Positions 1-64,000 of a DNA stretch of 64,000 bases are shown here, piece by piece. Position numbers and translations under genes: made by a program. How positions within the stretch are numbered: the stretch's first letter is position 1; every line of letters begins with the position of its first letter. The notes under the pieces are model-generated. The model saw only the letters and a list, made by a program, of their open reading frames with translations, searched no databases and was not told where the DNA came from. This DNA is from Bryoerythrophyllum caledonicum (lineage: Eukaryota > Streptophyta > Bryopsida > Pottiales > Pottiaceae), in NCBI GenBank assembly GCA_963971425.1, contig OZ020526.1:18567173-18631172 (forward strand), written 5' to 3'.

Positions 1-280
1 ATCGTCGAGTACCGTTTTGTTGAGTGTTCGTGAGTCGAATTTTCGTGTGGGTTTCCGGTTTTTGTAGCAGTGGCGGAGATTTCTAGTTCGGGTTAGAGTA
101 TGACACTGGAGTTGGAGGATTTCGACGTTCTCTGACAACTAGAATGTGTGGGAAAGGGCTGAGCTTCCACACATATTCGTCCAGTGGATCTGCGCAGCGA
201 TTGAACAGGAGCTCTGCAGCCTTTTGGAGATGGGATGATGGGTTACGACCTGACTCGGTGTTGTTGTGGCGGCGTGGCAG

Positions 281-3200
281 GTTGAGAGGTTGGAGACAGA
301 TGGAAAGTTTCAGGGAAAGTACTATGTAACGTATTTTGGACCGGGACAGCAGATGTGAGTGTTTGATCCGTCTTTGTGTTGCACGATGCTAGGTCCTGGG
401 CCGTTTGTAGAGATATTAAACTGCGTGGTTGTGGTGACAGTGGTTGGTGCTTGCCAACGGAGCTGGCGGATTTTGATGCGGAGCAGAAGGAGGCGGCCAT
501 TCAAAGGTCGCAGAAGAAGACTGCGGACAAGAAATTTATATCCGCGTTGAACGAGATCTGTGCTCTGCAGGACGAGCGGGCAGGGATCACGCAAAAGGAC
601 TCCGGGGACGACAACGAGGCGGAGAATGAGAACGGGGGATCGCTGGAAGACGACGCACCTCGGGACAGCGGGCTGGACGGGCAGGAGGATGATATGACGA
701 AGGAGGAAGACGTGACCAGCAGCGTGAAGCACGAGACATTTCTGCCGCAGGTGACGCTGAACAAGCAGGACGACTCCGTTCCTTTCAACGATGCGAATCC
801 CGAAGAGGACGTGGAGGATGACGCTGCGGACAAGGATTGGAGGGAAAAGCCGGAATTTAACGGTGGCGGTCTGGAAACGGGAAGAGATTCCGACGAGAGG
901 GGTCCGGAGGGCGCGGCAGCGGAAGGGGCGAAATCGCCCGGAGATGCCGAAGGCGTCGAGTCGGAGGGGAATGGAGGGACGAGACGTGCTTTCAGGAACG
1001 CTCTGAGGAGGATTAACGAGACGGCCGACAAGGATCCAGAGCCGAAGCGGGAGGAGCCGGAGAGCGAAGGACAGGTGCTGACATACCAATACGGGAGGAA
1101 GAAGAACCGGAACAAGAACACCAATCTGGATGGATCAGCGGTTGTGAATGGTGCAGGGACAACCGGTGGGCAAGCAATTGCAAAGGAGTCGGTCCCTCCG
1201 GTTGCCGAAACCGGTGAGGCTCAGAAGAAGGTGAAACCGAAGCTGGGCAGGCCATCGAAAGCCAGTCAGCAGGCGAAACTGGGGGTCCGAGACGGCAAGC
1301 CGAATGTGCAGGCGAGCAAGAAGTCGAATGGCGGAGAGAAGGATTCGAAGTTGGAGAGAGGCAACGGTGGAATCGGCCATGGAGGCAGTGGCAAGTATGC
1401 GAAGGATCCTTCAAACAATGGGCACGATAAGAAGGGAGCTTACATGACAAAGAAGGATATATACAGGTCCAGCTGGAAGGAAGGAAGCGAGAGTCGGGAA
1501 CGGAAGTCAGAGGATAAGAAGGATGTGAAGAGAGTGCCGCCGGAGGCGGACAGGCTGAAGAAAGGACCGAAGAAGCCGCAGATGTCGAGTAAGGAGGTGG
1601 GTTGTTAGGTTGCGGTTGGTTGGGTTATTTGTGTTATCTTCTTGCATGAGAAGATATAGGGTTGGTTTCAGCGATGGATATGTGGCTTTAGTCAGTGCTT
1701 GGAGATTTCTGTGATGGATGTCATGCATTGCTTTTATTGGGGTCGTCATTGTTAACGTCGGTGTTGCACATATGGATATGAAACGTCATATGAAAAGCCA
1801 GGAACATTCTGTTACCAGTGTATGAGTATGCTCGTGGTGACCTACATGATAATTTTGATGATCATATTAGTGTTTTATAATTTTGATCAAAACTAGAGCA
1901 TATAATGAAGTCGGTAGGCATTGCATGTACAGGGGAGTGCTAAGCAGGAAGGAATGAATGAATGTCTGTGCTGGTGCAGGAAGCGAAGAAGTATTCTGGT
2001 ACACCAAAGCAACGCGACGGGCGCGTAAAGGATGAACTTGAAAGGAAAGTTACGAATGGCCTTTCGGGCTTTCATGGAGGGTCGAAGAGCAAAGGCGATG
2101 TCAAAGTGGAGGCAGAAAAGTCGAAGCGGAAAAGGGTGGTCGACGATGAGGAAGAAGAGGAGGGAGAGGATGCGTCCATGGAAGGGGAGAGGGGGGATGC
2201 CGGGACGAGTCCCAAGACGGAAATAGATGAGAAGCACCTTCCCTTGCTGAAGAGGCCGAAGATGCTCGGTGCCGACGAGAAGCAGAAGCATGTGTCGGTG
2301 GGTCGTTCGGTTTTGGACAGTGGCAATGCAGAGAGGGATTCACCTAGGGATGGAAAGTCAAGAGAGAGGGGAACTAGCCTACCCCCGAAAGCGGACAAGG
2401 ATAGAATGAGGAAAGCCGCACTGGATGGCGAGGCTGCGCTGCCTCCTTCGAAACGACGGAACCGAGCGTTCGCGGCAATGAGTGCCTGCGAAGCGGAGGC
2501 TGCGAACGCGAGTGCAGCGGAATTGAGGGAGCAGGCCGGTAATGGAATGTCCGTTAACCAAGGGGTTAGCAACGAGAACGTAAACAACGAGGGTGCCAGT
2601 CCGTTGAAGACTGCAACGGTGACTCCAGACATTTCAGAGTCTGGCGATGGAGGACATAAAGCGCTGAAAGGAGAAATTGGGAATGACAACGTTGGCGAGC
2701 AGGAGAGGATAGAGAGCAAAAAGCATGTGCCGGTAAGGGACGCACATGCGACAGATTCGCCAAGTAAAGGCAGTGAGGAGGCAAGCAAGTTGGCGGGAAG
2801 CAAGCTTGAGGGCAGATCGAAGAGTTTCAAATCTAAGAGTGGAGCTGCATCTCTGAATCCTGGCGGTCATGGGAGCCCTGGCGTGACGGAGAAACGCAAG
2901 GGACACTTGACGGGATCTGAGGGTGGGAAGTTGAGTACGAGCACTGCAGGCGGGACAGAGACGTTTCCTTTGGTTGCGAAGCCGAGTTTCGACGACTCGA
3001 TTATAAAGAATGCGTGAGCATTTCGACATCCTTTGTGGCGTTAAAGTCCCGTTAATTGTCTTCGACTGAGCTTGATGTCGTATGTTTGTGGTGGTGAGGG
3101 ATGAGGTCTGGTCCTAATTACTTGTTCAGAAAGGAATTGTGGATTGTGTGTGTTCCAATGGGAAGTGTTTGGTTGTGTTATCAGCGTTGCATTGGCGAAT

Positions 3201-6200
3201 GAGAAGAGGAATGCGCTGAAGAAGGAGGCGGATTCATCTGCCTCAATGAAGGTTCTGATCGCTGCAGCTCAAGCGAAGCAGCGGGCTCGGCAGTATTCTA
3301 CAGGTGATGGTTGTTGGTGTGTTTGGTTGGCCCAGTTGGAGTTTTTTATCAGTTGAGGTCCTTGATGGTTGCAATGTTTTGTAGACAGTGTTATTTACGG
3401 AGACGGTCTTCGATTGGTACAGGTGGATCTGGGTCGTTTGGGTTTCCGGACCTGGACAAGTTTACAGGGAGCATGGTGTGCAGCCCTTCTCCTTCGCAGA
3501 AGAGAGGTAGCTCAGGGCTGGCATCGCCAGTGCCACATGGTCAGGGGATCGTGGTAGATGCGCATGTGGGATGGAATGCCGGTGTCGATGAGACTGCGTT
3601 GATGGATCCAGGAATTGACACGGAAGCCACTATCGCACGGGATACCTTCGTGGGTATGCTGGAGACATTATCCCGCACGAAGGACAGCATAGGACGCACG
3701 ACGCGGCAGGCTATGGATTGCGCGAAGCACAGCATTGCCGAGCAGGTGAGGATGATGTTGACGGTTCTGCTGCGGACTGATGAGGTTGTGAGATTGTTAG
3801 TAGCTGGAGTTTGCATGGATATTGCAGCAGCATTTTGAGTATGTGGAGATGCTAAAGTGTTTAGGTGATAGTGTTATATGGTGGCACATGGCAATGAGAT
3901 GCATGGATGGTATATGTTAATCTTGTATGTGGTGTTGCTGGAAATGGGTGTTTTATAGATTGTGGAGATCATCGTACTAAAATTGGAGAACGAGCCCAGC
4001 TTCCATCGGAGGGTAGACTTTTGGTTTCTTCTGGATTCTGTGACCCAGGTTGCTCACACACAGAAAGGTTAGTTTGTTTGACGACGGCTTGTTTTCCCTG
4101 AGGTCGACTTTCTGCCTTCTGGATAAAATTGTTCGTGTCTTGTGCTTTCTAATCTTTGCGTTTCTTTTTGGTTTGAGGTGCTGCTTTGTGACTTTTGATG
4201 AATTCTTCGTTTGTTGATGTTAGACTTATTTGTGGTGCACTGTTGGTGCTTGTGCGTTGTTCTCAAGTTAGTATTCGGTTCTGTGCTAGAACGTTTTGAT
4301 TGACTGATCATTTGATCTCCTGTTTGCGGGACCTGTCAGTCGCGGCATTTCTTCCGGTTGTACAAGGGTCTCTTCCTCGGATATTGAATGCAGCCGCTCC
4401 ACCTGGAGGTGCTGCTCGCGAGAACAGAAAACAATGCCTGAAGGTAAGCGGCGTTTTGGGTGGCACTGTGATGGTCGTGGTTATTGTTGTCGAAGAGATG
4501 TACGGAAGCCTTGCGAATTGATGTTGGTTCGGGAGATTTTTGCGTTCTGGCTTCTCTGCTGTTCGGCTCTGATTTCCTTGCTTAATTACATATGTGATTG
4601 CTATGCTGTTGGAAATGACCCTTATCTGAAACTGACCGATAGTCGTCGTGCAGGTGCTGAACCTGTGGTTGGAAAGAAAGGTGATGCCGGAGTCGATATT
4701 GCGGCACTTTATGACCGAGATAGAGTCACACAATGATGTGGACAAGGGGGCGGGTGGAGGTGGGCACCGGCGACTCTCTCGATATGAGCGTGGAGTGGAT
4801 GATCCTGTAAGGGACATGGATGGCATGTTAGTGGACGAGTATGGAAGGTATCGCTCTCTTGTACGGAATTGTTTTTGGTGCACAGAGATGCGTGTCAGTC
4901 ACAATGTAATCTTGTGTGTTCGTTCATGAGTTGTGCTGGGAACGTAGACTGAGTGTCAGGGATGTGACCTACAACGACTGCATTTTGGTCTGAATTGTTC
5001 CTGTGTTCTAGTGGAAAGAATGACGTGATGGTGTTGGACGTCGCGGTGATGTCATGGTGGTGCAATAATATCTGACGGGCTGGGGGGTTGGTGTGCAGCA
5101 ATGCGTCGTTGAATCTGCCGGATCGATTTTCTCTCATCCCTCAGTTGTACGAGGATGAAGAAGAGGGCAGCGAGGATGACGATAAGAAAGTGGAGACGGA
5201 GTCTGTGGGTGCCATTAACACAAGTCGTTCAGCCGAAGGTGAGGAGGCTTCGGAGAGACATCGAACCGTACTGGAAGATGTTGATGGTGAGCTGGAGATG
5301 GAGGATGTGTCCCCGACTGCGGATTCAGAGGTCGTGGCGTGCAAGGAGCGGGAGCGACTGCTAGGAGGTCGTTATGCTGAGGATGCGAGGGCAATCCCGG
5401 GGCAGCCCCCTCTGCCTTTGGGCCCTCCACCTTCTATGCCGTCACCACCACCTCTTCCAACAGAGCCGCCTCCTTCACCCCCTCCCCCGCCCCAGTCCCC
5501 TCCTCCACCGTCGACTGGCCCGGACCCACCATATCTGAGGACGGGAGTTTCGATGAGGCAGAGTTCTGGCCATTCTCAGGATACGAGCAATCACCAGCAG
5601 AGCGATTCACCGTCGACACCAACAGGTTTCTCAGGTCACCAAGTACAAGGAAGCCTGGGGCTATCTCAAGTAAGTGTACGAGCGCTGCCTTTGCAGATGG
5701 TTGCAAAGCAATTGCTTGCGATAGTCAGTTCATTTTTTTGGTTGAATTTTTTCTTTGGCGGAGTTCACTGGTGAAGTCATGTGTGCCTGTGTTGGTTGGC
5801 TCAGGGAGTCTCCAGATCGAACTCGTATCCCGGCAGTTCATTGAGCCAGTTGTCGATGCCGCTGGGTTCTCCGCTTCCTCCGACACCTTCTCAGCATAGC
5901 AGTCCAGCGTTAGGCCAAGGTGGCTCCGGTGGATCACGTTTGCCGCCCCCTCTGCCACCCCCTCCGCCTCTTCCTCCAGCGTATCGTCCTCAACGGGTGC
6001 GGTCAGAAACGTTGGCGTCTCCAGCCGGGGAGTCTGTCATTTCACCCCGATTAGCACGGCCCGGGGAAGAGCAGGTTCGACAAGGAGTCCAGGAGGCGTC
6101 TGGTGGCGAGAGAGGTGAGGAGTTGGGCAGTGCGCAACAGGATGGTGAGGCAGCATATAGTGGAGGTTGTACAAGCTCTGGGCCTTCAGAAGGTGCAGTT

Positions 6201-6926
6201 TATGTTTGTTGCAGTTGTGGTGCTCGGTTTGGATCCGATTCTGTGAATCTACGGTAGTTCAGTGGATGGGATTTGAATCTGCTGCGAATGGTATTTGGAG
6301 CAGCGAGCTAATGTTATGGGTGGGTTTTATATGTAGGGGCGAATGGTGGAGATCAAGGGCCAGCAGGTGGTGTGCCTGGTTATGCTTCAAATGCTCCAGT
6401 TTATGTGAACCAAGTGAACCAAGATCAGCTGTACAGAATGAATGCTGGTGTTCGGCCTGGACCAGGTGCGCAGTTTCCGTATGGGGCCACAGGAATGCAA
6501 GCCGGTGTGCGTGGTCGGCCATTTGGGGGCCATTTCAGTCCACATGCACAATATCAAGGGCCTCCGATGAATCCTCCAGGTAAAATATACCTTAGTTGAT
6601 GCTTGTAGTGCTTATGGAATCTAATTCTCATTTTTATAAGCGACTGACCGAAGTGGACTAACCGAGTCATGTTTTTCTTTGTTTCTTCCTTTTCAATTTG
6701 CATCCGTTCCATTTTCATCCGTTTTCATCTTATTGCAGGTTTGTTCATGTTTTGAGTTTGATCTGTTTTGTGCTCTGCATTGAGGTATTGTAAGGAGTCT
6801 CTTGAGATGCGTGTTTTGGGTTATGGTTTCATGATTGTGCTGGTGTGTTCAGGTAATCAGGGGCCGGTGCAGATGCTTGCGTTCAGACCCGGGGGCCCTA
6901 CCCATAGTTCGTGGAGGCCAGCCTAA
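281..6926 (+). CDS. HUA2: HUA2-like PWWP/CID protein, 5' end outside window
   Basis: Homologue of plant HUA2/HULK proteins, nuclear factors of pre-mRNA processing and transcription. My exon model is 281-354, 441-1596, 1980-3013, 3185-3303, 3423-3745, 3959-4067, 4340-4443, 4654-4847, 5099-5669, 5805-6192, 6337-6579, 6853-6926. Every junction is GT-AG and all phases fit, giving 1462 codons plus TAA. The first exon holds the end of a PWWP domain (YFGPGQQ) running into ELADFDAEQK; the PWWP core lies upstream. Long acidic and basic low-complexity stretches follow. Family signatures include LIAAAQAK (exon 4), ARDTFVGMLETLSRTKDSIG (exon 5), a CID core (exons 5-8: PSFHRRVDFWFLLDSVTQVA, NAAAPPGGAARENRKQCLK, WLERKVMPESILR, DDPVRDMDGMLVDEYG) and proline-rich runs in exons 9-10. 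The protein ends SSWRPA. Exact borders of exons 1, 2 and 10 are inferred. No break is seen, so it is probably functional. Confidence 0.9.
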
Positions 6927-7963
6927 TTTATAAGCTGCGGTGGACAGGTAGATTTTGTCTCATACTTTACATTCTATGTGATGTTTCATTAGCTTTTGTT
7001 GTAGCTCAGTAGTGCGGTTATTAAGGTTTTAGAGGAATCCTATTCAAACGCTGGAGTAAGGTTGTGTAGCAAGTCTAATCAATGTCACAACGAGAAACGC
7101 TTTTTCCTCAGCGGTTGCTTGAACTGACTATCCAATTGATGTGCGCTATCCGGCAGATGCCATTTCGGTATTTCATTACAACTAGCTAGTACCTCGCCAT
7201 GGATTATGAACCCGGAGTGGCACGAGCTTGGCGTGCAATTGCTTGAGATGGTTGAACTTCGGAGTTGCGACGATGAGGTGACCTCTGTCAGAGAGATGTA
7301 TCCGGGTGTAGTATAGCAAGGTACTTCATTGAATGTTTGGAACGAAACCAGCATTAGGGTGCGTCTTTTTGTACATTCTCTACTTCCAATTGGAGCCTCT
7401 GCTGATTGCAGATATGAACACTGTAAATTTTGCATGTGTTGAGGAGGTCGCACGTGTTTGTCTGTAATTTGTTTGTTTATAATTGATTTGTTTATGTATT
7501 TCTTGGTTTGGTTTGGCTAAGTGTGGCTCTGTGTAGTTTTTGGCATGGCTTTTTGTGTTATTCTCAAGTTTTCTTACAAGTTGATTGCATGTGCAGTAAA
7601 TCCATCTCGGTGAGAAGGTTCATTCGGGTTTTCCATGTGGTGCATCAAACTGCCGCGTTTAGTGATCTTTCATTTCAGGGTTTGTGCATTGAACTCGACC
7701 AACCCTGATGAGCTGAGTTTGTAATGGATGCTTCTTTCCAATTGAGTTCTTGATTGAAACCAAGCGCAAAACATGTATGATCTACTTTTCCATCATTCAT
7801 GCCTTCGAATTCCTTCGCTCGAATCACGGTATTACTTGCAGGAGAATAGGGGCACAAGTACACCAAAGAACTCTTCAATGATACCAAACTTTCGTGTAAG
7901 GTAAACCCCCCTGTAACCGAGAGAAAATAACAATATTGTGCATACATGGAGAGAATATAACAA
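6927..7963 (+). other. probable 3' UTR and downstream flank of the HUA2-like gene
   Basis: No coding exon is recognisable after the TAA at 6924-6926. The sequence is T/G-rich on the plus strand, like a 3' untranslated region. Transcript end and polyadenylation site cannot be placed from sequence alone. Confidence 0.4.
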
Positions 7964-8140
7964 TACATTTATATTTCAGTGATAGCAGACAGATTTACAA
8001 TTTCAGCTCAAATGATTTCATATTCCCCCTAAATGTAAATTAGTTATGGACTTACATTTATATTTCAGTGATAGCAGACAGATTTACAATTTCAGCTAAG
8101 TGATTTCATATTCCCCCTAAATGTGAATTAGTTATGGACT
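7964..8140. repeat. two-copy 89-bp tandem duplication
   Basis: The sequence beginning TACATTTATATTTCAGTGAT at 7964 is repeated from 8053 with few differences. Both units contain CATATTCCCCCTAAATGT and end in TTAGTTATGGACT. The period is 89 bp. It lies just past the HUA2-like gene. Confidence 0.9.
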
Positions 8141-9471
8141 TTCAAAGTGTGTTGCCATGTGTGCTACCAATGGGTACCCCTCATAAGTGCGGATCAAAAG
8201 TAAGGGGTACTGACTCATAGCAAACCTTCATTTGGATGGGTGAATGTGTGGTATAGTCCACACTCTTTTAACGTTAATGGTCGGAAGCAAAAAAACCGTA
8301 GTATACATTGAAAACAACACCTATCTAGTTTTCAACCAATTTTTGCAGCTAGTTTTCATCCAATGTTTCCATCCATTTTGACAATCTTCATTGAATACAA
8401 TCTCCCTAAACACTAAACTTTGCTTTACCCGGCAAGTATAATTGCCCTTGCTCCTATCTACTGCCCCATAATTTCTTTGGTTTTACCAACTTTAACACTT
8501 ATAAAAGTGAAACTAACAAAAGAAAGAGCGATGCATGTCATAACACTTAACATATAATACTTAGTAGTGTAAATTTGTAGGGAGAAATTTGCATAAAGTA
8601 TATGGAATTATCACATGTAAGGAGGTAACATTTATAGAGGGTGGACTCTAATGAAATGGAAGTTGGTTGGACATACCCCACTCTGGTAGGTGTGGGTTAT
8701 GGGTTTTGGTTGGTTACCAAGGGGGTTACTTTGTCGGACATTTCTTAGTGGTGATCTTTGGTATAAGTTGCACCTCTTTTCTAGTACACTAATTATTACT
8801 AAGAGAGAGAGGGGGTTTACAATGAGGGAGGGATTTTAGCGAAGGTGATTAAATTTTCCTTTAGTATAAAATTAGTATCATGTGAGGATCAAGGATTGGA
8901 GGTCATAGGCTTTTGGATGACATATGTCTCCACATATTAGCTCTTCATTTGCACTACAAGAGTCACGGTATGGTAATTGGATCCCATCAACTCAAAATTA
9001 GTAGCATGTAGTAAGAAAATTTTAGTCTTCAGATTTTGCAAAGTAGAGAATGTTTTGAGAATTGGTGTTACATTGTTTAGGAATAATGAACCTAGTGTTA
9101 ATTTAAGAGCTCACGGAAAATTTAATTGATTACCAAGTCATTGACTAACTTAAAGAGCATCTACAATACCGCTTGTCAAATGGGGATGCCATACCAAATT
9201 TAGACGAAAATTTACATAAGCTCCTATTAAACAAGGTCAACCTATAAAAATGTCAAGTGGTGAAAGCACACACTTACACTACTTGAACAAGAATTTGTTG
9301 AAGATATGGTTTTCTTTGGCTTCCATTATTCATGCAATGGCTGTTGAATGTTTGTCATCTAACTTATATGAATTTTGAACGTTTTGGGATGGACCAAGAT
9401 ATTGTATATGATTCCAATCTTGTTTCATTATTTACAAGAGCGCCAAAATATTCATACTTAAGTTCCTCGAT
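8141..9471. other. AT-rich intergenic DNA, no gene seen
   Basis: No convincing ORF, RNA gene or structured repeat was found. The stretch ends at the left target-site duplication of the Mutator-like element. Confidence 0.5.
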
Positions 9472-9674
9472 GGTGCATTCGGATCCCGTTATCGACCTCC
9501 ATCAACGGTGGGTCGGGAGGCGAGACTTAAGGGAGTTGGTTAGGCGCTCAACCGTGCCCACCCTGCCCGCAACCCGTCCCCGTCCTGCCATCATGTCCCC
9601 CTCGCCACATCAACACCTCGCCACTGTGACCTACGGTTCCCCATCACCTGCTGCTGCCGGATAGGTTTAGAGCG

Positions 9675-9975
9675 GCTTTAGGGTTTTGAGGTTGTGAGGT
9701 TGTGGGAGGTGTAGGTGAGGTTGTGAGAGGTGTGGGTGAGGTTGTGAAAGGTGTGGGTGAGGTTGTGAGAGGTGTGGGTGAGGTTGTAAGGTTGTGAGAG
9801 GTGTGAGTGAGGTTGTGAGAGGAGTGGGTGAGGTTGTAAGAGGTGTGGGTGAGGTTGTGAGGTTGCGAGAGGTGTGGGTGAGGTTGTGAGGTTGTGAGCG
9901 GCGACGGCGGAAGATTGTGAGAGGTGTGGGTGAAGTTGTGAGGAGGTTGCAGCGAGGTTGTGAGGTTAAGAGAGG
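9675..9975. repeat. 21-bp minisatellite inside the left MULE terminal repeat
   Basis: About nine copies of a unit like GTGAGGTTGTGAGAGGTGTGG, some lengthened by an extra GGTTGTGA. It lies directly inside the unique outer part of the left terminal repeat and is mirrored at 11120-11310. Confidence 0.9.
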
Positions 9976-11119
9976 TGGTGCATTGAAGTGGTTGTGAGGT
10001 TTCAGGGTTTTGTAGTCCCGACAGGTTTAATGAAGTTTTGTATTTCTCACAGTAATTGGAAGCGACGTTGCTCAAGGGTTTAGATTGGAGGATTTATTAT
10101 CCGGACCAGTTTTAGGATTAGCTCCTTAACATCAAGGTCAAGGTTGATCCCAGAGTCCTTCACGCGGCGTCTCAATTGTCACTTCCAGCTAATAAGATAT
10201 AGATAAAAAGAAGAGACGAAGAAAGGCATTTTGCAAATCCCGTGGGCGTAGGAAAAGGACCACGTCCCAGCCACAAGGCAAGTCTTTGGAAAGGTGTGCA
10301 TGAAAGGAACATGGAAGGGTGAACAAAAAAAAGCCACTAATGGAATGTGAACATATGCATTTCAACACCCACAATTCCAAAATTATTTTTCATTTATTAA
10401 TTGTTTTAAGTTTTTTCTTGTGAAACAAACTCCTAGTAACATAAGACAAGTGCCATGCACGGTAATAAGAAGGAAAGATGCTATGAAAGGAAGAGGGAAG
10501 AAAGAATGAAGAAAACAGACTAAAGGAAAGCCAATAGATGCATTGCAACAAACCACAATTCCAAAATTGTTTTTTATTTTTTATTTGGTTTTACATGTCC
10601 ATACTGAAATTGTTCTTACTCGGGTTTGCCCATATCTTAAATCCTTTCTCAAGATATGTAAACCTACGTTCTGTACATAGTGATACTGCTAAAAACGGGA
10701 CCTAGTCCAAGATGTTCGCATGCTGGTAGCCTCTCCGGCTGCGTTCCATGAAAGTGCTCCCACCTCCCAATCGGCGATCACCTTGCACATCCGGACATCC
10801 TTCAATGTGCCTCCCATGTCGCAATTGCGCCACCCGCTCTCATGTCCGGACGCGGTGTGTCTAGAGAGTGTTCCGCCTCCTGATCTGTGCCCGCGCAATA
10901 GTTGTGCACGCTATCGACCCGGGATCTGACCTTTGCCATCATCATCCACAGTAAGTTGATGCCAACCCTTCGAATGATGTACGCCCTGCTACGGGTGCAG
11001 CCCCCGCCGAACGTCTCAACCTCTTCCATCCGCTCCTACTCGATCTCCAACACACCGCCGCTCTCAACCTCCTTCACCGCAATACCTAACCACTATAAAC
11101 CTTGCCACAAATCAGCAAG

Positions 11120-11310
11120 GTAAAACCCATCGTAAACCTCACAATCCCTCCGCTCACAACCTCACCACCATACTTTAAAACCTCACAACCACTTCAATGC
11201 ACCACCTCTCTTGACCTCACAACTTCACCCACACCTCTCACAATCCTCCGCCATCGCCGCTCACAACCTCACAACCTCACCCACACCTTCCACAACCTCA
11301 AAACCCTAAT
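11120..11310. repeat. inverted minisatellite inside the right MULE terminal repeat
   Basis: Reverse complement of the left array, made of units like CTCACAACCTCACCCACACC. It is shorter and more degenerate than the left array. The opposite orientation shows it belongs to the terminal inverted repeat and is not an independent satellite. Confidence 0.85.
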
Positions 11311-11532
11311 GCCGCTCACAACCTACCCGGTAGCCGCCGATGATGGGAAACCCCAGGCCACCGTGGTAAGGTGTCGACGTGGTAGAGATGATGTGGCAAG
11401 GAGGACATCGTGGCACGACGGGGACGGGTTGTGGACAAAATGGGCAAGGTTGGGCGCCAAGCCAATCGCTCCCCCAAGCCTCGCCTCTCGACCAACCGTT
11501 GACGGGGATTGATAACGGGATCTGGTGCATTC

Positions 11533-12323
11533 TAGTTCCTATATCCAAAAAAATAAAAATAAATACAACAATTATTAGACAAGCTTGAAGCAAAGTACTT
11601 GTGTGGAAAAGCTACTTCCATAATTCCACACAATCATGAGGACAGTTGAATTGCACCTATTCAAAATTGCTTGAGCATAAATGAAGTAGCGAATGATGCT
11701 CCCATGAGGAGTGCGAGAGAGCCAATTTTGCAAGCCTTCGGATGCCGGGCACATTTTCGGAGTGCGTGTGGCCATTCTCGTGTGTGGGAACGAGGAGTGA
11801 CAATCTGGGAGCGTTTTGGCCGCGGACTGTCTTCATCGTGGATCACACGGGGCATGATTGTGAAGGAGGGAGGGCCCTTTCGCATACATGTGCTCGTCTT
11901 CAGACTGTCATGACGAGCCGACTCACTTATTCTAAGCTATGTCACAGGAGGCTTGCTTGTTGTCACTTACTTTGTCTGCCTTTTTGTGGAGCCTGGGATT
12001 GCCTGCAGGCATCTGGTTTCCTAGAGGACTGTGTTGGGCATTGCCGTCAGATTGACTTGTCAGAGCCTCACTCCTTCCATTGCAGCATTGCAGCACCGCA
12101 TGGAGTGAAACTCTGAATAAAAGCTTGGATTTCAGGTGGACTGCCAGGCGCATTCCTTGCAGCTCAAGGATTCCACCCCTGCTGGAGCCCTGGTAGAATT
12201 ACTCATATCATTATTTTGTTTTATTTTTATTTTTGGCACGAAACAAACCGAGATTTTGATTGCAGAGAACGAAACCAAAAACAGGTACCACACGCCAGAG
12301 CCGGTCCGCGGGATGGGGAGGAC
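11533..12323. other. intergenic DNA, no gene seen
   Basis: A plus-strand open frame at about 11742-12116 has Cys/His-rich but unrecognisable content and no family signature. I see no reason to call it a gene. Confidence 0.4.
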
Positions 12324-13297
12324 GGGTTCACACATGGACCATAGTACCAAAGGACCAAACTATGACGAGGTGCCGAGTTTTTAAGTTGGAATAAAATATT
12401 TAAATATGTAATTTGTTTTATTGTTTGGCACTAAAATGAAATGAGTTTGAATTGCAAAAAAATCGAGGAACCAAATCAAAACCAGGCGCGCCAAGGTCGA
12501 CAACACAGAGCCATAAAAACTAATGAAACTCTCTAACCCACATAACTTGGTTATCCACTCTCGTGCACAAAGCCTTGTTGCAGCCCCACTTGGAGTCGAA
12601 ATATGTAATTTGTGGAGTCTATGAGTGTCCATGTGTGAAAGCCCAAGGTACCAAGTTGAGAGGTTGTGACCCATACCATTTGGCAAATCCCAAGTCAATT
12701 TCTACTTCTTAAGGGTTTGGCTTGTATGAGATTTTGCTCACACATTTCTCTAGCCATGGAGACTACAAAGGAACACATTTTTAATTTAAAAATGAAGAAA
12801 ATTGTCAAAGTGCTTATTACACAAAAAATTCTTGGACAACCACCGGCACATAATAAATTCAGGTAAAACAATTCCCGTGAAAGTTTGAATAAAAAACTTA
12901 CGCTAAAAATTTCAGGGAAAAAAGGTTGGGTAAAAACTCTAGATAAAGAATTTGGGTAAAGTAATTTAGGGTAAAAGGAGTTAATGTTTTGATTTAACGC
13001 TTGAGATCTTGTCAAATCTTAATACTTAAATTAAAAAGATGTTTGGCTTCTTGGCAAGAGTTTGGTCCAAAGGAGAATAGAATCCAGACTTCTCTTGAGG
13101 GACCAAACTCTTGACGCCAAACCTCCAAAAAGTGGTGTCATGTTGGCATTCTGGACACCCTTGGTACCTTGGTCCATGTGTAAAACTCAAAGGTCCCAAC
13201 CAAGGCCAATTTTGAGGCTCTACACCAATCAAATTGCAAGTAGCACTAAGTTGCACTTGGTACCTTGCTACCATGGTCCATGTGTGAAACCCCCTTA
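12324..13297. repeat. large or interrupted copy of the Tourist-like element family seen at 55.4 kb
   Basis: The left end GGGTTCACACATGGACCA (from about 12324) is inverted at the right end TGGTCCATGTGTGAAACCCCC, followed by TTA at 13295-13297. Inside, 12345-12400 matches the left half of the 55419-55770 element (GGACCAAACTATGACGAGG) and 13025-13290 matches its right half (GGCAAGAGTTTGG, CTCTACACCAATCAAATTGC). The roughly 600 bp between the halves is absent from the 55 kb copy, so this is either a longer relative or a copy carrying an insertion. A second right-end-like motif at about 12628 suggests nesting. No left TTA is visible. Confidence 0.55.
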
Positions 13298-13589
13298 AAG
13301 GAACTCAGTAACCCAAGTCACCCATTCACCCTGCCTACTACACAAAGCCTCATAACAACCCCAATTGGCGTTGAAATGGGAGGTAACATTGATCTTCTTC
13401 TTATCGGTATTAGTCGCCACCACACAGCCCGACGCAATTCTACCGTAATCCGTTAATCCCTGCTAGATGACATTTGCACCTTGTGAGTATTCCACATGCT
13501 TTGATTGAAGACCCACTTGTTCCCTGCAATCTACAGAGTCCAGAACGTAGTCCCGCGGAGAAGCAGCCATAGTAGAGTCACTTCTGTAC

Positions 13590-16060
13590 ATTTCCTTGGC
13601 ATCTTGGCAATGAAGAGGGATTGTTTGAGGTTCCGCTTAATCCACACATTCCCACCTGGGTTCCCAGTAGCGTTGAGAATTTTGTCACAAAGTTCCAAGC
13701 CTCTCTAGCTTGCCAACACTCCCAAAACCTATCAGTAATACTTTCGATTGCACCAGTGTCGCACATTGAGCATTTAACATCAACCCTAGCAAACTTGGCG
13801 CAAATCTAACATCCTTCCCTGCACGCTTCGAGTCCCACACGTTCATCCACTTGAGCTTAAAGCTATGAGGAAGTGTTTGAAAGCACTTTGTATTGACCAC
13901 ATTTGGAATTGACCGTCGCTTGCCTATTTTTGTAGTATAGGCCATAAACTTACTTTCGTTCAACGAGGCGAGGCGACCAAGGTCCCTCTTGAAGTCATAA
14001 ATGTGTTCGTAATATAGCATGGTCAGAGACTTCAAGCTTTTCTCATCAACTTTCCCGAATGGGACAATGGTCGTGCGCCTGAGGTAGCCAAAGTAGGCCG
14101 TCGCATTTGGGCTCAGTGGATTCGAGCTCAAAGCTCCATAGAAAACGTTCACGGATCAAAAGTGTTCTAATGTGGATGGACAATTGCTGCTTTGGTAGGG
14201 CAAGCTCGGGCTCGACAAGATTACCCCCTTGGAAAATGATAATGGGAACGTGAATATTGGGTTTGCAGTAAATCGCAAGCTATTCAGCCTTCTTCGGTGC
14301 TTGGTGTACTAGGCGTAGCCATTGGGCACCTTGAGTTATCAATTGTCGTTCTAGTGCGGCCCATGCGCCAATCTCTGCAAATGTGATGCTAAATTTTGTG
14401 ACAGCTTTTCCCGATGGGAGGAATTGTAAGCGCTCCTTGCACCATGCGTCACGAATAAACCTTGGCCCTTCTTTCCAAGAGCTGTTGCTCTTTGTTTTGG
14501 GATGCCTATGTCTATATTGGTGAAGCCTCCAAACCTACCACAGATGATGAGTGAGTTATTCATCACAATTGCGCGGCATAGAAACTGTCATGTCCTTCAC
14601 AATGGCTCTGCAAGCCTTCTTAGTCTGATTCCACAGGTTAGACCAATTAGCCGCAAGAAATGCTTCCCCCATTGCCCACCAAAAATTAGAGTGTCACTTT
14701 GATCCCGTCTCCAGCTGGCAACGTACAAGCCTCCATTGTAGAAGCTTGTTGAAGTTAGATGTGCCCGATCGACATGTCGTAGTAATCCACTTGCTCATAA
14801 GCATTGTCTTAGCGTCCATTGGGCCTACGAGATTGAGGCCGCCGATTTCTTTCTTCTGGCAGCAAGTTTGCCTAGTTACCTAAGCCTCAAGGTGTGCTGG
14901 CCCATATAAAATTTGTATCTAGCCAGTAGCACATTTAATTTCGGAGGGGCTACCAACCTAGATCACCAAGAAGAACAAGAAAGTGGACACCAGAATATTT
15001 TTGTCTATGATGGTATGTCCAGTGCTATTAGTCTTTACTGAAGACCAAGTGTCCAACTTCTTGTCAAGTTTGTCGTGGATGAACTGCCAATTGGTTGACA
15101 CTTGACGAGTTGATGTTGAGCCTGAACGGGATGCCAAGTAGCTTAGACACTTCACCCTCCGGCGCCCAATGGAAGCAAGGCTGGTCGTCCAAGCTGGCAT
15201 GGAGGCACCTCCTGGTCCCTATAAATATGCTTCCAACTTCTTAGCTTTCATGATGAGGCCTGAGGCCCTCTCGAATTGTTCAACGGTGTTGAGTGTGTTT
15301 AGAAGAACTTGTTCTCCTGCCACTAGCATAAATGTAGTATTGAGCACATACTAGTGGAACACTTGTTGAGCCTTTGTTCTGGGAGGTTAATTCCCTTGAA
15401 GCAACATCTCTCTACTTCTAGCTTCACACACTTGTTCAAAATTTCACCAACAATGAGTGACAAGTAGGGTGCTAGCGGACAACCTTGTTTGACCCCTTGA
15501 CCTATATTGAAGGGACTCATGACACATCCATTAGCACTGACCCTAACTTGAGCTCCCGTGAACAAAAGGGAATTCCATGTACACCAAGGCTTGGAAAATA
15601 AATCTAACATCCACTCTATCATACGCCTTTGAAAAATCAAGTTTAAAGAAGATCAGTGGTTGGTTACTCTCCTTTGCGTGGTGGGTTGTTTTCAGCTTTA
15701 GGAAAATATTATCCAAAATAAACCTCATTGGTAGAAAGGTTGATTAGTGAGAAGAGATTAATTCCATAAGTATTGGTTGGAGGCCGACCTGGAGAACTTT
15801 GGCAATGAAGGGTAATGGGTCGCCAGTTGCTTAGCGTTCCTTAGCCAACCCCTTTCTAGAGGAGGGCAACGAGCCCCTCAGTAACTCCGTCCTGAAACCT
15901 CCTTGCAACGAGCGCCTCCTCCACCATCACTAGATGCTCTTGTCCGATCATTGGCCACATTTTTTGGTAGAAATCCGCCACTACATCCTCCGGTCTTGGA
16001 GATTTTTGCGACGCCAACTTCTGGACATCAAAGGTGAGTTCTTCAAAGGTGATCCGCTAC
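13590..16060 (-). pseudogene. decayed L1-type LINE (reverse transcriptase to zinc knuckle)
   Basis: Read on the minus strand, fragments in several frames follow the order of plant L1 elements. Near 15.8-16.0 kb are SPRPEDVVADFYQKMW and NWRPITL. At 15543-15728 are DNIF and FFKLDFSKAYDRVD. At 15323-15640 is the segment around VSANGCVMSPFNIGQGVKQG. A thumb segment follows at 14958-15200 (KLDKKLDTWSS, TIIDKNILVSTFLF). The reverse-transcriptase zinc knuckle lies at about 13590-13770 (CDTGAIESITDRFWECWQA). Frameshifts and stops are frequent. The catalytic YADD box reads YVLN near 15340-15350, so both active-site aspartates are gone. The endonuclease domain was not found. Confidence 0.8.
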
Positions 16061-17547
16061 CTCAATGCCTTCTTCATATCAGAATTAGTGTACCCTCTAT
16101 AGTGGTCATTTTCGTACACAATTAATCTACAATGGACAATGTTAAATTTTTTTGGAAAATTCAAGAGATTTATCTCGGTGATACCCATGTAATGCAAAGA
16201 TGATACCCGCATAATGCCTATATAATATCCACGTAATACCTAAGTGATATCCATGTAATACCTATGTGATACTTATATAATACTTAAGTAATATCATTGT
16301 ATTTGAATGAATACAATTTGGAAAAATAAATACTTCAACAAGTAGGTGCCGAAAGTGACCACTGCGTACAATAGTCAAAATAATTTCCGAGTTGGTCAAT
16401 TCTGTATATAATTAACCCCTAAAGAGCCGGTCCTTATGCTTCACCAAAACCACCCCAAAACTGCCACTTTGACATGAGATATTCATAGACTAATTAAAAC
16501 ATTTGTTCACTATTTTCAACTCTAGGATCTTCAAGCTAACTACTACAAGAAGACACCCAAAGCATTTTGTAAAATTTGACTGTGCGGATTGTAAGATACA
16601 TGCATTTGAAGAGTGCAATATTGTGTTTTCCCATTGTACCTGGACAAAGCCAACGTAATTTGACTCAAGATAATGACGTATTTTTCCACTACACATTGCA
16701 TAAAATTCAATGGATCTAAGTTCTACCTTATGTTAGGTCATTGCACGCTTAAAATCACAAGTAGTGGACGTGTTTACGATAAGAAAAATGGACATGCAAC
16801 AATTAGGGGTAAAAGAAGGGGCCCTTTACTTAGGAAAGCAATTTTATTTTAAAATAGAAAAATGGTTGTTGGATCTAAAATCCTAATAGTAAATAGAATT
16901 CTCATGGTTTATTTTGAAAATAGATTTCTCCATAAAAGATAAAACAATTGATTTTTATGTTTTATTTAAGTGAAAACAATGAAGGTTGCCAAGAACTTAC
17001 CTTCACAACTTACCTGCCTCAAAAAAGTGCAATTGTCAACTCTACAATGGTACTATTCATCTCTATAGTACCTTGCCCAATTGCTAAAAGGAACATGCTT
17101 CTAATGTTTAAAGCACCATAACTTTTCCCTTGTAAGTCCAAAAAAGGGAAGAAAAAATTCCCCGCAAAGATAACTGGTATATCTATTATCACTAAAAACT
17201 CAAGAAGTGATCTTCAAAAATGGATTTTTAGGAACTTGTCCAAAATTGATTTGTACCCCGCAAGTATGAATGGTCCTTTAAGGATTAATCATAATGGAGG
17301 CTCTCCAAAAGTTTTGGAAAATCAAGGGATTTATCCAAGATGATACACACGTAACGCCAAGATCATACCCATGTAATATCTAGGCAATACCCATTGTGTC
17401 CTAACCACCGTGAATTGAAAAAATCAATACTTTGGTAGGGAGTGTCCGACACCAACCGATGCGCACGGTAGCTAATAAACATCACTTGCTAGCTTCAAAT
17501 ACATGAACTTCTATTTCACTCCCCAAAACACCGGCTCGCTTTCGCTA
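16061..17547. other. AT-rich intergenic DNA with degenerate short repeats
   Basis: At 16185-16290 a degenerate unit like GATACCCATGTAATACCT recurs, and a related patch lies at 17335-17400. Each is followed by an AATAAATAC- or AATCAATAC-containing segment, so 16130-16470 and 17300-17480 may be old copies of one repeat. No coding sequence is seen. Confidence 0.4.
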
Positions 17548-17762
17548 CACTGAAAATGATGTTTAATGTATCCACACTAAATGATTTGGAAGTGCTATAG
17601 TATTTTTATTGTTGATGAAGATTTTTACCAAGAACACAACTATCACAACTACTCAAAGAGGCGGATCATCGTAGACATAGTTGGTAAAAATATTAATCAC
17701 GAGTAAAAACATATAGCCTCTATAAATCAATTAGTGTGGATACATTAAACATCATTTTAGTG
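17548..17762. repeat. 215-bp MITE-like element with about 32-bp terminal inverted repeats
   Basis: The left arm (17548-17580) contains ATGTTTAATGTATCCACAC. The right arm (17731-17762) is its reverse complement with one or two mismatches. The interior is AT-rich and non-coding. A related arm sequence occurs near 18486 (AAAATGATGTTTAGCG), so it is a dispersed family. Target duplications are not clear and the superfamily is unassigned. Confidence 0.7.
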
Positions 17763-18407
17763 TTGCTTGTATTTGCTGCACAAATTTGACAGCAGATCTA
17801 TCCACCGGAAATAGGAAAGTAAACAAATTGTGGATTTACCTTTCCACCTGAAAGTAAAAAGTGCATCACTGGGTGAATTACCTGGTAAATACCCAGTTTA
17901 CTCTGTTCACCCAAATATCACTCGCTTCACCTCCACTGTGCACTCCGAAATTGCAACATTTATATTCATAGCAAACTCCAAGTGGCAAGCCCTATTGACT
18001 TCAGCGGCACAGCCCTGTGTTGAACAGGGAGCTCCTGAAAAAGGCTAAAAGTGATGTTTAGTTTAGACAACACTAAATATGAACCAAATGCCATTTGCAG
18101 CACTATTTGCCATACCCAGTTAATTATGGAATACAAAAACTTTAACTTCTTATCATTAAGTGTTGAGTAATAAGTATTGATTGTATGTGTACCATATATT
18201 TTAATGTACAATGTACGGTGTGATAAATATACTTTATATATAGTACATGTCATGTGTATACGTGCTATATTAACTATGTATGAAATAGTTATTATAGTAA
18301 TCAAAGAACATTGTATATATATGTATATATATCGCACAAAATGGTCACATTAAGACACTACTTTTAAAACAATTTATTTTGCTTGATCATAGTGGTTTGG
18401 ACACAGT
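17763..18407. other. AT-rich intergenic DNA, no gene seen
   Basis: Contains TA-rich microsatellite-like sequence around 18220-18330 and no supported gene. Confidence 0.4.
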
Positions 18408-18490
18408 GGATATCACCTAGGCATGACATGGATATCACCTAGGCATGACATGGATATCACCTAGGCATGACACATGTATCACCTTGGCAT
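18408..18490. repeat. 22-bp tandem repeat, 3-4 copies
   Basis: The unit GGATATCACCTAGGCATGAC is repeated in near-perfect tandem, with a final degenerate copy reading GTATCACCTTGGCAT. Confidence 0.9.
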
Positions 18491-18606
18491 TCGCTTCATA
18501 GGACTGGTACACTTAAAATGATGTTTAGCGTTGTGATGTTGTATTACATTTAGTGTTAAATAGTAAAATATCATTTATCCATCTCAACCTTGGACTGACC
18601 TGCCTA

Positions 18607-18874
18607 GGGCGAATTGACTCCCTCGTTGGGACTTACCCAAGGTGGGCCCTATCTTAATTGCATGGGGTCATTATTCTGGCCCTTTGATTTTGGGGGGTCT
18701 AGAGGCTTTTTTTGGATTTTTGGGGCCAAATTTGGGGTCTACGGAAATTTTTTACCCTGTAGGACCTCCCTTTCTATAAATAGGGCCCCATCCAAAAACA
18801 AAATAGGGGCCAGGTTTGGCCCCACCACCTCGTGGCCCCCTCGAGTAAGTCCCAACGAGGGGGTCAATTCGCCC
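18607..18874. repeat. 268-bp inverted-repeat element (MITE-like)
   Basis: The left end GGGCGAATTGACTCCCTCGT (from 18607) is matched in inverse orientation by the right end ending GTCAATTCGCCC at 18874. The arms are about 36 bp with one or two mismatches. The interior is G/T-rich non-coding sequence. No clear target duplication, so the superfamily is unknown. Confidence 0.75.
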
Positions 18875-19199
18875 TGGGCGGACTCACCCCCTCATTACAC
18901 TCGGAGGAAATGGACGGGGATGAATGGGGTCATTCCCCGTCCCCATTCCCCAAGCAACCAAGTTTTAGGGTTTAAGGTTCACCAATTAATTCAAGAACGG
19001 GCAAGCGAACAGGGAGGGGATGACCGCATCCATCCCCTCCCTGAACCGAGGGGGGTCCTTCCACCCTGGCCGTACTGTACCACAAACTATTTCTAATGGG
19101 CACCGCCCTAATGCAGCTAGGGACTGGCATTTAGAATTCCCTAATGACGTCATTCCCTACGCATGACTACTTCAGTGGCGCTAATTTAAAAAAAACATT
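18875..19199. other. intergenic DNA, no gene seen
   Basis: Contains short G-rich and C-rich inverted segments around 18910-19050, possibly another degraded inverted-repeat element. Confidence 0.3.
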
Positions 19200-21395
19200 G
19201 TTCACGCCAGCGACAGCGAGAGGATCCTGTCGGTAAGCATCCCAGCCGCTCGTGACGTCAATCCAGCGGTCCAGCGGCGCCCTTGGCACTAGCTAGATGT
19301 CTGGCGCATCTGGTAATTTATGTAACACTTATCGTACCAATTTGCGCCTTTCCTTCCGCCTCCCGCTACCTGGCCTTCATTAGACTGTGGCTCTCTGTGC
19401 CTGACGCCGCTCCAGACAATTCCATCCTTTCCTCGATACACACTCACGAGGTCGCTGCAAGAACTCGATGCGCTCAACCAGCTGGTGACCGCGCGGAACA
19501 GAGCAAGCTCGCTCTCCCGGTGCATTGCGGAGAAGTGGAGGGAGGAATCTCAGGTGCTGGGTGCGCGGTTGTGGGAGGATTGACAGCTCGCGATGAGGTG
19601 CAGCGGGTGAACAGGTAATGTGCATTGCGCGCGAGAAAGGGCGGGAGAGAGAGGGAGTTGGCGGTGTTTGGTGTCGTAGTGTGTCTTGCGAGGACCGTGT
19701 CGTCCTAGTTTCCGTGATGGAGCGTGGTCGAGGTTAGGATACCAGCTCTGGGATCCGGCATTTGCAGGCCGCCTCCGAGGTGTTGTGAGAGGTTTGAACT
19801 CGTCGTTTGATCTGCTGCAGCAGTAGGTCGATGACCGCATTCAGATTCTGAGAGGGTGGCGTCTCGTTCTCGCGGTGTTGTTGTTGCTCTAGGGTGGGGC
19901 TCTTGTTGACTTTCCGAGGCGGACGTTGTCGCTTCGGGAGCATTCGCCGGTGCAGGTAAGTCGATTCGGAGCTGCGCGGATGGACGTGCGGGCGCTTGGA
20001 TTTGGTTCGTGTCGGGCCCTTGGTCTGTGAATGGACGGAGTTGTCGTAGGCTTTGTGAGAGGGTTAGCGATAAGAATCTGGTTGGGAATCTGTTTAAGAA
20101 CGCGTTCCGCAGTCCGTTGCCCGGTGTCAGGTGTAGTGCTGCGGCGGGAGGACGTCGAACTGCCTGTTTCGGAATTCATGATGCGGAGGTCGCGAGTGGT
20201 CAGTGGTTTGCAGCTCGTACGCGGCTGGTTGTGCTGAGTACATTGCATAGATCGCGATGTCCAGTGAGTGGTTACTGATATACGACCTCGCAAGTCGGAG
20301 AATGTTGAGGATGAGCTCGCCGCGTTGGCTATTGCTGCTTTCAGATGATTCTGGCTGCGAGTCGCAGCTATTGTGAGCGGTAGCGTGGCTGAATTCCAGA
20401 GAGCTCACGTGTAAGTTGCAGTCCAGGATTCCCTGGAAGTTGTGATCGGGATTATGGCATTGGAAGAGTATACGGTGAAACGGGAGACTCGAGTGGAATC
20501 CCTCCTCCTGAAGCTAGGGGTGGTGTGAGCTGGGAGGGGGACGCATCGGAGATCTACGATCTTAATCTGTGCAGCCTGTACTACGCTCTGCTGTAGGACT
20601 GCAGCATTTGATTGGTTGCCAGCTCCGTACGGAAGTCGTGGAAAACGATGGACATGATCACTAGATGGTCCTTGCAGTTGTCTTTCCAGCCGATAGACAC
20701 CTCTCGTAGAAGCAGCAGAAGTAGCAGTTGTTGCTAGAGTTTCAGAGGCTCCCTGGAGATGGTCTATTCGATATGCCTCGCACTGTTCTGTGAATCTCGA
20801 CGACAAGTGTATTATTATTGCGATCGTACTGGCATTGCATCCAGGTTTTGTTCTCAGACCACGCCTTGGAATGTGCAGATCATCGGGTTGGGGAGGTACA
20901 GCGCAACTTCTGGAGTCTCGGAGCCGGGAGACCGGCGAGCAGCACGTCTTCGGAGTGGGAGACCATCATGTCCAGTTGCCTTCTAAGTTTGAACCCATTC
21001 GATAGGGATGTGTCTGCATACCAAGGTGAGACTAGTCGACGAGCTGGTACTGAATCCTGGCGCTGCGTACAGTGTGTGTGCTTTGTGGATGCTCATCCTC
21101 GTGATCGTTGTCCAAATAAGTCCGTAGAGTAGAGAAGGCACTCACCTACAGGAAGCGGATGCCTGGATGTGGGGTTTGTTCTGCATTGCTCTGCAGGTTG
21201 GATCGATCTGTGCATGATCCATGTTCAGAGCCGTATGTGGTTTTCTGTTGCTGCAGCTAAAGTTATCTTGGCACCATCTCTCTGAGCCTGGACATCGGAT
21301 CTCTTACTTCTGAGCATGCATAAATTCCACATCTGAAGTTATGTGACGTCAATGACCGATCTTTCATCTTGTGGCAGGATGAGAAGGCCGTCGGC
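19200..21395 (+). promoter_or_regulatory. GC-richer upstream region and probable long leader of RAV copy 1
   Basis: Composition rises from the AT-rich flank to gene-like GC content at about 19.2 kb and stays so up to the RAV coding exon. A pyrimidine tract and CAG at 21375-21377 look like a 3' splice site, so an upstream leader exon is likely. No long ORF resembles a known protein, and the many short upstream ATGs would act as uORFs if transcribed. The part from 20636 onward is duplicated at 63240-64000 with one substitution noticed (C at 20917, equivalent to 63718). Confidence 0.5.
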
Positions 21396-24300
21396 ATGTG
21401 GTCCAACCCCGCGTCTCGCCCGTCCAGCGACCCTTATCATGCGCCTGATGTGACTCTGAGATTGAATAATCTGAACGACTCGGCAGCTGCCTCTTCGTCG
21501 GACAGCGATGTGTCCAGCTCCAAGATTGCCGGGAGTCCAAGCGGCGGGGTGGAGGATGCTGACAGCTCCCCTCCTGTTGCAGCGTTAGCAAGGAGGCCGA
21601 ATCCAGCCTCGTCTCCGATCCCAGAGTTTTACTCCGTCGCGAAGAAGACAGCAATGTTAGGAATTGCAGAAGGTGCAGGTGCCACAGCGTTCCCGGTTCA
21701 TCCCGCCACGAGACTGTTCCGCTACAGCGAGGCTGACAGGAGCCGCATCCATGGGGCTAGCGCTGAGATGCATCATGGTCACATGAGTGCCTCGCTGCCT
21801 CAGGCCTCAGGCTCGGTCACGGACACTGAGAGCTACTTCGGGGCGGCGGCTGCTGGTGCTGCTGCGGATCAGCACCGAGGCTTCCCCCACTCGAACAGAA
21901 GCGCGTTCGGAGAGGGCGGCCACCCACTGCCCCGTATTCTAGGTACCATGTCCGTCCTTCTTACCCTCTTGAAGGTCCATTGTATGGAGTGTATTGGTAC
22001 GGTTGGCAGGTCTAAGTGATTATGAGCTGCATGCAACAGGTTCCAGACTGGAGGCGGATTATCCACGAGGAGCAGATTCGAAGCAATGGGCGTCGGGTGC
22101 TTGGGATGCGGGGCGGAGGCCGGGCGGCCTGGAACGAACGAGCAGCGGCTCCGGCGCCATCTCAGGGTCCGGTGCTTGGGAGCATGCCGTACAGGGGGGT
22201 AGCCTAGAGCGAACCCACAGCGGGCCCAGCTTGTCCGGATCCGGCGACTCGGACTGTGGTGAGGGGCGGGAGCACAGCAACAGCAAGCTGCCGTCGTCGC
22301 AGTTCCGAGGGGTGGTGCCCCAGTCGAACGGACGATGGGGGGCCCAAATCTACGAGAAGCACCAGCGCATCTGGCTGGGAACGTTCAACACGGAGGAAGA
22401 AGCGGCCCGCGCTTACGACAGAGCTGCCATCAAGTTCCGGGGGCGCGATGCCATGACCAACTTCCGGCCCGTCCAGGACAACGACTACGAATCCGAGTTC
22501 CTCCGCAACTACTCCAAGGAGCAGATCGTGGAGATGCTGAGGCGCCACACGTACGACGAGGAGCTGGATCAGTGCAAGAAGTCGTTCACCATGGACGCCG
22601 CTGCGAGTGCAGTGAGCGCGCGGCGCCGAGCTGGTCTCGACATGACGTGCAGTCTGGGATCCGGTCCGGGAAGCCTCGGGTCGAAGTTCGCCCTGCAGGC
22701 CCAGCATCCGAGCCCAGCGAGCGCCATGGATGGTTCGATGTGCGTATCTGCCAGCTTGGCGGGCAGCCGCTGCGGCGGTCCCAAGGAGAGCAGCGGTGTC
22801 CCGACGAGGGAGCACCTGTTCGACAAGGCGGTGACGCCGAGCGACGTCGGCAAGCTGAACAGGCTGGTGATCCCAAAGCAGCACGCCGAGCGGTGCTTCC
22901 CGCTGGACCTGTCCGCGAACTCGCCGGGGCAGACGCTGTCGTTCGAGGACGTGTCCGGGAAGCATTGGCGGTTCCGGTACTCGTACTGGAACAGCAGCCA
23001 GAGCTACGTGCTGACCAAGGGGTGGAGCCGATTCGTGAAGGAGAAGAAGCTGGACGCCGGCGACATCGTGTCGTTCGAGCGGGGTCACAGCCAGGAGCTG
23101 TACATCGACTTCCGTCGCAAACAGGCCATGGCGGGCGGGGCTTCGACGTCTGACAGAGGTCCTGGCGCGTTCCGAAGTGCATGGAGCAGCGGTCCGTGCA
23201 GCAACCACGGGTTCGGAGTGGCGGCAAAGGGTCACGGCGGTGGCCCGTTCAGCCCTTCGATGTGGCAGCCATTCAACTTCGCGGCGCCCCAGGTCCCGTC
23301 GAACGTCCTCCAGCCGAGCATGGAGAAGACGCTGCTGTATGGCAACATCTACAGCCAGATGATGCAGTCGGCTCTCCAGGGCGGGGGAGGCCATCATCAT
23401 GTGACCCAGGATTCGGTGGCATCGCCGAGCAGCCTCCACCTGGGCTTGCTATCTTCCTCGGCGGGCGGGAGATCGCACGCATCGACGGAGAATTTCATCG
23501 CCGGAATAGAGCACAGGCCACTGCAGCACGCGGACGGCATCCATGAGCGGTCGCTGGTGACCTCCGGCAGCAGCAGCACATCGGCCCAGAGCGAGGAAGT
23601 GCCATGCAGCACGAGCAGCGGCACGAGGCTGTTCGGGGTGGACCTGGAGCGAGGAGCTCCTCCGGTGTGCCACCTGCAACCGATCCCCAACTGCACGGCG
23701 CGGGCGCTGCCGTCGCGATTGTTGGACGATGTGTACGCTTCCTCTGCGTCGCCGTTCATGCACGGCAGTGGCCGTGCCCTTCCGCGGTCGGCGTCTCTGT
23801 CGGCCCTCCCCTCAGGAGAGTTCCTGTCTTTCCGGCTGGGGAACCAGCAGCAGCTGAGCGCTTTCAGATCCTTGCAGCAGAACAAAGGAGATCGTGAGCC
23901 TGGGTCCCCGGGGCGTGGAAGGGCCGCGACTCGGAGCAGCCTCCATGCGAGCACGAGCAGCTCGAGCGGGCACGAGGGCTCGTCGCCGCTGAAGAGCACG
24001 GCGATGACGGAGCGAGAGGATCCCAAGGCGAGATCCAGCACTGAGAGCGTGGCGTCCGCGTTGGACTCCCACTCCGGGCGGTCCAGCCCGATGGTGCTGG
24101 AGAAGCGGAAACGCGAGTCGTCCAGAAACCTCGAGTATCCGGATGAGGCAGAGGGCGCGATGACACCCGACAGGACCAACACGTCCCTCAGCCTCGCACG
24201 CGCGGATGGCTCTGAAGAGCAGACCCACGCGGGCTGGCAGCATCGCCAGCACGAGGATGAGAGCTCCGCTGTAGTGCAGGCAGGCATCAAGCGGCACTGT

Positions 24301-24471
24301 TCTCCGATTCAGGCTCCGCTCGTGCGCCAGGGCAGTGGGACCACGGAGCAATCGGACTTCCAGCTTCGGAAGTCATCTCCAGAGCCGATTCAGCGACCTG
24401 GTTCCTCAAACGAGGACCGTGGTGATGGCAGAAGCCTAGAGCAGCGCGAGGTGGCTCATTCCGGCCAGTAA
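21396..24471 (+). CDS. RAV: RAV-type AP2-B3 transcription factor, copy 1
   Basis: Nuclear DNA-binding factor of the RAV family, which uses an AP2 and a B3 domain. Exons are 21396-21942 and 22040-24471, with a 97-bp phase-1 GT-AG intron (GT at 21943, AG at 22038-22039), giving 992 residues. I chose the ATG at 21396; the frame stays open to a probable splice acceptor at 21377, so the true start could lie in an upstream exon. The AP2 domain is at about 270-326 ([20 protein letters not shown], then [19 protein letters not shown]), clearly RAV subtype. The B3 domain is at about 442-545 ([20 protein letters not shown], then [20 protein letters not shown]). An RLFGV motif at about residue 712 (23626-23640) matches the known B3-family repression motif. 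The long Ser-rich regions make it far bigger than typical angiosperm RAVs (about 350 aa). Confidence 0.93.
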
Positions 24472-25370
24472 GCGTGAGCTGTTACCTGTATATCAAGCAT
24501 TAGATTGTGGCATAAGACGGCAACGACGTCGTTCACGTGTACCTGTAAAGGTGGGCAAATAGGTTCATTGTTGATACCACTGGTAAAGTTTTGTTCTAGA
24601 ACATATAAGCGGGAACGAAGGTGTTCCTGGGGCCGGCCCATGGAAATCACAGGAGTGCGCGGAGCAAGGGTTGGTGCCTTGGAGGGCGGATGGGCTCGGT
24701 CGTGAGCACCAGGTCATCCCAGGGGAAGATCTGCCGTGCCCGTCTGCCAGAGATCGACCCTTGGGAGTTGGATCAGGAGAGTTTTGGTGGTCGAGGTCAC
24801 GAGGGGCGGAGCTGATTTCTTTCGAGGTATTTCTGTGAAGGCAGGCTGTGTTCGGACTTGATTGACGAGTTCGGGGGATGGGCAGGGGTTTCGCGTAGGA
24901 CCTTATACTGAATTTATTACTTAGTAGATCGACATGGCCGTCGAGACGGATGTGGAAGAGCATGCAGTGAACAGTTCGTGATATCGTATGTAGTGAGCAG
25001 TTCGTGATTTTCATATGTATCGCCCCGGAAGAGGGTTGTGTAGATTACAGCGACCGGCGGCCGACCCGCGGCTTTGTTCATCTTACCATCTTTCCATGAT
25101 CGTAGGTTTCATCCCACCCAAGGGACTGCCGCCGTAGTATTTTAGAAGACCCAGCCGCTCTCCAGAACGAGGAGCTGGCCTAGTTATTGGACCACAGTGT
25201 GTAGTCATTGATCTGTAGTACCACCACTTTAAGAATGGAAGCACCATTGCTTCTCGAGCAACTTACTCAGCATAGCTCCCACTTTCGTTGCGCGTATATT
25301 ATTTTATGCAGACCTATGTATGTTTAGATTTGTGAAGGACTGAGCGGTGCGGAAGCAATGAAGCTACCCT
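24472..25370 (+). other. 3' UTR/downstream region of RAV copy 1
   Basis: Follows the TAA of RAV. It is conserved base for base in the inverted copy up to about 25305, so it was part of the duplicated unit. No separate gene is evident. Confidence 0.5.
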
Positions 25371-26249
25371 CGTGAGTTGTAGAACCTGCTTTGAAAGGTT
25401 ACAGTCAAGGATATTTTCGAATGTGGTGGGTCAAGATTATTTATATCTGTATATAATTTAAAAGATTACCAATTTCATAACATACCAGTCAATAGACCTT
25501 AATAGGGTGTGGTTACTCTGTTTTTCCCCTACTTGATGATCTTCTTCGAGAAACTTAATTTTCTGGAATAGGTCACCTGGCTTGAAAGAATTACGAATCA
25601 ACTCTTTGAAAACCTTAGGTTCGTTGTGTATGCATTAGCTTGTATTGGGTAGGATCCAGAAACTTTGATTGCCATTCTTACTCTTAAATTTCACGGGTGT
25701 AAAGAGCATAAGAATCTCTCATGATCTATTTCATTTTATACTTAAATCTTACCCTCTCTTTTGGAAAGGCTTGGAGGAAATCGCTGATGTGTCTCCATGC
25801 TTAATATTGGTCAGGGAGATGGACAGCATAGAGGTGAGAAAGTAGGCAAGGCTGAATCCAGAGCACAGAGACGAGCATGTGAAGACGGGGTACCAGGCTC
25901 ATGAAGATTGGGAAATGTGAAGAATTGGGATTATGTCTGTTGGGAATGACAACGTTCCTGAAATGGTGCAGATTAAAAAACGCCAATCACATGGGAACTG
26001 AATAATCCTTGGAAGGTCCATGTTCCAAATGCAGTTTGACCGCCTTTTTGGAGCTTGATAGGTACTTCATGGGTTGAAATTCCGATTATTATACACTATT
26101 TTTCAATGATATGGCAGCTTTTCTTAATACTCATTCGGACAAATTTGAGTGAATTTGGATCTGCATTGTTGTCCAGTTTTTACTTCCAGTACAGTATTTG
26201 ATCAAGTAGGAGAATTTGATATTGAAAATCACACATTCAAATTGACGTT
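25371..26249. other. unique AT-rich DNA inside the duplication break, no gene seen
   Basis: Starts where homology between the two RAV arms ends. No supported coding sequence or clear repeat. Confidence 0.4.
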
Positions 26250-26990
26250 TTGGCAATTTCAGGGATAGTGTCCTACACTGCTGCCAACTTTGACATCCTC
26301 CCGAGGGCTGGAAATTTGTTATTTTTACCATGAAATTTTGGGGACAATATCATCTCTATGTTGAAAACATGCGTTCCAGATTTCAAGTCGAGGAGATTTA
26401 TATAAAAAAAGACATGCAAGATTTACCAACATGGGGTAGCTGTGAGAAACGTTTCACTGCTGCCAACTTTGACACCCTCCCAAGGATTGAGGAAATATTT
26501 TTGGCCAATGAAGTTTTTGGAGTAAAAACGCCTTTATATAGATTACATGTGTGAAAAATTTTAAGTCCAAAAGATCCACACAAAAAATAATATTCCAAAT
26601 CTACCAACACATTGTGTAGTTGTGAGAAACAAACGGGAAAACCATTTTACTACTTCCAACTTTGACACCCTCCCTTGGGCTGAGAGTTTATTACTTCGAC
26701 ATGAAATTTTTGGCACAAGATCACCTTTATGTTGATAACATGTTTGAAAAGTTTCAAGGTTAGGAAATGTATTTAGAAAAAGATGTTCAAAATCTACTAA
26801 CATGGGGGGTAGCTGTGAGAAAAGTTTCACAACTATCCACTTTGACACCCTCCCAAAGATTTTAAAAAAATCATTTGCCATGGAATTTTTGGCTTGAAAC
26901 ATCTTCATTGTGATTGCAAGTGTGGAAAGTTTCAAATCCAAAAGATCCACACAATAAAACATATTCCAAATCTACCAACGTGTGTAACAG
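26250..26990. repeat. tandem repeat of about 180-193 bp units, 4 copies
   Basis: The phrase CCAACTTTGACACCCTCC (or a close variant) recurs at 26283, 26463, 26656 and 26837, spacing 180, 193 and 181 bp. Each unit also carries a GTAGCTGTGAGAAA-like segment and an AAATCTACCAAC segment. A lone, diverged monomer lies at 55150-55355. Non-coding. Confidence 0.85.
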
Positions 26991-27640
26991 ATATTTAACT
27001 AAATGTGGAATTTTTTTTTCCAGAAATAAGCGCGTGGTTTTCTCTCTTTTGGCTGTCCGCGGAAAGAGTGGCGAGAACATCTCATCCGCAGACTGCTGAC
27101 TCATGAAAATCGGCTTTATCCTTTCTAGAGAGGGTTTAGGGCAAAAATGTAGCCAGAGCCTTGATGCTGTTCTAAAAACCTACCATGGTCGTAGATTCCA
27201 GTGGTGCCCAATGGTTTAGGGTGTTGTCATCAAATTCCAGATCATACATACGGAAGCGGAAGTTTAAAGAATGACATCAATATTAATTGAAAAATCACAG
27301 TACATGGTTGTTGACTGACAACCGATCATAGACAAGAGCAATAAACTACATCAATTTGCTTAAACTCCATCTACGGTAATAATGAAATCCAAGGTCAATT
27401 AAAACAAAAATAATCGCGGAATGGTCCACGTATGTCATGAGTGCAATATAGTTTTGATGTTTTTACAATACACACACAAAATCGTAAGACAAAAGAGATG
27501 CGAGAGGAATAGTCGAACATGAATATATTAATAAGAAAATTAGTACATGGTCGGCTAGTCGCCGATATGAAAGATGACCATTGACCACGCAGGTTTACAA
27601 CATCGAAATAGAATCCTTCAACAAAAATTCGCTTAAACTA
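26991..27640. other. intergenic DNA with one intron-type palindrome
   Basis: No gene is supported. A degenerate member of the TCGGC/GCCGA palindrome family occurs at 27551-27566. Confidence 0.35.
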
Positions 27641-27779
27641 TATCTACGCTACCAAGCAAATCCAACGACGGTGACACTGGGTTCTCAGTTTGGGGTTCAA
27701 TGGTTTGAAAGGCTGATAGTGGGAGGCCTCTTTGTAAAGTCGGGTCCATTGGCGGCCCGCCGATGGAATGTGACCTACC

Positions 27780-28426
27780 ATTCCACAGACCACCATCTGA
27801 CAACCGCACGCCCATGCTTGTGCGCCTCCAAAACCTCCCAATGCGTCTGTCCTGGTTGCTCCGCTTGCAACATATATTCAGGGACGGATCCAAATCGGTG
27901 GAGGGGGTAGATGAGCGGAAGTATGTCGGTCGCAACATTTGGAATAACTTTGTCTTCTTTAGAAGTCAAATGACCCCAGAACGGCCAGGGCACATAGCAC
28001 ATACAATCAGAGGTAAGACGAAGCGACCTCGAATCAACATCGACAAATAGCACTTGGTGGGACTTGCAAACATGTCACGACGAAATCTTACTACAAACTA
28101 TCGGCAACGTTTTGTAATTCCATGGAAAGTTTTTAGCAGAGGCCAAGTCACTTCTCCTATAAACGAAGGACAGTCTGTGGACAACTCCCTCCGGAAGAAT
28201 ATGCACTAGAAGTGACTTCATCTTACCAAGAGGCATCTTTGACCAGAGTCCGACGTTGAATTTTGTGAGTAACATATCGAAAAGCTTTTTGAGGCCCGGC
28301 CTGCGGACAACGTTTCCATGCGGATTTTCTGAAGAAACTCGGATGCATGGAATTATGTAACAAAGAAGTTCATTGACGCAAAGCACAATACATTTTTGTT
28401 GAGGTGATGGGGGAGCGTGCAGACAT
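27780..28426 (-). pseudogene. FCP1/NLI-interacting-factor-type phosphatase-like relic 1
   Basis: On the minus strand, an exon after a TTTCAG acceptor (28427-28428) reads KCIVLCVNELLCYII, then RRPGLKKLFDMLL and FNVGLWSK. A second segment at 27800-28053 reads LFVDVDSRSL, IPNVATDILPLIYPLHRFGS and VPEYM. This is the order of plant HAD/FCP1-like proteins, which dephosphorylate phosphoserine proteins such as the Pol II tail. The family motif usually reads VLDxNGLL; here the catalytic Asp is replaced by Cys (VLCVNELL) and the frame is broken between the two segments. Activity is unlikely. A palindrome at 28504-28523 lies in the presumed upstream intron. Two related relics follow on the same strand at 31.0 and 35.0 kb. 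Confidence 0.6.
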
Positions 28427-28429
28427 CTG

Positions 28430-29200
28430 AAATGAAAAGAGGATCCCTAGAAAATGGGAACAAGAACCCATCAACTTCGCAATATGGTTGCAGTGTTAGA
28501 AGTCGTCGGCTGACAGCCAACGGTGTAGAGAACAATATTAGAACAATTCAAATTAAGACCTTTTGATAGCCATCGTACTCAATAGGAAAAAAGAAGAAAT
28601 GGCCATGAGATAAAATGCTATTGGGAAAGCAAGAATGGTTATGAACAACTAATTATGAAACATTCTTTTACAATGCAGAGTTCAGTGGAGAAGGAAGTGT
28701 TCTGGAGTTTCAAAAAAAAGAATTCGATTGAGAAAGCAGATTTAAGAAGCGGGTGCCCTGGGAAGTAGCCGGGTGCGCACTGAGGATGCCTAAGGTGGGG
28801 GGACAACCTGAAAGGGATCATAAGGGCCAACCCATGGCTTGTCATATCCCTCGACCTGACCAGTGATGACCTCACGGAAATTATTATAGAGTCAGTCTCC
28901 TGGGAAAATACTTCGCTGACCAACATTAGGATTCAAGCGGCAGAAGTCCGGAACACTAAGTCCTGACTCACGAAGACGTGTCAGCCAGGGGATGAAGATG
29001 AAAACAAAATACGGGGAGAATCCTTCTATTGTATTCTCCTTCGGTGAGTAATCAAATTGTGTTGGATGAATTGCATTGAAGGGGTGTAAGGTGATTTTGT
29101 ACCATTTCAACAAAACACCCAAGTATTCCCACACCTCATAGGATTCGTTATGGGGATGATCATATGCCTAATTTAAAGTAATTGAAGCTTAGTTGTGTAG
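28430..29200. other. intergenic/intronic DNA, no gene assigned
   Basis: Contains the palindrome at 28504-28523. The minus-strand frame at 28892-29134 has a plausible protein-like composition but matches no family I recognise; it could be a further exon of the neighbouring relic. Confidence 0.3.
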
Positions 29201-29224
29201 TTAAAGCTATCCTCTTGGTTAATT

Positions 29225-30256
29225 CTTAAGGTTATCTATCTATATTTTAGGAAAATAGGGTTGTTAGCATCACTCTTAAGGGGCCCATCCACAAAATATA
29301 TCCCCAAAGGATCTCTTGTGCCTTAAGAAGGAACATTAGTCCTTTTAAGATTGTGATTGTGCCACTAATTCCTAAACATATGCCATGCAGGGCTAATGGA
29401 AGATTCCATTAAATCTCATTGCATTGGTTCCTTGATTAAGCCCTTTAATAATTCAAAGTCTTACCTCATGCAATTCGATCTACTTTTCACGTCCGTCCAC
29501 TCGATCTACGTGATCACATACTTAATACAAGGGTTAGTTTCAAATAATCATACACACAAGTTAACTTAAGTCTTAATGAGTTCACCTCTTAAGTCCTCAC
29601 TTAAGTTCACTCATCCATGTTTAACCCTTTAAGACAAATGGTATCCTATACTTATACTTATCTTCCATAAGCCGTAATACTTAGTCTTTAAGATACATGA
29701 CTGTTACTTAAGACTTCACTCGTGGTCGACTCTATATTCCTAAGGACACAACCTCTAGTCTTAAGGTTCTTAAGCACTCACACTCTTACTTATGACTGAT
29801 CCTTTAAGAAACCACATAGTTTAGACCAAATCAACATTACCATGTTCTTAAGTTTTCGACTTAAGACTACCAAAGCAGGGAGTGCATCTTACTTAATGCA
29901 AATGATGTCCCATGCACACCTTTAAGTCCTAGCCCTTAAACTTAAGGGTCTCCTGGTACTTAAGGTCTTAATCTTTATAAACTTATGTTATCCAATCTTG
30001 GATTTAATGTTCTTAAGTTTCTATGCTCTTGCTTAAGTCTTCCTTAAGGATTTATACCTTACTCTCTTATAATAGATTCTTTGATTACTCACAAATTAGC
30101 CTACCTTAAATAATCCCTTCCGTTAAGGCTAGACTTAATGCTAATTATATATATGCATATGACACTCTTTGCCATGCATCAAGGTATGCCACTCTTGATG
30201 TTTATTGCATAAATTACATTAACATGAATAAGAACTCCACTCTTATTCTTAAGATT
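29225..30256. repeat. CTTAAG-dense AT-rich tract
   Basis: I count 17 perfect CTTAAG hexamers in about 1.03 kb, plus many TTAAG and CTTAA variants, where well under one would be expected from base composition. They are irregularly spaced, so this is not a simple tandem repeat. No coding sequence is supported. Confidence 0.75.
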
Positions 30257-31008
30257 CTCACGTTATGCTTACTCACACTTGAGATCTTATTAAGAACTTA
30301 TGCACCACAATCCTTATGCATTAAGCCACTTAATTTCGCATCAACTCCATTAAGCTTCACACTTATGATTAGTGCTCCAACACATACAAGGTCACATACG
30401 CGACCTTAATAATTAGGGTATTTTCCTAACTTATTCCATGAAGAATAAATATGTAATGCATTCATGCATAGGAATTTTATCCACAATTAATACCTAATGC
30501 ATGCACTTGCATTTACAAAACACAATGTCAAATTTATTCAATGAAGATCTTATATTATTGCAATTATACATATGACTCAAGTCATCTACAAGACTTTACA
30601 TATGCAAAATCAATAATAATTATATATATAAAATTAAATACTCTTACAACATTAAGAGCCATCAACTAGCTTTTTCACCTAAAGCTAGGGCTCACTCCAA
30701 TCTTCCTCCAAGGAATTGCTATGGTAATGGCAAAGAATGCTAAAAATTCAAGCTAGTCATTCTACTCTACATCCAAGAGGCACATCTCTTGGCAAGGGAA
30801 TTTCCCTAGAATGAACCATTAAGATTAATTCCACTAAATCCTCACATCTATTCATATATATTCATGAAAAGGTACACTCTACCCAAAGGATGCGAGTTCA
30901 ACCCTTTTTCCAGTGTAAACTTAATCATTAATTATTGAATTCTCCATATATCTACAACCCTTTTTACACTTAATTTTTAAAAAAAGCTATTTTTGTCATT
31001 TTGGCTCT
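30257..31008. other. AT-rich intergenic DNA, no gene seen
   Basis: Low-GC sequence with no recognisable feature, continuing the composition of the CTTAAG-dense tract. Confidence 0.4.
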
Positions 31009-31330
31009 TCAAGGGTCATTTAGAATATTCCGGAGGGGTTTGTGATCAATGAAGAGGGTGTTCCACTCATTTGCATCGATACCAATTCTAAAGCGACTAT
31101 CCCTAAAAACGCGAGCAAGCCTCTTCAGCAGAGTGTCACGAACCTTGGTTCTTGGATTGACTTGGGCAAATGTATCACAGTATGCTGATTCCATAGCTTT
31201 GATGTCCTTACGCAGGTCGGGGTACATCTGGCGCATGGAATCAATGTGTCTGGTCATTCTCCTGTAATCACCACTAGTCCAGAATGCCAAAGTAAAATTC
31301 TTCTGGTAGAATGTTAGGAATTGAAGAAGA
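31009..31330 (-). pseudogene. FCP1/NLI-type phosphatase-like relic 2
   Basis: A minus-strand frame reads NFTLAFWTSGDYRRMTRHID and, near its end, NTLFIDHKPLRNILNDP. These match the FCP1-like segments FTVGIWSS and NTLLxDDSPYKALxNPP in spacing and order. The DD pair of the third HAD motif is reduced to D-H. The catalytic first motif is missing. It is a fragment of the same family as the genes at 27.8-28.4 and 35.0-35.6 kb. Confidence 0.5.
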
Positions 31331-31379
31331 CCCGGTCGAGATCTCTGATGATATTTAGGCTTCTTATCCGATCCACGAC

Positions 31380-31515
31380 AGGGTTGTTCTGGCGTCTGTC
31401 CGTCCGGTAGTGTCCGTCTGTCTGGTTGTCCGTCCGTCCGGTAGTGTCTATTTGTCGGTAGTGTCCATTCGTTCGACTGTCCGTCCGATAAAGGCTGTTG
31501 TCCGTCCGATAAGGG
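31380..31515. repeat. GTCCGTCCG-rich low-complexity tract
   Basis: Irregular repeats of GTCCGTCCGGTAGTGTCC-like sequence. Similar GTCCGTCC runs recur at 32165-32205 and near 56110-56160, each shortly before a GGGCC-ATGTCCGT junction motif. Confidence 0.75.
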
Positions 31516-31599
31516 CCAATGCTGATTTGACGATGACTAGAGGTAAATCAATTTACCCATTGCGACGAAGGCAACTACATGGCTGACATGTTGACTAAC

Positions 31600-32045
31600 G
31601 GTTGCGCGCGTATGAACAAAGGCTGGGCGTGAACGCCAATTTTTTATTTTTTATTTTTTTTGTTCGCGCCCAGCCGTTGTAAGCATGCGCCCGACCTTTT
31701 GGATTGGGCGCCTGCAAACAAGGGTTGGGTGCGTACGAACAAGGGCTGGGCATGTACGAACAAGGGCTGGGCGCGTACAAACAAGGGCTGGGCGCGAACA
31801 ATTTTTTTTTTTTTTTTGGCTTACACGCACAGCCCTTCTACGTACGCGCCCGACCCTTTAGGTACGCACATGGCCCTTTTGGGTACGTGCCCGACCCTTA
31901 AGATATGTGACTGACCCCCTTTAGTACGTGCCCGACCCCTTTTGGTACGCGCCTGACCCGTTTAGGTACGCGCCCGACCTTGATTCGTACGTGCCCAACC
32001 CTTTTTGGTACGCGCGCGACCCAAAGGTGTGCGCCCGGCCCTATG
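31600..32045. repeat. GC-rich minisatellite in inverted orientation around T-tracts
   Basis: From 31600 to 31800 the unit is like GAACAAGGGCTGGGCGCGTAC. From about 31825 to 32045 it appears as the reverse complement, like GGTACGCGCCCGACCCTTTT. Long T runs (31640-31660, 31801-31820) separate the blocks. The array could fold into long hairpins. Open frames across it are repeat artefacts. Confidence 0.8.
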
Positions 32046-32860
32046 ATGTGCCGTGGAAAGCGATCTAACGTGTCGGCACACGTGTTTTTACTAGGGGATA
32101 AGTTGTAAATTTGATTTAGGATTTGTAAGTTTTTTTACATGCAATAGTCCGCTTAAAAGTGCTGTCCGTCGTGTGCGTCCGTCCGACTGTCCGTCCGCTG
32201 TCTTTGGGCCCATGTCCGTGTATGTAGACAACCTTGATCCATGATCACCAAAACGTTCCGCCATTAGAAGGCCTCTTATATTTGGAAGAAGGTAGTATCT
32301 TGATGGACCTACTTGAATGTTCATAGGAACAACTTTGGAGCTGGCACTGGGAGCGACTTCGGGGGTTGTCGTTTTGGTTGGCGGATCGCTGACCATCTAA
32401 ACTGCCGTCGGGTAGAGAGGAGCGCGCTTTGAGAATACGCGAGGTATCTGGCTGCGACTTCTTATAGTCTGCTACGGAGTTCTGTCAAATCTTGTAATCT
32501 TCGGTCTTCAGTCTCCAGTCTTCAGTCTTCAGTCTTCAAACTCCTCCCCGTTGGCCTATCCTGTGGTGGCTCTAAAGGGTTAAGGGTAAAGGTGGATGAT
32601 AAGAAACCACGGCCTCGGACGGGTAAAACGGGACGGCCAGACCACAAGCTGAAACCGTCTGAAAGATTGGCTCCTAAAATTCAAACCTACGGTGACCAGC
32701 AAACGTGCCTCACCGGTGGGAACGACATAAACACGACCGTGTGGGCAATTACCCCACTTCGCCGCAACAGAGCTTACAAGAACAGAATTGAAATACAATT
32801 AGCCTCCAAAGCTGGCTTGGAATCACAAAAAAAAAAATCGGACCACAAGCCACAACACAC
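32046..32860. other. intergenic DNA; small minus-strand frame of unknown nature
   Basis: The minus frame 32091-32396 is open for 101 codons but partly overlaps GTCCGTCC repeats and has no known motif. The segment 32165-32236 carries the dispersed junction motif GTCTATGTAGACAACC-type (here GTGTATGTAGACAACC). Confidence 0.3.
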
Positions 32861-33650
32861 TTGTTTCCATCTTCTCTTCTCTTCAAGCCTCAAGTCTTCA
32901 ATTCTTCCATCCTTCAACTCCAAAGTCTTCAAGTGTTCAAAAACACTAAGAAACTCAAAAGAAGTGTTTCAAAAACACTATGGAAAAGTTTTACCAAGGC
33001 TGTAACCTTCAAACAAGTGACACAGATGACTCAAAACTTCAAATACTAAGTGTAACAGCTCTCTGGAAAGCTAATTCAGACAACTAACAATCCTCCAAAT
33101 TCAAGTCAATCTAAACTACTGTCCGAAAGTTATACGAGTTCAAAGTTCTGCCCCTCCAGATATTCAATCGCTCATAACTTCTTCTTCAAAATTTCAAATC
33201 TCAATTGTAATAACTTTTTGAAGAGCTATGACCATGGTTCACGCACCTTTCAATTCTCAAACAATTCTAAACTACTGTCCAAAAGTTATGGACAATCAAA
33301 GTTCTACCTACCCCTATTCATTCAGATCTCTATAACTTCTTGCTTACAACTCCAAATCTCAATTGTAATATCTTTCTAGAAAGCTAAGATAGAGATGCAC
33401 AGTCCTTCAAAATCTCAAATCAAATTGAGAACTACAGAAAAAGTTGTGGCTCCTCAAAACCTCTGCCCCTCAATGGATGGCCTCGGGTTTTCACACAATT
33501 AAAACCTCAATAACGTTTTCTCTACAACTCCAAATTCAAAATTTAAAACGAGTATGGAAAGCTCTTGAAACAAGAAACAAGATCACAAATTTTCAATACC
33601 ATACCATTGAAGCTCAACGAGTTACACACAGTCAAAGTTCTGCTCCAAAC
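32860..33650. repeat. degenerate tandem repeat, about 157-bp period
   Basis: AACTACTGTCCGAAAGTTAT near 33113 recurs as AACTACTGTCCAAAAGTTAT near 33270, and a third diverged unit follows near 33430. Accompanying phrases such as CAAATCTCAATTGTAAT repeat with the same spacing. The sequence is CT-rich and non-coding. Confidence 0.65.
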
Positions 33651-34386
33651 CCTTGCTCTCTCACCCGCACACACACACTCACTAAGGAATCTCCCCCCTA
33701 ACCTTTTCCACCTCAAGTGGACGTGGGCACTCCAGCCCATGTCACCCTATCCAAAGTACCCCACAAGGTACTTCATTACTTTCTTATCCTTTCCACTTTC
33801 AACCACATAAAAATCCCGTAGTCTTTTATTTATTGGAAGACTAAAAACTTAGACCTTCCAACCAACAAGATAAGTAAAATAAAAAAAATAACTAAATAAA
33901 AAAAACTTATCGTAAGATAACTGATGGTACGGACGTATAAAGGTGTTGATTCGCACAACCTGATCACCAAGTCGTGGACTTGGTTGGCTGGAAATGTCGT
34001 GGTCAGTGGCCGCCGCTGGTTCGGGTTCGAACCCGATCGAGCCCGTCGAGTGGTTGGGCGGCCCACGGCTTCGCTTGCTAGTGAGGCAGGAAAAATACCA
34101 GTCAACCCGCTACCTACCCCCCTGAGCAGTGACAAGAGCGGTGCAACACCTACATGCAAATACTGGCCCAAATCCTCAAACCGTGGTTCTCACCACGACC
34201 AAACCTTTTTACCTCATCTAACCGCTAGCTGTAATCAAAACATATCCACACTGGTATTAATATCTACATGATGGAAGAATTTCCATCAGGACACCGCCGA
34301 CCTTGGCCAGTCTCTGTCTGAGTCACATCCCTGGTTGTCCTCTTCCTGCTTCATAACTTGATTGGAGATGGAATCCAATGAAACAT
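33651..34386. other. intergenic DNA, possible tRNA-like promoter box
   Basis: A GGTTCGAACC motif at 34024-34033 matches a Pol III B box, about 38 nt after a weak A-box-like TGGCTGG. No tRNA cloverleaf forms that I can see. No coding gene. Confidence 0.3.
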
Positions 34387-34653
34387 TCAGCGATTGCAGA
34401 ATAAAGGTGAATCGGGTGCACGAAGGCCAACATTCAATGGGGCTGCGAAACCTGAGACGTTCTCAGTAGAAAGATCGATAGAGACGAAGTGGATACCTTC
34501 ATCAGGAGCCTGAGTTCCTGGGCTATCAACCGGCTCATCTGAGCTCAAAATAATAATTTTTCCACCACCTGGAAGCTGTTGGAAGGGACTACTCATCACC
34601 TCGTATTCCTTGTCCACATGGAACACTTGGAGAAAACAATCGAATACATTCAA
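34387..34653 (-). other. unrecognised open frame downstream of FCP1-like relic 3
   Basis: Eighty-eight codons on the minus strand, including GGGKIIILSSDEP. It follows the FCP1-like segment in the same orientation and could be a downstream exon of that gene. No family recognised. Confidence 0.25.
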
Positions 34654-34971
34654 TCAATAAGGACCAAACAACTGCATTAGAAGTACTCATTTTCAAAACA
34701 GAGTTTATTAAGATGTTGAATGTATTTACAAAAATTCATTATAGGTGTGAAAAAATTGGGCATTGTTGGTGCCGATGCTGAATTCCTATGCTGCACTACT
34801 AAATGGATGCCTAGTGCTTGGGTAGGACCAAACAAACTTCTCACATTCTGGGTCGTTAGGAAGGAGGCGAGGGATCCCAGAGTTACGGAACAAGTAGCAA
34901 TATACTCGTACAGGCAAGCTCGAATCTTTCAACCCCTTGGGGAATTCCGAACATTTTTGTGGAACTCCGTC

Positions 34972-35631
34972 CTAGATCGTCTCCTCAGAATTCAAGGTGA
35001 ATGACTCTGTACGGTAAACATTATAGGAACTATTCCTGACGTTCTTGTAAGGGGAATCGTCAATCATGAGGGTGTTGCTGTTATTGGTGCCTGTATTCAA
35101 CAATGCCGCTGGAGCCACAAAAATGGTTGATAATCTTTTGAGGTAAAATTTCCCACCCATGAGCTTATACTTCGCCACCTCGCACCATGACTTATCGAAA
35201 ATATGTCTCACCCTACCAAGTTTGGGGCAGTGACCGCTAAGGACTTTGATTTGATTTTGAAGTGTTTCATCAGTGACGCAGCTCCAAATCACAACAGTGA
35301 AGTTATCGATGCAGTAGTTGAGAAAATCTACCATGCGAGGGCAAAATTTGGTATGCCATTGCCCGTCATTGTCTCAATCCTACGCGAGTAACAAATCGTT
35401 GATATCTAGGACAACAAAGTACTTACTGAGCGGTTCCGTACCCACCTGCTTAACCATCATGGTTGCCTCTGAGTCGCGATCCACACCGTCCTCATCTGGA
35501 GATGACTCTGCTTCAACTAGTGGTCGGAAAGAAGACAATACAAAAGATATTAGAGATATGGTCGGCGGGCAGCCGACAAATGGAAGTGTCAAGTAAATCA
35601 GATGGACAGACATTTGCTTGCTCACATGCAA
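34972..35631 (-). pseudogene. FCP1/NLI-type phosphatase-like relic 3 (best preserved)
   Basis: Minus strand. The first segment (to 35380) carries KYFVVLDINDLLLA, matching HAD motif I with the nucleophile Asp intact. After in-frame TAG and TGA codons a second segment continues: MVDFLNYCIDNFTVVIWSC, then HIFDKSWCEVAKYKLM and NTLMIDDSPYKNVRN. This is the standard order of plant FCP1/NLI-type phosphatases, and the third-motif DD pair is retained. Because only a few stops separate otherwise good matches, the decay is recent. A palindrome (35561-35577) sits 5' of the motif-I segment, in what looks like an intron ending at 35517. Confidence 0.65.
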
Positions 35632-35779
35632 GATTTATATTACAATAATTTTTCTTTCTGTACCCTTGATCAAGTCTGAGCCTAAAAGGACTAAAAATCT
35701 GCTAGGGTGCACTATGAACTAACCTCCAGGAATGTAGCCACTATCGCCCGCGCGCGAGGAAAGTTGGGCTGCGGGATGA

Positions 35780-36495
35780 TCATCCTGGACAGGAGACATC
35801 CGGGCAGGTGAACAGAGACACACGTTGAACTTTTCTTCTCTCTTCTAGTATTTTTTGGTTCGAACGCCACCTGCTTCTGCCCCGCAACGGCTTTGTCCCC
35901 GTCCTTCGCCTTCTCTCCGCCCTTTGCTTTTCTCCGTCTTTAGCCGTCTCTGCGGACTTGGCCCTTTCCATGGATTTGCTAGAAGTCCTTGTCTTCTTTG
36001 GTGGGGGGCCTTCGGCTGCTGAAGTCATTGAGGCCGGAGTTGCTGTGTTACTGGCCCCAACTTTAAAAACGAGTTTTGGAATTCGAGCCTGTTTAACAGG
36101 CGTCGCAGGTTTCTCTAATGGTAGCGCTCCCTCCACTCCTGCTGTCGTAGATGACGGAGTGGCGACGTTCAAAATTGCTGGACTTTGTTGACCAGGCGTC
36201 GGAGGCTCGCCGACAATAGCATCAATGTTAAGAGCTGGTTGTGGACGATTGAACGGCAATGTTGTTTGCGCTATAACTTCACGGGGGGTCGTGCTGTAAT
36301 TGAGACACATAAGTGTGATTGATCCGGAGCGGCGGTCGTGAAGTTTGTCTCGACTCTGGGTGGAAGGCGCCATGTCCTCAGCAGATACTCTTCTTCAACA
36401 GGCCCTAAACCACCAAAATGTGCGGCAGTCCGCGCGGGAGGGTCAACAATGAGCTCGGGTGGAGAATCATCATTTGTGTCGTACTCGTGGTCACT
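35780..36495 (-). pseudogene. proline- and lysine/arginine-rich tail region of the methyltransferase-like gene
   Basis: Two overlapping minus-strand frames carry acidic/proline-rich sequence (DTNDDSPPELIVDPPA) and then basic sequence (PPPKKTRTSSKSMERAKSAE). They continue after the third exon of the methyltransferase-like gene, but only with frameshifts near 36495 and 36330. I read this as a disordered, lysine-rich C-terminal extension of that gene, now frame-broken. Confidence 0.4.
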
Positions 36496-36742
36496 GACTG
36501 TCGGCATCGATTGCACCATCCATCTCACCAGGCCCCACAATTAGCTTGAGTTCACCTTCAACGCCAGTTTGAGCCGGCATTTCACGTGCAGAAAGACGTT
36601 TGCGAGCCGGAAAGAAGGCCATTCCATTAACGTGATTGTGCGCTTTTGCAACCTCAGCGTCCTCTCGAACAAACTCGATGACAATTGCTTTATGCCTCTG
36701 TAGGAAGATCAGAGACAGTCAGTCCAGCTCAAGTCATGTCCA

Positions 36743-36763
36743 CCGTCGGTGGGCAGTCGACGG
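36743..36763. repeat. intronic palindrome (family member)
   Basis: Imperfect palindrome with arms CCGTCG and CGACGG around a GTGGGCA centre. It starts 69 nt after the 5' splice site (36832, minus strand) of a 135-bp intron. Confidence 0.8.
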
Positions 36764-38169
36764 CATGGACCATCAAGAAATAAGAAATGCAAAGTAGGAA
36801 AATCAAGTGTAGATGGAGAGAAGAACGCATACCAATGCCACTGCAATGACGTTGCCACCGCCCCAGGTATTCAAAACGGTGAGAGGATCATTCTTCAAAA
36901 GTATTGGCGCTAAAAGTGACATCAACAAATCCATATTGGGATGGCAGTCATCACCCGACGAATTCTCTGTCGATGGCATGGAGGCGTCCGCATAGATTGG
37001 ATTCAGAAGGCCCTTTAGTCCCGTTACTATAAGAAACCTATTTAAGCGATCTACTGGACTATTAGGCTGGTTGAAAAGAATTCCGACGTGCACGATTGGA
37101 CATGCCTCCATGATTGATGGAGTGAAGCGATTTGTCGTATTCGGGATGTAGCGGATACTATGGACCGCGACGTCCGATTTCCTATCTTGGCATTTGCACT
37201 CCACCTGGAAGTTCGACTCATCATTTGTTATAAAAATGGAGGGAGCATATAATTCCTTGTCATCTCCCTCTCCACTCAGCACTCTGTCCACAACAGCCTT
37301 GACACCGGTCCGATTGGTCATAGTCGGCGCTCCGGAAGCCCAGAAGTCAAACACCACGAACGCCTCGCGCGCCTCTTTCTGGAGACTAAAGGCACATGCC
37401 ATGTCGATGGCCTTCACGACGTCTTCAAGAGTCTTCGCAACCTTGACGTCAAAGTAGACAATATACTCCTCCGCTGATTCACTGGAAATGGCGGTGAACT
37501 TCTTCAACGCCGCGTGGTACTCCGGGGGAGGTGGGTCTGTACTAGGAGTGATTCCGTTGTATCTCTGATAAAGATACTTCTTACCGCCCTCGCTTTGTAA
37601 CAGCTCCCGCTGGATGTTCTCGATCGTTTTGTCAGTGAGACCCCATTGGTCTGCAACCTCCTTGTAGTGCTCGTCCTTCCATGGCATAAAGTCGACTTGT
37701 CCGCGCTTAATAAGCGGGTGGTTGCGGAACTGGTGCATTAGCTCGTTCTTGACTATATAGTCCATTTTCTTATCTTGGCACCAAATTTTTAAGGAAATCC
37801 CTTTCGCAGTCTTCTCGCGCGACCCAATCACCTTCAAGAACACCTTGCAGTCCAGAATCTCTTGGGCTAGCTTCATGCATTCATGATTGCAAAGACCAAT
37901 AATGAATTGCAGGTCAGTGTGCGTGAGGTCTAGCTTTGGAGGCTTCAATATGGTCAGAGGTTTCTTCCCGTCCTCCCCAATGAGTTTGCCTTGATCTCAA
38001 CGATCGAAGACTTCGTGCCACTTGTTGTACAACTCGTCCGGAACATCAACGAGGGACAGATTCGAGGTCTTTGTGGCCTTATCCTTGGCCAAAATTGGAC
38101 TAAGGTAGTCCGTCACAAACTTTTGCACTATGGCAAAGAAGGCAACAATATGAGATTAGATCAACCGTC

Positions 38170-38186
38170 ATCGGCTGCCAGCCGAT
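38170..38186. repeat. intronic palindrome (family member, perfect arms)
   Basis: ATCGGCTGCCAGCCGAT, with perfect 8-bp arms around one base. It starts 74 nt after the 5' splice site (38260, minus strand) of a 133-bp intron. Confidence 0.9.
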
Positions 38187-38305
38187 ACATATAAGAAAAG
38201 ATCGGGTGTGGTGCAAAGATGCAAGCACACAAACAAGAGCATTGAAAATTGTGACCGTACCTTCCATCTCTTGGGCTCCGCTCTCCTGTCGATCCGACCT
38301 TGTTC

Positions 38306-38505
38306 NNNNNNNNNNNNNNNNNNNNNNNNNNNNNNNNNNNNNNNNNNNNNNNNNNNNNNNNNNNNNNNNNNNNNNNNNNNNNNNNNNNNNNNNNNNNNNN
38401 NNNNNNNNNNNNNNNNNNNNNNNNNNNNNNNNNNNNNNNNNNNNNNNNNNNNNNNNNNNNNNNNNNNNNNNNNNNNNNNNNNNNNNNNNNNNNNNNNNNN
38501 NNNNN
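38306..38505. other. assembly gap, 200 N
   Basis: Exactly 200 undetermined bases. The methyltransferase-like gene enters it from the left and the 3' end of the hAT gene borders it on the right, so adjacency across it is not proven. Confidence 0.99.
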
Positions 38506-40973
38506 AGTCTGATGGGGAATTGTCATCGTCGCGAACATTCCTGATATTGCCCCCCCTGTTTCAAGCTCTTCAAGGTTAGTCACATTTGGGATGTCGCTCT
38601 CTGAGGAAGTAGACAAAGGTTGCACTTCATGAATGCTCTCATTTTGAGGAAGATGAGGCGAAGGATTGCGACGAGGACTTTGATTCCAAGGTCCCCAACG
38701 ACCTTGAGCCAATTCTTCTTCCACATCGTCATCATCTCCGTAATACTTTCTCGTTTCCTCAAGATGATCGGCGCCTTCCGCCCAAAGATTAGGGTGTCCC
38801 CGGTACTCCAGCGGAGAGCGGGGAGCTGCCATATTGTGCTCCTCCTCTTCCTCACCTATCAACATATCAAATTCACGATTAGGTTCACCCACCGGGACCG
38901 GCCTAGGGCATCTGGGTTGGAATCCTCCGAGTGAATATTTGCATCGTACCATCGAATGGGATCGGCCCCTGGTCTTTGTTGAAGGCATCGGCTATTGGTA
39001 TAAATATACACCAATGACGCAGCCTTTTCTGCCGCTAATCGATTTTGGCTCTTGTTGTGGACAAACGAGTACATACTCCAGTTTCGTTCGCAAGAGCTAG
39101 CTGAACACGTAAGGGCTAGAATACGAACAACTATTTTAGACAATGCTTTGTCTGCGATTCTGGCCCACCATTGGTGAAGTTGAAGCTTTCACTGGCAGAT
39201 GTCAGATGCCTCGGTAGGGCCATATGGTCCTATGCCCTTCTCGTACTGTGTTAACTCATATTGGACGTTGTTGTATGAGACTTCCAATACCTCCATCATT
39301 TTGCGAACAACCCGATTCAATGCTCTTTGTGCCATTCCGTCAGCCCTAAGTGCCACATTATCCTTGAGGTACGGATTCAAAAGAGTCTTGGCGTAGTGAA
39401 CATCGGTAAAAACCATTTGCCACCGGGCATCAAAAGATTGCTCAAAAGTGGATGCTATATCAGCTCGTAGAGTAGAGGGTGACTCTCTCAAAGAGTACAC
39501 GTGTTCTCGCAAATTATGCATCACAAGCCACGCACGACCCATGGCTGGTTTGCGGCCATCAAACACACGCAATGCCTTCAAAACATCCCCAGTCATGTGC
39601 ACGTAATTCTGACATCGTTGCCAAAAGGCCACATCTTCGATGGTGAGCACCACATTACGCGCTGCGGTTGCTGCTTGCTCTCCATTCTGTTTATTTCGTC
39701 GTGCTGCAAAGTAGTTTACAACACGGGGGTGGTTTTTCAACTGCTCCAACACTCCTTTGAGTCTCACCAATCGATCCAACATAAGGAAATTACAAGCAAA
39801 GCGGGTTTCAGTGGGCACTACAATATGCAAGTTTGGACTCAACTCACGAAGTGTCCCCATTGTCGAATGGTGGTTTCTAATATATTTGCACAATTTCTTT
39901 GCCCTCTCTATTAAATCTTTAAATTCTTGGACCTTCGCCCAATCTTTCAACATGAGATCCAATGCATGTGCCATGCACCCCTGCTTGTGAATGTGCGGAT
40001 ATGTGAGAATAATATCATCCATCGCTCCAAGCATGTTGGGAGCATTGTCTGTACAAATCTGTGTCACATGGATGGAACCCACCTTCTCAATGTAAACTTT
40101 CACTTGGTCCGCTATGTAACGCATGGACTTCTTCTCACCACTGGTGTCTATGCTCCCCAAGAATACGTCACCAGTGGGGCACGACATCATTAAATTCATG
40201 AGGGGCCTTCGGTGGACATCATCCCATTCATCCGTGCATATCGACACCCCATAATTCTTGATTGCAAAACCAACTTTGGCTTCAATCTCTTTCTCAATTT
40301 GCAACCTCTTAGGTTCAATCAATCTAGTCCTCAACTGGTGATATGTAGGAGGAGTGTACTCAAACTTTGCCACGGATGTTGCCCTCACTGCATCGATGAA
40401 CGCCTGATTTCGCGCCACATTAAAAGGCACATTCGCCTGATAGAAAAAGGTCGCCCACTTCTCATCAAGTTCCTTCCTCTTTGCAATGTTCAAAGCATCA
40501 AGCATCCGTTGTTGATGTAGTTGCCTAGATCTAGTGGAATTCGAGGCGGTAAAACTACCCGACAAATGGTTGCGGTCGTTTCCTTCAGAGAGATTAGGCA
40601 CTCCTTCCCGAGGCCCACTTGTTACCCCACCCGCCACATTATTTAGAGCATCAGATTGGCTTGAAGTGTTAATAGTTGGTGCCCTTGATGGACCACTTGG
40701 ACCTGAATCTCCACCATACATGTCCCCGCCCATCATTTGTTGCGGAACAATGTTTCCACAATTAGCAAATCAACTTCGCACATAGGGAGGTAGGCTATGA
40801 CAAATCGACCTCTCTGACTTGGCGCCATATCCAAAGTGAAGGAACGCACGCTCACGTTTGTAGCTAAAAGTATAGTTGCAGAAAACACAATTCACTTTGC
40901 CCCCCTTGTCACCAAAATTGTACCAAGGTTCCCATTCTTTTGTTTGCTTCCTTTGACTTCCCATTGCATTCAC
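38506..40973 (-). pseudogene. hAT-superfamily transposase (BED + DUF659 + dimerisation domain)
   Basis: Minus strand, cut-and-paste transposase. A BED-type zinc finger is at 40770-40973 (CVFCNYTF, then FLHFGYG). The catalytic part is at 39189-40736: ICTDEWDDVHRRPLMNLMMS (first Asp), QICTDNAPNMLGA (second Asp), GCMAHALDLMLKDW. The C-terminal hAT dimerisation segment is at 38859-39143 (ALTCSASSCERNWSMYS). All three lie in one frame, separated only by TGA codons at 40770-40772 and 39189-39191. A frameshift near 38890 precedes an acidic tail (about 38575-38890). It is inactive as written. Terminal inverted repeats and an 8-bp duplication were not identified. Confidence 0.85.
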
Positions 40974-41159
40974 GGCTTATGCCCAATAATGTGCAAATCC
41001 CGTCTAAGCCAAAATACGGGGCTAGTTATAGTATAGAATCAGGTGAAAATATGAGGTCTGATAGCAGTGGTGCACTGCTTGAACCAATTTTTACATCACC
41101 TCAGCCGCACACCAGTGTCGCCTGCCACCCAAGTAGACTCGCAAGGAGCTCAAACTGAA

Positions 41160-41545
41160 TTGAGGTCCAAGGGATAGAGGCCAAGGTGACAAGCGTGAGG
41201 AGAAACGGCCCTCCCCGATCCTTTTATACACGAGCCAAGAACAAGTGTGACCTGACGCGCCAAGGGCGGGGACGTCTCCGTGAAGGGGCGTGGACGTCTC
41301 CCCAACCTAGGAGAAGGAGGCCTTTGAGGCATTTTGGGTGCTTAGGCACTCTTCCTCTCCATTAGAAGAGTGGAGGTTTTAATATAGGGTGCCTTATTTT
41401 TGGTTCCGACAAGATTGCGATGCACTTAAAATAAAAAGCAGATTATGTCTATAAAGGAAGGCTAAATGGAAAGTACTACTTTTGTACTTTGACAGCATGC
41501 TCTCCAAAAATGAAAACCTTTATTAGCTCCCTTTTAGATCTAGTA
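41160..41545. promoter_or_regulatory. 5' module of the hAT gene, shared with the 42.1 kb gene
   Basis: Upstream of the BED exon. It contains two GGGGACGTC-type GC-rich palindromic motifs (41264-41280, 41285-41303). From about 41315 to 41540 it is clearly homologous to 42957-43195 (shared phrases TTATTTTTGGTTCCGACAAG and GGAAGGCTAAATGGAAAGTA), which lies upstream of an unrelated ORF on the same strand. It may hold a promoter. Confidence 0.5.
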
Positions 41546-41547
41546 TA

Positions 41548-41975
41548 TAGCTTGTGAGCTATGCAAGTCCCCATCCATAACGGGGGATATAAGCCTCTAG
41601 TAGAATGTAACGTGCAAGTTCTCTAAATAAATAATTTAAACACAATTGCCCCACAAAAGATTAGGAATGTACCACATACCATTAAAGAAAAAAATAAATC
41701 AAGTGGTGAATAGCCTGTGAGCTATGCAAGTCCCCATCCATAACGGGGGATATAAGCCTCTAGCAGAATGTAACGTGCAAGTTCTCTAAATGAATAATTT
41801 AAACACAATTGCCCCACAAAATACTAGGAATGTACCACATACCATTAAAGAAAAAAATAAATCAAGTAGTGAATAGCTTGTGAGCTATGCAAGTCTCCAT
41901 CCAAAATGGGTAGTATAAGCCTCTAGTAGAATGTAATGTCCAAGTTCTCTAAATAAGTTGTACCATTACAAACAA
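41548..41975. repeat. 163-bp tandem repeat, about 2.6 copies
   Basis: TAGCTTGTGAGCTATGCAAG begins units at 41548, 41711 and 41874, an exact 163-bp period. The last copy is incomplete and more diverged. A remnant of the unit start is also seen near 43660. Confidence 0.95.
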
Positions 41976-42064
41976 AAAGGATATTTAAAATCATATAATG
42001 TTTAGAGAAAAAGTATTGTTCACAAAATTGATTTGCTACGTCCTAAACCTTTAAATACTCCTAG

Positions 42065-42721
42065 TCAGTAGTAACGTTGGTGAAGGGCTCGTTTGGTCCT
42101 CCTCAGCCTACCACGTGCTTGTGCCTTTTCGCTCGCGACTTGGACGTGGGTTTCGTCGGAGTCAGCATCTGAACTCGACGTGTCAGTATCGTAGCTAGGT
42201 GTGTCGTCCATCACAGTCATGAACTTGCGCAATCCACCTTCCGGATACTTGCGCCATCCCATTGGAATTATTCCATATACTGGGCGAGGAATTTTTACCT
42301 TCCCCGGCATCGGCTTCAAAGTGGACCAATCCACTCTCTTGCCCAACTTCACCTCCGCATGAACACCCCGTGCAATGAAGAGATTTACTTCGTTGCGTTT
42401 GACGAATGGAACGTCATACAACACTTGGTAAACTTCGATGCATCGGTTTTTAAACGCCTCGTCGACACAATGTTTCAAGTTTGCCTTGTGGAAGCGCCGG
42501 TGATAGTTGTGTCGCGCCTCTGGGAAAGCCTTGTCGATGTGGCACCACTCGATGTAGTTTGTGCAATCATCAAAACTCCATGGCTCCACTACGTCCTCCC
42601 AACCTCGAAAAGCCAACTTCTCGGGATTACGAAGAACGTGCAACCGCTTCCGATGGGCGTTCCCCGCTCGTGCACGGGTCTTGTCTCGCTCCTCCTTGGC
42701 CAATTGTCCGGGTGAAGACAT
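42065..42721 (-). CDS. unrecognised repeat-family ORF, copy 1
   Basis: ATG at 42719-42721, 218 residues, intact. It is about two-thirds identical to the N-terminal half of the 46.4 kb gene over RKRLHVLRNPEKLAFRGWED, WSFDDCTNYIEWCHIDKAFP and VHAEVKLGKRVDWSTLKP, and it ends in a basic tail. No known domain recognised. Compared with its paralogue it lacks the coiled-coil and RING parts, stopping just before the tandem repeat. The upstream 42850-43200 segment is shared with the hAT gene. It belongs to a repeated, probably mobile-element-borne family. Confidence 0.5.
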   Translation of the reverse strand: MSSPGQLAKEERDKTRARAGNAHRKRLHVLRNPEKLAFRGWEDVVEPWSFDDCTNYIEWCHIDKAFPEARHNYHRRFHKANLKHCVDEAFKNRCIEVYQVLYDVPFVKRNEVNLFIARGVHAEVKLGKRVDWSTLKPMPGKVKIPRPVYGIIPMGWRKYPEGGLRKFMTVMDDTPSYDTDTSSSDADSDETHVQVASEKAQARGRLRRTKRALHQRYY

Positions 42722-42849
42722 GGTGTGCACGTGTGAATGCAAAATTTTGGCGTGGATGGATGAATGAGACCTCGCACGACGCCAACATCCAGCTCAATGA
42801 AGAGATGGTGGATAGGAGTATGCGAGGCGGGGACAAATGAGGAGTCCCT

Positions 42850-43200
42850 CCATTAAAATAGTAATCCGGTAGGGGCGGAGACGTCCCCGCCCTGCCCGGG
42901 CAGGGGCGGGGATGTTTGCTTGCAACTTGGGGGGGGGGTTCGTCCCCACAAAACTCAAGGAGGCGTTTGAGGCCACTCTTGCTTGGCCGAAGCACTCCTC
43001 ATCTCCATGAGGTGGGTGCACAATTAAATATGGGGTGTATTATTTTTGGTTCCGACAAGATCCTAATGCACTTCAAATAACACGCAGATTATGTCTTTTC
43101 CTACTTCTAGGAAGGAAGGCTAAATGGAAAGTACAACTTTTGTACTTTGACGGCATCCTCTCCAATAAAGAACACCTTTATTAGCTCCCTATTAGTTTTG
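42850..43200. promoter_or_regulatory. 5' module of the 42.1 kb ORF, copy of the hAT 5' module
   Basis: Begins with GGGGCGGAGACGTCCCCGCC (42872 onward) and a poly-G tract. Its 42957-43195 part is homologous to 41315-41540. Both modules lie immediately 5' of minus-strand ORFs. Confidence 0.5.
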
Positions 43201-44095
43201 GAGCAAACATAAGAGTGTAGAAAATTATTTCCTTTCAAATTTTAAAAAAAATTCCTTGTCTTAAGTGGAAAATAACGCTTCAACTCAAGTCAAAGATTTT
43301 CACATATTGCCAAAAATAATACGGGCAAGGTACCAAAAACAAAAACGTCTTACCACATAAAACTTAGAGATTTTAACTTTTTATACTTTTGATTTTTTCC
43401 ACAACAATATGTGGTGTAGACCTTCATATTGACCGTTTGGATCATCAATCTAAAACATATCAAGTATCTAAAAACTAAAACGTTAATTGCCCATTTTTTA
43501 GCTTCCACTACTAGCATAGTTGACTTGAATAAGCTACACCCTTTTTCTACCTCTAACAATTGGTGTATAAGGAACTAACATCATCCTAAACTACCATTAG
43601 TAATGGATTTAGGCCTTATCTAGTGCAAAAATTTGATACCAAGTAGTAAATAGCATAGGAGCTATGCAAGCCTTTCAATCTGTGTGGTTAAAATTTATGA
43701 AATTTTGTGGGGATATTAACAAAGAAGTATTTATTGAGATCCTACGGTTAGATGTAGAAATAAAAAGGTTTTGTCTCCCTTCTTAGGCATTATACTATAG
43801 CTGAGAAGTTTTGAAATGTTTTTGGTGTAAAAATGCCTTGGTCCTTTGGGGATTAAAAATGTTTGGAGGTATAAAACTTGGTCCACACCATTTTTTTTAT
43901 ACAAACGCACAAATCCTTATGAGGCTTAAGTACATCCATAATCACACCACTATTATCAAGTAGAATATAGACACTACTATTCATATTTTTTTAGTATCCA
44001 TAATGTAGCACAAATATGGGAAAATACATTAAACGCTAAAAGATGAAGCATTGTAAGAAAAATGTCTCTTGGTACGGCAAAAACAAAAAATACAC
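43201..44095. other. AT-rich DNA, no gene seen
   Basis: Only short chance frames. A fragment of the 163-bp repeat start (GGAGCTATGCAAG) lies near 43660. Confidence 0.4.
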
Positions 44096-46382
44096 CTAGT
44101 CAATATTCATCGGGCTATTAGTAGTGCCACTCGCCCCTGCCTCGTTGTCGTGTGCCCCTACGTGCATATGTAGGTCTTCATCTGAGCCCAATACAAGTCT
44201 ACAAGACGTCGATCGTGTTCTCCTCGCTGGTCCATCTTCATCCAACACGGCCCTTAGGATTTGGGATTGCATGAGCTGATCGAGCGTTTGCCGTGTCCTT
44301 GGACTCTGCACATCGAGCAAGAAGTCCATTCCATCATTTCGGAAAATTTATTTCCACTCTGATTCCGATAATTGTCTTAGTTCTTGCGGGTTCGGTTGGT
44401 CAACGTCGTGAGAAATGCGATCCCCGTTGTCGTCGGTGATGCGAACTCCGTCAACAGCCCACAGCCATTGCTCCCCGTTCTCGTCCCAATGGCCATTAAA
44501 GCATTGGTAGAAGAAATTTTGTTTTCCTTGACCGTATTTGTCCTTTAACGGGATCAAATTCTTGCACACCCGGACAATCTGCTCCGGGTCCCTTTCCCAA
44601 CCCCACTCGTTTGAGAGGTGAATCTTATTCAACGAGTGCATCTTCAGTTTCCAGCTCCACACCAAATCCTTTCCCCACATATGTGATTGATCATGAGCGT
44701 TCGTCACATTGAACTCCCAATGCGGGGGCATGTATGGAACTAATCCAAAAAGTTCGTACAATCGCTCGTGAAAAGGGGCCTTGCACAATGAGCACCGCCG
44801 GCGTACAACCATCAAGCTAATCAAGCAAAATGGATGGTACAAGTGCTCACAAGTGCCTAGATGCATCCCACCTTCTGGACCAAATGGGTTTAGACAAATT
44901 GAGCAAGTCGTACCGTCGGATACGAAGCTCGAAGGTTGTGGCCACAATAACATGGGGTTGCCCCGATGATCGAGGGTGGATGAAACCTCCTTTTTGAAAT
45001 CCCATTTGTAACAGGACCAATCAATGGTTGTTTGCCCACCGGCGGTTTTCACCATCGCCATTTCATCCATCTTGAAAAGATCATCTACGAGGGCCCACGA
45101 CGTCAAACCAAACACCCTCTCCTGGTTGTTTTCGGTATAGTTGTTGTCGATTTTTTGGAATTCCGCCACCAATTGTCAGGACCGATCGACCGTGAAGACG
45201 CATGCCAACTTCCATTGATAGTAATGTTCTACCAACACATTCAAGCGACTTTATAGTCTTGAATTCTCTTCAAGCGACTTTATAGTCTTGAATTCTCTTC
45301 AAGCGCTTTAGCGAGGTCTTTGCCGCCGTCACCGGCCGCACCCTCTTCTTTGTTGACCATAGCTTTGTCTGCGTTGGTAGGGGCCTCATCAAACGACAAT
45401 GAATCGTCTTGGGTTGACACGTGTACAAGTCCTTCCTCCTCCCGTCGTGGATTCCGATCTTCTATGGTCATTGTACTAGCTTGTAGGGCAAGTCGAAGCT
45501 CCTCCATATGACGTCGTTGCTGGTCAATAACAATGTTTTTATCATTGACTTCAATGCTCAACTTGCGAACCTCATCGGCAATGACAATAGTTCTGTCGTC
45601 TTCCCTTCCAATTGGTTCAGCAAGGTTTGGATAGTGCTGGCAAAAATAACACCAGTAGAGGCTTCTAACGTTCGATCAACAACCACGGGGGATTGTACAT
45701 GAGCTAAAACTTTATTAACGGTATCGTTAACGACTACGTTAATCGTCTGTTCCGCCCTCCTTCGTTTGGTGCGCGCTTGTGTCCTTTGGCTCCTTGTGAT
45801 TGGAACGTGGGATCCATCAGAGTCTGTATCCGTGTTTGAGGGATCGGTCTCGTACGTGTCGACCTGTTCAGTCTTCGCCATCAATTTGCCCAATCCGCCT
45901 TCTGGATACCTCCGTGTCCCCATTGGAATCAATCCATTTGCCGGAGAAGGAACTTTTATGCTATCTTCCATGGCTTTCAAGGTGGACCAATCCACCCTCT
46001 TGCCCAACTTTACCTCCGCGTGGACACCTCGCGCAAGGAAGAGATTTACTTCATTGCGTTTGATATAAGGGATGTCGTACAAGACCTGGTATACTTCAAT
46101 GCGCCGATTCTTGAATGCCTCGTCGGTGCACTTCCATAAATTTGCCTTGTGAAAGCGTCGGTGATAATTGTGTCGCTCCTCCGGGAAAGCCTTCTCGACA
46201 TGGCACCACTCAATGAAGTTCGCGCAATCCTCGAAACTCCATGGCTCCGGAACTTCTTCCCAACCTTTAAAAGCCAATTTAACAGGATTCCGAAGCACAT
46301 GCAACCTCTTCCGTTGTTTGTTTCCCGATCGCATTCGACTCTTGTCTCCTTCTTCTTTATTCATTTTTACCAGCGTGGCCAT
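44096..46382 (-). pseudogene. composite gene: unknown domain + coiled coil + RING-H2 finger
   Basis: Minus strand, ATG at 46380-46382. Part 1 (46382-45558) is paralogous to the 42.1 kb ORF (NPVKLAFKGWEEVPEPWSFE, EERHNYHRRFHKANL). After a frameshift near 45590 a helical, probably coiled-coil segment follows (EVRKLSIEVNDKNIVIDQQR), to 45280. Part 3 (45172-44348) carries a RING-H2 finger: CSIC, then CEHLYHPFC, then CSLC. This is the zinc-binding arrangement of ubiquitin ligases. The same frame continues past one TAA (44348-44350) to 44096. A 29-bp tandem duplication (45242-45310) lies between the coil and the RING. A ubiquitin-ligase role is possible for the intact ancestor. Whether the parts formed one protein is an inference. 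Confidence 0.5.
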
Positions 46383-46560
46383 GGGTGGGAAAAATCTGAA
46401 TAATGTATGTGATGCGAATGGATGAAGTCCTCACACGACGCCCACAACCAACTCAATTAAGAGGTGGATGAAGAGGGAGTATGTGAGGCGGGGACAATTG
46501 GGGGTGTGCACGATATTATATAGCCGATAAACGAAGCACTGGTACAGGGTCCCCGGGCAG

Positions 46561-46578
46561 GGGCGGAGACGTCTTCGC
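46561..46578. promoter_or_regulatory. GC-rich GACGTC motif upstream of two divergent genes
   Basis: GGGCGGAGACGTCTTCGC lies between the RING composite gene (minus) and the kinase-like gene (plus), after CCCCGGGCAG. It resembles the motifs at 41.27, 42.87 and 48.8 kb. Confidence 0.5.
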
Positions 46579-46791
46579 AAAAAAACCCTAAACCACATAA
46601 ATAGGGGACTTTTGTCCTTATTCTCTGCCAAGTCCATTCCCTAGGCCTCACGTGTCAGTTTGCTTTGCGGCCTGAAAGTGAGTTTGGTGGGTAGTCGGGC
46701 TTGGCCCATTTATTGCATCCAGACTCTTTGAGGTTTTTTTTAAAACCATCAACTTGGAATTTCGACCACGGTAGGGAGTTGACTCTCACAT

Positions 46792-48372
46792 ATGGCGGGA
46801 GAAGGAAGTAGGTCGATGGAGAAGCGCCCCCAATTTATGGATTTGGATGATGTTGGTGAGACGGTGCTTCCGTCCACCAACATGGAGTTGACTTCGGGAT
46901 CATTGAATCGGTTGTCGTCGAGCCGGAAGAGGCGGAAGAAGACACCAAATCCGGACATGCCCCCGCACGAATACATGGTTGAATGTAGAGGGATTGCCGT
47001 CGAATTTTACAACCGCCGAACGAGATAGGCATTGATGAGGAGCTATTTGAACCACAACAAAGAGGGATACCACAAGTTGACTGTTGACATGCGACACGAA
47101 TTAATGTCAAACCTTGATAAATATGAGAAATTGAATAATTTCTCAGATTATTGGTTGCATTCGGAGTAGTTGGACACACAAGTGACCGCACTGACCACCA
47201 ATATCGTTGCGAACTAGTGTTACGTCACGGGGAAGAAGGAGGATGGAAGCGACTGGAACCTGGAGGAGCACGCACTAGTGGCGAAGATGAGGATGATCCA
47301 CGGCTTCGTTCAACAGTACTCTTCATCCCGTAAGAAGAAACTAGCTCCTTGGAAAGCGACTATTGAGGAGCAAATTTTGGCTCACTACGTTGGTGGAACT
47401 TTCAAGTGGCTTGAAAGTTGCGCTAAGGTGATTCCAATGCCAGGTCAGAAAGCGGTGGGTGGCTATGGGGCTGTACGGAAGGTGATGATAACCAAATTGG
47501 AAAACATTCCAAGTTGGATTTACTTCGCCGGAAAGACTTTGACCAACACCAACGAGAAGGAGAAGCGCCGAGACATCATCAACGAGGCTGGAGGGTGTCT
47601 GATAGTCCATCCAAGGATCATTAGACTTGCGTACATCCACCCGAAAAGTATGGAAGGGTACACGCTCTGGTGGAATGGGGGATCTCTGGCTTCTTTTTGG
47701 TCCAAGTTTGACTCGAAAGTGGACGAAGCATTGCCGTTTGAACCGATTGAGATGCATCCGAATACCGGGCTGTCGATTCAAGAGCTTTGGTGGATAAAAA
47801 CTTACCGCCAGAATCGAGTGAACCTCGCGCTATCGTTGTTTGTCATTGTGGGGAAATGCCTCGACGCGAAATATATACACAATGACATCTCTCCATCAAA
47901 TGTTTTGCTCCACTTTGATGAGTGGAAACCCGATACGGTGTACATCAGAATTTGCGATTGGGGGCTTTCTAGTCGGGTTGTGGAGAATGAGCTATCAAGG
48001 TATGGTTATCAATTCAAGGAGGAGCTTCAGCAAGAGAGAGAGCGGCGACGGTTTGTGGCACCAGAACTATTCTATGTTTTTGGGCCGCGGGACTCCACCA
48101 ACTTGCTTGAAGTCATGCAACGGTCACACCTCTACTTCAAGGCAGCAGATGCATTTGCGATGGGTTGGATTTGTGAAAAAATTTGGAAAGAAGATTGGGA
48201 CACTTCGTATTTCACCACCAAAAACACGGAGCAATATGTAAATTTGAAGCTAAAATTTACAGCGTTGCAAAAACAAGTGCTCGAAGAACGGTCTTCTGTG
48301 CCAGATGTTTTAAACACATTAATGAAACCCCCCTACAATTGGACTATGCCTCTATGTTGTTACCGACAATAA
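46792..48372 (+). pseudogene. protein-kinase-like gene interrupted by three TAG codons
   Basis: ATG at 46792, then a single frame to 48372 broken only by TAG at 47026-47028, 47167-47169 and 47215-47217. The last open part (47278-48372) contains a complete kinase domain. Numbered from 47278, it has a Gly-rich loop GGYGAV (61-66), Lys86 in FAGK, Glu103, H201-N202-D203 with N208 (HNDISPSNVLL), D227-W-G229 replacing DFG, and VAPELF. HND and DWG are unusual, but the key K, E, D, N and D residues are present. The N-terminus carries an RKRRKK basic cluster. It diverges from the RING composite gene and is followed at 48.8 kb by the same GACGTC palindromes, suggesting both sit in one repeat-borne module. 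Not recognised as a known plant kinase subfamily. Confidence 0.6.
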
Positions 48373-48948
48373 TTTTTTGTTAATTAGCTCCATTAGTTTC
48401 GCATGTGGTGGTTAAGTAGGCAATACGGCATCTTCGTAGAAGAATATGTGTACTTGGCAATTGCCATACGTCTTATTTAATCAATACAGGATACGTCCAA
48501 ATCTTAAATTTTCAGTCCGAGATTTGCATTTGTTCAAGCACAAATAATTATTGATACACTATTGATACACTAAATGTGCACAAGTGAAAGAAATAATTTT
48601 ATTATTTTTACCAAAATTGATACATAGTGTAATAAATGGCATTTAATATCCGGTTATGTCACTACACTAAGTGCCTCATTTGCAATTGGTGTATGGGTTC
48701 ACATTTAGTGTATACTACACTAAACATAAATTTTAGTTTACCAACATACTATAACTTTAAACACTATTAACTAACTCATGAAGGGGCGGGGACATCTCTG
48801 CCCTGCCCGGGTGGGGCGGAGACGTCTCCGCCCCACCTCCTTCTTGGCATTAGTCCCCGCTCCTACTCAAACATGACCCTGTCCTACGTGGCAGCGATGT
48901 GGTGCCAACATGGCTACCACGTCGCCTATTTTTTACCTAGCGGGTAAG
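48373..48948. other. AT-rich flank ending in GC-rich palindromes
   Basis: 48373-48780 shows no gene. At 48783-48802 and 48813-48834 are GC-rich palindromes; the second is a perfect 22-bp palindrome centred on GACGTC. Confidence 0.6.
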
Positions 48949-50314
48949 TCAACCCTCAGTTGATTGTATCGAATGGGCGAGAGCTCTACCGGACAGGCGA
49001 ATCGGACGTTCGTTCAATATGACAACCCTGCTTTGGGCCCCTATCCGTCTATGTAGACAACCCAGACTGGACCACACAAGGATGACATCGTAGTTGAGAA
49101 AATAACTTGCTCGGGCCGAACTAGGTTCCTCCTCCTTCCCAAGATGCTGACATGCAGCAAACGTGTGTTGCCCACCAATTATGTACCAGTGGCACATTGG
49201 TGACTCCCATCATTTCCAATTCTTCCCATCGTACGTGACCTCACTGTCGAGTGGTTTGATAGTGGAGAGCACGAGGTCCATCCTATACAATGGAGCACCA
49301 GTGATTGGATCTGGCGTACCTGGTTTTCCCCGCAGGGGAATGCAGTAAAGCTCGAGTATTTTGCGCCAAGGGCCCAGTACCTTGTAGAATAGAACGAGCT
49401 CTTCTGTGCGCCTTGGAATCATCTCTCGATACTTCATTGAAGGAGGAGCAATGTGGATTTTTTCCTCGGGGATCTTCTTCCAAAGCGCTTGCTACCCGAA
49501 TGGATAGCATTGGTTGAGCCCTTCTTCGAGCGTCTTGTACATTTGGTCCAGCTCATTATCCTTTGTCTTCATGGACAACTGGTTGACGAACGTGAGCACT
49601 TCGGCGACTGGTTTAATCTTTGAATCCTTCTTCGACGCTCGCTTCTTGGGCACTTGAAACAAAGACTCTCCCATTTCCGGAGTCCCGGAGACATCAATGC
49701 TAACAATGCCGCTCGCTGACATCTTCGCCTTCGACTTCCTCTTCGGAGTTGGCTTTCCGACAAACAACTTCGCGTTCTCCAAGTTCTTGTTGTCCCTTGC
49801 TTGAATGAAGTAGAACATCATGTCCTCTTTGTTCTCCGGAGTTCCCGCGGCGAAGTGCATGCCCTTATTGTTTGCATCATGGCAGAGCTTGTGCAGACAA
49901 AGTATTACTGGGAGGCGGACCGCAACAATGTCAAGACTTTCATCCGTCATGTTCCCCTTCACTACAATGAGGAGTCTGATGAAGAAATCTTCATGAGGGT
50001 CTTCCTTCATGTCGAGCACTGTCACCAAGTTCCCTCCAATCATGGTGTTGTTGTCGATTCTTGTTATTATTCCAAACTCAATAGCTAGGGCCTTTCTTAG
50101 AGAAAGGCCCCATGCCGTAATGGACTAGGCTCCCTCGAACGTGATGCGGGGCTAAATATCATCGGGCCACCCCATCATTATCAACAACATTGCCACAGAT
50201 CCACTTGATGAGCCGAGGGACTTTGGGTGATGCGGGGCTAAATATCATCGGGCCACCCCATCATTATCAACAACATTGCCACAGATCCACTTGATGAGCC
50301 GAGGGACTTTGGCA
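48949..50314 (-). pseudogene. relic with ParB-like IIGGQHT motif
   Basis: Minus strand, single frame from an acceptor at 50315 to 48949. It is interrupted by TAG (49492-49494), TGA (49210-49212) and at least one stop within an 86-bp tandem duplication (50142-50313). Readable segments include IGGNLVTVLDMKEDPHEDFF, KRKSKAKMS, EKIHIAPPSMKYREMIPRRT and CHWYIIGGQHTFAACQHLG. The last resembles the GGHHR/GGQHR signature of ParB-like N-terminal domains, which bind or cleave nucleic acid or nucleotides. Such domains often precede DNA methyltransferases, which may connect it to the 36.5-38.3 kb gene. Function is inferred from one motif. Confidence 0.4.
50142..50313. repeat. 86-bp tandem duplication
   Basis: TGATGCGGGGCTAAATATCA at 50142 is repeated at 50228, and both units run to CCGAGGGACTTTGG. 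The copies are identical as far as I can read, so the event is recent. It lies inside the ParB-like relic. Confidence 0.95.
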
Positions 50315-50383
50315 CTGCAACAAAGCACAACAGAGGTTACAAATAATGTATTTGAGAACAATGGATCAATGAGTAATCAAAGT

Positions 50384-50666
50384 CATCGGTTGGCAGCCGA
50401 TGATCCACTTCAACTTGCTCGAATGAATATCAGTGTCATTTCGACCTCATCTGCAGAACTATCAGAACCCATGAAAACCCCAAGAGAATCAGTGCAAATT
50501 CAGCAACGAACTCTTTCTTCCAGGTTCGGCGGCTGGCAGCCAACACAACAAATGTGCTTGTGTTTCATCGGCTGCCAGCCGATGAAATACCAAACACCGC
50601 CGGGAAAGCAAAACAATGAACGCTAACAAAAACAAAAATTCATAATCATGTCGGCTGCCCGCCGAC
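50384..50666. repeat. cluster of four GC-rich palindromes
   Basis: Members are at 50384-50402 (CATCGGTTGGCAGCCGATG), about 50528-50544, 50566-50584 (CATCGGCTGCCAGCCGATG, perfect) and 50650-50666 (GTCGGCTGCCCGCCGAC). Half-site variants follow near 50700-50775. The cluster is upstream of the ParB-like relic on its strand. Confidence 0.85.
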
Positions 50667-52580
50667 GGTGTTTAGAGAACATACCTGATATGTGCCATTT
50701 TGTCGGCTGGTGGAGTGTGAACGTCGGCTGGTGACTCTTACTCCACCCGTCAGATAGGCGCTAATGTCCGTCGGCAGGCGAAGAACAATTTGTCGCACCC
50801 TAGACCAAATGAAGCCCTAATTCTCGCACTTAACTAACCTGAGCAAGGTTTTAGGAAAAGTGAGAACACAAATGAGCCAAAATTGGAGGGCACCTCGGCT
50901 TTTATGCTTGGATCAAGGGTAACGTCGCAACCGTTTGATCTATCATCCTAGGCTAACCAAGGGCCACGACCAACCTAGTGGGTACTCAAGTATTTTTCAT
51001 GTGACATGCAATGGGGCATGGGACATGGGTCATGTGGCAGGACATCTGGAAGTGATTTTTTGGATAATCTCATTGCACGTCCACTGATTCGCGTCCAATT
51101 TTTGAAAACTCTATACAATGAGCTGCATGGCTTGAATCGAGCTTCAATTATGGTGGACAATTTCGAGTTTGAATTTCTCGCGCTCTGATGGGTTGGGCAT
51201 GTGGGTAGATTCCATAGCTCAGTGATTCTTCCGTCATTTCTGGACGTTTGTTTATCCTCTTCAATCCGTCTGCCCTCTCATAGTTGTCAGTTGCATTTAT
51301 TCTTAACTACTTTTTACTAGAGTGTTTGGTTCCCTCTTATTCAGCAGGGCTTCAGTACTCGTGTTGATACTACAATCTTACATTTCTATTCCATTACAAG
51401 TGGAGTATTTTTTTAGGTCTTTGAATCTCATGCTTGTCAATTGCGTTGATCCGTCTATTCCAGCATAAGTGTATTACTTTCATAGGTCGTGCAATCTCAC
51501 GCTTTGCATCTGCACTTATTCTTCAGAAGCTCCTTGAGTACAGAATTGCCACAGATCCTGCCAGATTTTTTCGATTTCAGCAATTTTGCACGAGTCACAA
51601 TATTTTTTGTCCACCGACTAATCCTTTATGGCTCAAGTGAATCTCTGATCGACCCTGCCACTTCTAATCTTCATCCTGAATCTCGTCGGCGGATGCTTTT
51701 AATCTGTCGGCGGGTGCCAAATACGTTCATCCGGGCCATCGGTGTTCTGTGGAAACTCAGCCGTCAGCTGGCAGCCAACGACACGGATCATCGTGGCATC
51801 TTTTCCATAAAACTAGCGCAATTTGGTATTAGAGTTTGAGCAGACGACCCTTTCATCAGCTAAAAAGATTTCAATCAACAGTCGTCGGCTGGCAGCCGAC
51901 AAAATCAAAGTTGCTATTATATCTTTCGATATAGTATCAATAATCCCTCCGCAGTCGCTGCGACGGATCTTGAACCCATTCATTCCTTCATCAAGAATGG
52001 ACGGTCAAGTCGTTGAAGGGTGTGCAAAGGTGTTGTTGTTGCTCTCACCCACTCCGACCTCTACTTTGTTGGTCGAGCTATCATTGATAGAATCATCCTC
52101 AGAGATCCTTTGATGGTTCGATTGAAAGTTATAGAAGTGTCTGTTGCAATGGAGATGCCGATTCCATTCCCAACGAAAGATGTAACAATGTTGTAGGATT
52201 GTCTTGGCTGTTCAATCTCATGGGAAGTTGCTGACCTCAGGCCTTATGCCGAGGTTGATGAACTCAATGACGAACTACTAGAGACCACGGCATTGCATGT
52301 GGAGGACATCAAGCCGGTACAAAAATTTCTCAATTTACGCGATGGCATGGAGGTCGCACTCCTTGATTATACCAAGAAGTCAGAGACGTTGTGCACGAGT
52401 CGGGGTCATCGACGAGTGTAGGCCAAAGGAAACCTTGGGAGGGTTTTCTGATTCCACACATCTTCTTCCTCATCGTCAGAGTTTAGTCAGTGAATCCGAA
52501 GATCGTAAACCATCCCGCGTATTGCGAGATACCACAGATCAATGTGCTCGGAAATTCTGTTGGTCACCTAGTTCTCTGGA
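50667..52580. other. repeat-borne DNA with palindromes, exons not resolved
   Basis: Palindromes at 51762-51780 and 51884-51900 (GTCGGCTGGCAGCCGAC, the cleanest copy). Open stretches such as one near 52240-52420 look protein-like but have no recognisable motif. They could be 5' exons of the DUF7869 gene. Confidence 0.3.
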
Positions 52581-52609
52581 GTGGCTATCGGGTTCATCTG
52601 CTACCATCT

Positions 52610-55045
52610 CCTACTGGATCTTAAGATGCAAATCAAGATGATTGCAAGGTCAGTGTCAAATCTGAAGCGTCTGATGACGACGACCGTAATGATCGAGTGT
52701 ATGATGATTTGGCTAACCAATGGAGTTCTAGTACTTTGGATAGGTCCGACTCTGAACCCGAAATTGGCTTTCGAGAAGGAGGTTGGAGCTCGTTGGCTGG
52801 CCGCCGACGAAAGAGAAGCCTTCACGATGATGATCTTAATGCTGCGATAAGAGAATCTGGTGGTTCTGAGTCATACCCGGATTGACCATTGTGGAGAAAC
52901 AAGTATTGTCTTTTCTTCAATGGCAACTTCGCGAGTATTAAGCGAGCAATGATCCAAGTGTGTTTGCCGCATGAAGCGTGCAACATAGATATTCTTGGGG
53001 ACATCGATGTTGGGGTCCTCTTTGTGTCAGAGGACAACGATCTCCAAATGACCACAATGCGCTCGTTGCTAACGCACACGCGCCTTGAAGGCGGTCCACT
53101 TCTTTCTGATTGCGTTTCATACTGTTCGGAGAATAATCAAGCGCCTAGTGAGGATGGCGGGCTTGATGAAGTTCCAAAGGATCGATATCGAGGTGTTTGC
53201 CGAAAAATTATTTTTAAGGACGATGTGTCCGTCTTGAAGTTCTAGCACCTACAAGATCCTCTGCAATGTCGGATCGTTAATTCAAAAGGTTGTTGTAAGA
53301 GGAGATGTTGCCAATTGTATCCTTAGGAGGACACCCGTAAGATCCGACAGATGTTCTATGCCTCTAGCTTTGAACGACTTCGTCAGATGGCGTATGCTGT
53401 TTAGGACCAACTTCACCTTGTTCCTAGATTCACAAAGAGCTACATCACCTCTTGGGAATCGATGTCTGTGAAGTTGCATGGTACCTCATTCACGGAGTGT
53501 CAAGGTCCGCATACCACAACTACAAAGCGGATTCTAAGATCAGTCGCGTGAATGGCTGCCACGGTAACGCAGGCACTGTGCGCCCGAGGCCTCAAACAAT
53601 TCAGGCACGAGGGACAATCTCCAGCATTATCAACGATAGTGCAGATCAAATGCCAAATGAGTTTTGTGCAATCGGAAACAAGAGGGTAGCTGCATTGAAG
53701 GTGCTTCATGTGGCATTGAATTGGAATCATCTACGGGACATGGCCAACTTTGTAAGTTCTATTTTTCACTATCTTTGTTTTACCGAGCACACACTCAATT
53801 TCCGCTTTTTGGAGTTTATCCGCCGTCGGCAGGCCGCCGACAAATCTAGGATCCGTTGGGTCATTGGCTGGCAGCCGACAACATGGTCATTTGCTAGTAC
53901 TGGATGCATATTGACACTGTTCCTTTCTGGTTAATGGAGAATGCAAGGCCACTCTGATTTCGCAATCTAAGATCAGTCGGATGAAAAAACGCTTCTTCAA
54001 GAATGTCAAGGTGAAGGCAGTGGGAAGCAACTTCTCAAGGTGCACGGAGTGTGACTTCCTTGTTAAATTCATTGCAAAATATATGCGCGGTTCTAACAAG
54101 TGGCAAGCACTTACAGATGAGAGGAACCGCCACCTCAACTATCAAAGGGCGTGCAGAAATGTGTATGTTGGATGGGTTGCTCAATCCATTCAGTACCCAT
54201 CAGAGTTCCTTTGTATAATTCACAATAAGATGGATACCTCAAAGACGGCCATTCCAAGAATGCAAAGGATTACTAAGGCCACCGCAAGGCTAGGGCAAAT
54301 ATCGATCTCATGTACATGGATGCTAAACCATGGCCATGGCGATGGTGCCTACATTCATTACTCAACATTGTTGTGGCCTGGGGACTCGAATGTCGCCATA
54401 TCCTCAATCTGTCGTGTTTTGCGAGCGCTAGAGAGATGCCCAGTTAGAGAGTCAAAGGAGCTTTTTACCACTCCGCCGCAGAATCATTTTTTGAAGCACT
54501 TTTTTATGGCAAGTCCAGATGCAACTCTTCAATTCCGGAATCAGAGGGAGACATAAATCAACATGCTCTACCGGGAAGATCGAAAGTTCTGCTTCCACGG
54601 AAATTATTTCTCCAGCTTGATAACTCCGCCAAGGACAACAAGAAGCGATTTCTTATGGCATTTTGCTCGTTACTCACAGCGAGGAGAATTTTCAAGGAGA
54701 TCACTGTGGGATTTTTAATTGTCGGTCATACTCATGAAGACATTGATGCACATTTTAGTTACCTTTCAAAACTCATCAAGCAGAAGAATACCTATTGTTT
54801 GGCTCACCAAATGAAGGCATTCATGGACTCACAGAAGACCGTCGCCTTCATTCTTGAACTTGTGCAAGAGGTTGTTGATTTTAAGAGTTTCATTGCTATC
54901 TACCATCACAATGGCAAGAACAAAATTGTGGGACTTGGCAAGATGTACCTCTTCAAGATTTACGTTGAGGAAGAAGGTGAAGACGTTGGATGGCCTGTGA
55001 TAAAATACAAGAAAAGTGCGACTGATTCATCTTGGCTTCCTCCGG
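52610..55045 (+). pseudogene. DUF7869-family transposase-like gene
   Basis: Plus strand. From about 53280: GCCKRRCCQLYP, then VCEVAWYLIHGVSRSAYHNY, HGNAGTVRPRPQTIQARGTI, SADQMPNEF. A 146-bp intron follows (53752-53897, GTAAGT to CTAG). Next is a segment from about 53970 with CTECD, VAQSIQYP and IIHNKMDTSKT. After a frameshift near 54535 come LQLDNSAKDNKKRFLMAFCS and VGFLIVGHTHEDIDAHFSYL. The reading ends at WLPPG and a GTAAGT donor at 55046. These are hallmarks of DUF7869 proteins, multicopy in plants, algae and animals. The conserved D/D/(H)xED acidic residues suggest an RNase-H-like transposase; that is inference. One GC-rich palindrome also occurs at 52791-52810. Confidence 0.7.
53825..53879. 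repeat. two intronic palindromes in the DUF7869 gene
   Basis: GTCGGCAGGCCGCCGAC (53825-53841) and ATTGGCTGGCAGCCGAC (53863-53879) both lie in the 146-bp intron 53752-53897. The first starts 73 nt after the 5' splice site. Confidence 0.85.
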
Positions 55046-55121
55046 GTAAGTTAGTCAGTCTCCTGTCATTAACTCATTTATGCATCCTACTAGGTATTCC
55101 TCATGCATGTCACTAGTCCTT

Positions 55122-55140
55122 TGTCGGCTGCTCGCCAATA
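55122..55140. repeat. intronic palindrome after the last read exon of the DUF7869 gene
   Basis: TGTCGGCTGCTCGCCAATA, a degenerate member starting 76 nt after the GTAAGT donor at 55046. Confidence 0.7.
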
Positions 55141-55149
55141 GAACTCACT

Positions 55150-55355
55150 GTAGTTGTGAGCAACGAAGGAGAAAGCTTTTCACTACTTCCAACTTCAACA
55201 CCCTCCCTAGCATTGAAATTTTGTTGATGGCATAGTGGAATTTTGGGCACACGATCACCTCTATCTTGATAACATTGGGATAAATTTCTAAGCCAAAAGA
55301 TGTATACAAAAAAAGTTATTTGATATCTACCAACGTGTATAACTATGAGAAATAA
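55150..55355. repeat. single monomer of the 26.3-27.0 kb tandem repeat
   Basis: Shares CACTACTTCCAACTTCAACA, CCTCCCT, ACACGATCACCTCTAT and TCTACCAACGTGT-like phrases in the same order as the 26 kb units. Confidence 0.75.
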
Positions 55356-55415
55356 TTTGAAGGACATATTGAAAATGTCAAAATATCTTTGACACCTTGT
55401 GCTTCTGCATTGAAC

Positions 55416-55773
55416 TTAGGGGCGTTTCACACTAAGCCCAAGGGCCGAACTCCATTGAAGACCAAACTATGCCGAGGGGCCGAGTTTTGGAGTTGTAAAA
55501 AATTATTAAAATTATTTTAATGAGAAAATGTTCGGCCCCTCGGCAAGAGTTTGGGTTTCTATTCTTGTTGGACCCAAACTCTCCTCGAGGGGCCGAACTA
55601 TTGGCGCCAAAATTCTCAAAAAGTGCTGCCATGTAAGCATTTTGGTGCCCTTCGGCCCTTGGCCCTTGGCCCCTAGTGTGAAGGCCCACGGGCCGATTTT
55701 CAACTCTAGGCCAATCAAATTGCTAGAATTGCTCGGCCCCTCGAGCTTGGCCCCTAGTGTGAAACCCCCCTTA
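55416..55773. mobile_element. Tourist/PIF-Harbinger-like MITE with TTA target duplication
   Basis: The element is 55419-55770 (352 bp). It starts GGGGCGTTTCACACTA and ends TAGTGTGAAACCCCCC, inverted repeats with one mismatch. The trinucleotide TTA flanks both sides (55416-55418 and 55771-55773), as expected for PIF/Harbinger-derived MITEs. The interior holds a second inverted pair (GCCGAGGGGCCGAGTTTT-like and its complement GGCCCCTCGGCAAG), so the whole can fold as a hairpin. No ORF. A longer relative lies at 12.3-13.3 kb. Confidence 0.8.
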
Positions 55774-55838
55774 GTCATGTGACTCAGCCACCAAACACAA
55801 ATGCTTCTCAAAAAGATCAATGTAGATGTCAAAAAACC

Positions 55839-55888
55839 CAGTCAAATATTGTCCAAATCAAACGTATGATTTGGACAATATTTGACTG
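55839..55888. repeat. perfect 22-bp inverted repeat with 6-nt loop
   Basis: The left arm 55839-55860 begins CAGTCAAATATTGTCC. The right arm 55867-55888 is its exact reverse complement. The loop is AACGTA. AT-rich; no ORF crosses it convincingly. Confidence 0.95.
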
Positions 55889-57396
55889 AGTTATAGCCAT
55901 CAAAAGTTGTTGATGTGAAAAAGCAAGAGGTGTTTGTGCCCCCCCAAGGCGTCCGCGCTCCCTTCCAAGGCGCATGTGCCCCTTGCACACATGGTGTTGC
56001 AAGTCGTCCATGTCATCATGTTATACTAACTTTTGGTAAATCGTGTAAAAAAATGACCGCAGTAATTTTTTCCTAGCAGATAGCTATGTCCGAAAAATGT
56101 CTGGGCCAACCAGCCCGTCTGTCCATCCAGTCGGCCAAATTTGGGCCATGTCCGTCCGTTTTAACAACCCTGATTGTGTGGTGGGCTGCCATCCAGTTGG
56201 AGTTTCTGGTTTCGTTTCAGAGATAGGCAACGTGGAGATTGACCAAAGGATTGGCAACAAGCTCCCTGCGGCGATTAAAGATGGGGCTCACATTGCACCC
56301 GGCCATCCCTCTCTTTGTTACTTTTCCATGCGCTTATTGATTCGGCGACGGGCGACATCTTCGGCTTGATGCGTACAATTATTGCAACGACATCACCGTG
56401 GCAATAGTTTTTTTAGTGCTATTTGGTCCTAGCTGATTAAAGGGGCTCATTCTTAGCTAGAAGGAGTACTTGAGGGTGTGTTTAGCATAGTTGTGTTTGG
56501 CTATGTTTTTGTTTATTTGATGTTGGCTATGATTCTCGATCTGTTGTGTTTAGCAATCTTCCTTTATATGACATAACAATACAACTATAAAGCTGAATAG
56601 TGCAATTTTTTGTAGCAGGTATCAGTGAAGGAAAGTTCTTAGCAACCTTCATTGTGTTCACCTAAAAATACATAGAAATTAAGGATTTTTATTAAAAAGT
56701 TTATAAACTTTAATTTTATTTTTTTTGCATATATTGTATATATTGTTTATATTGTATATACTATACCTATCCATCGTTTGGATTTTACAAACAACAAATC
56801 TAATCTACAAATCTAACAAAAAAAAGTTATTTAAAAAAAGATTGCTTTCTTAAGTAAATGGCTACTTTCTATACCCTTATGCATTGCAAGTCCGTTTTCC
56901 TTATCGTGAGCATCTCCATTAGTTGTGATTTTAGGCGTGCAATGACCTAACACAAAGAAGAATATAGATTCATTAAATATATGCTATGTGTAATGGAAAA
57001 AAATGCCATTATCTTGTGTTGAAATACACCGGCCCTGTCAGCAAAGGGAAGAAAAAAACCATAGTACACTTTTCAAATGCATGTATCTTATAATCCGTGC
57101 GGTCAAAGTTTACAATATGTTATGAGTGTCTTCTTGTAATACTACACTTGTAGATCCTATGGTTGAGAATAGTATGATTTTGGTCCACAAAAACTTAGTT
57201 GGGCTAATGCTTATTTCCTCTTGTATTGTAAGTCATGGATTTTTCCCTAGATTTGTGCCCTAAACAAAACACAAATAGAGGGGGGATGTAAAAGATGTTT
57301 CCATCCCAAATAAAAATGAATACGGTATGGATATTGTACCTGACTCTAATCCAATATTCCATCTCGCCAATCTGGCTACATCCAAAAGAAAAAACA
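55889..57396. other. intergenic DNA, no gene seen
   Basis: Includes a GTCCGTCCG-type junction repeat at about 56107-56173. The rest, up to the MED21 upstream region, is AT-rich and shows no supported gene. Confidence 0.4.
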
Positions 57397-57692
57397 AACC
57401 CTAAAGAATAACAACCTAGGGACGATAGGGCTCGGCTGTTGCCAAACACTCGACTAATTATCGCACGACAAGCACAACCGCTGCCTGACGCACTCACAAT
57501 GAAGGGGTTCCGTCGGCAGCGAAGTACACGACAGCCAGAGTGAAGCAGCGACCAACGTCCCAGCGACGACTCGCGCCGGACCCACATCACAGTCTCAAGA
57601 AGCAGGCGAAGGAGAAGCGCAACGGGCAGCAGCAGCATGATAGGAGGTGAGTGAAGAAACCCCACACTAGGGTTTAGGGAGCGAGAGCGGCG
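57397..57692 (+). promoter_or_regulatory. probable MED21 promoter/leader with telo-box motifs and a short uORF
   Basis: A telo-box AAACCCTAA is at 57397-57405 and an inverted copy TAGGGTTTA at 57668-57676. Such boxes are common near plant housekeeping gene starts. An ATG at 57637 opens a five-codon uORF ending TGA at 57654, 38 nt before the MED21 ATG. Confidence 0.5.
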
Positions 57693-58112
57693 ATGGACAT
57701 AATCGCGCAGCTGCAGGAGCACGCGAGCGCTATCGCGTATATCGCGTTTAATGCCGCGGGGACGATCCAGCGCGACGCGCCGCCGTCGCAGCTGGCGCCC
57801 GACTACCCGAAGCCGGCCGGGGTGACCACGGCGGCGGCGGCAGCGGCGGAGGCGCCAGAGCAGCAGCCCAAGGAGATGGCCACGGCGTTCGTGCAGGCGG
57901 TGCAGCGGTTCGACGCGCTGGTGTCGGCGCTGCCGGACATCCAAGGCGGCGAGGAGGCGCAGATGAAGCGCATCGCGGAGCTGCAGGCGGAGAACGAGGC
58001 CGTGGGGTTCGAGCTGCAGCGCGAGCTCGAGGCGGCGGATCACGAGATGAACCAGATCCAGGAGCTCTTCGATGTGGCCACAGACAACTGGTTGCAGATG
58101 AAGCCGCCGTAA
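57693..58112 (+). CDS. MED21: Mediator complex subunit 21 (MED21/SRB7)
   Basis: Intact intronless ORF of 139 residues with ATG in an AGCGGCGATGG context. It begins MDIIAQLQEHASAIAYIAFN, then GTIQRDAPPSQLAPDYP, which is the diagnostic MED21 start. After an Ala-rich linker (about 50-62) comes the MATAFVQAVQRFDALVSALP helix and a C-terminal helix with ELQAENEAVGFELQRELEAA, the coiled coil that pairs with MED7 in the middle module. Length matches plant MED21 (about 140 aa). Coding GC is far higher than the flanks. It appears functional and is the only clearly intact host gene between the two RAV arms. Confidence 0.95.
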   Translation: MDIIAQLQEHASAIAYIAFNAAGTIQRDAPPSQLAPDYPKPAGVTTAAAAAAEAPEQQPKEMATAFVQAVQRFDALVSALPDIQGGEEAQMKRIAELQAENEAVGFELQRELEAADHEMNQIQELFDVATDNWLQMKPP

Positions 58113-58204
58113 TGAGCGTTGCCCGTAGGTTGAGAAATGAATCGATTTTTTGTATAGCAATCTCTGTGTCTTTGGTAAGCCTTTTTGTTTACAACAAGGA
58201 ATTT

Positions 58205-58402
58205 CTACTTTGAGCGTCTCTCGTAACCATCGAACATGTCGCCAGAGGTTTTGAAGAATTCGACATGGCGGAAGCGTTCTCGAAAGCTGTAGCCATGTTT
58301 CATTGTCCTCCTCTCCGTGTACTTCACCAGCTGAAGCTCCGCTTTCATCGCGTGTAGCTCTATTTTCACATCCGGAAAACTTTTTCTCTGTTGCTGAAGC
58401 AT
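58205..58402 (-). CDS. possible terminal exon of a small coiled-coil protein
   Basis: A minus-strand frame ends 93 bp from the MED21 stop, in convergent orientation. It reads IHMLQQQRKSFPDVKIELHA and continues as a charged helical stretch to DMFDGYERRSK. It can be extended upstream to a TTCAG acceptor-like site near 58428. The composition looks like real protein, but no family is recognised and upstream exons were not found. Confidence 0.3.
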   Translation of the reverse strand: MLQQQRKSFPDVKIELHAMKAELQLVKYTERRTMKHGYSFRERFRHVEFFKTSGDMFDGYERRSK

Positions 58403-59269
58403 ATGGATTTTATTCGCATTGTCATACAGGTCTGAAGTTCAGGATCTTCTTTCAACTTTCGCAGGATACATTCCCATAATCTCCACAGTATGGTGTGCTG
58501 AGCTTACCCTTCTCCAAGCCCTTCACTCAGCGTTTTTTCTCGTCTCTTTTCCCACCTCCATGCCTTGGCTCTCCGTCGCCGTCCTTTCCTTGACCTACAT
58601 CACACATATAATGATTTTTTTGTGAGCGTGTCATTCCCACCAAAGATTTGAGATAAAGTTTAATTCGGTTGCAAAAACTAGCACTGTGCTATGCATATTA
58701 AAGTCATCTAAACGAGCCCGTTTAAAGAGGTGGCAACATGAAATCCATATCTGTGATGGTGGCAACAACCATTGGTTCACAAATGAAGTTTCCAACATGA
58801 TGGGCTGTATTAATGTTCTGATGCCCGAAAACTGTAACCCTTCAAAGTTAGTTCTCCAACTCACGAGGGTAAGGTTGGATGACCTATAACCACCAACTTA
58901 AGCTTGCTGACCTATTTATAGCGTTTGCATGTGTGGTAAGAAATTTTTTGGGAATTCAAAATAGGATTTCATGAATATTGCAATTGTCGTGACCATTTAT
59001 TTCTTCATATTGAAATTGCTACAAATTTTCAAAGTGGATAGTAAGCCCTGACCCATTCTCAACATACAAAACTCTCTACTTCCACAGTAAGTCGTGCTAA
59101 TGACCACCTGTGAAAGAGACTAAAAACGGAGAGCTTTGAACCAATTATAAACTGACACCCAATCATAACTGACTTCCTAAATTTTCGGAAATGGGGTGGG
59201 CGGCTCGTGGTTTTGGCCCACATAAGATTGTTGGTTCTGGGGTCTGTGGTGATGATAGGTCATCCAAAC
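58403..59269. other. intergenic DNA, no gene assigned
   Basis: May contain upstream exons of the 58205-58402 gene. Nothing is supportable. It ends at the breakpoint of the inverted duplication. Confidence 0.35.
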
Positions 59270-60163
59270 TTAGCTACATTGCTTCCGCACCCCAGTCCTT
59301 CACAAATCTCAACATACACAGATCTGCACAAAATAATATACGCGCAACGAAAGTGGGAGCTATGCTGAGTAAGTTGCTCGAGAAGCAATGGTGCTTCCAT
59401 TCTTAAAGTGGTGGTACTACAGATCAATGACTACACACTGTGGTCCAATAACTAGGCCAGCTCCTCGTTCTGGAGAGCGGCTGGGTCTTCTAAAATACTA
59501 CGGCGGCAGTCCCTTGGGTGGGATGAAACCTACGATCATGGAAAGATGGTAAGATGAACAAAGCCGCGGGTCGGCCGCCGGTCGCTGTAATCTACACAAC
59601 CCTCTTCCGGGGCGATACATATGAAAATCACGAACTGCTCACTACATACGATATCACGAACTGTTCACTGCATGCTCTTCCACATCCGTCTCGACGGCCA
59701 TGTCGATCTACTAAGTAATAAATTCAGTATAAGGTCCTACGCGAAACCCCTGCCCATCCCCCGAACTCGTCAATCAAGTCCGAACACAGCCTGCCTTCAC
59801 AGAAATACCTCGAAAGAAATCAGCTCCGCCCCTCGTGACCTCGACCACCAAAACTCTCCTGATCCAACTCCCAAGGGTCGATCTCTGGCAGACGGGCACG
59901 GCAGATCTTCCCCTGGGATGACCTGGTGCTCACGACCGAGCCCATCCGCCCTCCAAGGCACCAACCCTTGCTCCGCGCACTCCTGTGATTTCCATGGGCC
60001 GGCCCCAGGAACACCTTCGTTCCCGCTTATATGTTCTAGAACAAAACTTTACCAGTGGTATCAACAATGAACCTATTTGCCCACCTTTACAGGTACACGT
60101 GAACGACGTCGTTGCCGTCTTATGCCACAATCTAATGCTTGATATACAGGTAACAGCTCACGC

Positions 60164-63100
60164 TTACTGGCCGGAATGAGCCACCTCGCGCTGCTCTAGG
60201 CTTCTGCCATCACCACGGTCCTCGTTTGAGGAACCAGGTCGCTGAATCGGCTCTGGAGATGACTTCCGAAGCTGGAAGTCCGATTGCTCCGTGGTCCCAC
60301 TGCCCTGGCGCACGAGCGGAGCCTGAATCGGAGAACAGTGCCGCTTGATGCCTGCCTGCACTACAGCGGAGCTCTCATCCTCGTGCTGGCGATGCTGCCA
60401 GCCCGCGTGGGTCTGCTCTTCAGAGCCATCCGCGCGTGCGAGGCTGAGGGACGTGTTGGTCCTGTCGGGTGTCATCGCGCCCTCTGCCTCATCCGGATAC
60501 TCGAGGTTTCTGGACGACTCGCGTTTCCGCTTCTCCAGCACCATCGGGCTGGACCGCCCGGAGTGGGAGTCCAACGCGGACGCCACGCTCTCAGTGCTGG
60601 ATCTCGCCTTGGGATCCTCTCGCTCCGTCATCGCCGTGCTCTTCAGCGGCGACGAGCCCTCGTGCCCGCTCGAGCTGCTCGTGCTCGCATGGAGGCTGCT
60701 CCGAGTCGCGGCCCTTCCACGCCCCGGGGACCCAGGCTCACGATCTCCTTTGTTCTGCTGCAAGGATCTGAAAGCGCTCAGCTGCTGCTGGTTCCCCAGC
60801 CGGAAAGACAGGAACTCTCCTGAGGGGAGGGCCGACAGAGACGCCGACCGCGGAAGGGCACGGCCACTGCCGTGCATGAACGGCGACGCAGAGGAAGCGT
60901 ACACATCGTCCAACAATCGCGACGGCAGCGCCCGCGCCGTGCAGTTGGGGATCGGTTGCAGGTGGCACACCGGAGGAGCTCCTCGCTCCAGGTCCACCCC
61001 GAACAGCCTCGTGCCGCTGCTCGTGCTGCATGGCACTTCCTCGCTCTGGGCCGATGTGCTGCTGCTGCCGGAGGTCACCAGCGACCGCTCATGGATGCCG
61101 TCCGCGTGCTGCAGTGGCCTGTGCTCTATTCCGGCGATGAAATTCTCCGTCGATGCGTGCGATCTCCCGCCCGCCGAGGAAGATAGCAAGCCCAGGTGGA
61201 GGCTGCTCGGCGATGCCACCGAATCCTGGGTCACATGATGATGGCCTCCCCCGCCCTGGAGAGCCGACTGCATCATCTGGCTGTAGATGTTGCCATACAG
61301 CAGCGTCTTCTCCATGCTCGGCTGGAGGACGTTCGACGGGACCTGGGGCGCCGCGAAGTTGAATGGCTGCCACATCGAAGGGCTGAACGGGCCACCGCCG
61401 TGACCCTTTGCCGCCACTCCGAACCCGTGGTTGCTGCACGGACCGCTGCTCCATGCACTTCGGAACGCGCCAGGACCTCTGTCAGACGTCGAAGCCCCGC
61501 CCGCCATGGCCTGTTTGCGACGGAAGTCGATGTACAGCTCCTGGCTGTGACCCCGCTCGAACGACACGATGTCGCCGGCGTCCAGCTTCTTCTCCTTCAC
61601 GAATCGGCTCCACCCCTTGGTCAGCACGTAGCTCTGGCTGCTGTTCCAGTACGAGTACCGGAACCGCCAATGCTTCCCGGACACGTCCTCGAACGACAGC
61701 GTCTGCCCCGGCGAGTTCGCGGACAGGTCCAGCGGGAAGCACCGCTCGGCGTGCTGCTTTGGGATCACCAGCCTGTTCAGCTTGCCGACGTCGCTCGGCG
61801 TCACCGCCTTGTCGAACAGGTGCTCCCTCGTCGGGACACCGCTGCTCTCCTTGGGACCGCCGCAGCGGCTGCCCGCCAAGCTGGCAGATACGCACATCGA
61901 ACCATCCATGGCGCTCGCTGGGCTCGGATGCTGGGCCTGCAGGGCGAACTTCGACCCGAGGCTTCCCGGACCGGATCCCAGACTGCACGTCATGTCGAGA
62001 CCAGCTCGGCGCCGCGCGCTCACTGCACTCGCAGCGGCGTCCATGGTGAACGACTTCTTGCACTGATCCAGCTCCTCGTCGTACGTGTGGCGCCTCAGCA
62101 TCTCCACGATCTGCTCCTTGGAGTAGTTGCGGAGGAACTCGGATTCGTAGTCGTTGTCCTGGACGGGCCGGAAGTTGGTCATGGCATCGCGCCCCCGGAA
62201 CTTGATGGCAGCTCTGTCGTAAGCGCGGGCCGCTTCTTCCTCCGTGTTGAACGTTCCCAGCCAGATGCGCTGGTGCTTCTCGTAGATTTGGGCCCCCCAT
62301 CGTCCGTTCGACTGGGGCACCACCCCTCGGAACTGCGACGACGGCAGCTTGCTGTTGCTGTGCTCCCGCCCCTCACCACAGTCCGAGTCGCCGGATCCGG
62401 ACAAGCTGGGCCCGCTGTGGGTTCGCTCTAGGCTACCCCCCTGTACGGCATGCTCCCAAGCACCGGACCCTGAGATGGCGCCGGAGCCGCTGCTCGTTCG
62501 TTCCAGGCCGCCCGGCCTCCGCCCCGCATCCCAAGCACCCGACGCCCATTGCTTCGAATCTGCTCCTCGTGGATAATCCGCCTCCAGTCTGGAACCTGTT
62601 GCATGCAGCTCATAATCACTTAGACCTGCCAACCGTACCAATACACTCCATACAATGGACCTTCAAGAGGGTAAGAAGGACGGACATGGTACCTAGAATA
62701 CGGGGCAGTGGGTGGCCGCCCTCTCCGAACGCGCTTCTGTTCGAGTGGGGGAAGCCTCGGTGCTGATCCGCAGCAGCACCAGCAGCCGCCGCCCCGAAGT
62801 AGCTCTCAGTGTCCGTGACCGAGCCTGAGGCCTGAGGCAGCGAGGCACTCATGTGACCATGATGCATCTCAGCGCTAGCCCCATGGATGCGGCTCCTGTC
62901 AGCCTCGCTGTAGCGGAACAGTCTCGTGGCGGGATGAACCGGGAACGCTGTGGCACCTGCACCTTCTGCAATTCCTAACATTGCTGTCTTCTTCGCGACG
63001 GAGTAAAACTCTGGGATCGGAGACGAGGCTGGATTCGGCCTCCTTGCTAACGCTGCAACAGGAGGGGAGCTGTCAGCATCCTCCACCCCGCCGCTTGGAC

Positions 63101-63239
63101 TCCCGGCAATCTTGGAGCTGGACACATCGCTGTCCGACGAAGAGGCAGCTGCCGAGTCGTTCAGATTATTCAATCTCAGAGTCACATCAGGCGCATGATA
63201 AGGGTCGCTGGACGGGCGAGACGCGGGGTTGGACCACAT
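60164..63239 (-). CDS. RAV: RAV-type AP2-B3 transcription factor, copy 2
   Basis: Exons 63239-62693 and 62595-60164 on the minus strand, with the same 97-bp phase-1 intron as copy 1. The predicted 992-residue protein is identical to copy 1 over the AP2, B3 and RLFGV segments and in every part compared. Transcription points toward copy 1 across the 34-kb spacer (tail to tail). Perfect coding and intron identity means a very recent duplication, ongoing gene conversion, or a duplicated contig in the assembly. The start codon caveat is the same as for copy 1. Confidence 0.92.
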
Positions 63240-64000
63240 GCCGACGGCCTTCTCATCCTGCCACAAGATGAAAGATCGGTCATTGACGTCACATAACTTC
63301 AGATGTGGAATTTATGCATGCTCAGAAGTAAGAGATCCGATGTCCAGGCTCAGAGAGATGGTGCCAAGATAACTTTAGCTGCAGCAACAGAAAACCACAT
63401 ACGGCTCTGAACATGGATCATGCACAGATCGATCCAACCTGCAGAGCAATGCAGAACAAACCCCACATCCAGGCATCCGCTTCCTGTAGGTGAGTGCCTT
63501 CTCTACTCTACGGACTTATTTGGACAACGATCACGAGGATGAGCATCCACAAAGCACACACACTGTACGCAGCGCCAGGATTCAGTACCAGCTCGTCGAC
63601 TAGTCTCACCTTGGTATGCAGACACATCCCTATCGAATGGGTTCAAACTTAGAAGGCAACTGGACATGATGGTCTCCCACTCCGAAGACGTGCTGCTCGC
63701 CGGTCTCCCGGCTCCGATACTCCAGAAGTTGCGCTGTACCTCCCCAACCCGATGATCTGCACATTCCAAGGCGTGGTCTGAGAACAAAACCTGGATGCAA
63801 TGCCAGTACGATCGCAATAATAATACACTTGTCGTCGAGATTCACAGAACAGTGCGAGGCATATCGAATAGACCATCTCCAGGGAGCCTCTGAAACTCTA
63901 GCAACAACTGCTACTACTGCTGCTTCTACGAGAGGTGTCTATCGGCTGGAAGGACAACTGCAAGGACCATCAAGTGATCATGTCCATCGTTTTCCACGAC
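63240..64000 (-). promoter_or_regulatory. leader/upstream region of RAV copy 2
   Basis: Mirror of 20636-21395 including the splice-acceptor-like CTG at 63258-63260. One substitution noticed (63718). Truncated by the window end. Confidence 0.5.

What the first reader, a model, noticed from the sequence alone, without database searches (positions are those of the whole stretch)
36743..55140. A family of GC-rich palindromes placed about 70 nt inside introns
At least fifteen palindromes of the GTCGGCTGGCAGCCGAC type occur: 27551, 28504, 35561, 36743, 38170, 50384, 50528, 50566, 50650, 51762, 51884, 52791, 53825, 53863, 55122. Arms vary together (GTCGGC/GCCGAC, ATCGGC/GCCGAT), which keeps pairing. 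In the four introns whose 5' splice site I can place, the palindrome starts 74, 69, 73 and 76 nt downstream. Three of these introns are 133, 135 and 146 bp long. The rest of each intron is not similar, and the host genes are unrelated. The hairpin might aid splicing, mark introner-like elements, or be a protein-binding site. I know of no described family like this.
Basis: partly seen in the sequence, partly recalled or inferred. Interest (0 to 1): 0.88.

Follow-up and report, generated by a model that had tools for sequence, protein, structure and literature searches.

The report
Palindromic sites studding a giant transposon
The GC-rich palindromes are not features of ordinary plant introns: they are conserved DNA sites spread through a large multi-gene jumping element, probably docking sites for a protein that helps the element escape silencing or move.

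Summary
The palindromes are real: 16 window sites match at least 14 of 17 positions, 0.3 expected. The "unrelated host genes" are pieces of one broken DNA transposon (about 26987-55148). Relatives are typically 16.7 kb, with terminal inverted repeats, a 4-bp target duplication in 9 of 10 elements read, a DUF7869 gene, an unknown gene and four NIF-like frames. One reference copy carries about 22 sites, no gap over 1.44 kb. A 330-bp miniature keeps the same ends and one site near each end (11 of 11 copies). All 50 exact T-type sites followed up, of 611, lie in the element or its miniature. Between two subfamilies the site core is 90% identical, flanks 55%. The inner base pair is T..A in one subfamily and G..C in the other; genome-wide T..A 611, G..C 481, mixed 308, A..T only 4, so bases, not just pairing, matter. 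This resembles the motifs bound by VANC proteins in Arabidopsis VANDAL transposons. I infer binding sites for an element-encoded dimeric protein, possibly anti-silencing; no binder is identified. The "70 nt" spacing is inheritance within one family, not a splicing rule.

The parts
26987..55148 (-). Broken copy of the large transposon (genes reversed relative to the reference copy L040/L041), with later insertions (about 29.1-31.0 kb and about 38.3-49.1 kb)
   Evidence: blastn to reference copies; the outside tandem repeat is contiguous across it: L057 5131-5468 matches 26649-26986 and L057 5465-5657 matches 55149-55341
26988..27008 (+). Terminal inverted repeat of the element, CAGATATTTAACTAAATGTGG (same variant as in L055)
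   Evidence: pattern search with 2 mismatches, 0.02 expected; L055
26983..26986 (.). TGTA, likely 4-bp target duplication (partner 55149-55152, also TGTA); the right terminal repeat itself is missing
   Evidence: letters checked; alignment overlap; 4-bp duplications in 9 of 10 copies with both ends
27550..27566 (.). palindromic site beyond the last NIF-like frame
27748..27764 (.). palindromic site just after the last NIF-like frame
   Evidence: partner of E2 17455
28505..28521 (.). palindromic site upstream of a NIF-like exon
   Evidence: partner of E2 16684
35561..35577 (.). palindromic site in intron 35517-35723 (minus strand), 146 nt from the 5' and 44 nt from the 3' splice site
36745..36761 (.). 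palindromic site in intron 36698-36832 (minus strand)
   Evidence: (partner of E2 12026)
38170..38186 (.). palindromic site in intron 38128-38260 (minus strand)
   Evidence: (partner of E2 10586)
50385..50401 (.). palindromic site, 5' part of the unknown-protein gene
50528..50544 (.). palindromic site, 5' part of the unknown-protein gene
   Evidence: one of two candidate partners of E2 8860 and 9155
50567..50583 (.). palindromic site, 5' part of the unknown-protein gene
   Evidence: one of two candidate partners of E2 8860 and 9155
50650..50666 (.). palindromic site
   Evidence: partner of E2 9034
50702..50733 (+). two half-sites GTCGGCTGGTG, 21 bp apart
51685..51717 (+). two half-sites GTCGGCGGRTGC, 21 bp apart
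51763..51779 (.). palindromic site upstream of the DUF7869 frames
51884..51900 (.). palindromic site upstream of the DUF7869 frames
   Evidence: partner of E2 7496
52792..52808 (.). palindromic site inside a coding frame
   Evidence: partner of E2 6628, which also pairs with EII 5248
53825..53841 (.). palindromic site in intron 53752-53897
   Evidence: (partner of E2 5611)
53863..53879 (.). second palindromic site in the same intron
55123..55139 (.). palindromic site in the intron that begins at 55046
   Evidence: (partner of E2 4339)
51974..55045 (+). decayed DUF7869 gene (candidate transposase)
   Evidence: Pfam PF25273 E=2.3e-32 for the frame 54448-55116; stops and frame changes; blastn to L040
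36833..38127 (-). exon of the element's unknown-protein gene
   Evidence: frame 36834-37996 is 42-48% identical to two frames of L041; no Pfam match, no NCBIfam match, no PDB match better than E=0.78
34975..35373 (-). NIF-like phosphatase frame of the element
   Evidence: PF03031 E=1e-8
28078..28446 (-). NIF-like phosphatase frame of the element (weak match)
   Evidence: PF03031 E=0.0043, below the curated cut-off; nucleotide match to the L041 NIF frame

Best explanation
Shown: the palindromes are sites of one family of large DNA transposons (typically 16.7 kb, terminal inverted repeats, 4-bp target duplication), spread along the whole reference element with no gap over 1.44 kb, found in introns, outside recognisable frames and now and then in a coding frame, and kept while the surrounding noncoding sequence turned over. 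Inferred: each palindrome is a two-fold symmetric DNA binding site (half-site about GTCGGC[T/G]GS) for a protein that acts as a dimer and is most likely encoded by the element itself. The protein coats the element from end to end; the likeliest use is to keep it free of host silencing, as VANC proteins do for VANDAL transposons, possibly together with marking the ends for transposition, since the 330-bp miniature copies keep one site near each end. When a subfamily's protein changed its preference (inner base T or G), its sites followed.
For: 50 of 50 exact T-type sites followed up lie in the element or its miniature; of all 133 sites scoring 14 or more in those 20 loci, 129 do, 3 are near and 1 is elsewhere. 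Terminal repeats and exact 4-bp duplications in 9 of 10 elements read at both ends; the window also holds the empty site of element 1, a single CTAA where the element has TTAA twice. Miniatures: 11 of 11 copies have both sites; 5 of them were picked by terminal repeat alone and all 10 of their sites score at least 15. Selection: 12 core positions per site agree in 76 of 84 cases between E2 and EII against 251 of 454 in flanks within 40 bp (Fisher 6e-11), and in 81 of 96 against 292 of 511 for the window copy (1e-7). Homologous place: 8 of 10 bracketed sites in EII, 11 of 16 in the window. Switch: inner pair T..A in 18 of 19 and G..C in 21 of 24 intron sites of the two groups, groups separated by one branch, 100/100. 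Base preference: A..T only 4 sites genome-wide against 611 and 481. Evenness: P=0.0016. Orientation-free: in sense orientation the centre is mostly G at 10 and mostly C at 13 of 23 site positions.
Against: No binding protein; no binding, methylation or expression data. No frame scanned showed a recognised DNA-binding domain above its cut-off (a zinc-finger model at E=0.065 in the DUF7869 frame is below cut-off). VANC targets are tandem repeats of a 9-mer; here single palindromes are dispersed. At least two E2 sites lie in coding frames. The second subfamily's sites are not uniform: of 13 in EII, 7 are G..C, 3 G..A, 1 T..A, 1 C..C, 1 T..C. In a plain MAFFT alignment of the DUF7869 introns the between-group figures are weaker: palindrome 66-75% (5') and 68-70% (3', columns one base off) against 32-57% and 39-47% in flanks and 74% in the exon. 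Symmetric excess also fits a hairpin or cruciform. A host factor could read the sites. The tree is unrooted, so the direction of the switch is unknown.
Confidence: 0.6

Rival explanations
1. Transposase binding sites only: the palindromes are recognised by the transposase (as subterminal repeats of Spm or Ac, recalled) to assemble the transposition complex; interior ones are by-products or help bring together the ends of a 16.7-kb element.
For: Miniature elements keep the ends and two sites. In the one G-type element whose end was found (L055) and in the window the terminal repeat differs too; the ends of EII were not found.
Against: About 22 sites run through the whole interior with no gap over 1.44 kb, and the interior ones are the ones shown to be conserved; known subterminal repeats are confined to the ends (recalled).
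Confidence: 0.22
2. RNA hairpins: the palindromes fold in the pre-mRNA of the element's genes and aid splicing or protect the transcript.
For: The five introns that could be placed hold six of the sites; symmetric forms are in excess for inner and outer pairs; in sense orientation outer G..T (18) exceeds A..C (6) among 103 sites.
Against: An A..T inner pair would fold as well but occurs in 4 sites against 611 and 481; sites also lie in a 330-bp miniature; the loop centre is G or C at different sites in sense orientation; counted by site position the wobble excess shrinks to 9 against 5, and left C>T against right G>A is 11 to 8; distance to splice sites is not fixed.
Confidence: 0.06
3. Host-protein sites or chromatin boundary marks used by the element (for example an origin, insulator or transcription-factor site of the plant).
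For: GCCGAC is the core of plant DRE elements and TGTCGG of auxin-response elements (recalled, not tested).
Against: All 50 followed exact sites belong to the transposon family; a subfamily-wide base switch is hard to explain with a fixed host protein; the outer base varies G/A, which would spoil those host motifs.
Confidence: 0.08
4. The palindromes are themselves tiny mobile elements (like the palindromes of Volvox organelle genomes) or introners.
For: Dispersed, short, often in introns.
Against: They sit at homologous positions in diverged copies (8 of 10 and 11 of 16 bracketed), so they are inherited; none of 50 exact sites followed lies outside the transposon family.
Confidence: 0.02

Closest known systems
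VANDAL21/VANDAL6 transposons of Arabidopsis with VANC anti-silencing proteins (PMC5735166, PMC10398659)
   Same: Short specific motifs in introns, gaps between genes and terminal noncoding regions along the whole transposon; subfamilies differ in one motif base (C-type and T-type); motifs diverge together within a family
   Different: VANDALs are Mutator-like (recalled) with degenerate terminal repeats (PMC10398659) and VANC targets often form tandem repeats of a 9-mer; here a DUF7869 transposon with clear terminal repeats, 4-bp duplication and dispersed 17-bp palindromes; no VANC-like protein was recognised
Subterminal transposase-binding repeats of Spm/En and Ac (recalled)
   Same: Repeated short motifs in a plant DNA transposon
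   Different: Those are clustered near the ends; here the interior is covered
Short palindromic repeats of Volvox carteri (PMC2670323)
   Same: Short palindromes in introns and spacers
   Different: Volvox repeats average 50 nt, mostly have TTTA/TAAA loops, live in organelles and were judged inert in the nucleus; here 17 bp, GC-rich, nuclear and tied to one transposon family
Introner elements (recalled)
   Same: Repeated sequence inside introns
   Different: The introns here are ordinary introns of transposon genes; only the 17-mer is shared and it also occurs outside introns

Membership tests
Class II DNA transposon | Terminal inverted repeats at both ends of a repeated unit | tested here: met
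   10 paired elements of 14.8-20.4 kb (picked from the first 100 of 340 listed ends), same repeat at both ends
Class II DNA transposon | Fixed-size target site duplication | tested here: met
   exact 4 bp in 9 of 10, read by eye; the tenth fits 5 bp; empty site of element 1 in the window
Class II DNA transposon | Encodes a DDE-type transposase | tested here: inconclusive
   DUF7869 gene in many copies but no PDB relative and catalysis untested
MITE derived from this element | Short and sharing terminal repeats with the large element | tested here: met
   about 330 bp, 11 copies in 9 loci
VANDAL/VANC system | Element-specific short motif repeated in noncoding regions along the element | tested here: met
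   a few sites are in coding frames
VANDAL/VANC system | Motif differs between related subfamilies and changes together | tested here: met
   not total in EII
VANDAL/VANC system | Motifs often arranged as tandem repeats | tested here: not met
   dispersed single sites, some pairs 30-250 bp apart
VANDAL/VANC system | Encodes a VANC protein and a Mutator-like transposase | tested here: not met
   frames scanned match DUF7869 and NIF only; no DUF1985, DUF287 or Mutator-type hit; short frames were not scanned
VANDAL/VANC system | Protein binding causes loss of DNA methylation | not testable with these tools
   no methylation or expression data
Introner elements | The repeat is a whole intron | tested here: not met
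   flanks of the window sites are not similar; copies also outside introns

The most novel reading that the evidence does not exclude
An independently evolved, sequence-specific self-protection system of an undescribed group of giant plant transposons: the element encodes a dimeric DNA-binding protein that coats it through some twenty spread-out palindromes, and subfamilies split by a one-base switch carried through most of their sites, making each protein blind to the other's elements.
Probability: 0.36. Interest if true: 0.86.

Novelty: new variant of a known kind. Interest (0 to 1): 0.72.

Why it matters
Anti-silencing by transposons is worked out in few systems (recalled), and whether it arose more than once is open. 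Here a transposon with other proteins shows the same kind of cis signature (distributed, mostly noncoding, subfamily-specific motifs) in a cleaner form: one 17-bp palindrome, about 22 sites, one diagnostic base pair. That makes the binder findable and the switch in specificity directly testable. It also shows that 'palindromes in introns of unrelated genes' can be an unrecognised transposon.

Tried and rejected
RNA family search of the window: no match at gathering scores. tRNA search: none. Scan of IMG/VR for the palindrome: 33 stretches, each with one exact copy (two stretches are of one contig) and no cluster, treated as chance. Giant-virus origin of the genes: no relative of two window proteins in IMG/VR. 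Volvox-type palindromes rejected on sequence, size and location. Plant transcription-factor sites considered from recall only. A fixed distance to the 5' splice site was dropped after the intron 35517-35723. My first impression from 50 listed T-type and 50 listed G-type sites that the outer pair varies independently (29/5/16 and 21/1/28) was not borne out by the whole T-type count (428/74/109; expected 381/27/203); the whole G-type count was not split. The figures (core 88% and 93%, flanks 40% between groups) rest on sites located by score, which favours the core, and leave out 1 and 4 of 25 copies without a site; I therefore lead, where partners were located by alignment alone. The count of C-type palindromes did not complete.

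Literature: searches. The 17-mers GTCGGCTGGCAGCCGAC and GTCGGCGGGCCGCCGAC are in no paper of the held library; the 13-mer CGGCTGGCAGCCG is in two whose titles are unrelated (listing only); CGGATATTTAAC is in two yeast papers (listing only); DUF7869 is in none. Read: PMC5735166 (abstract, outline, part 1 of section 5, sections 9 and 10), PMC10398659 (passages), PMC2670323 (passages). All other papers: search listings only.
Full report
Observation. The palindromes are there. Against RTCGGCTGSCAGCCGAY the window has 16 places with 14 or more matches, with 0.30 expected, all between 27.5 and 55.2 kb. The window is probably plant nuclear DNA: one frame carries AP2 and B3 domains, the make-up of plant RAV proteins (recalled). 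Within the 16 copies pairing is little better than shuffled (65 of 500 as high; covariation score 23 of 500), and the inner pair is broken in 7 of 16.

What the surroundings are. Once the genome search answered, the window proved to lie in a 437-Mb assembly with 611 exact copies of the pattern and none of its reversed control. The first 50 sites, all on contig 1, fall mostly in clusters. Twenty loci covering them show that the large clusters are copies, about 95% alike, of one large repeat, and that pairs about 205 bp apart belong to a short repeat. The ends of the large repeat are inverted repeats AACGGATATTTAACTAAATATGGACAAA; a pattern search with one mismatch finds 340 such ends, those of the short repeat included. 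Ten paired elements, picked from the first 100 listed ends, were read at both ends: the flanks show an exact 4-bp duplication in nine (ACAT, AATA, GTTA, ATAT, TTAC, CTAC, TTTG, TTAA, CAAT; my reading); the tenth fits 5 bp. Lengths are 14.8-20.4 kb, six of ten 16.67-16.74 kb. The window itself holds the empty site of element 1: the same outside repeat with a single CTAA at 29189-29192. This is a DNA transposon. Genes: a DUF7869 protein (PF25273, E=8e-44), a protein without any match, four NIF-like phosphatase frames (PF03031, E=3.9e-11 to 1.5e-5, all above the curated cut-off), and some frames without a match. The DUF7869 exon has 108 matches among 107 scored candidates; the first look gave 3803.

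The window's genes are the same set, in reverse order and broken: DUF7869 at 52-55 kb, the unknown protein at 36.8-38.1 kb with front parts at 49.1-50.7 kb, and NIF-like pieces at 28, 31-32 and 35 kb. A terminal repeat sits at 26988. A tandem repeat outside the element stops there and resumes at 55149, with TGTA on both sides; the right end of the element, including its terminal repeat, is missing.

Sites in the element. The reference copy E2 (L040+L041) has 23 places scoring 14 or more, 22 if one in a later insertion is left out; the longest gap, ends included, is 1440 bp (P=0.0016 against uniform placing). One of them (E2 14060, score 14) has no partner in E1's list and may be chance. In the window six sites lie in five introns that I could place and one in a frame; in E2 6628 and 15662 lie in open frames; the others are outside recognised exons or could not be placed, so 'mostly noncoding' is a judgement. 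A miniature of about 330 bp has the same ends and one site near each end in 11 of 11 copies; five of the copies had been chosen by terminal repeat alone.

Selection. E2 and a member of a second subfamily (EII, L098+L099) are 61-70% alike where they align. Of 10 E2 sites bracketed by alignment, 8 have a site at the homologous place; the other 13 were not bracketed. Against the window copy 11 of 16 bracketed sites have a partner, two of them sharing a pair of candidates. Twelve core positions agree in 76 of 84 cases for EII and 81 of 96 for the window, while flanks within 40 bp agree in 251 of 454 and 292 of 511. For the two introns around the DUF7869 exon in 24 genomic copies plus the window, a site of 14 or more is found in 24 of 25 and 21 of 25; between groups the core is 88% and 93% identical and ungapped flanks 40% (sites located by score, which favours the core). 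A plain alignment of the same stretches gives weaker contrasts: 5' palindrome 66% (75% without the inner positions) against flanks 32% and 57%; 3' palindrome 70% (columns one base off, copies without a site included) against 47% and 39%; exon 74%. The palindrome has been held while the introns around it changed.

Switch. One subfamily has TCGGCTGSCAGCCGA, the other TCGGCGGSCCGCCGA. In the two introns the inner pair is T..A in 18 of 19 sites of the first group and G..C in 21 of 24 of the second; the groups, named by motif, are separated by one branch of the exon tree with full support, 0 of 500 shuffles as low. Genome-wide there are 611 T..A, 481 G..C, 308 mixed and only 4 A..T sites. A structure that needed only pairing would allow A..T, so the bases themselves are read. 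The switch is strong but not total: of 13 EII sites 7 are G..C, 3 G..A, 1 T..A, 1 C..C and 1 T..C. The terminal repeat also differs in L055 and the window; EII's ends were not found.

Reading. A symmetric DNA site, free in orientation (centre mostly G at 10 and mostly C at 13 of 23 positions), repeated through the whole length, held while its surroundings change and switched in concert, is what one expects of binding sites for an element-encoded dimer. The closest described case is VANC21, which binds YAGTATTAY in introns, gaps and terminal regions of VANDAL21 and strips its methylation; [quoted passage not shown] The element here is not a VANDAL: other proteins, clear terminal repeats, no tandem motif arrays. 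'Works like' is inferred; 'is a' fails. The transposase-only reading is the main rival: it explains the miniatures well but not the cover of the interior. RNA hairpins fit the introns but not the miniatures, the free centre base or the near absence of A..T; a wobble excess of 18 to 6 over 103 sites is 9 to 5 by site position.

Limits. No binder, no methylation or expression data, one genome of which about 220 kb was read, copies that are not independent, a motif-based choice of loci for the first 20, and splice sites placed by eye.

Noticed in passing
window 20635-25366 and 59271-64000: The AP2+B3 gene region is present twice in inverted orientation, 99.7% identical over 4.7 kb and running off the window end: a very recent duplication or an assembly artefact.
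   Followed up: no
G000 contig C1 (65 Mb of 437 Mb): About 61 of the 108 listed DUF7869 exon matches lie on C1 (hand count), far more than its 15% share of the genome; it may be a sex chromosome or a repeat-rich one.
   Followed up: no
L045:106-2727 (minus): A second, distant DUF7869 gene: one open frame of 873 aa, 31% identical to the element's protein.
   Followed up: partly
window 39192-40769: A DUF659 (hAT-like, recalled) transposase frame inserted inside the broken element.
   Followed up: no
window 50141-50312: A perfect 86-bp tandem duplication.
   Followed up: no
window 50702/50723 and 51685/51706: Two pairs of single half-sites in direct orientation, both 21 bp apart, i.e. about two helical turns.
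   Followed up: partly
L041 3679-7944: Four NIF-like phosphatase frames in a row carried by one transposon, an odd cargo.
   Followed up: no
window 26.2-27.0 kb and 55.15-55.34 kb; L057 5087-5657: A tandem repeat of about 180-190 bp units into which the broken element was inserted.
   Followed up: partly
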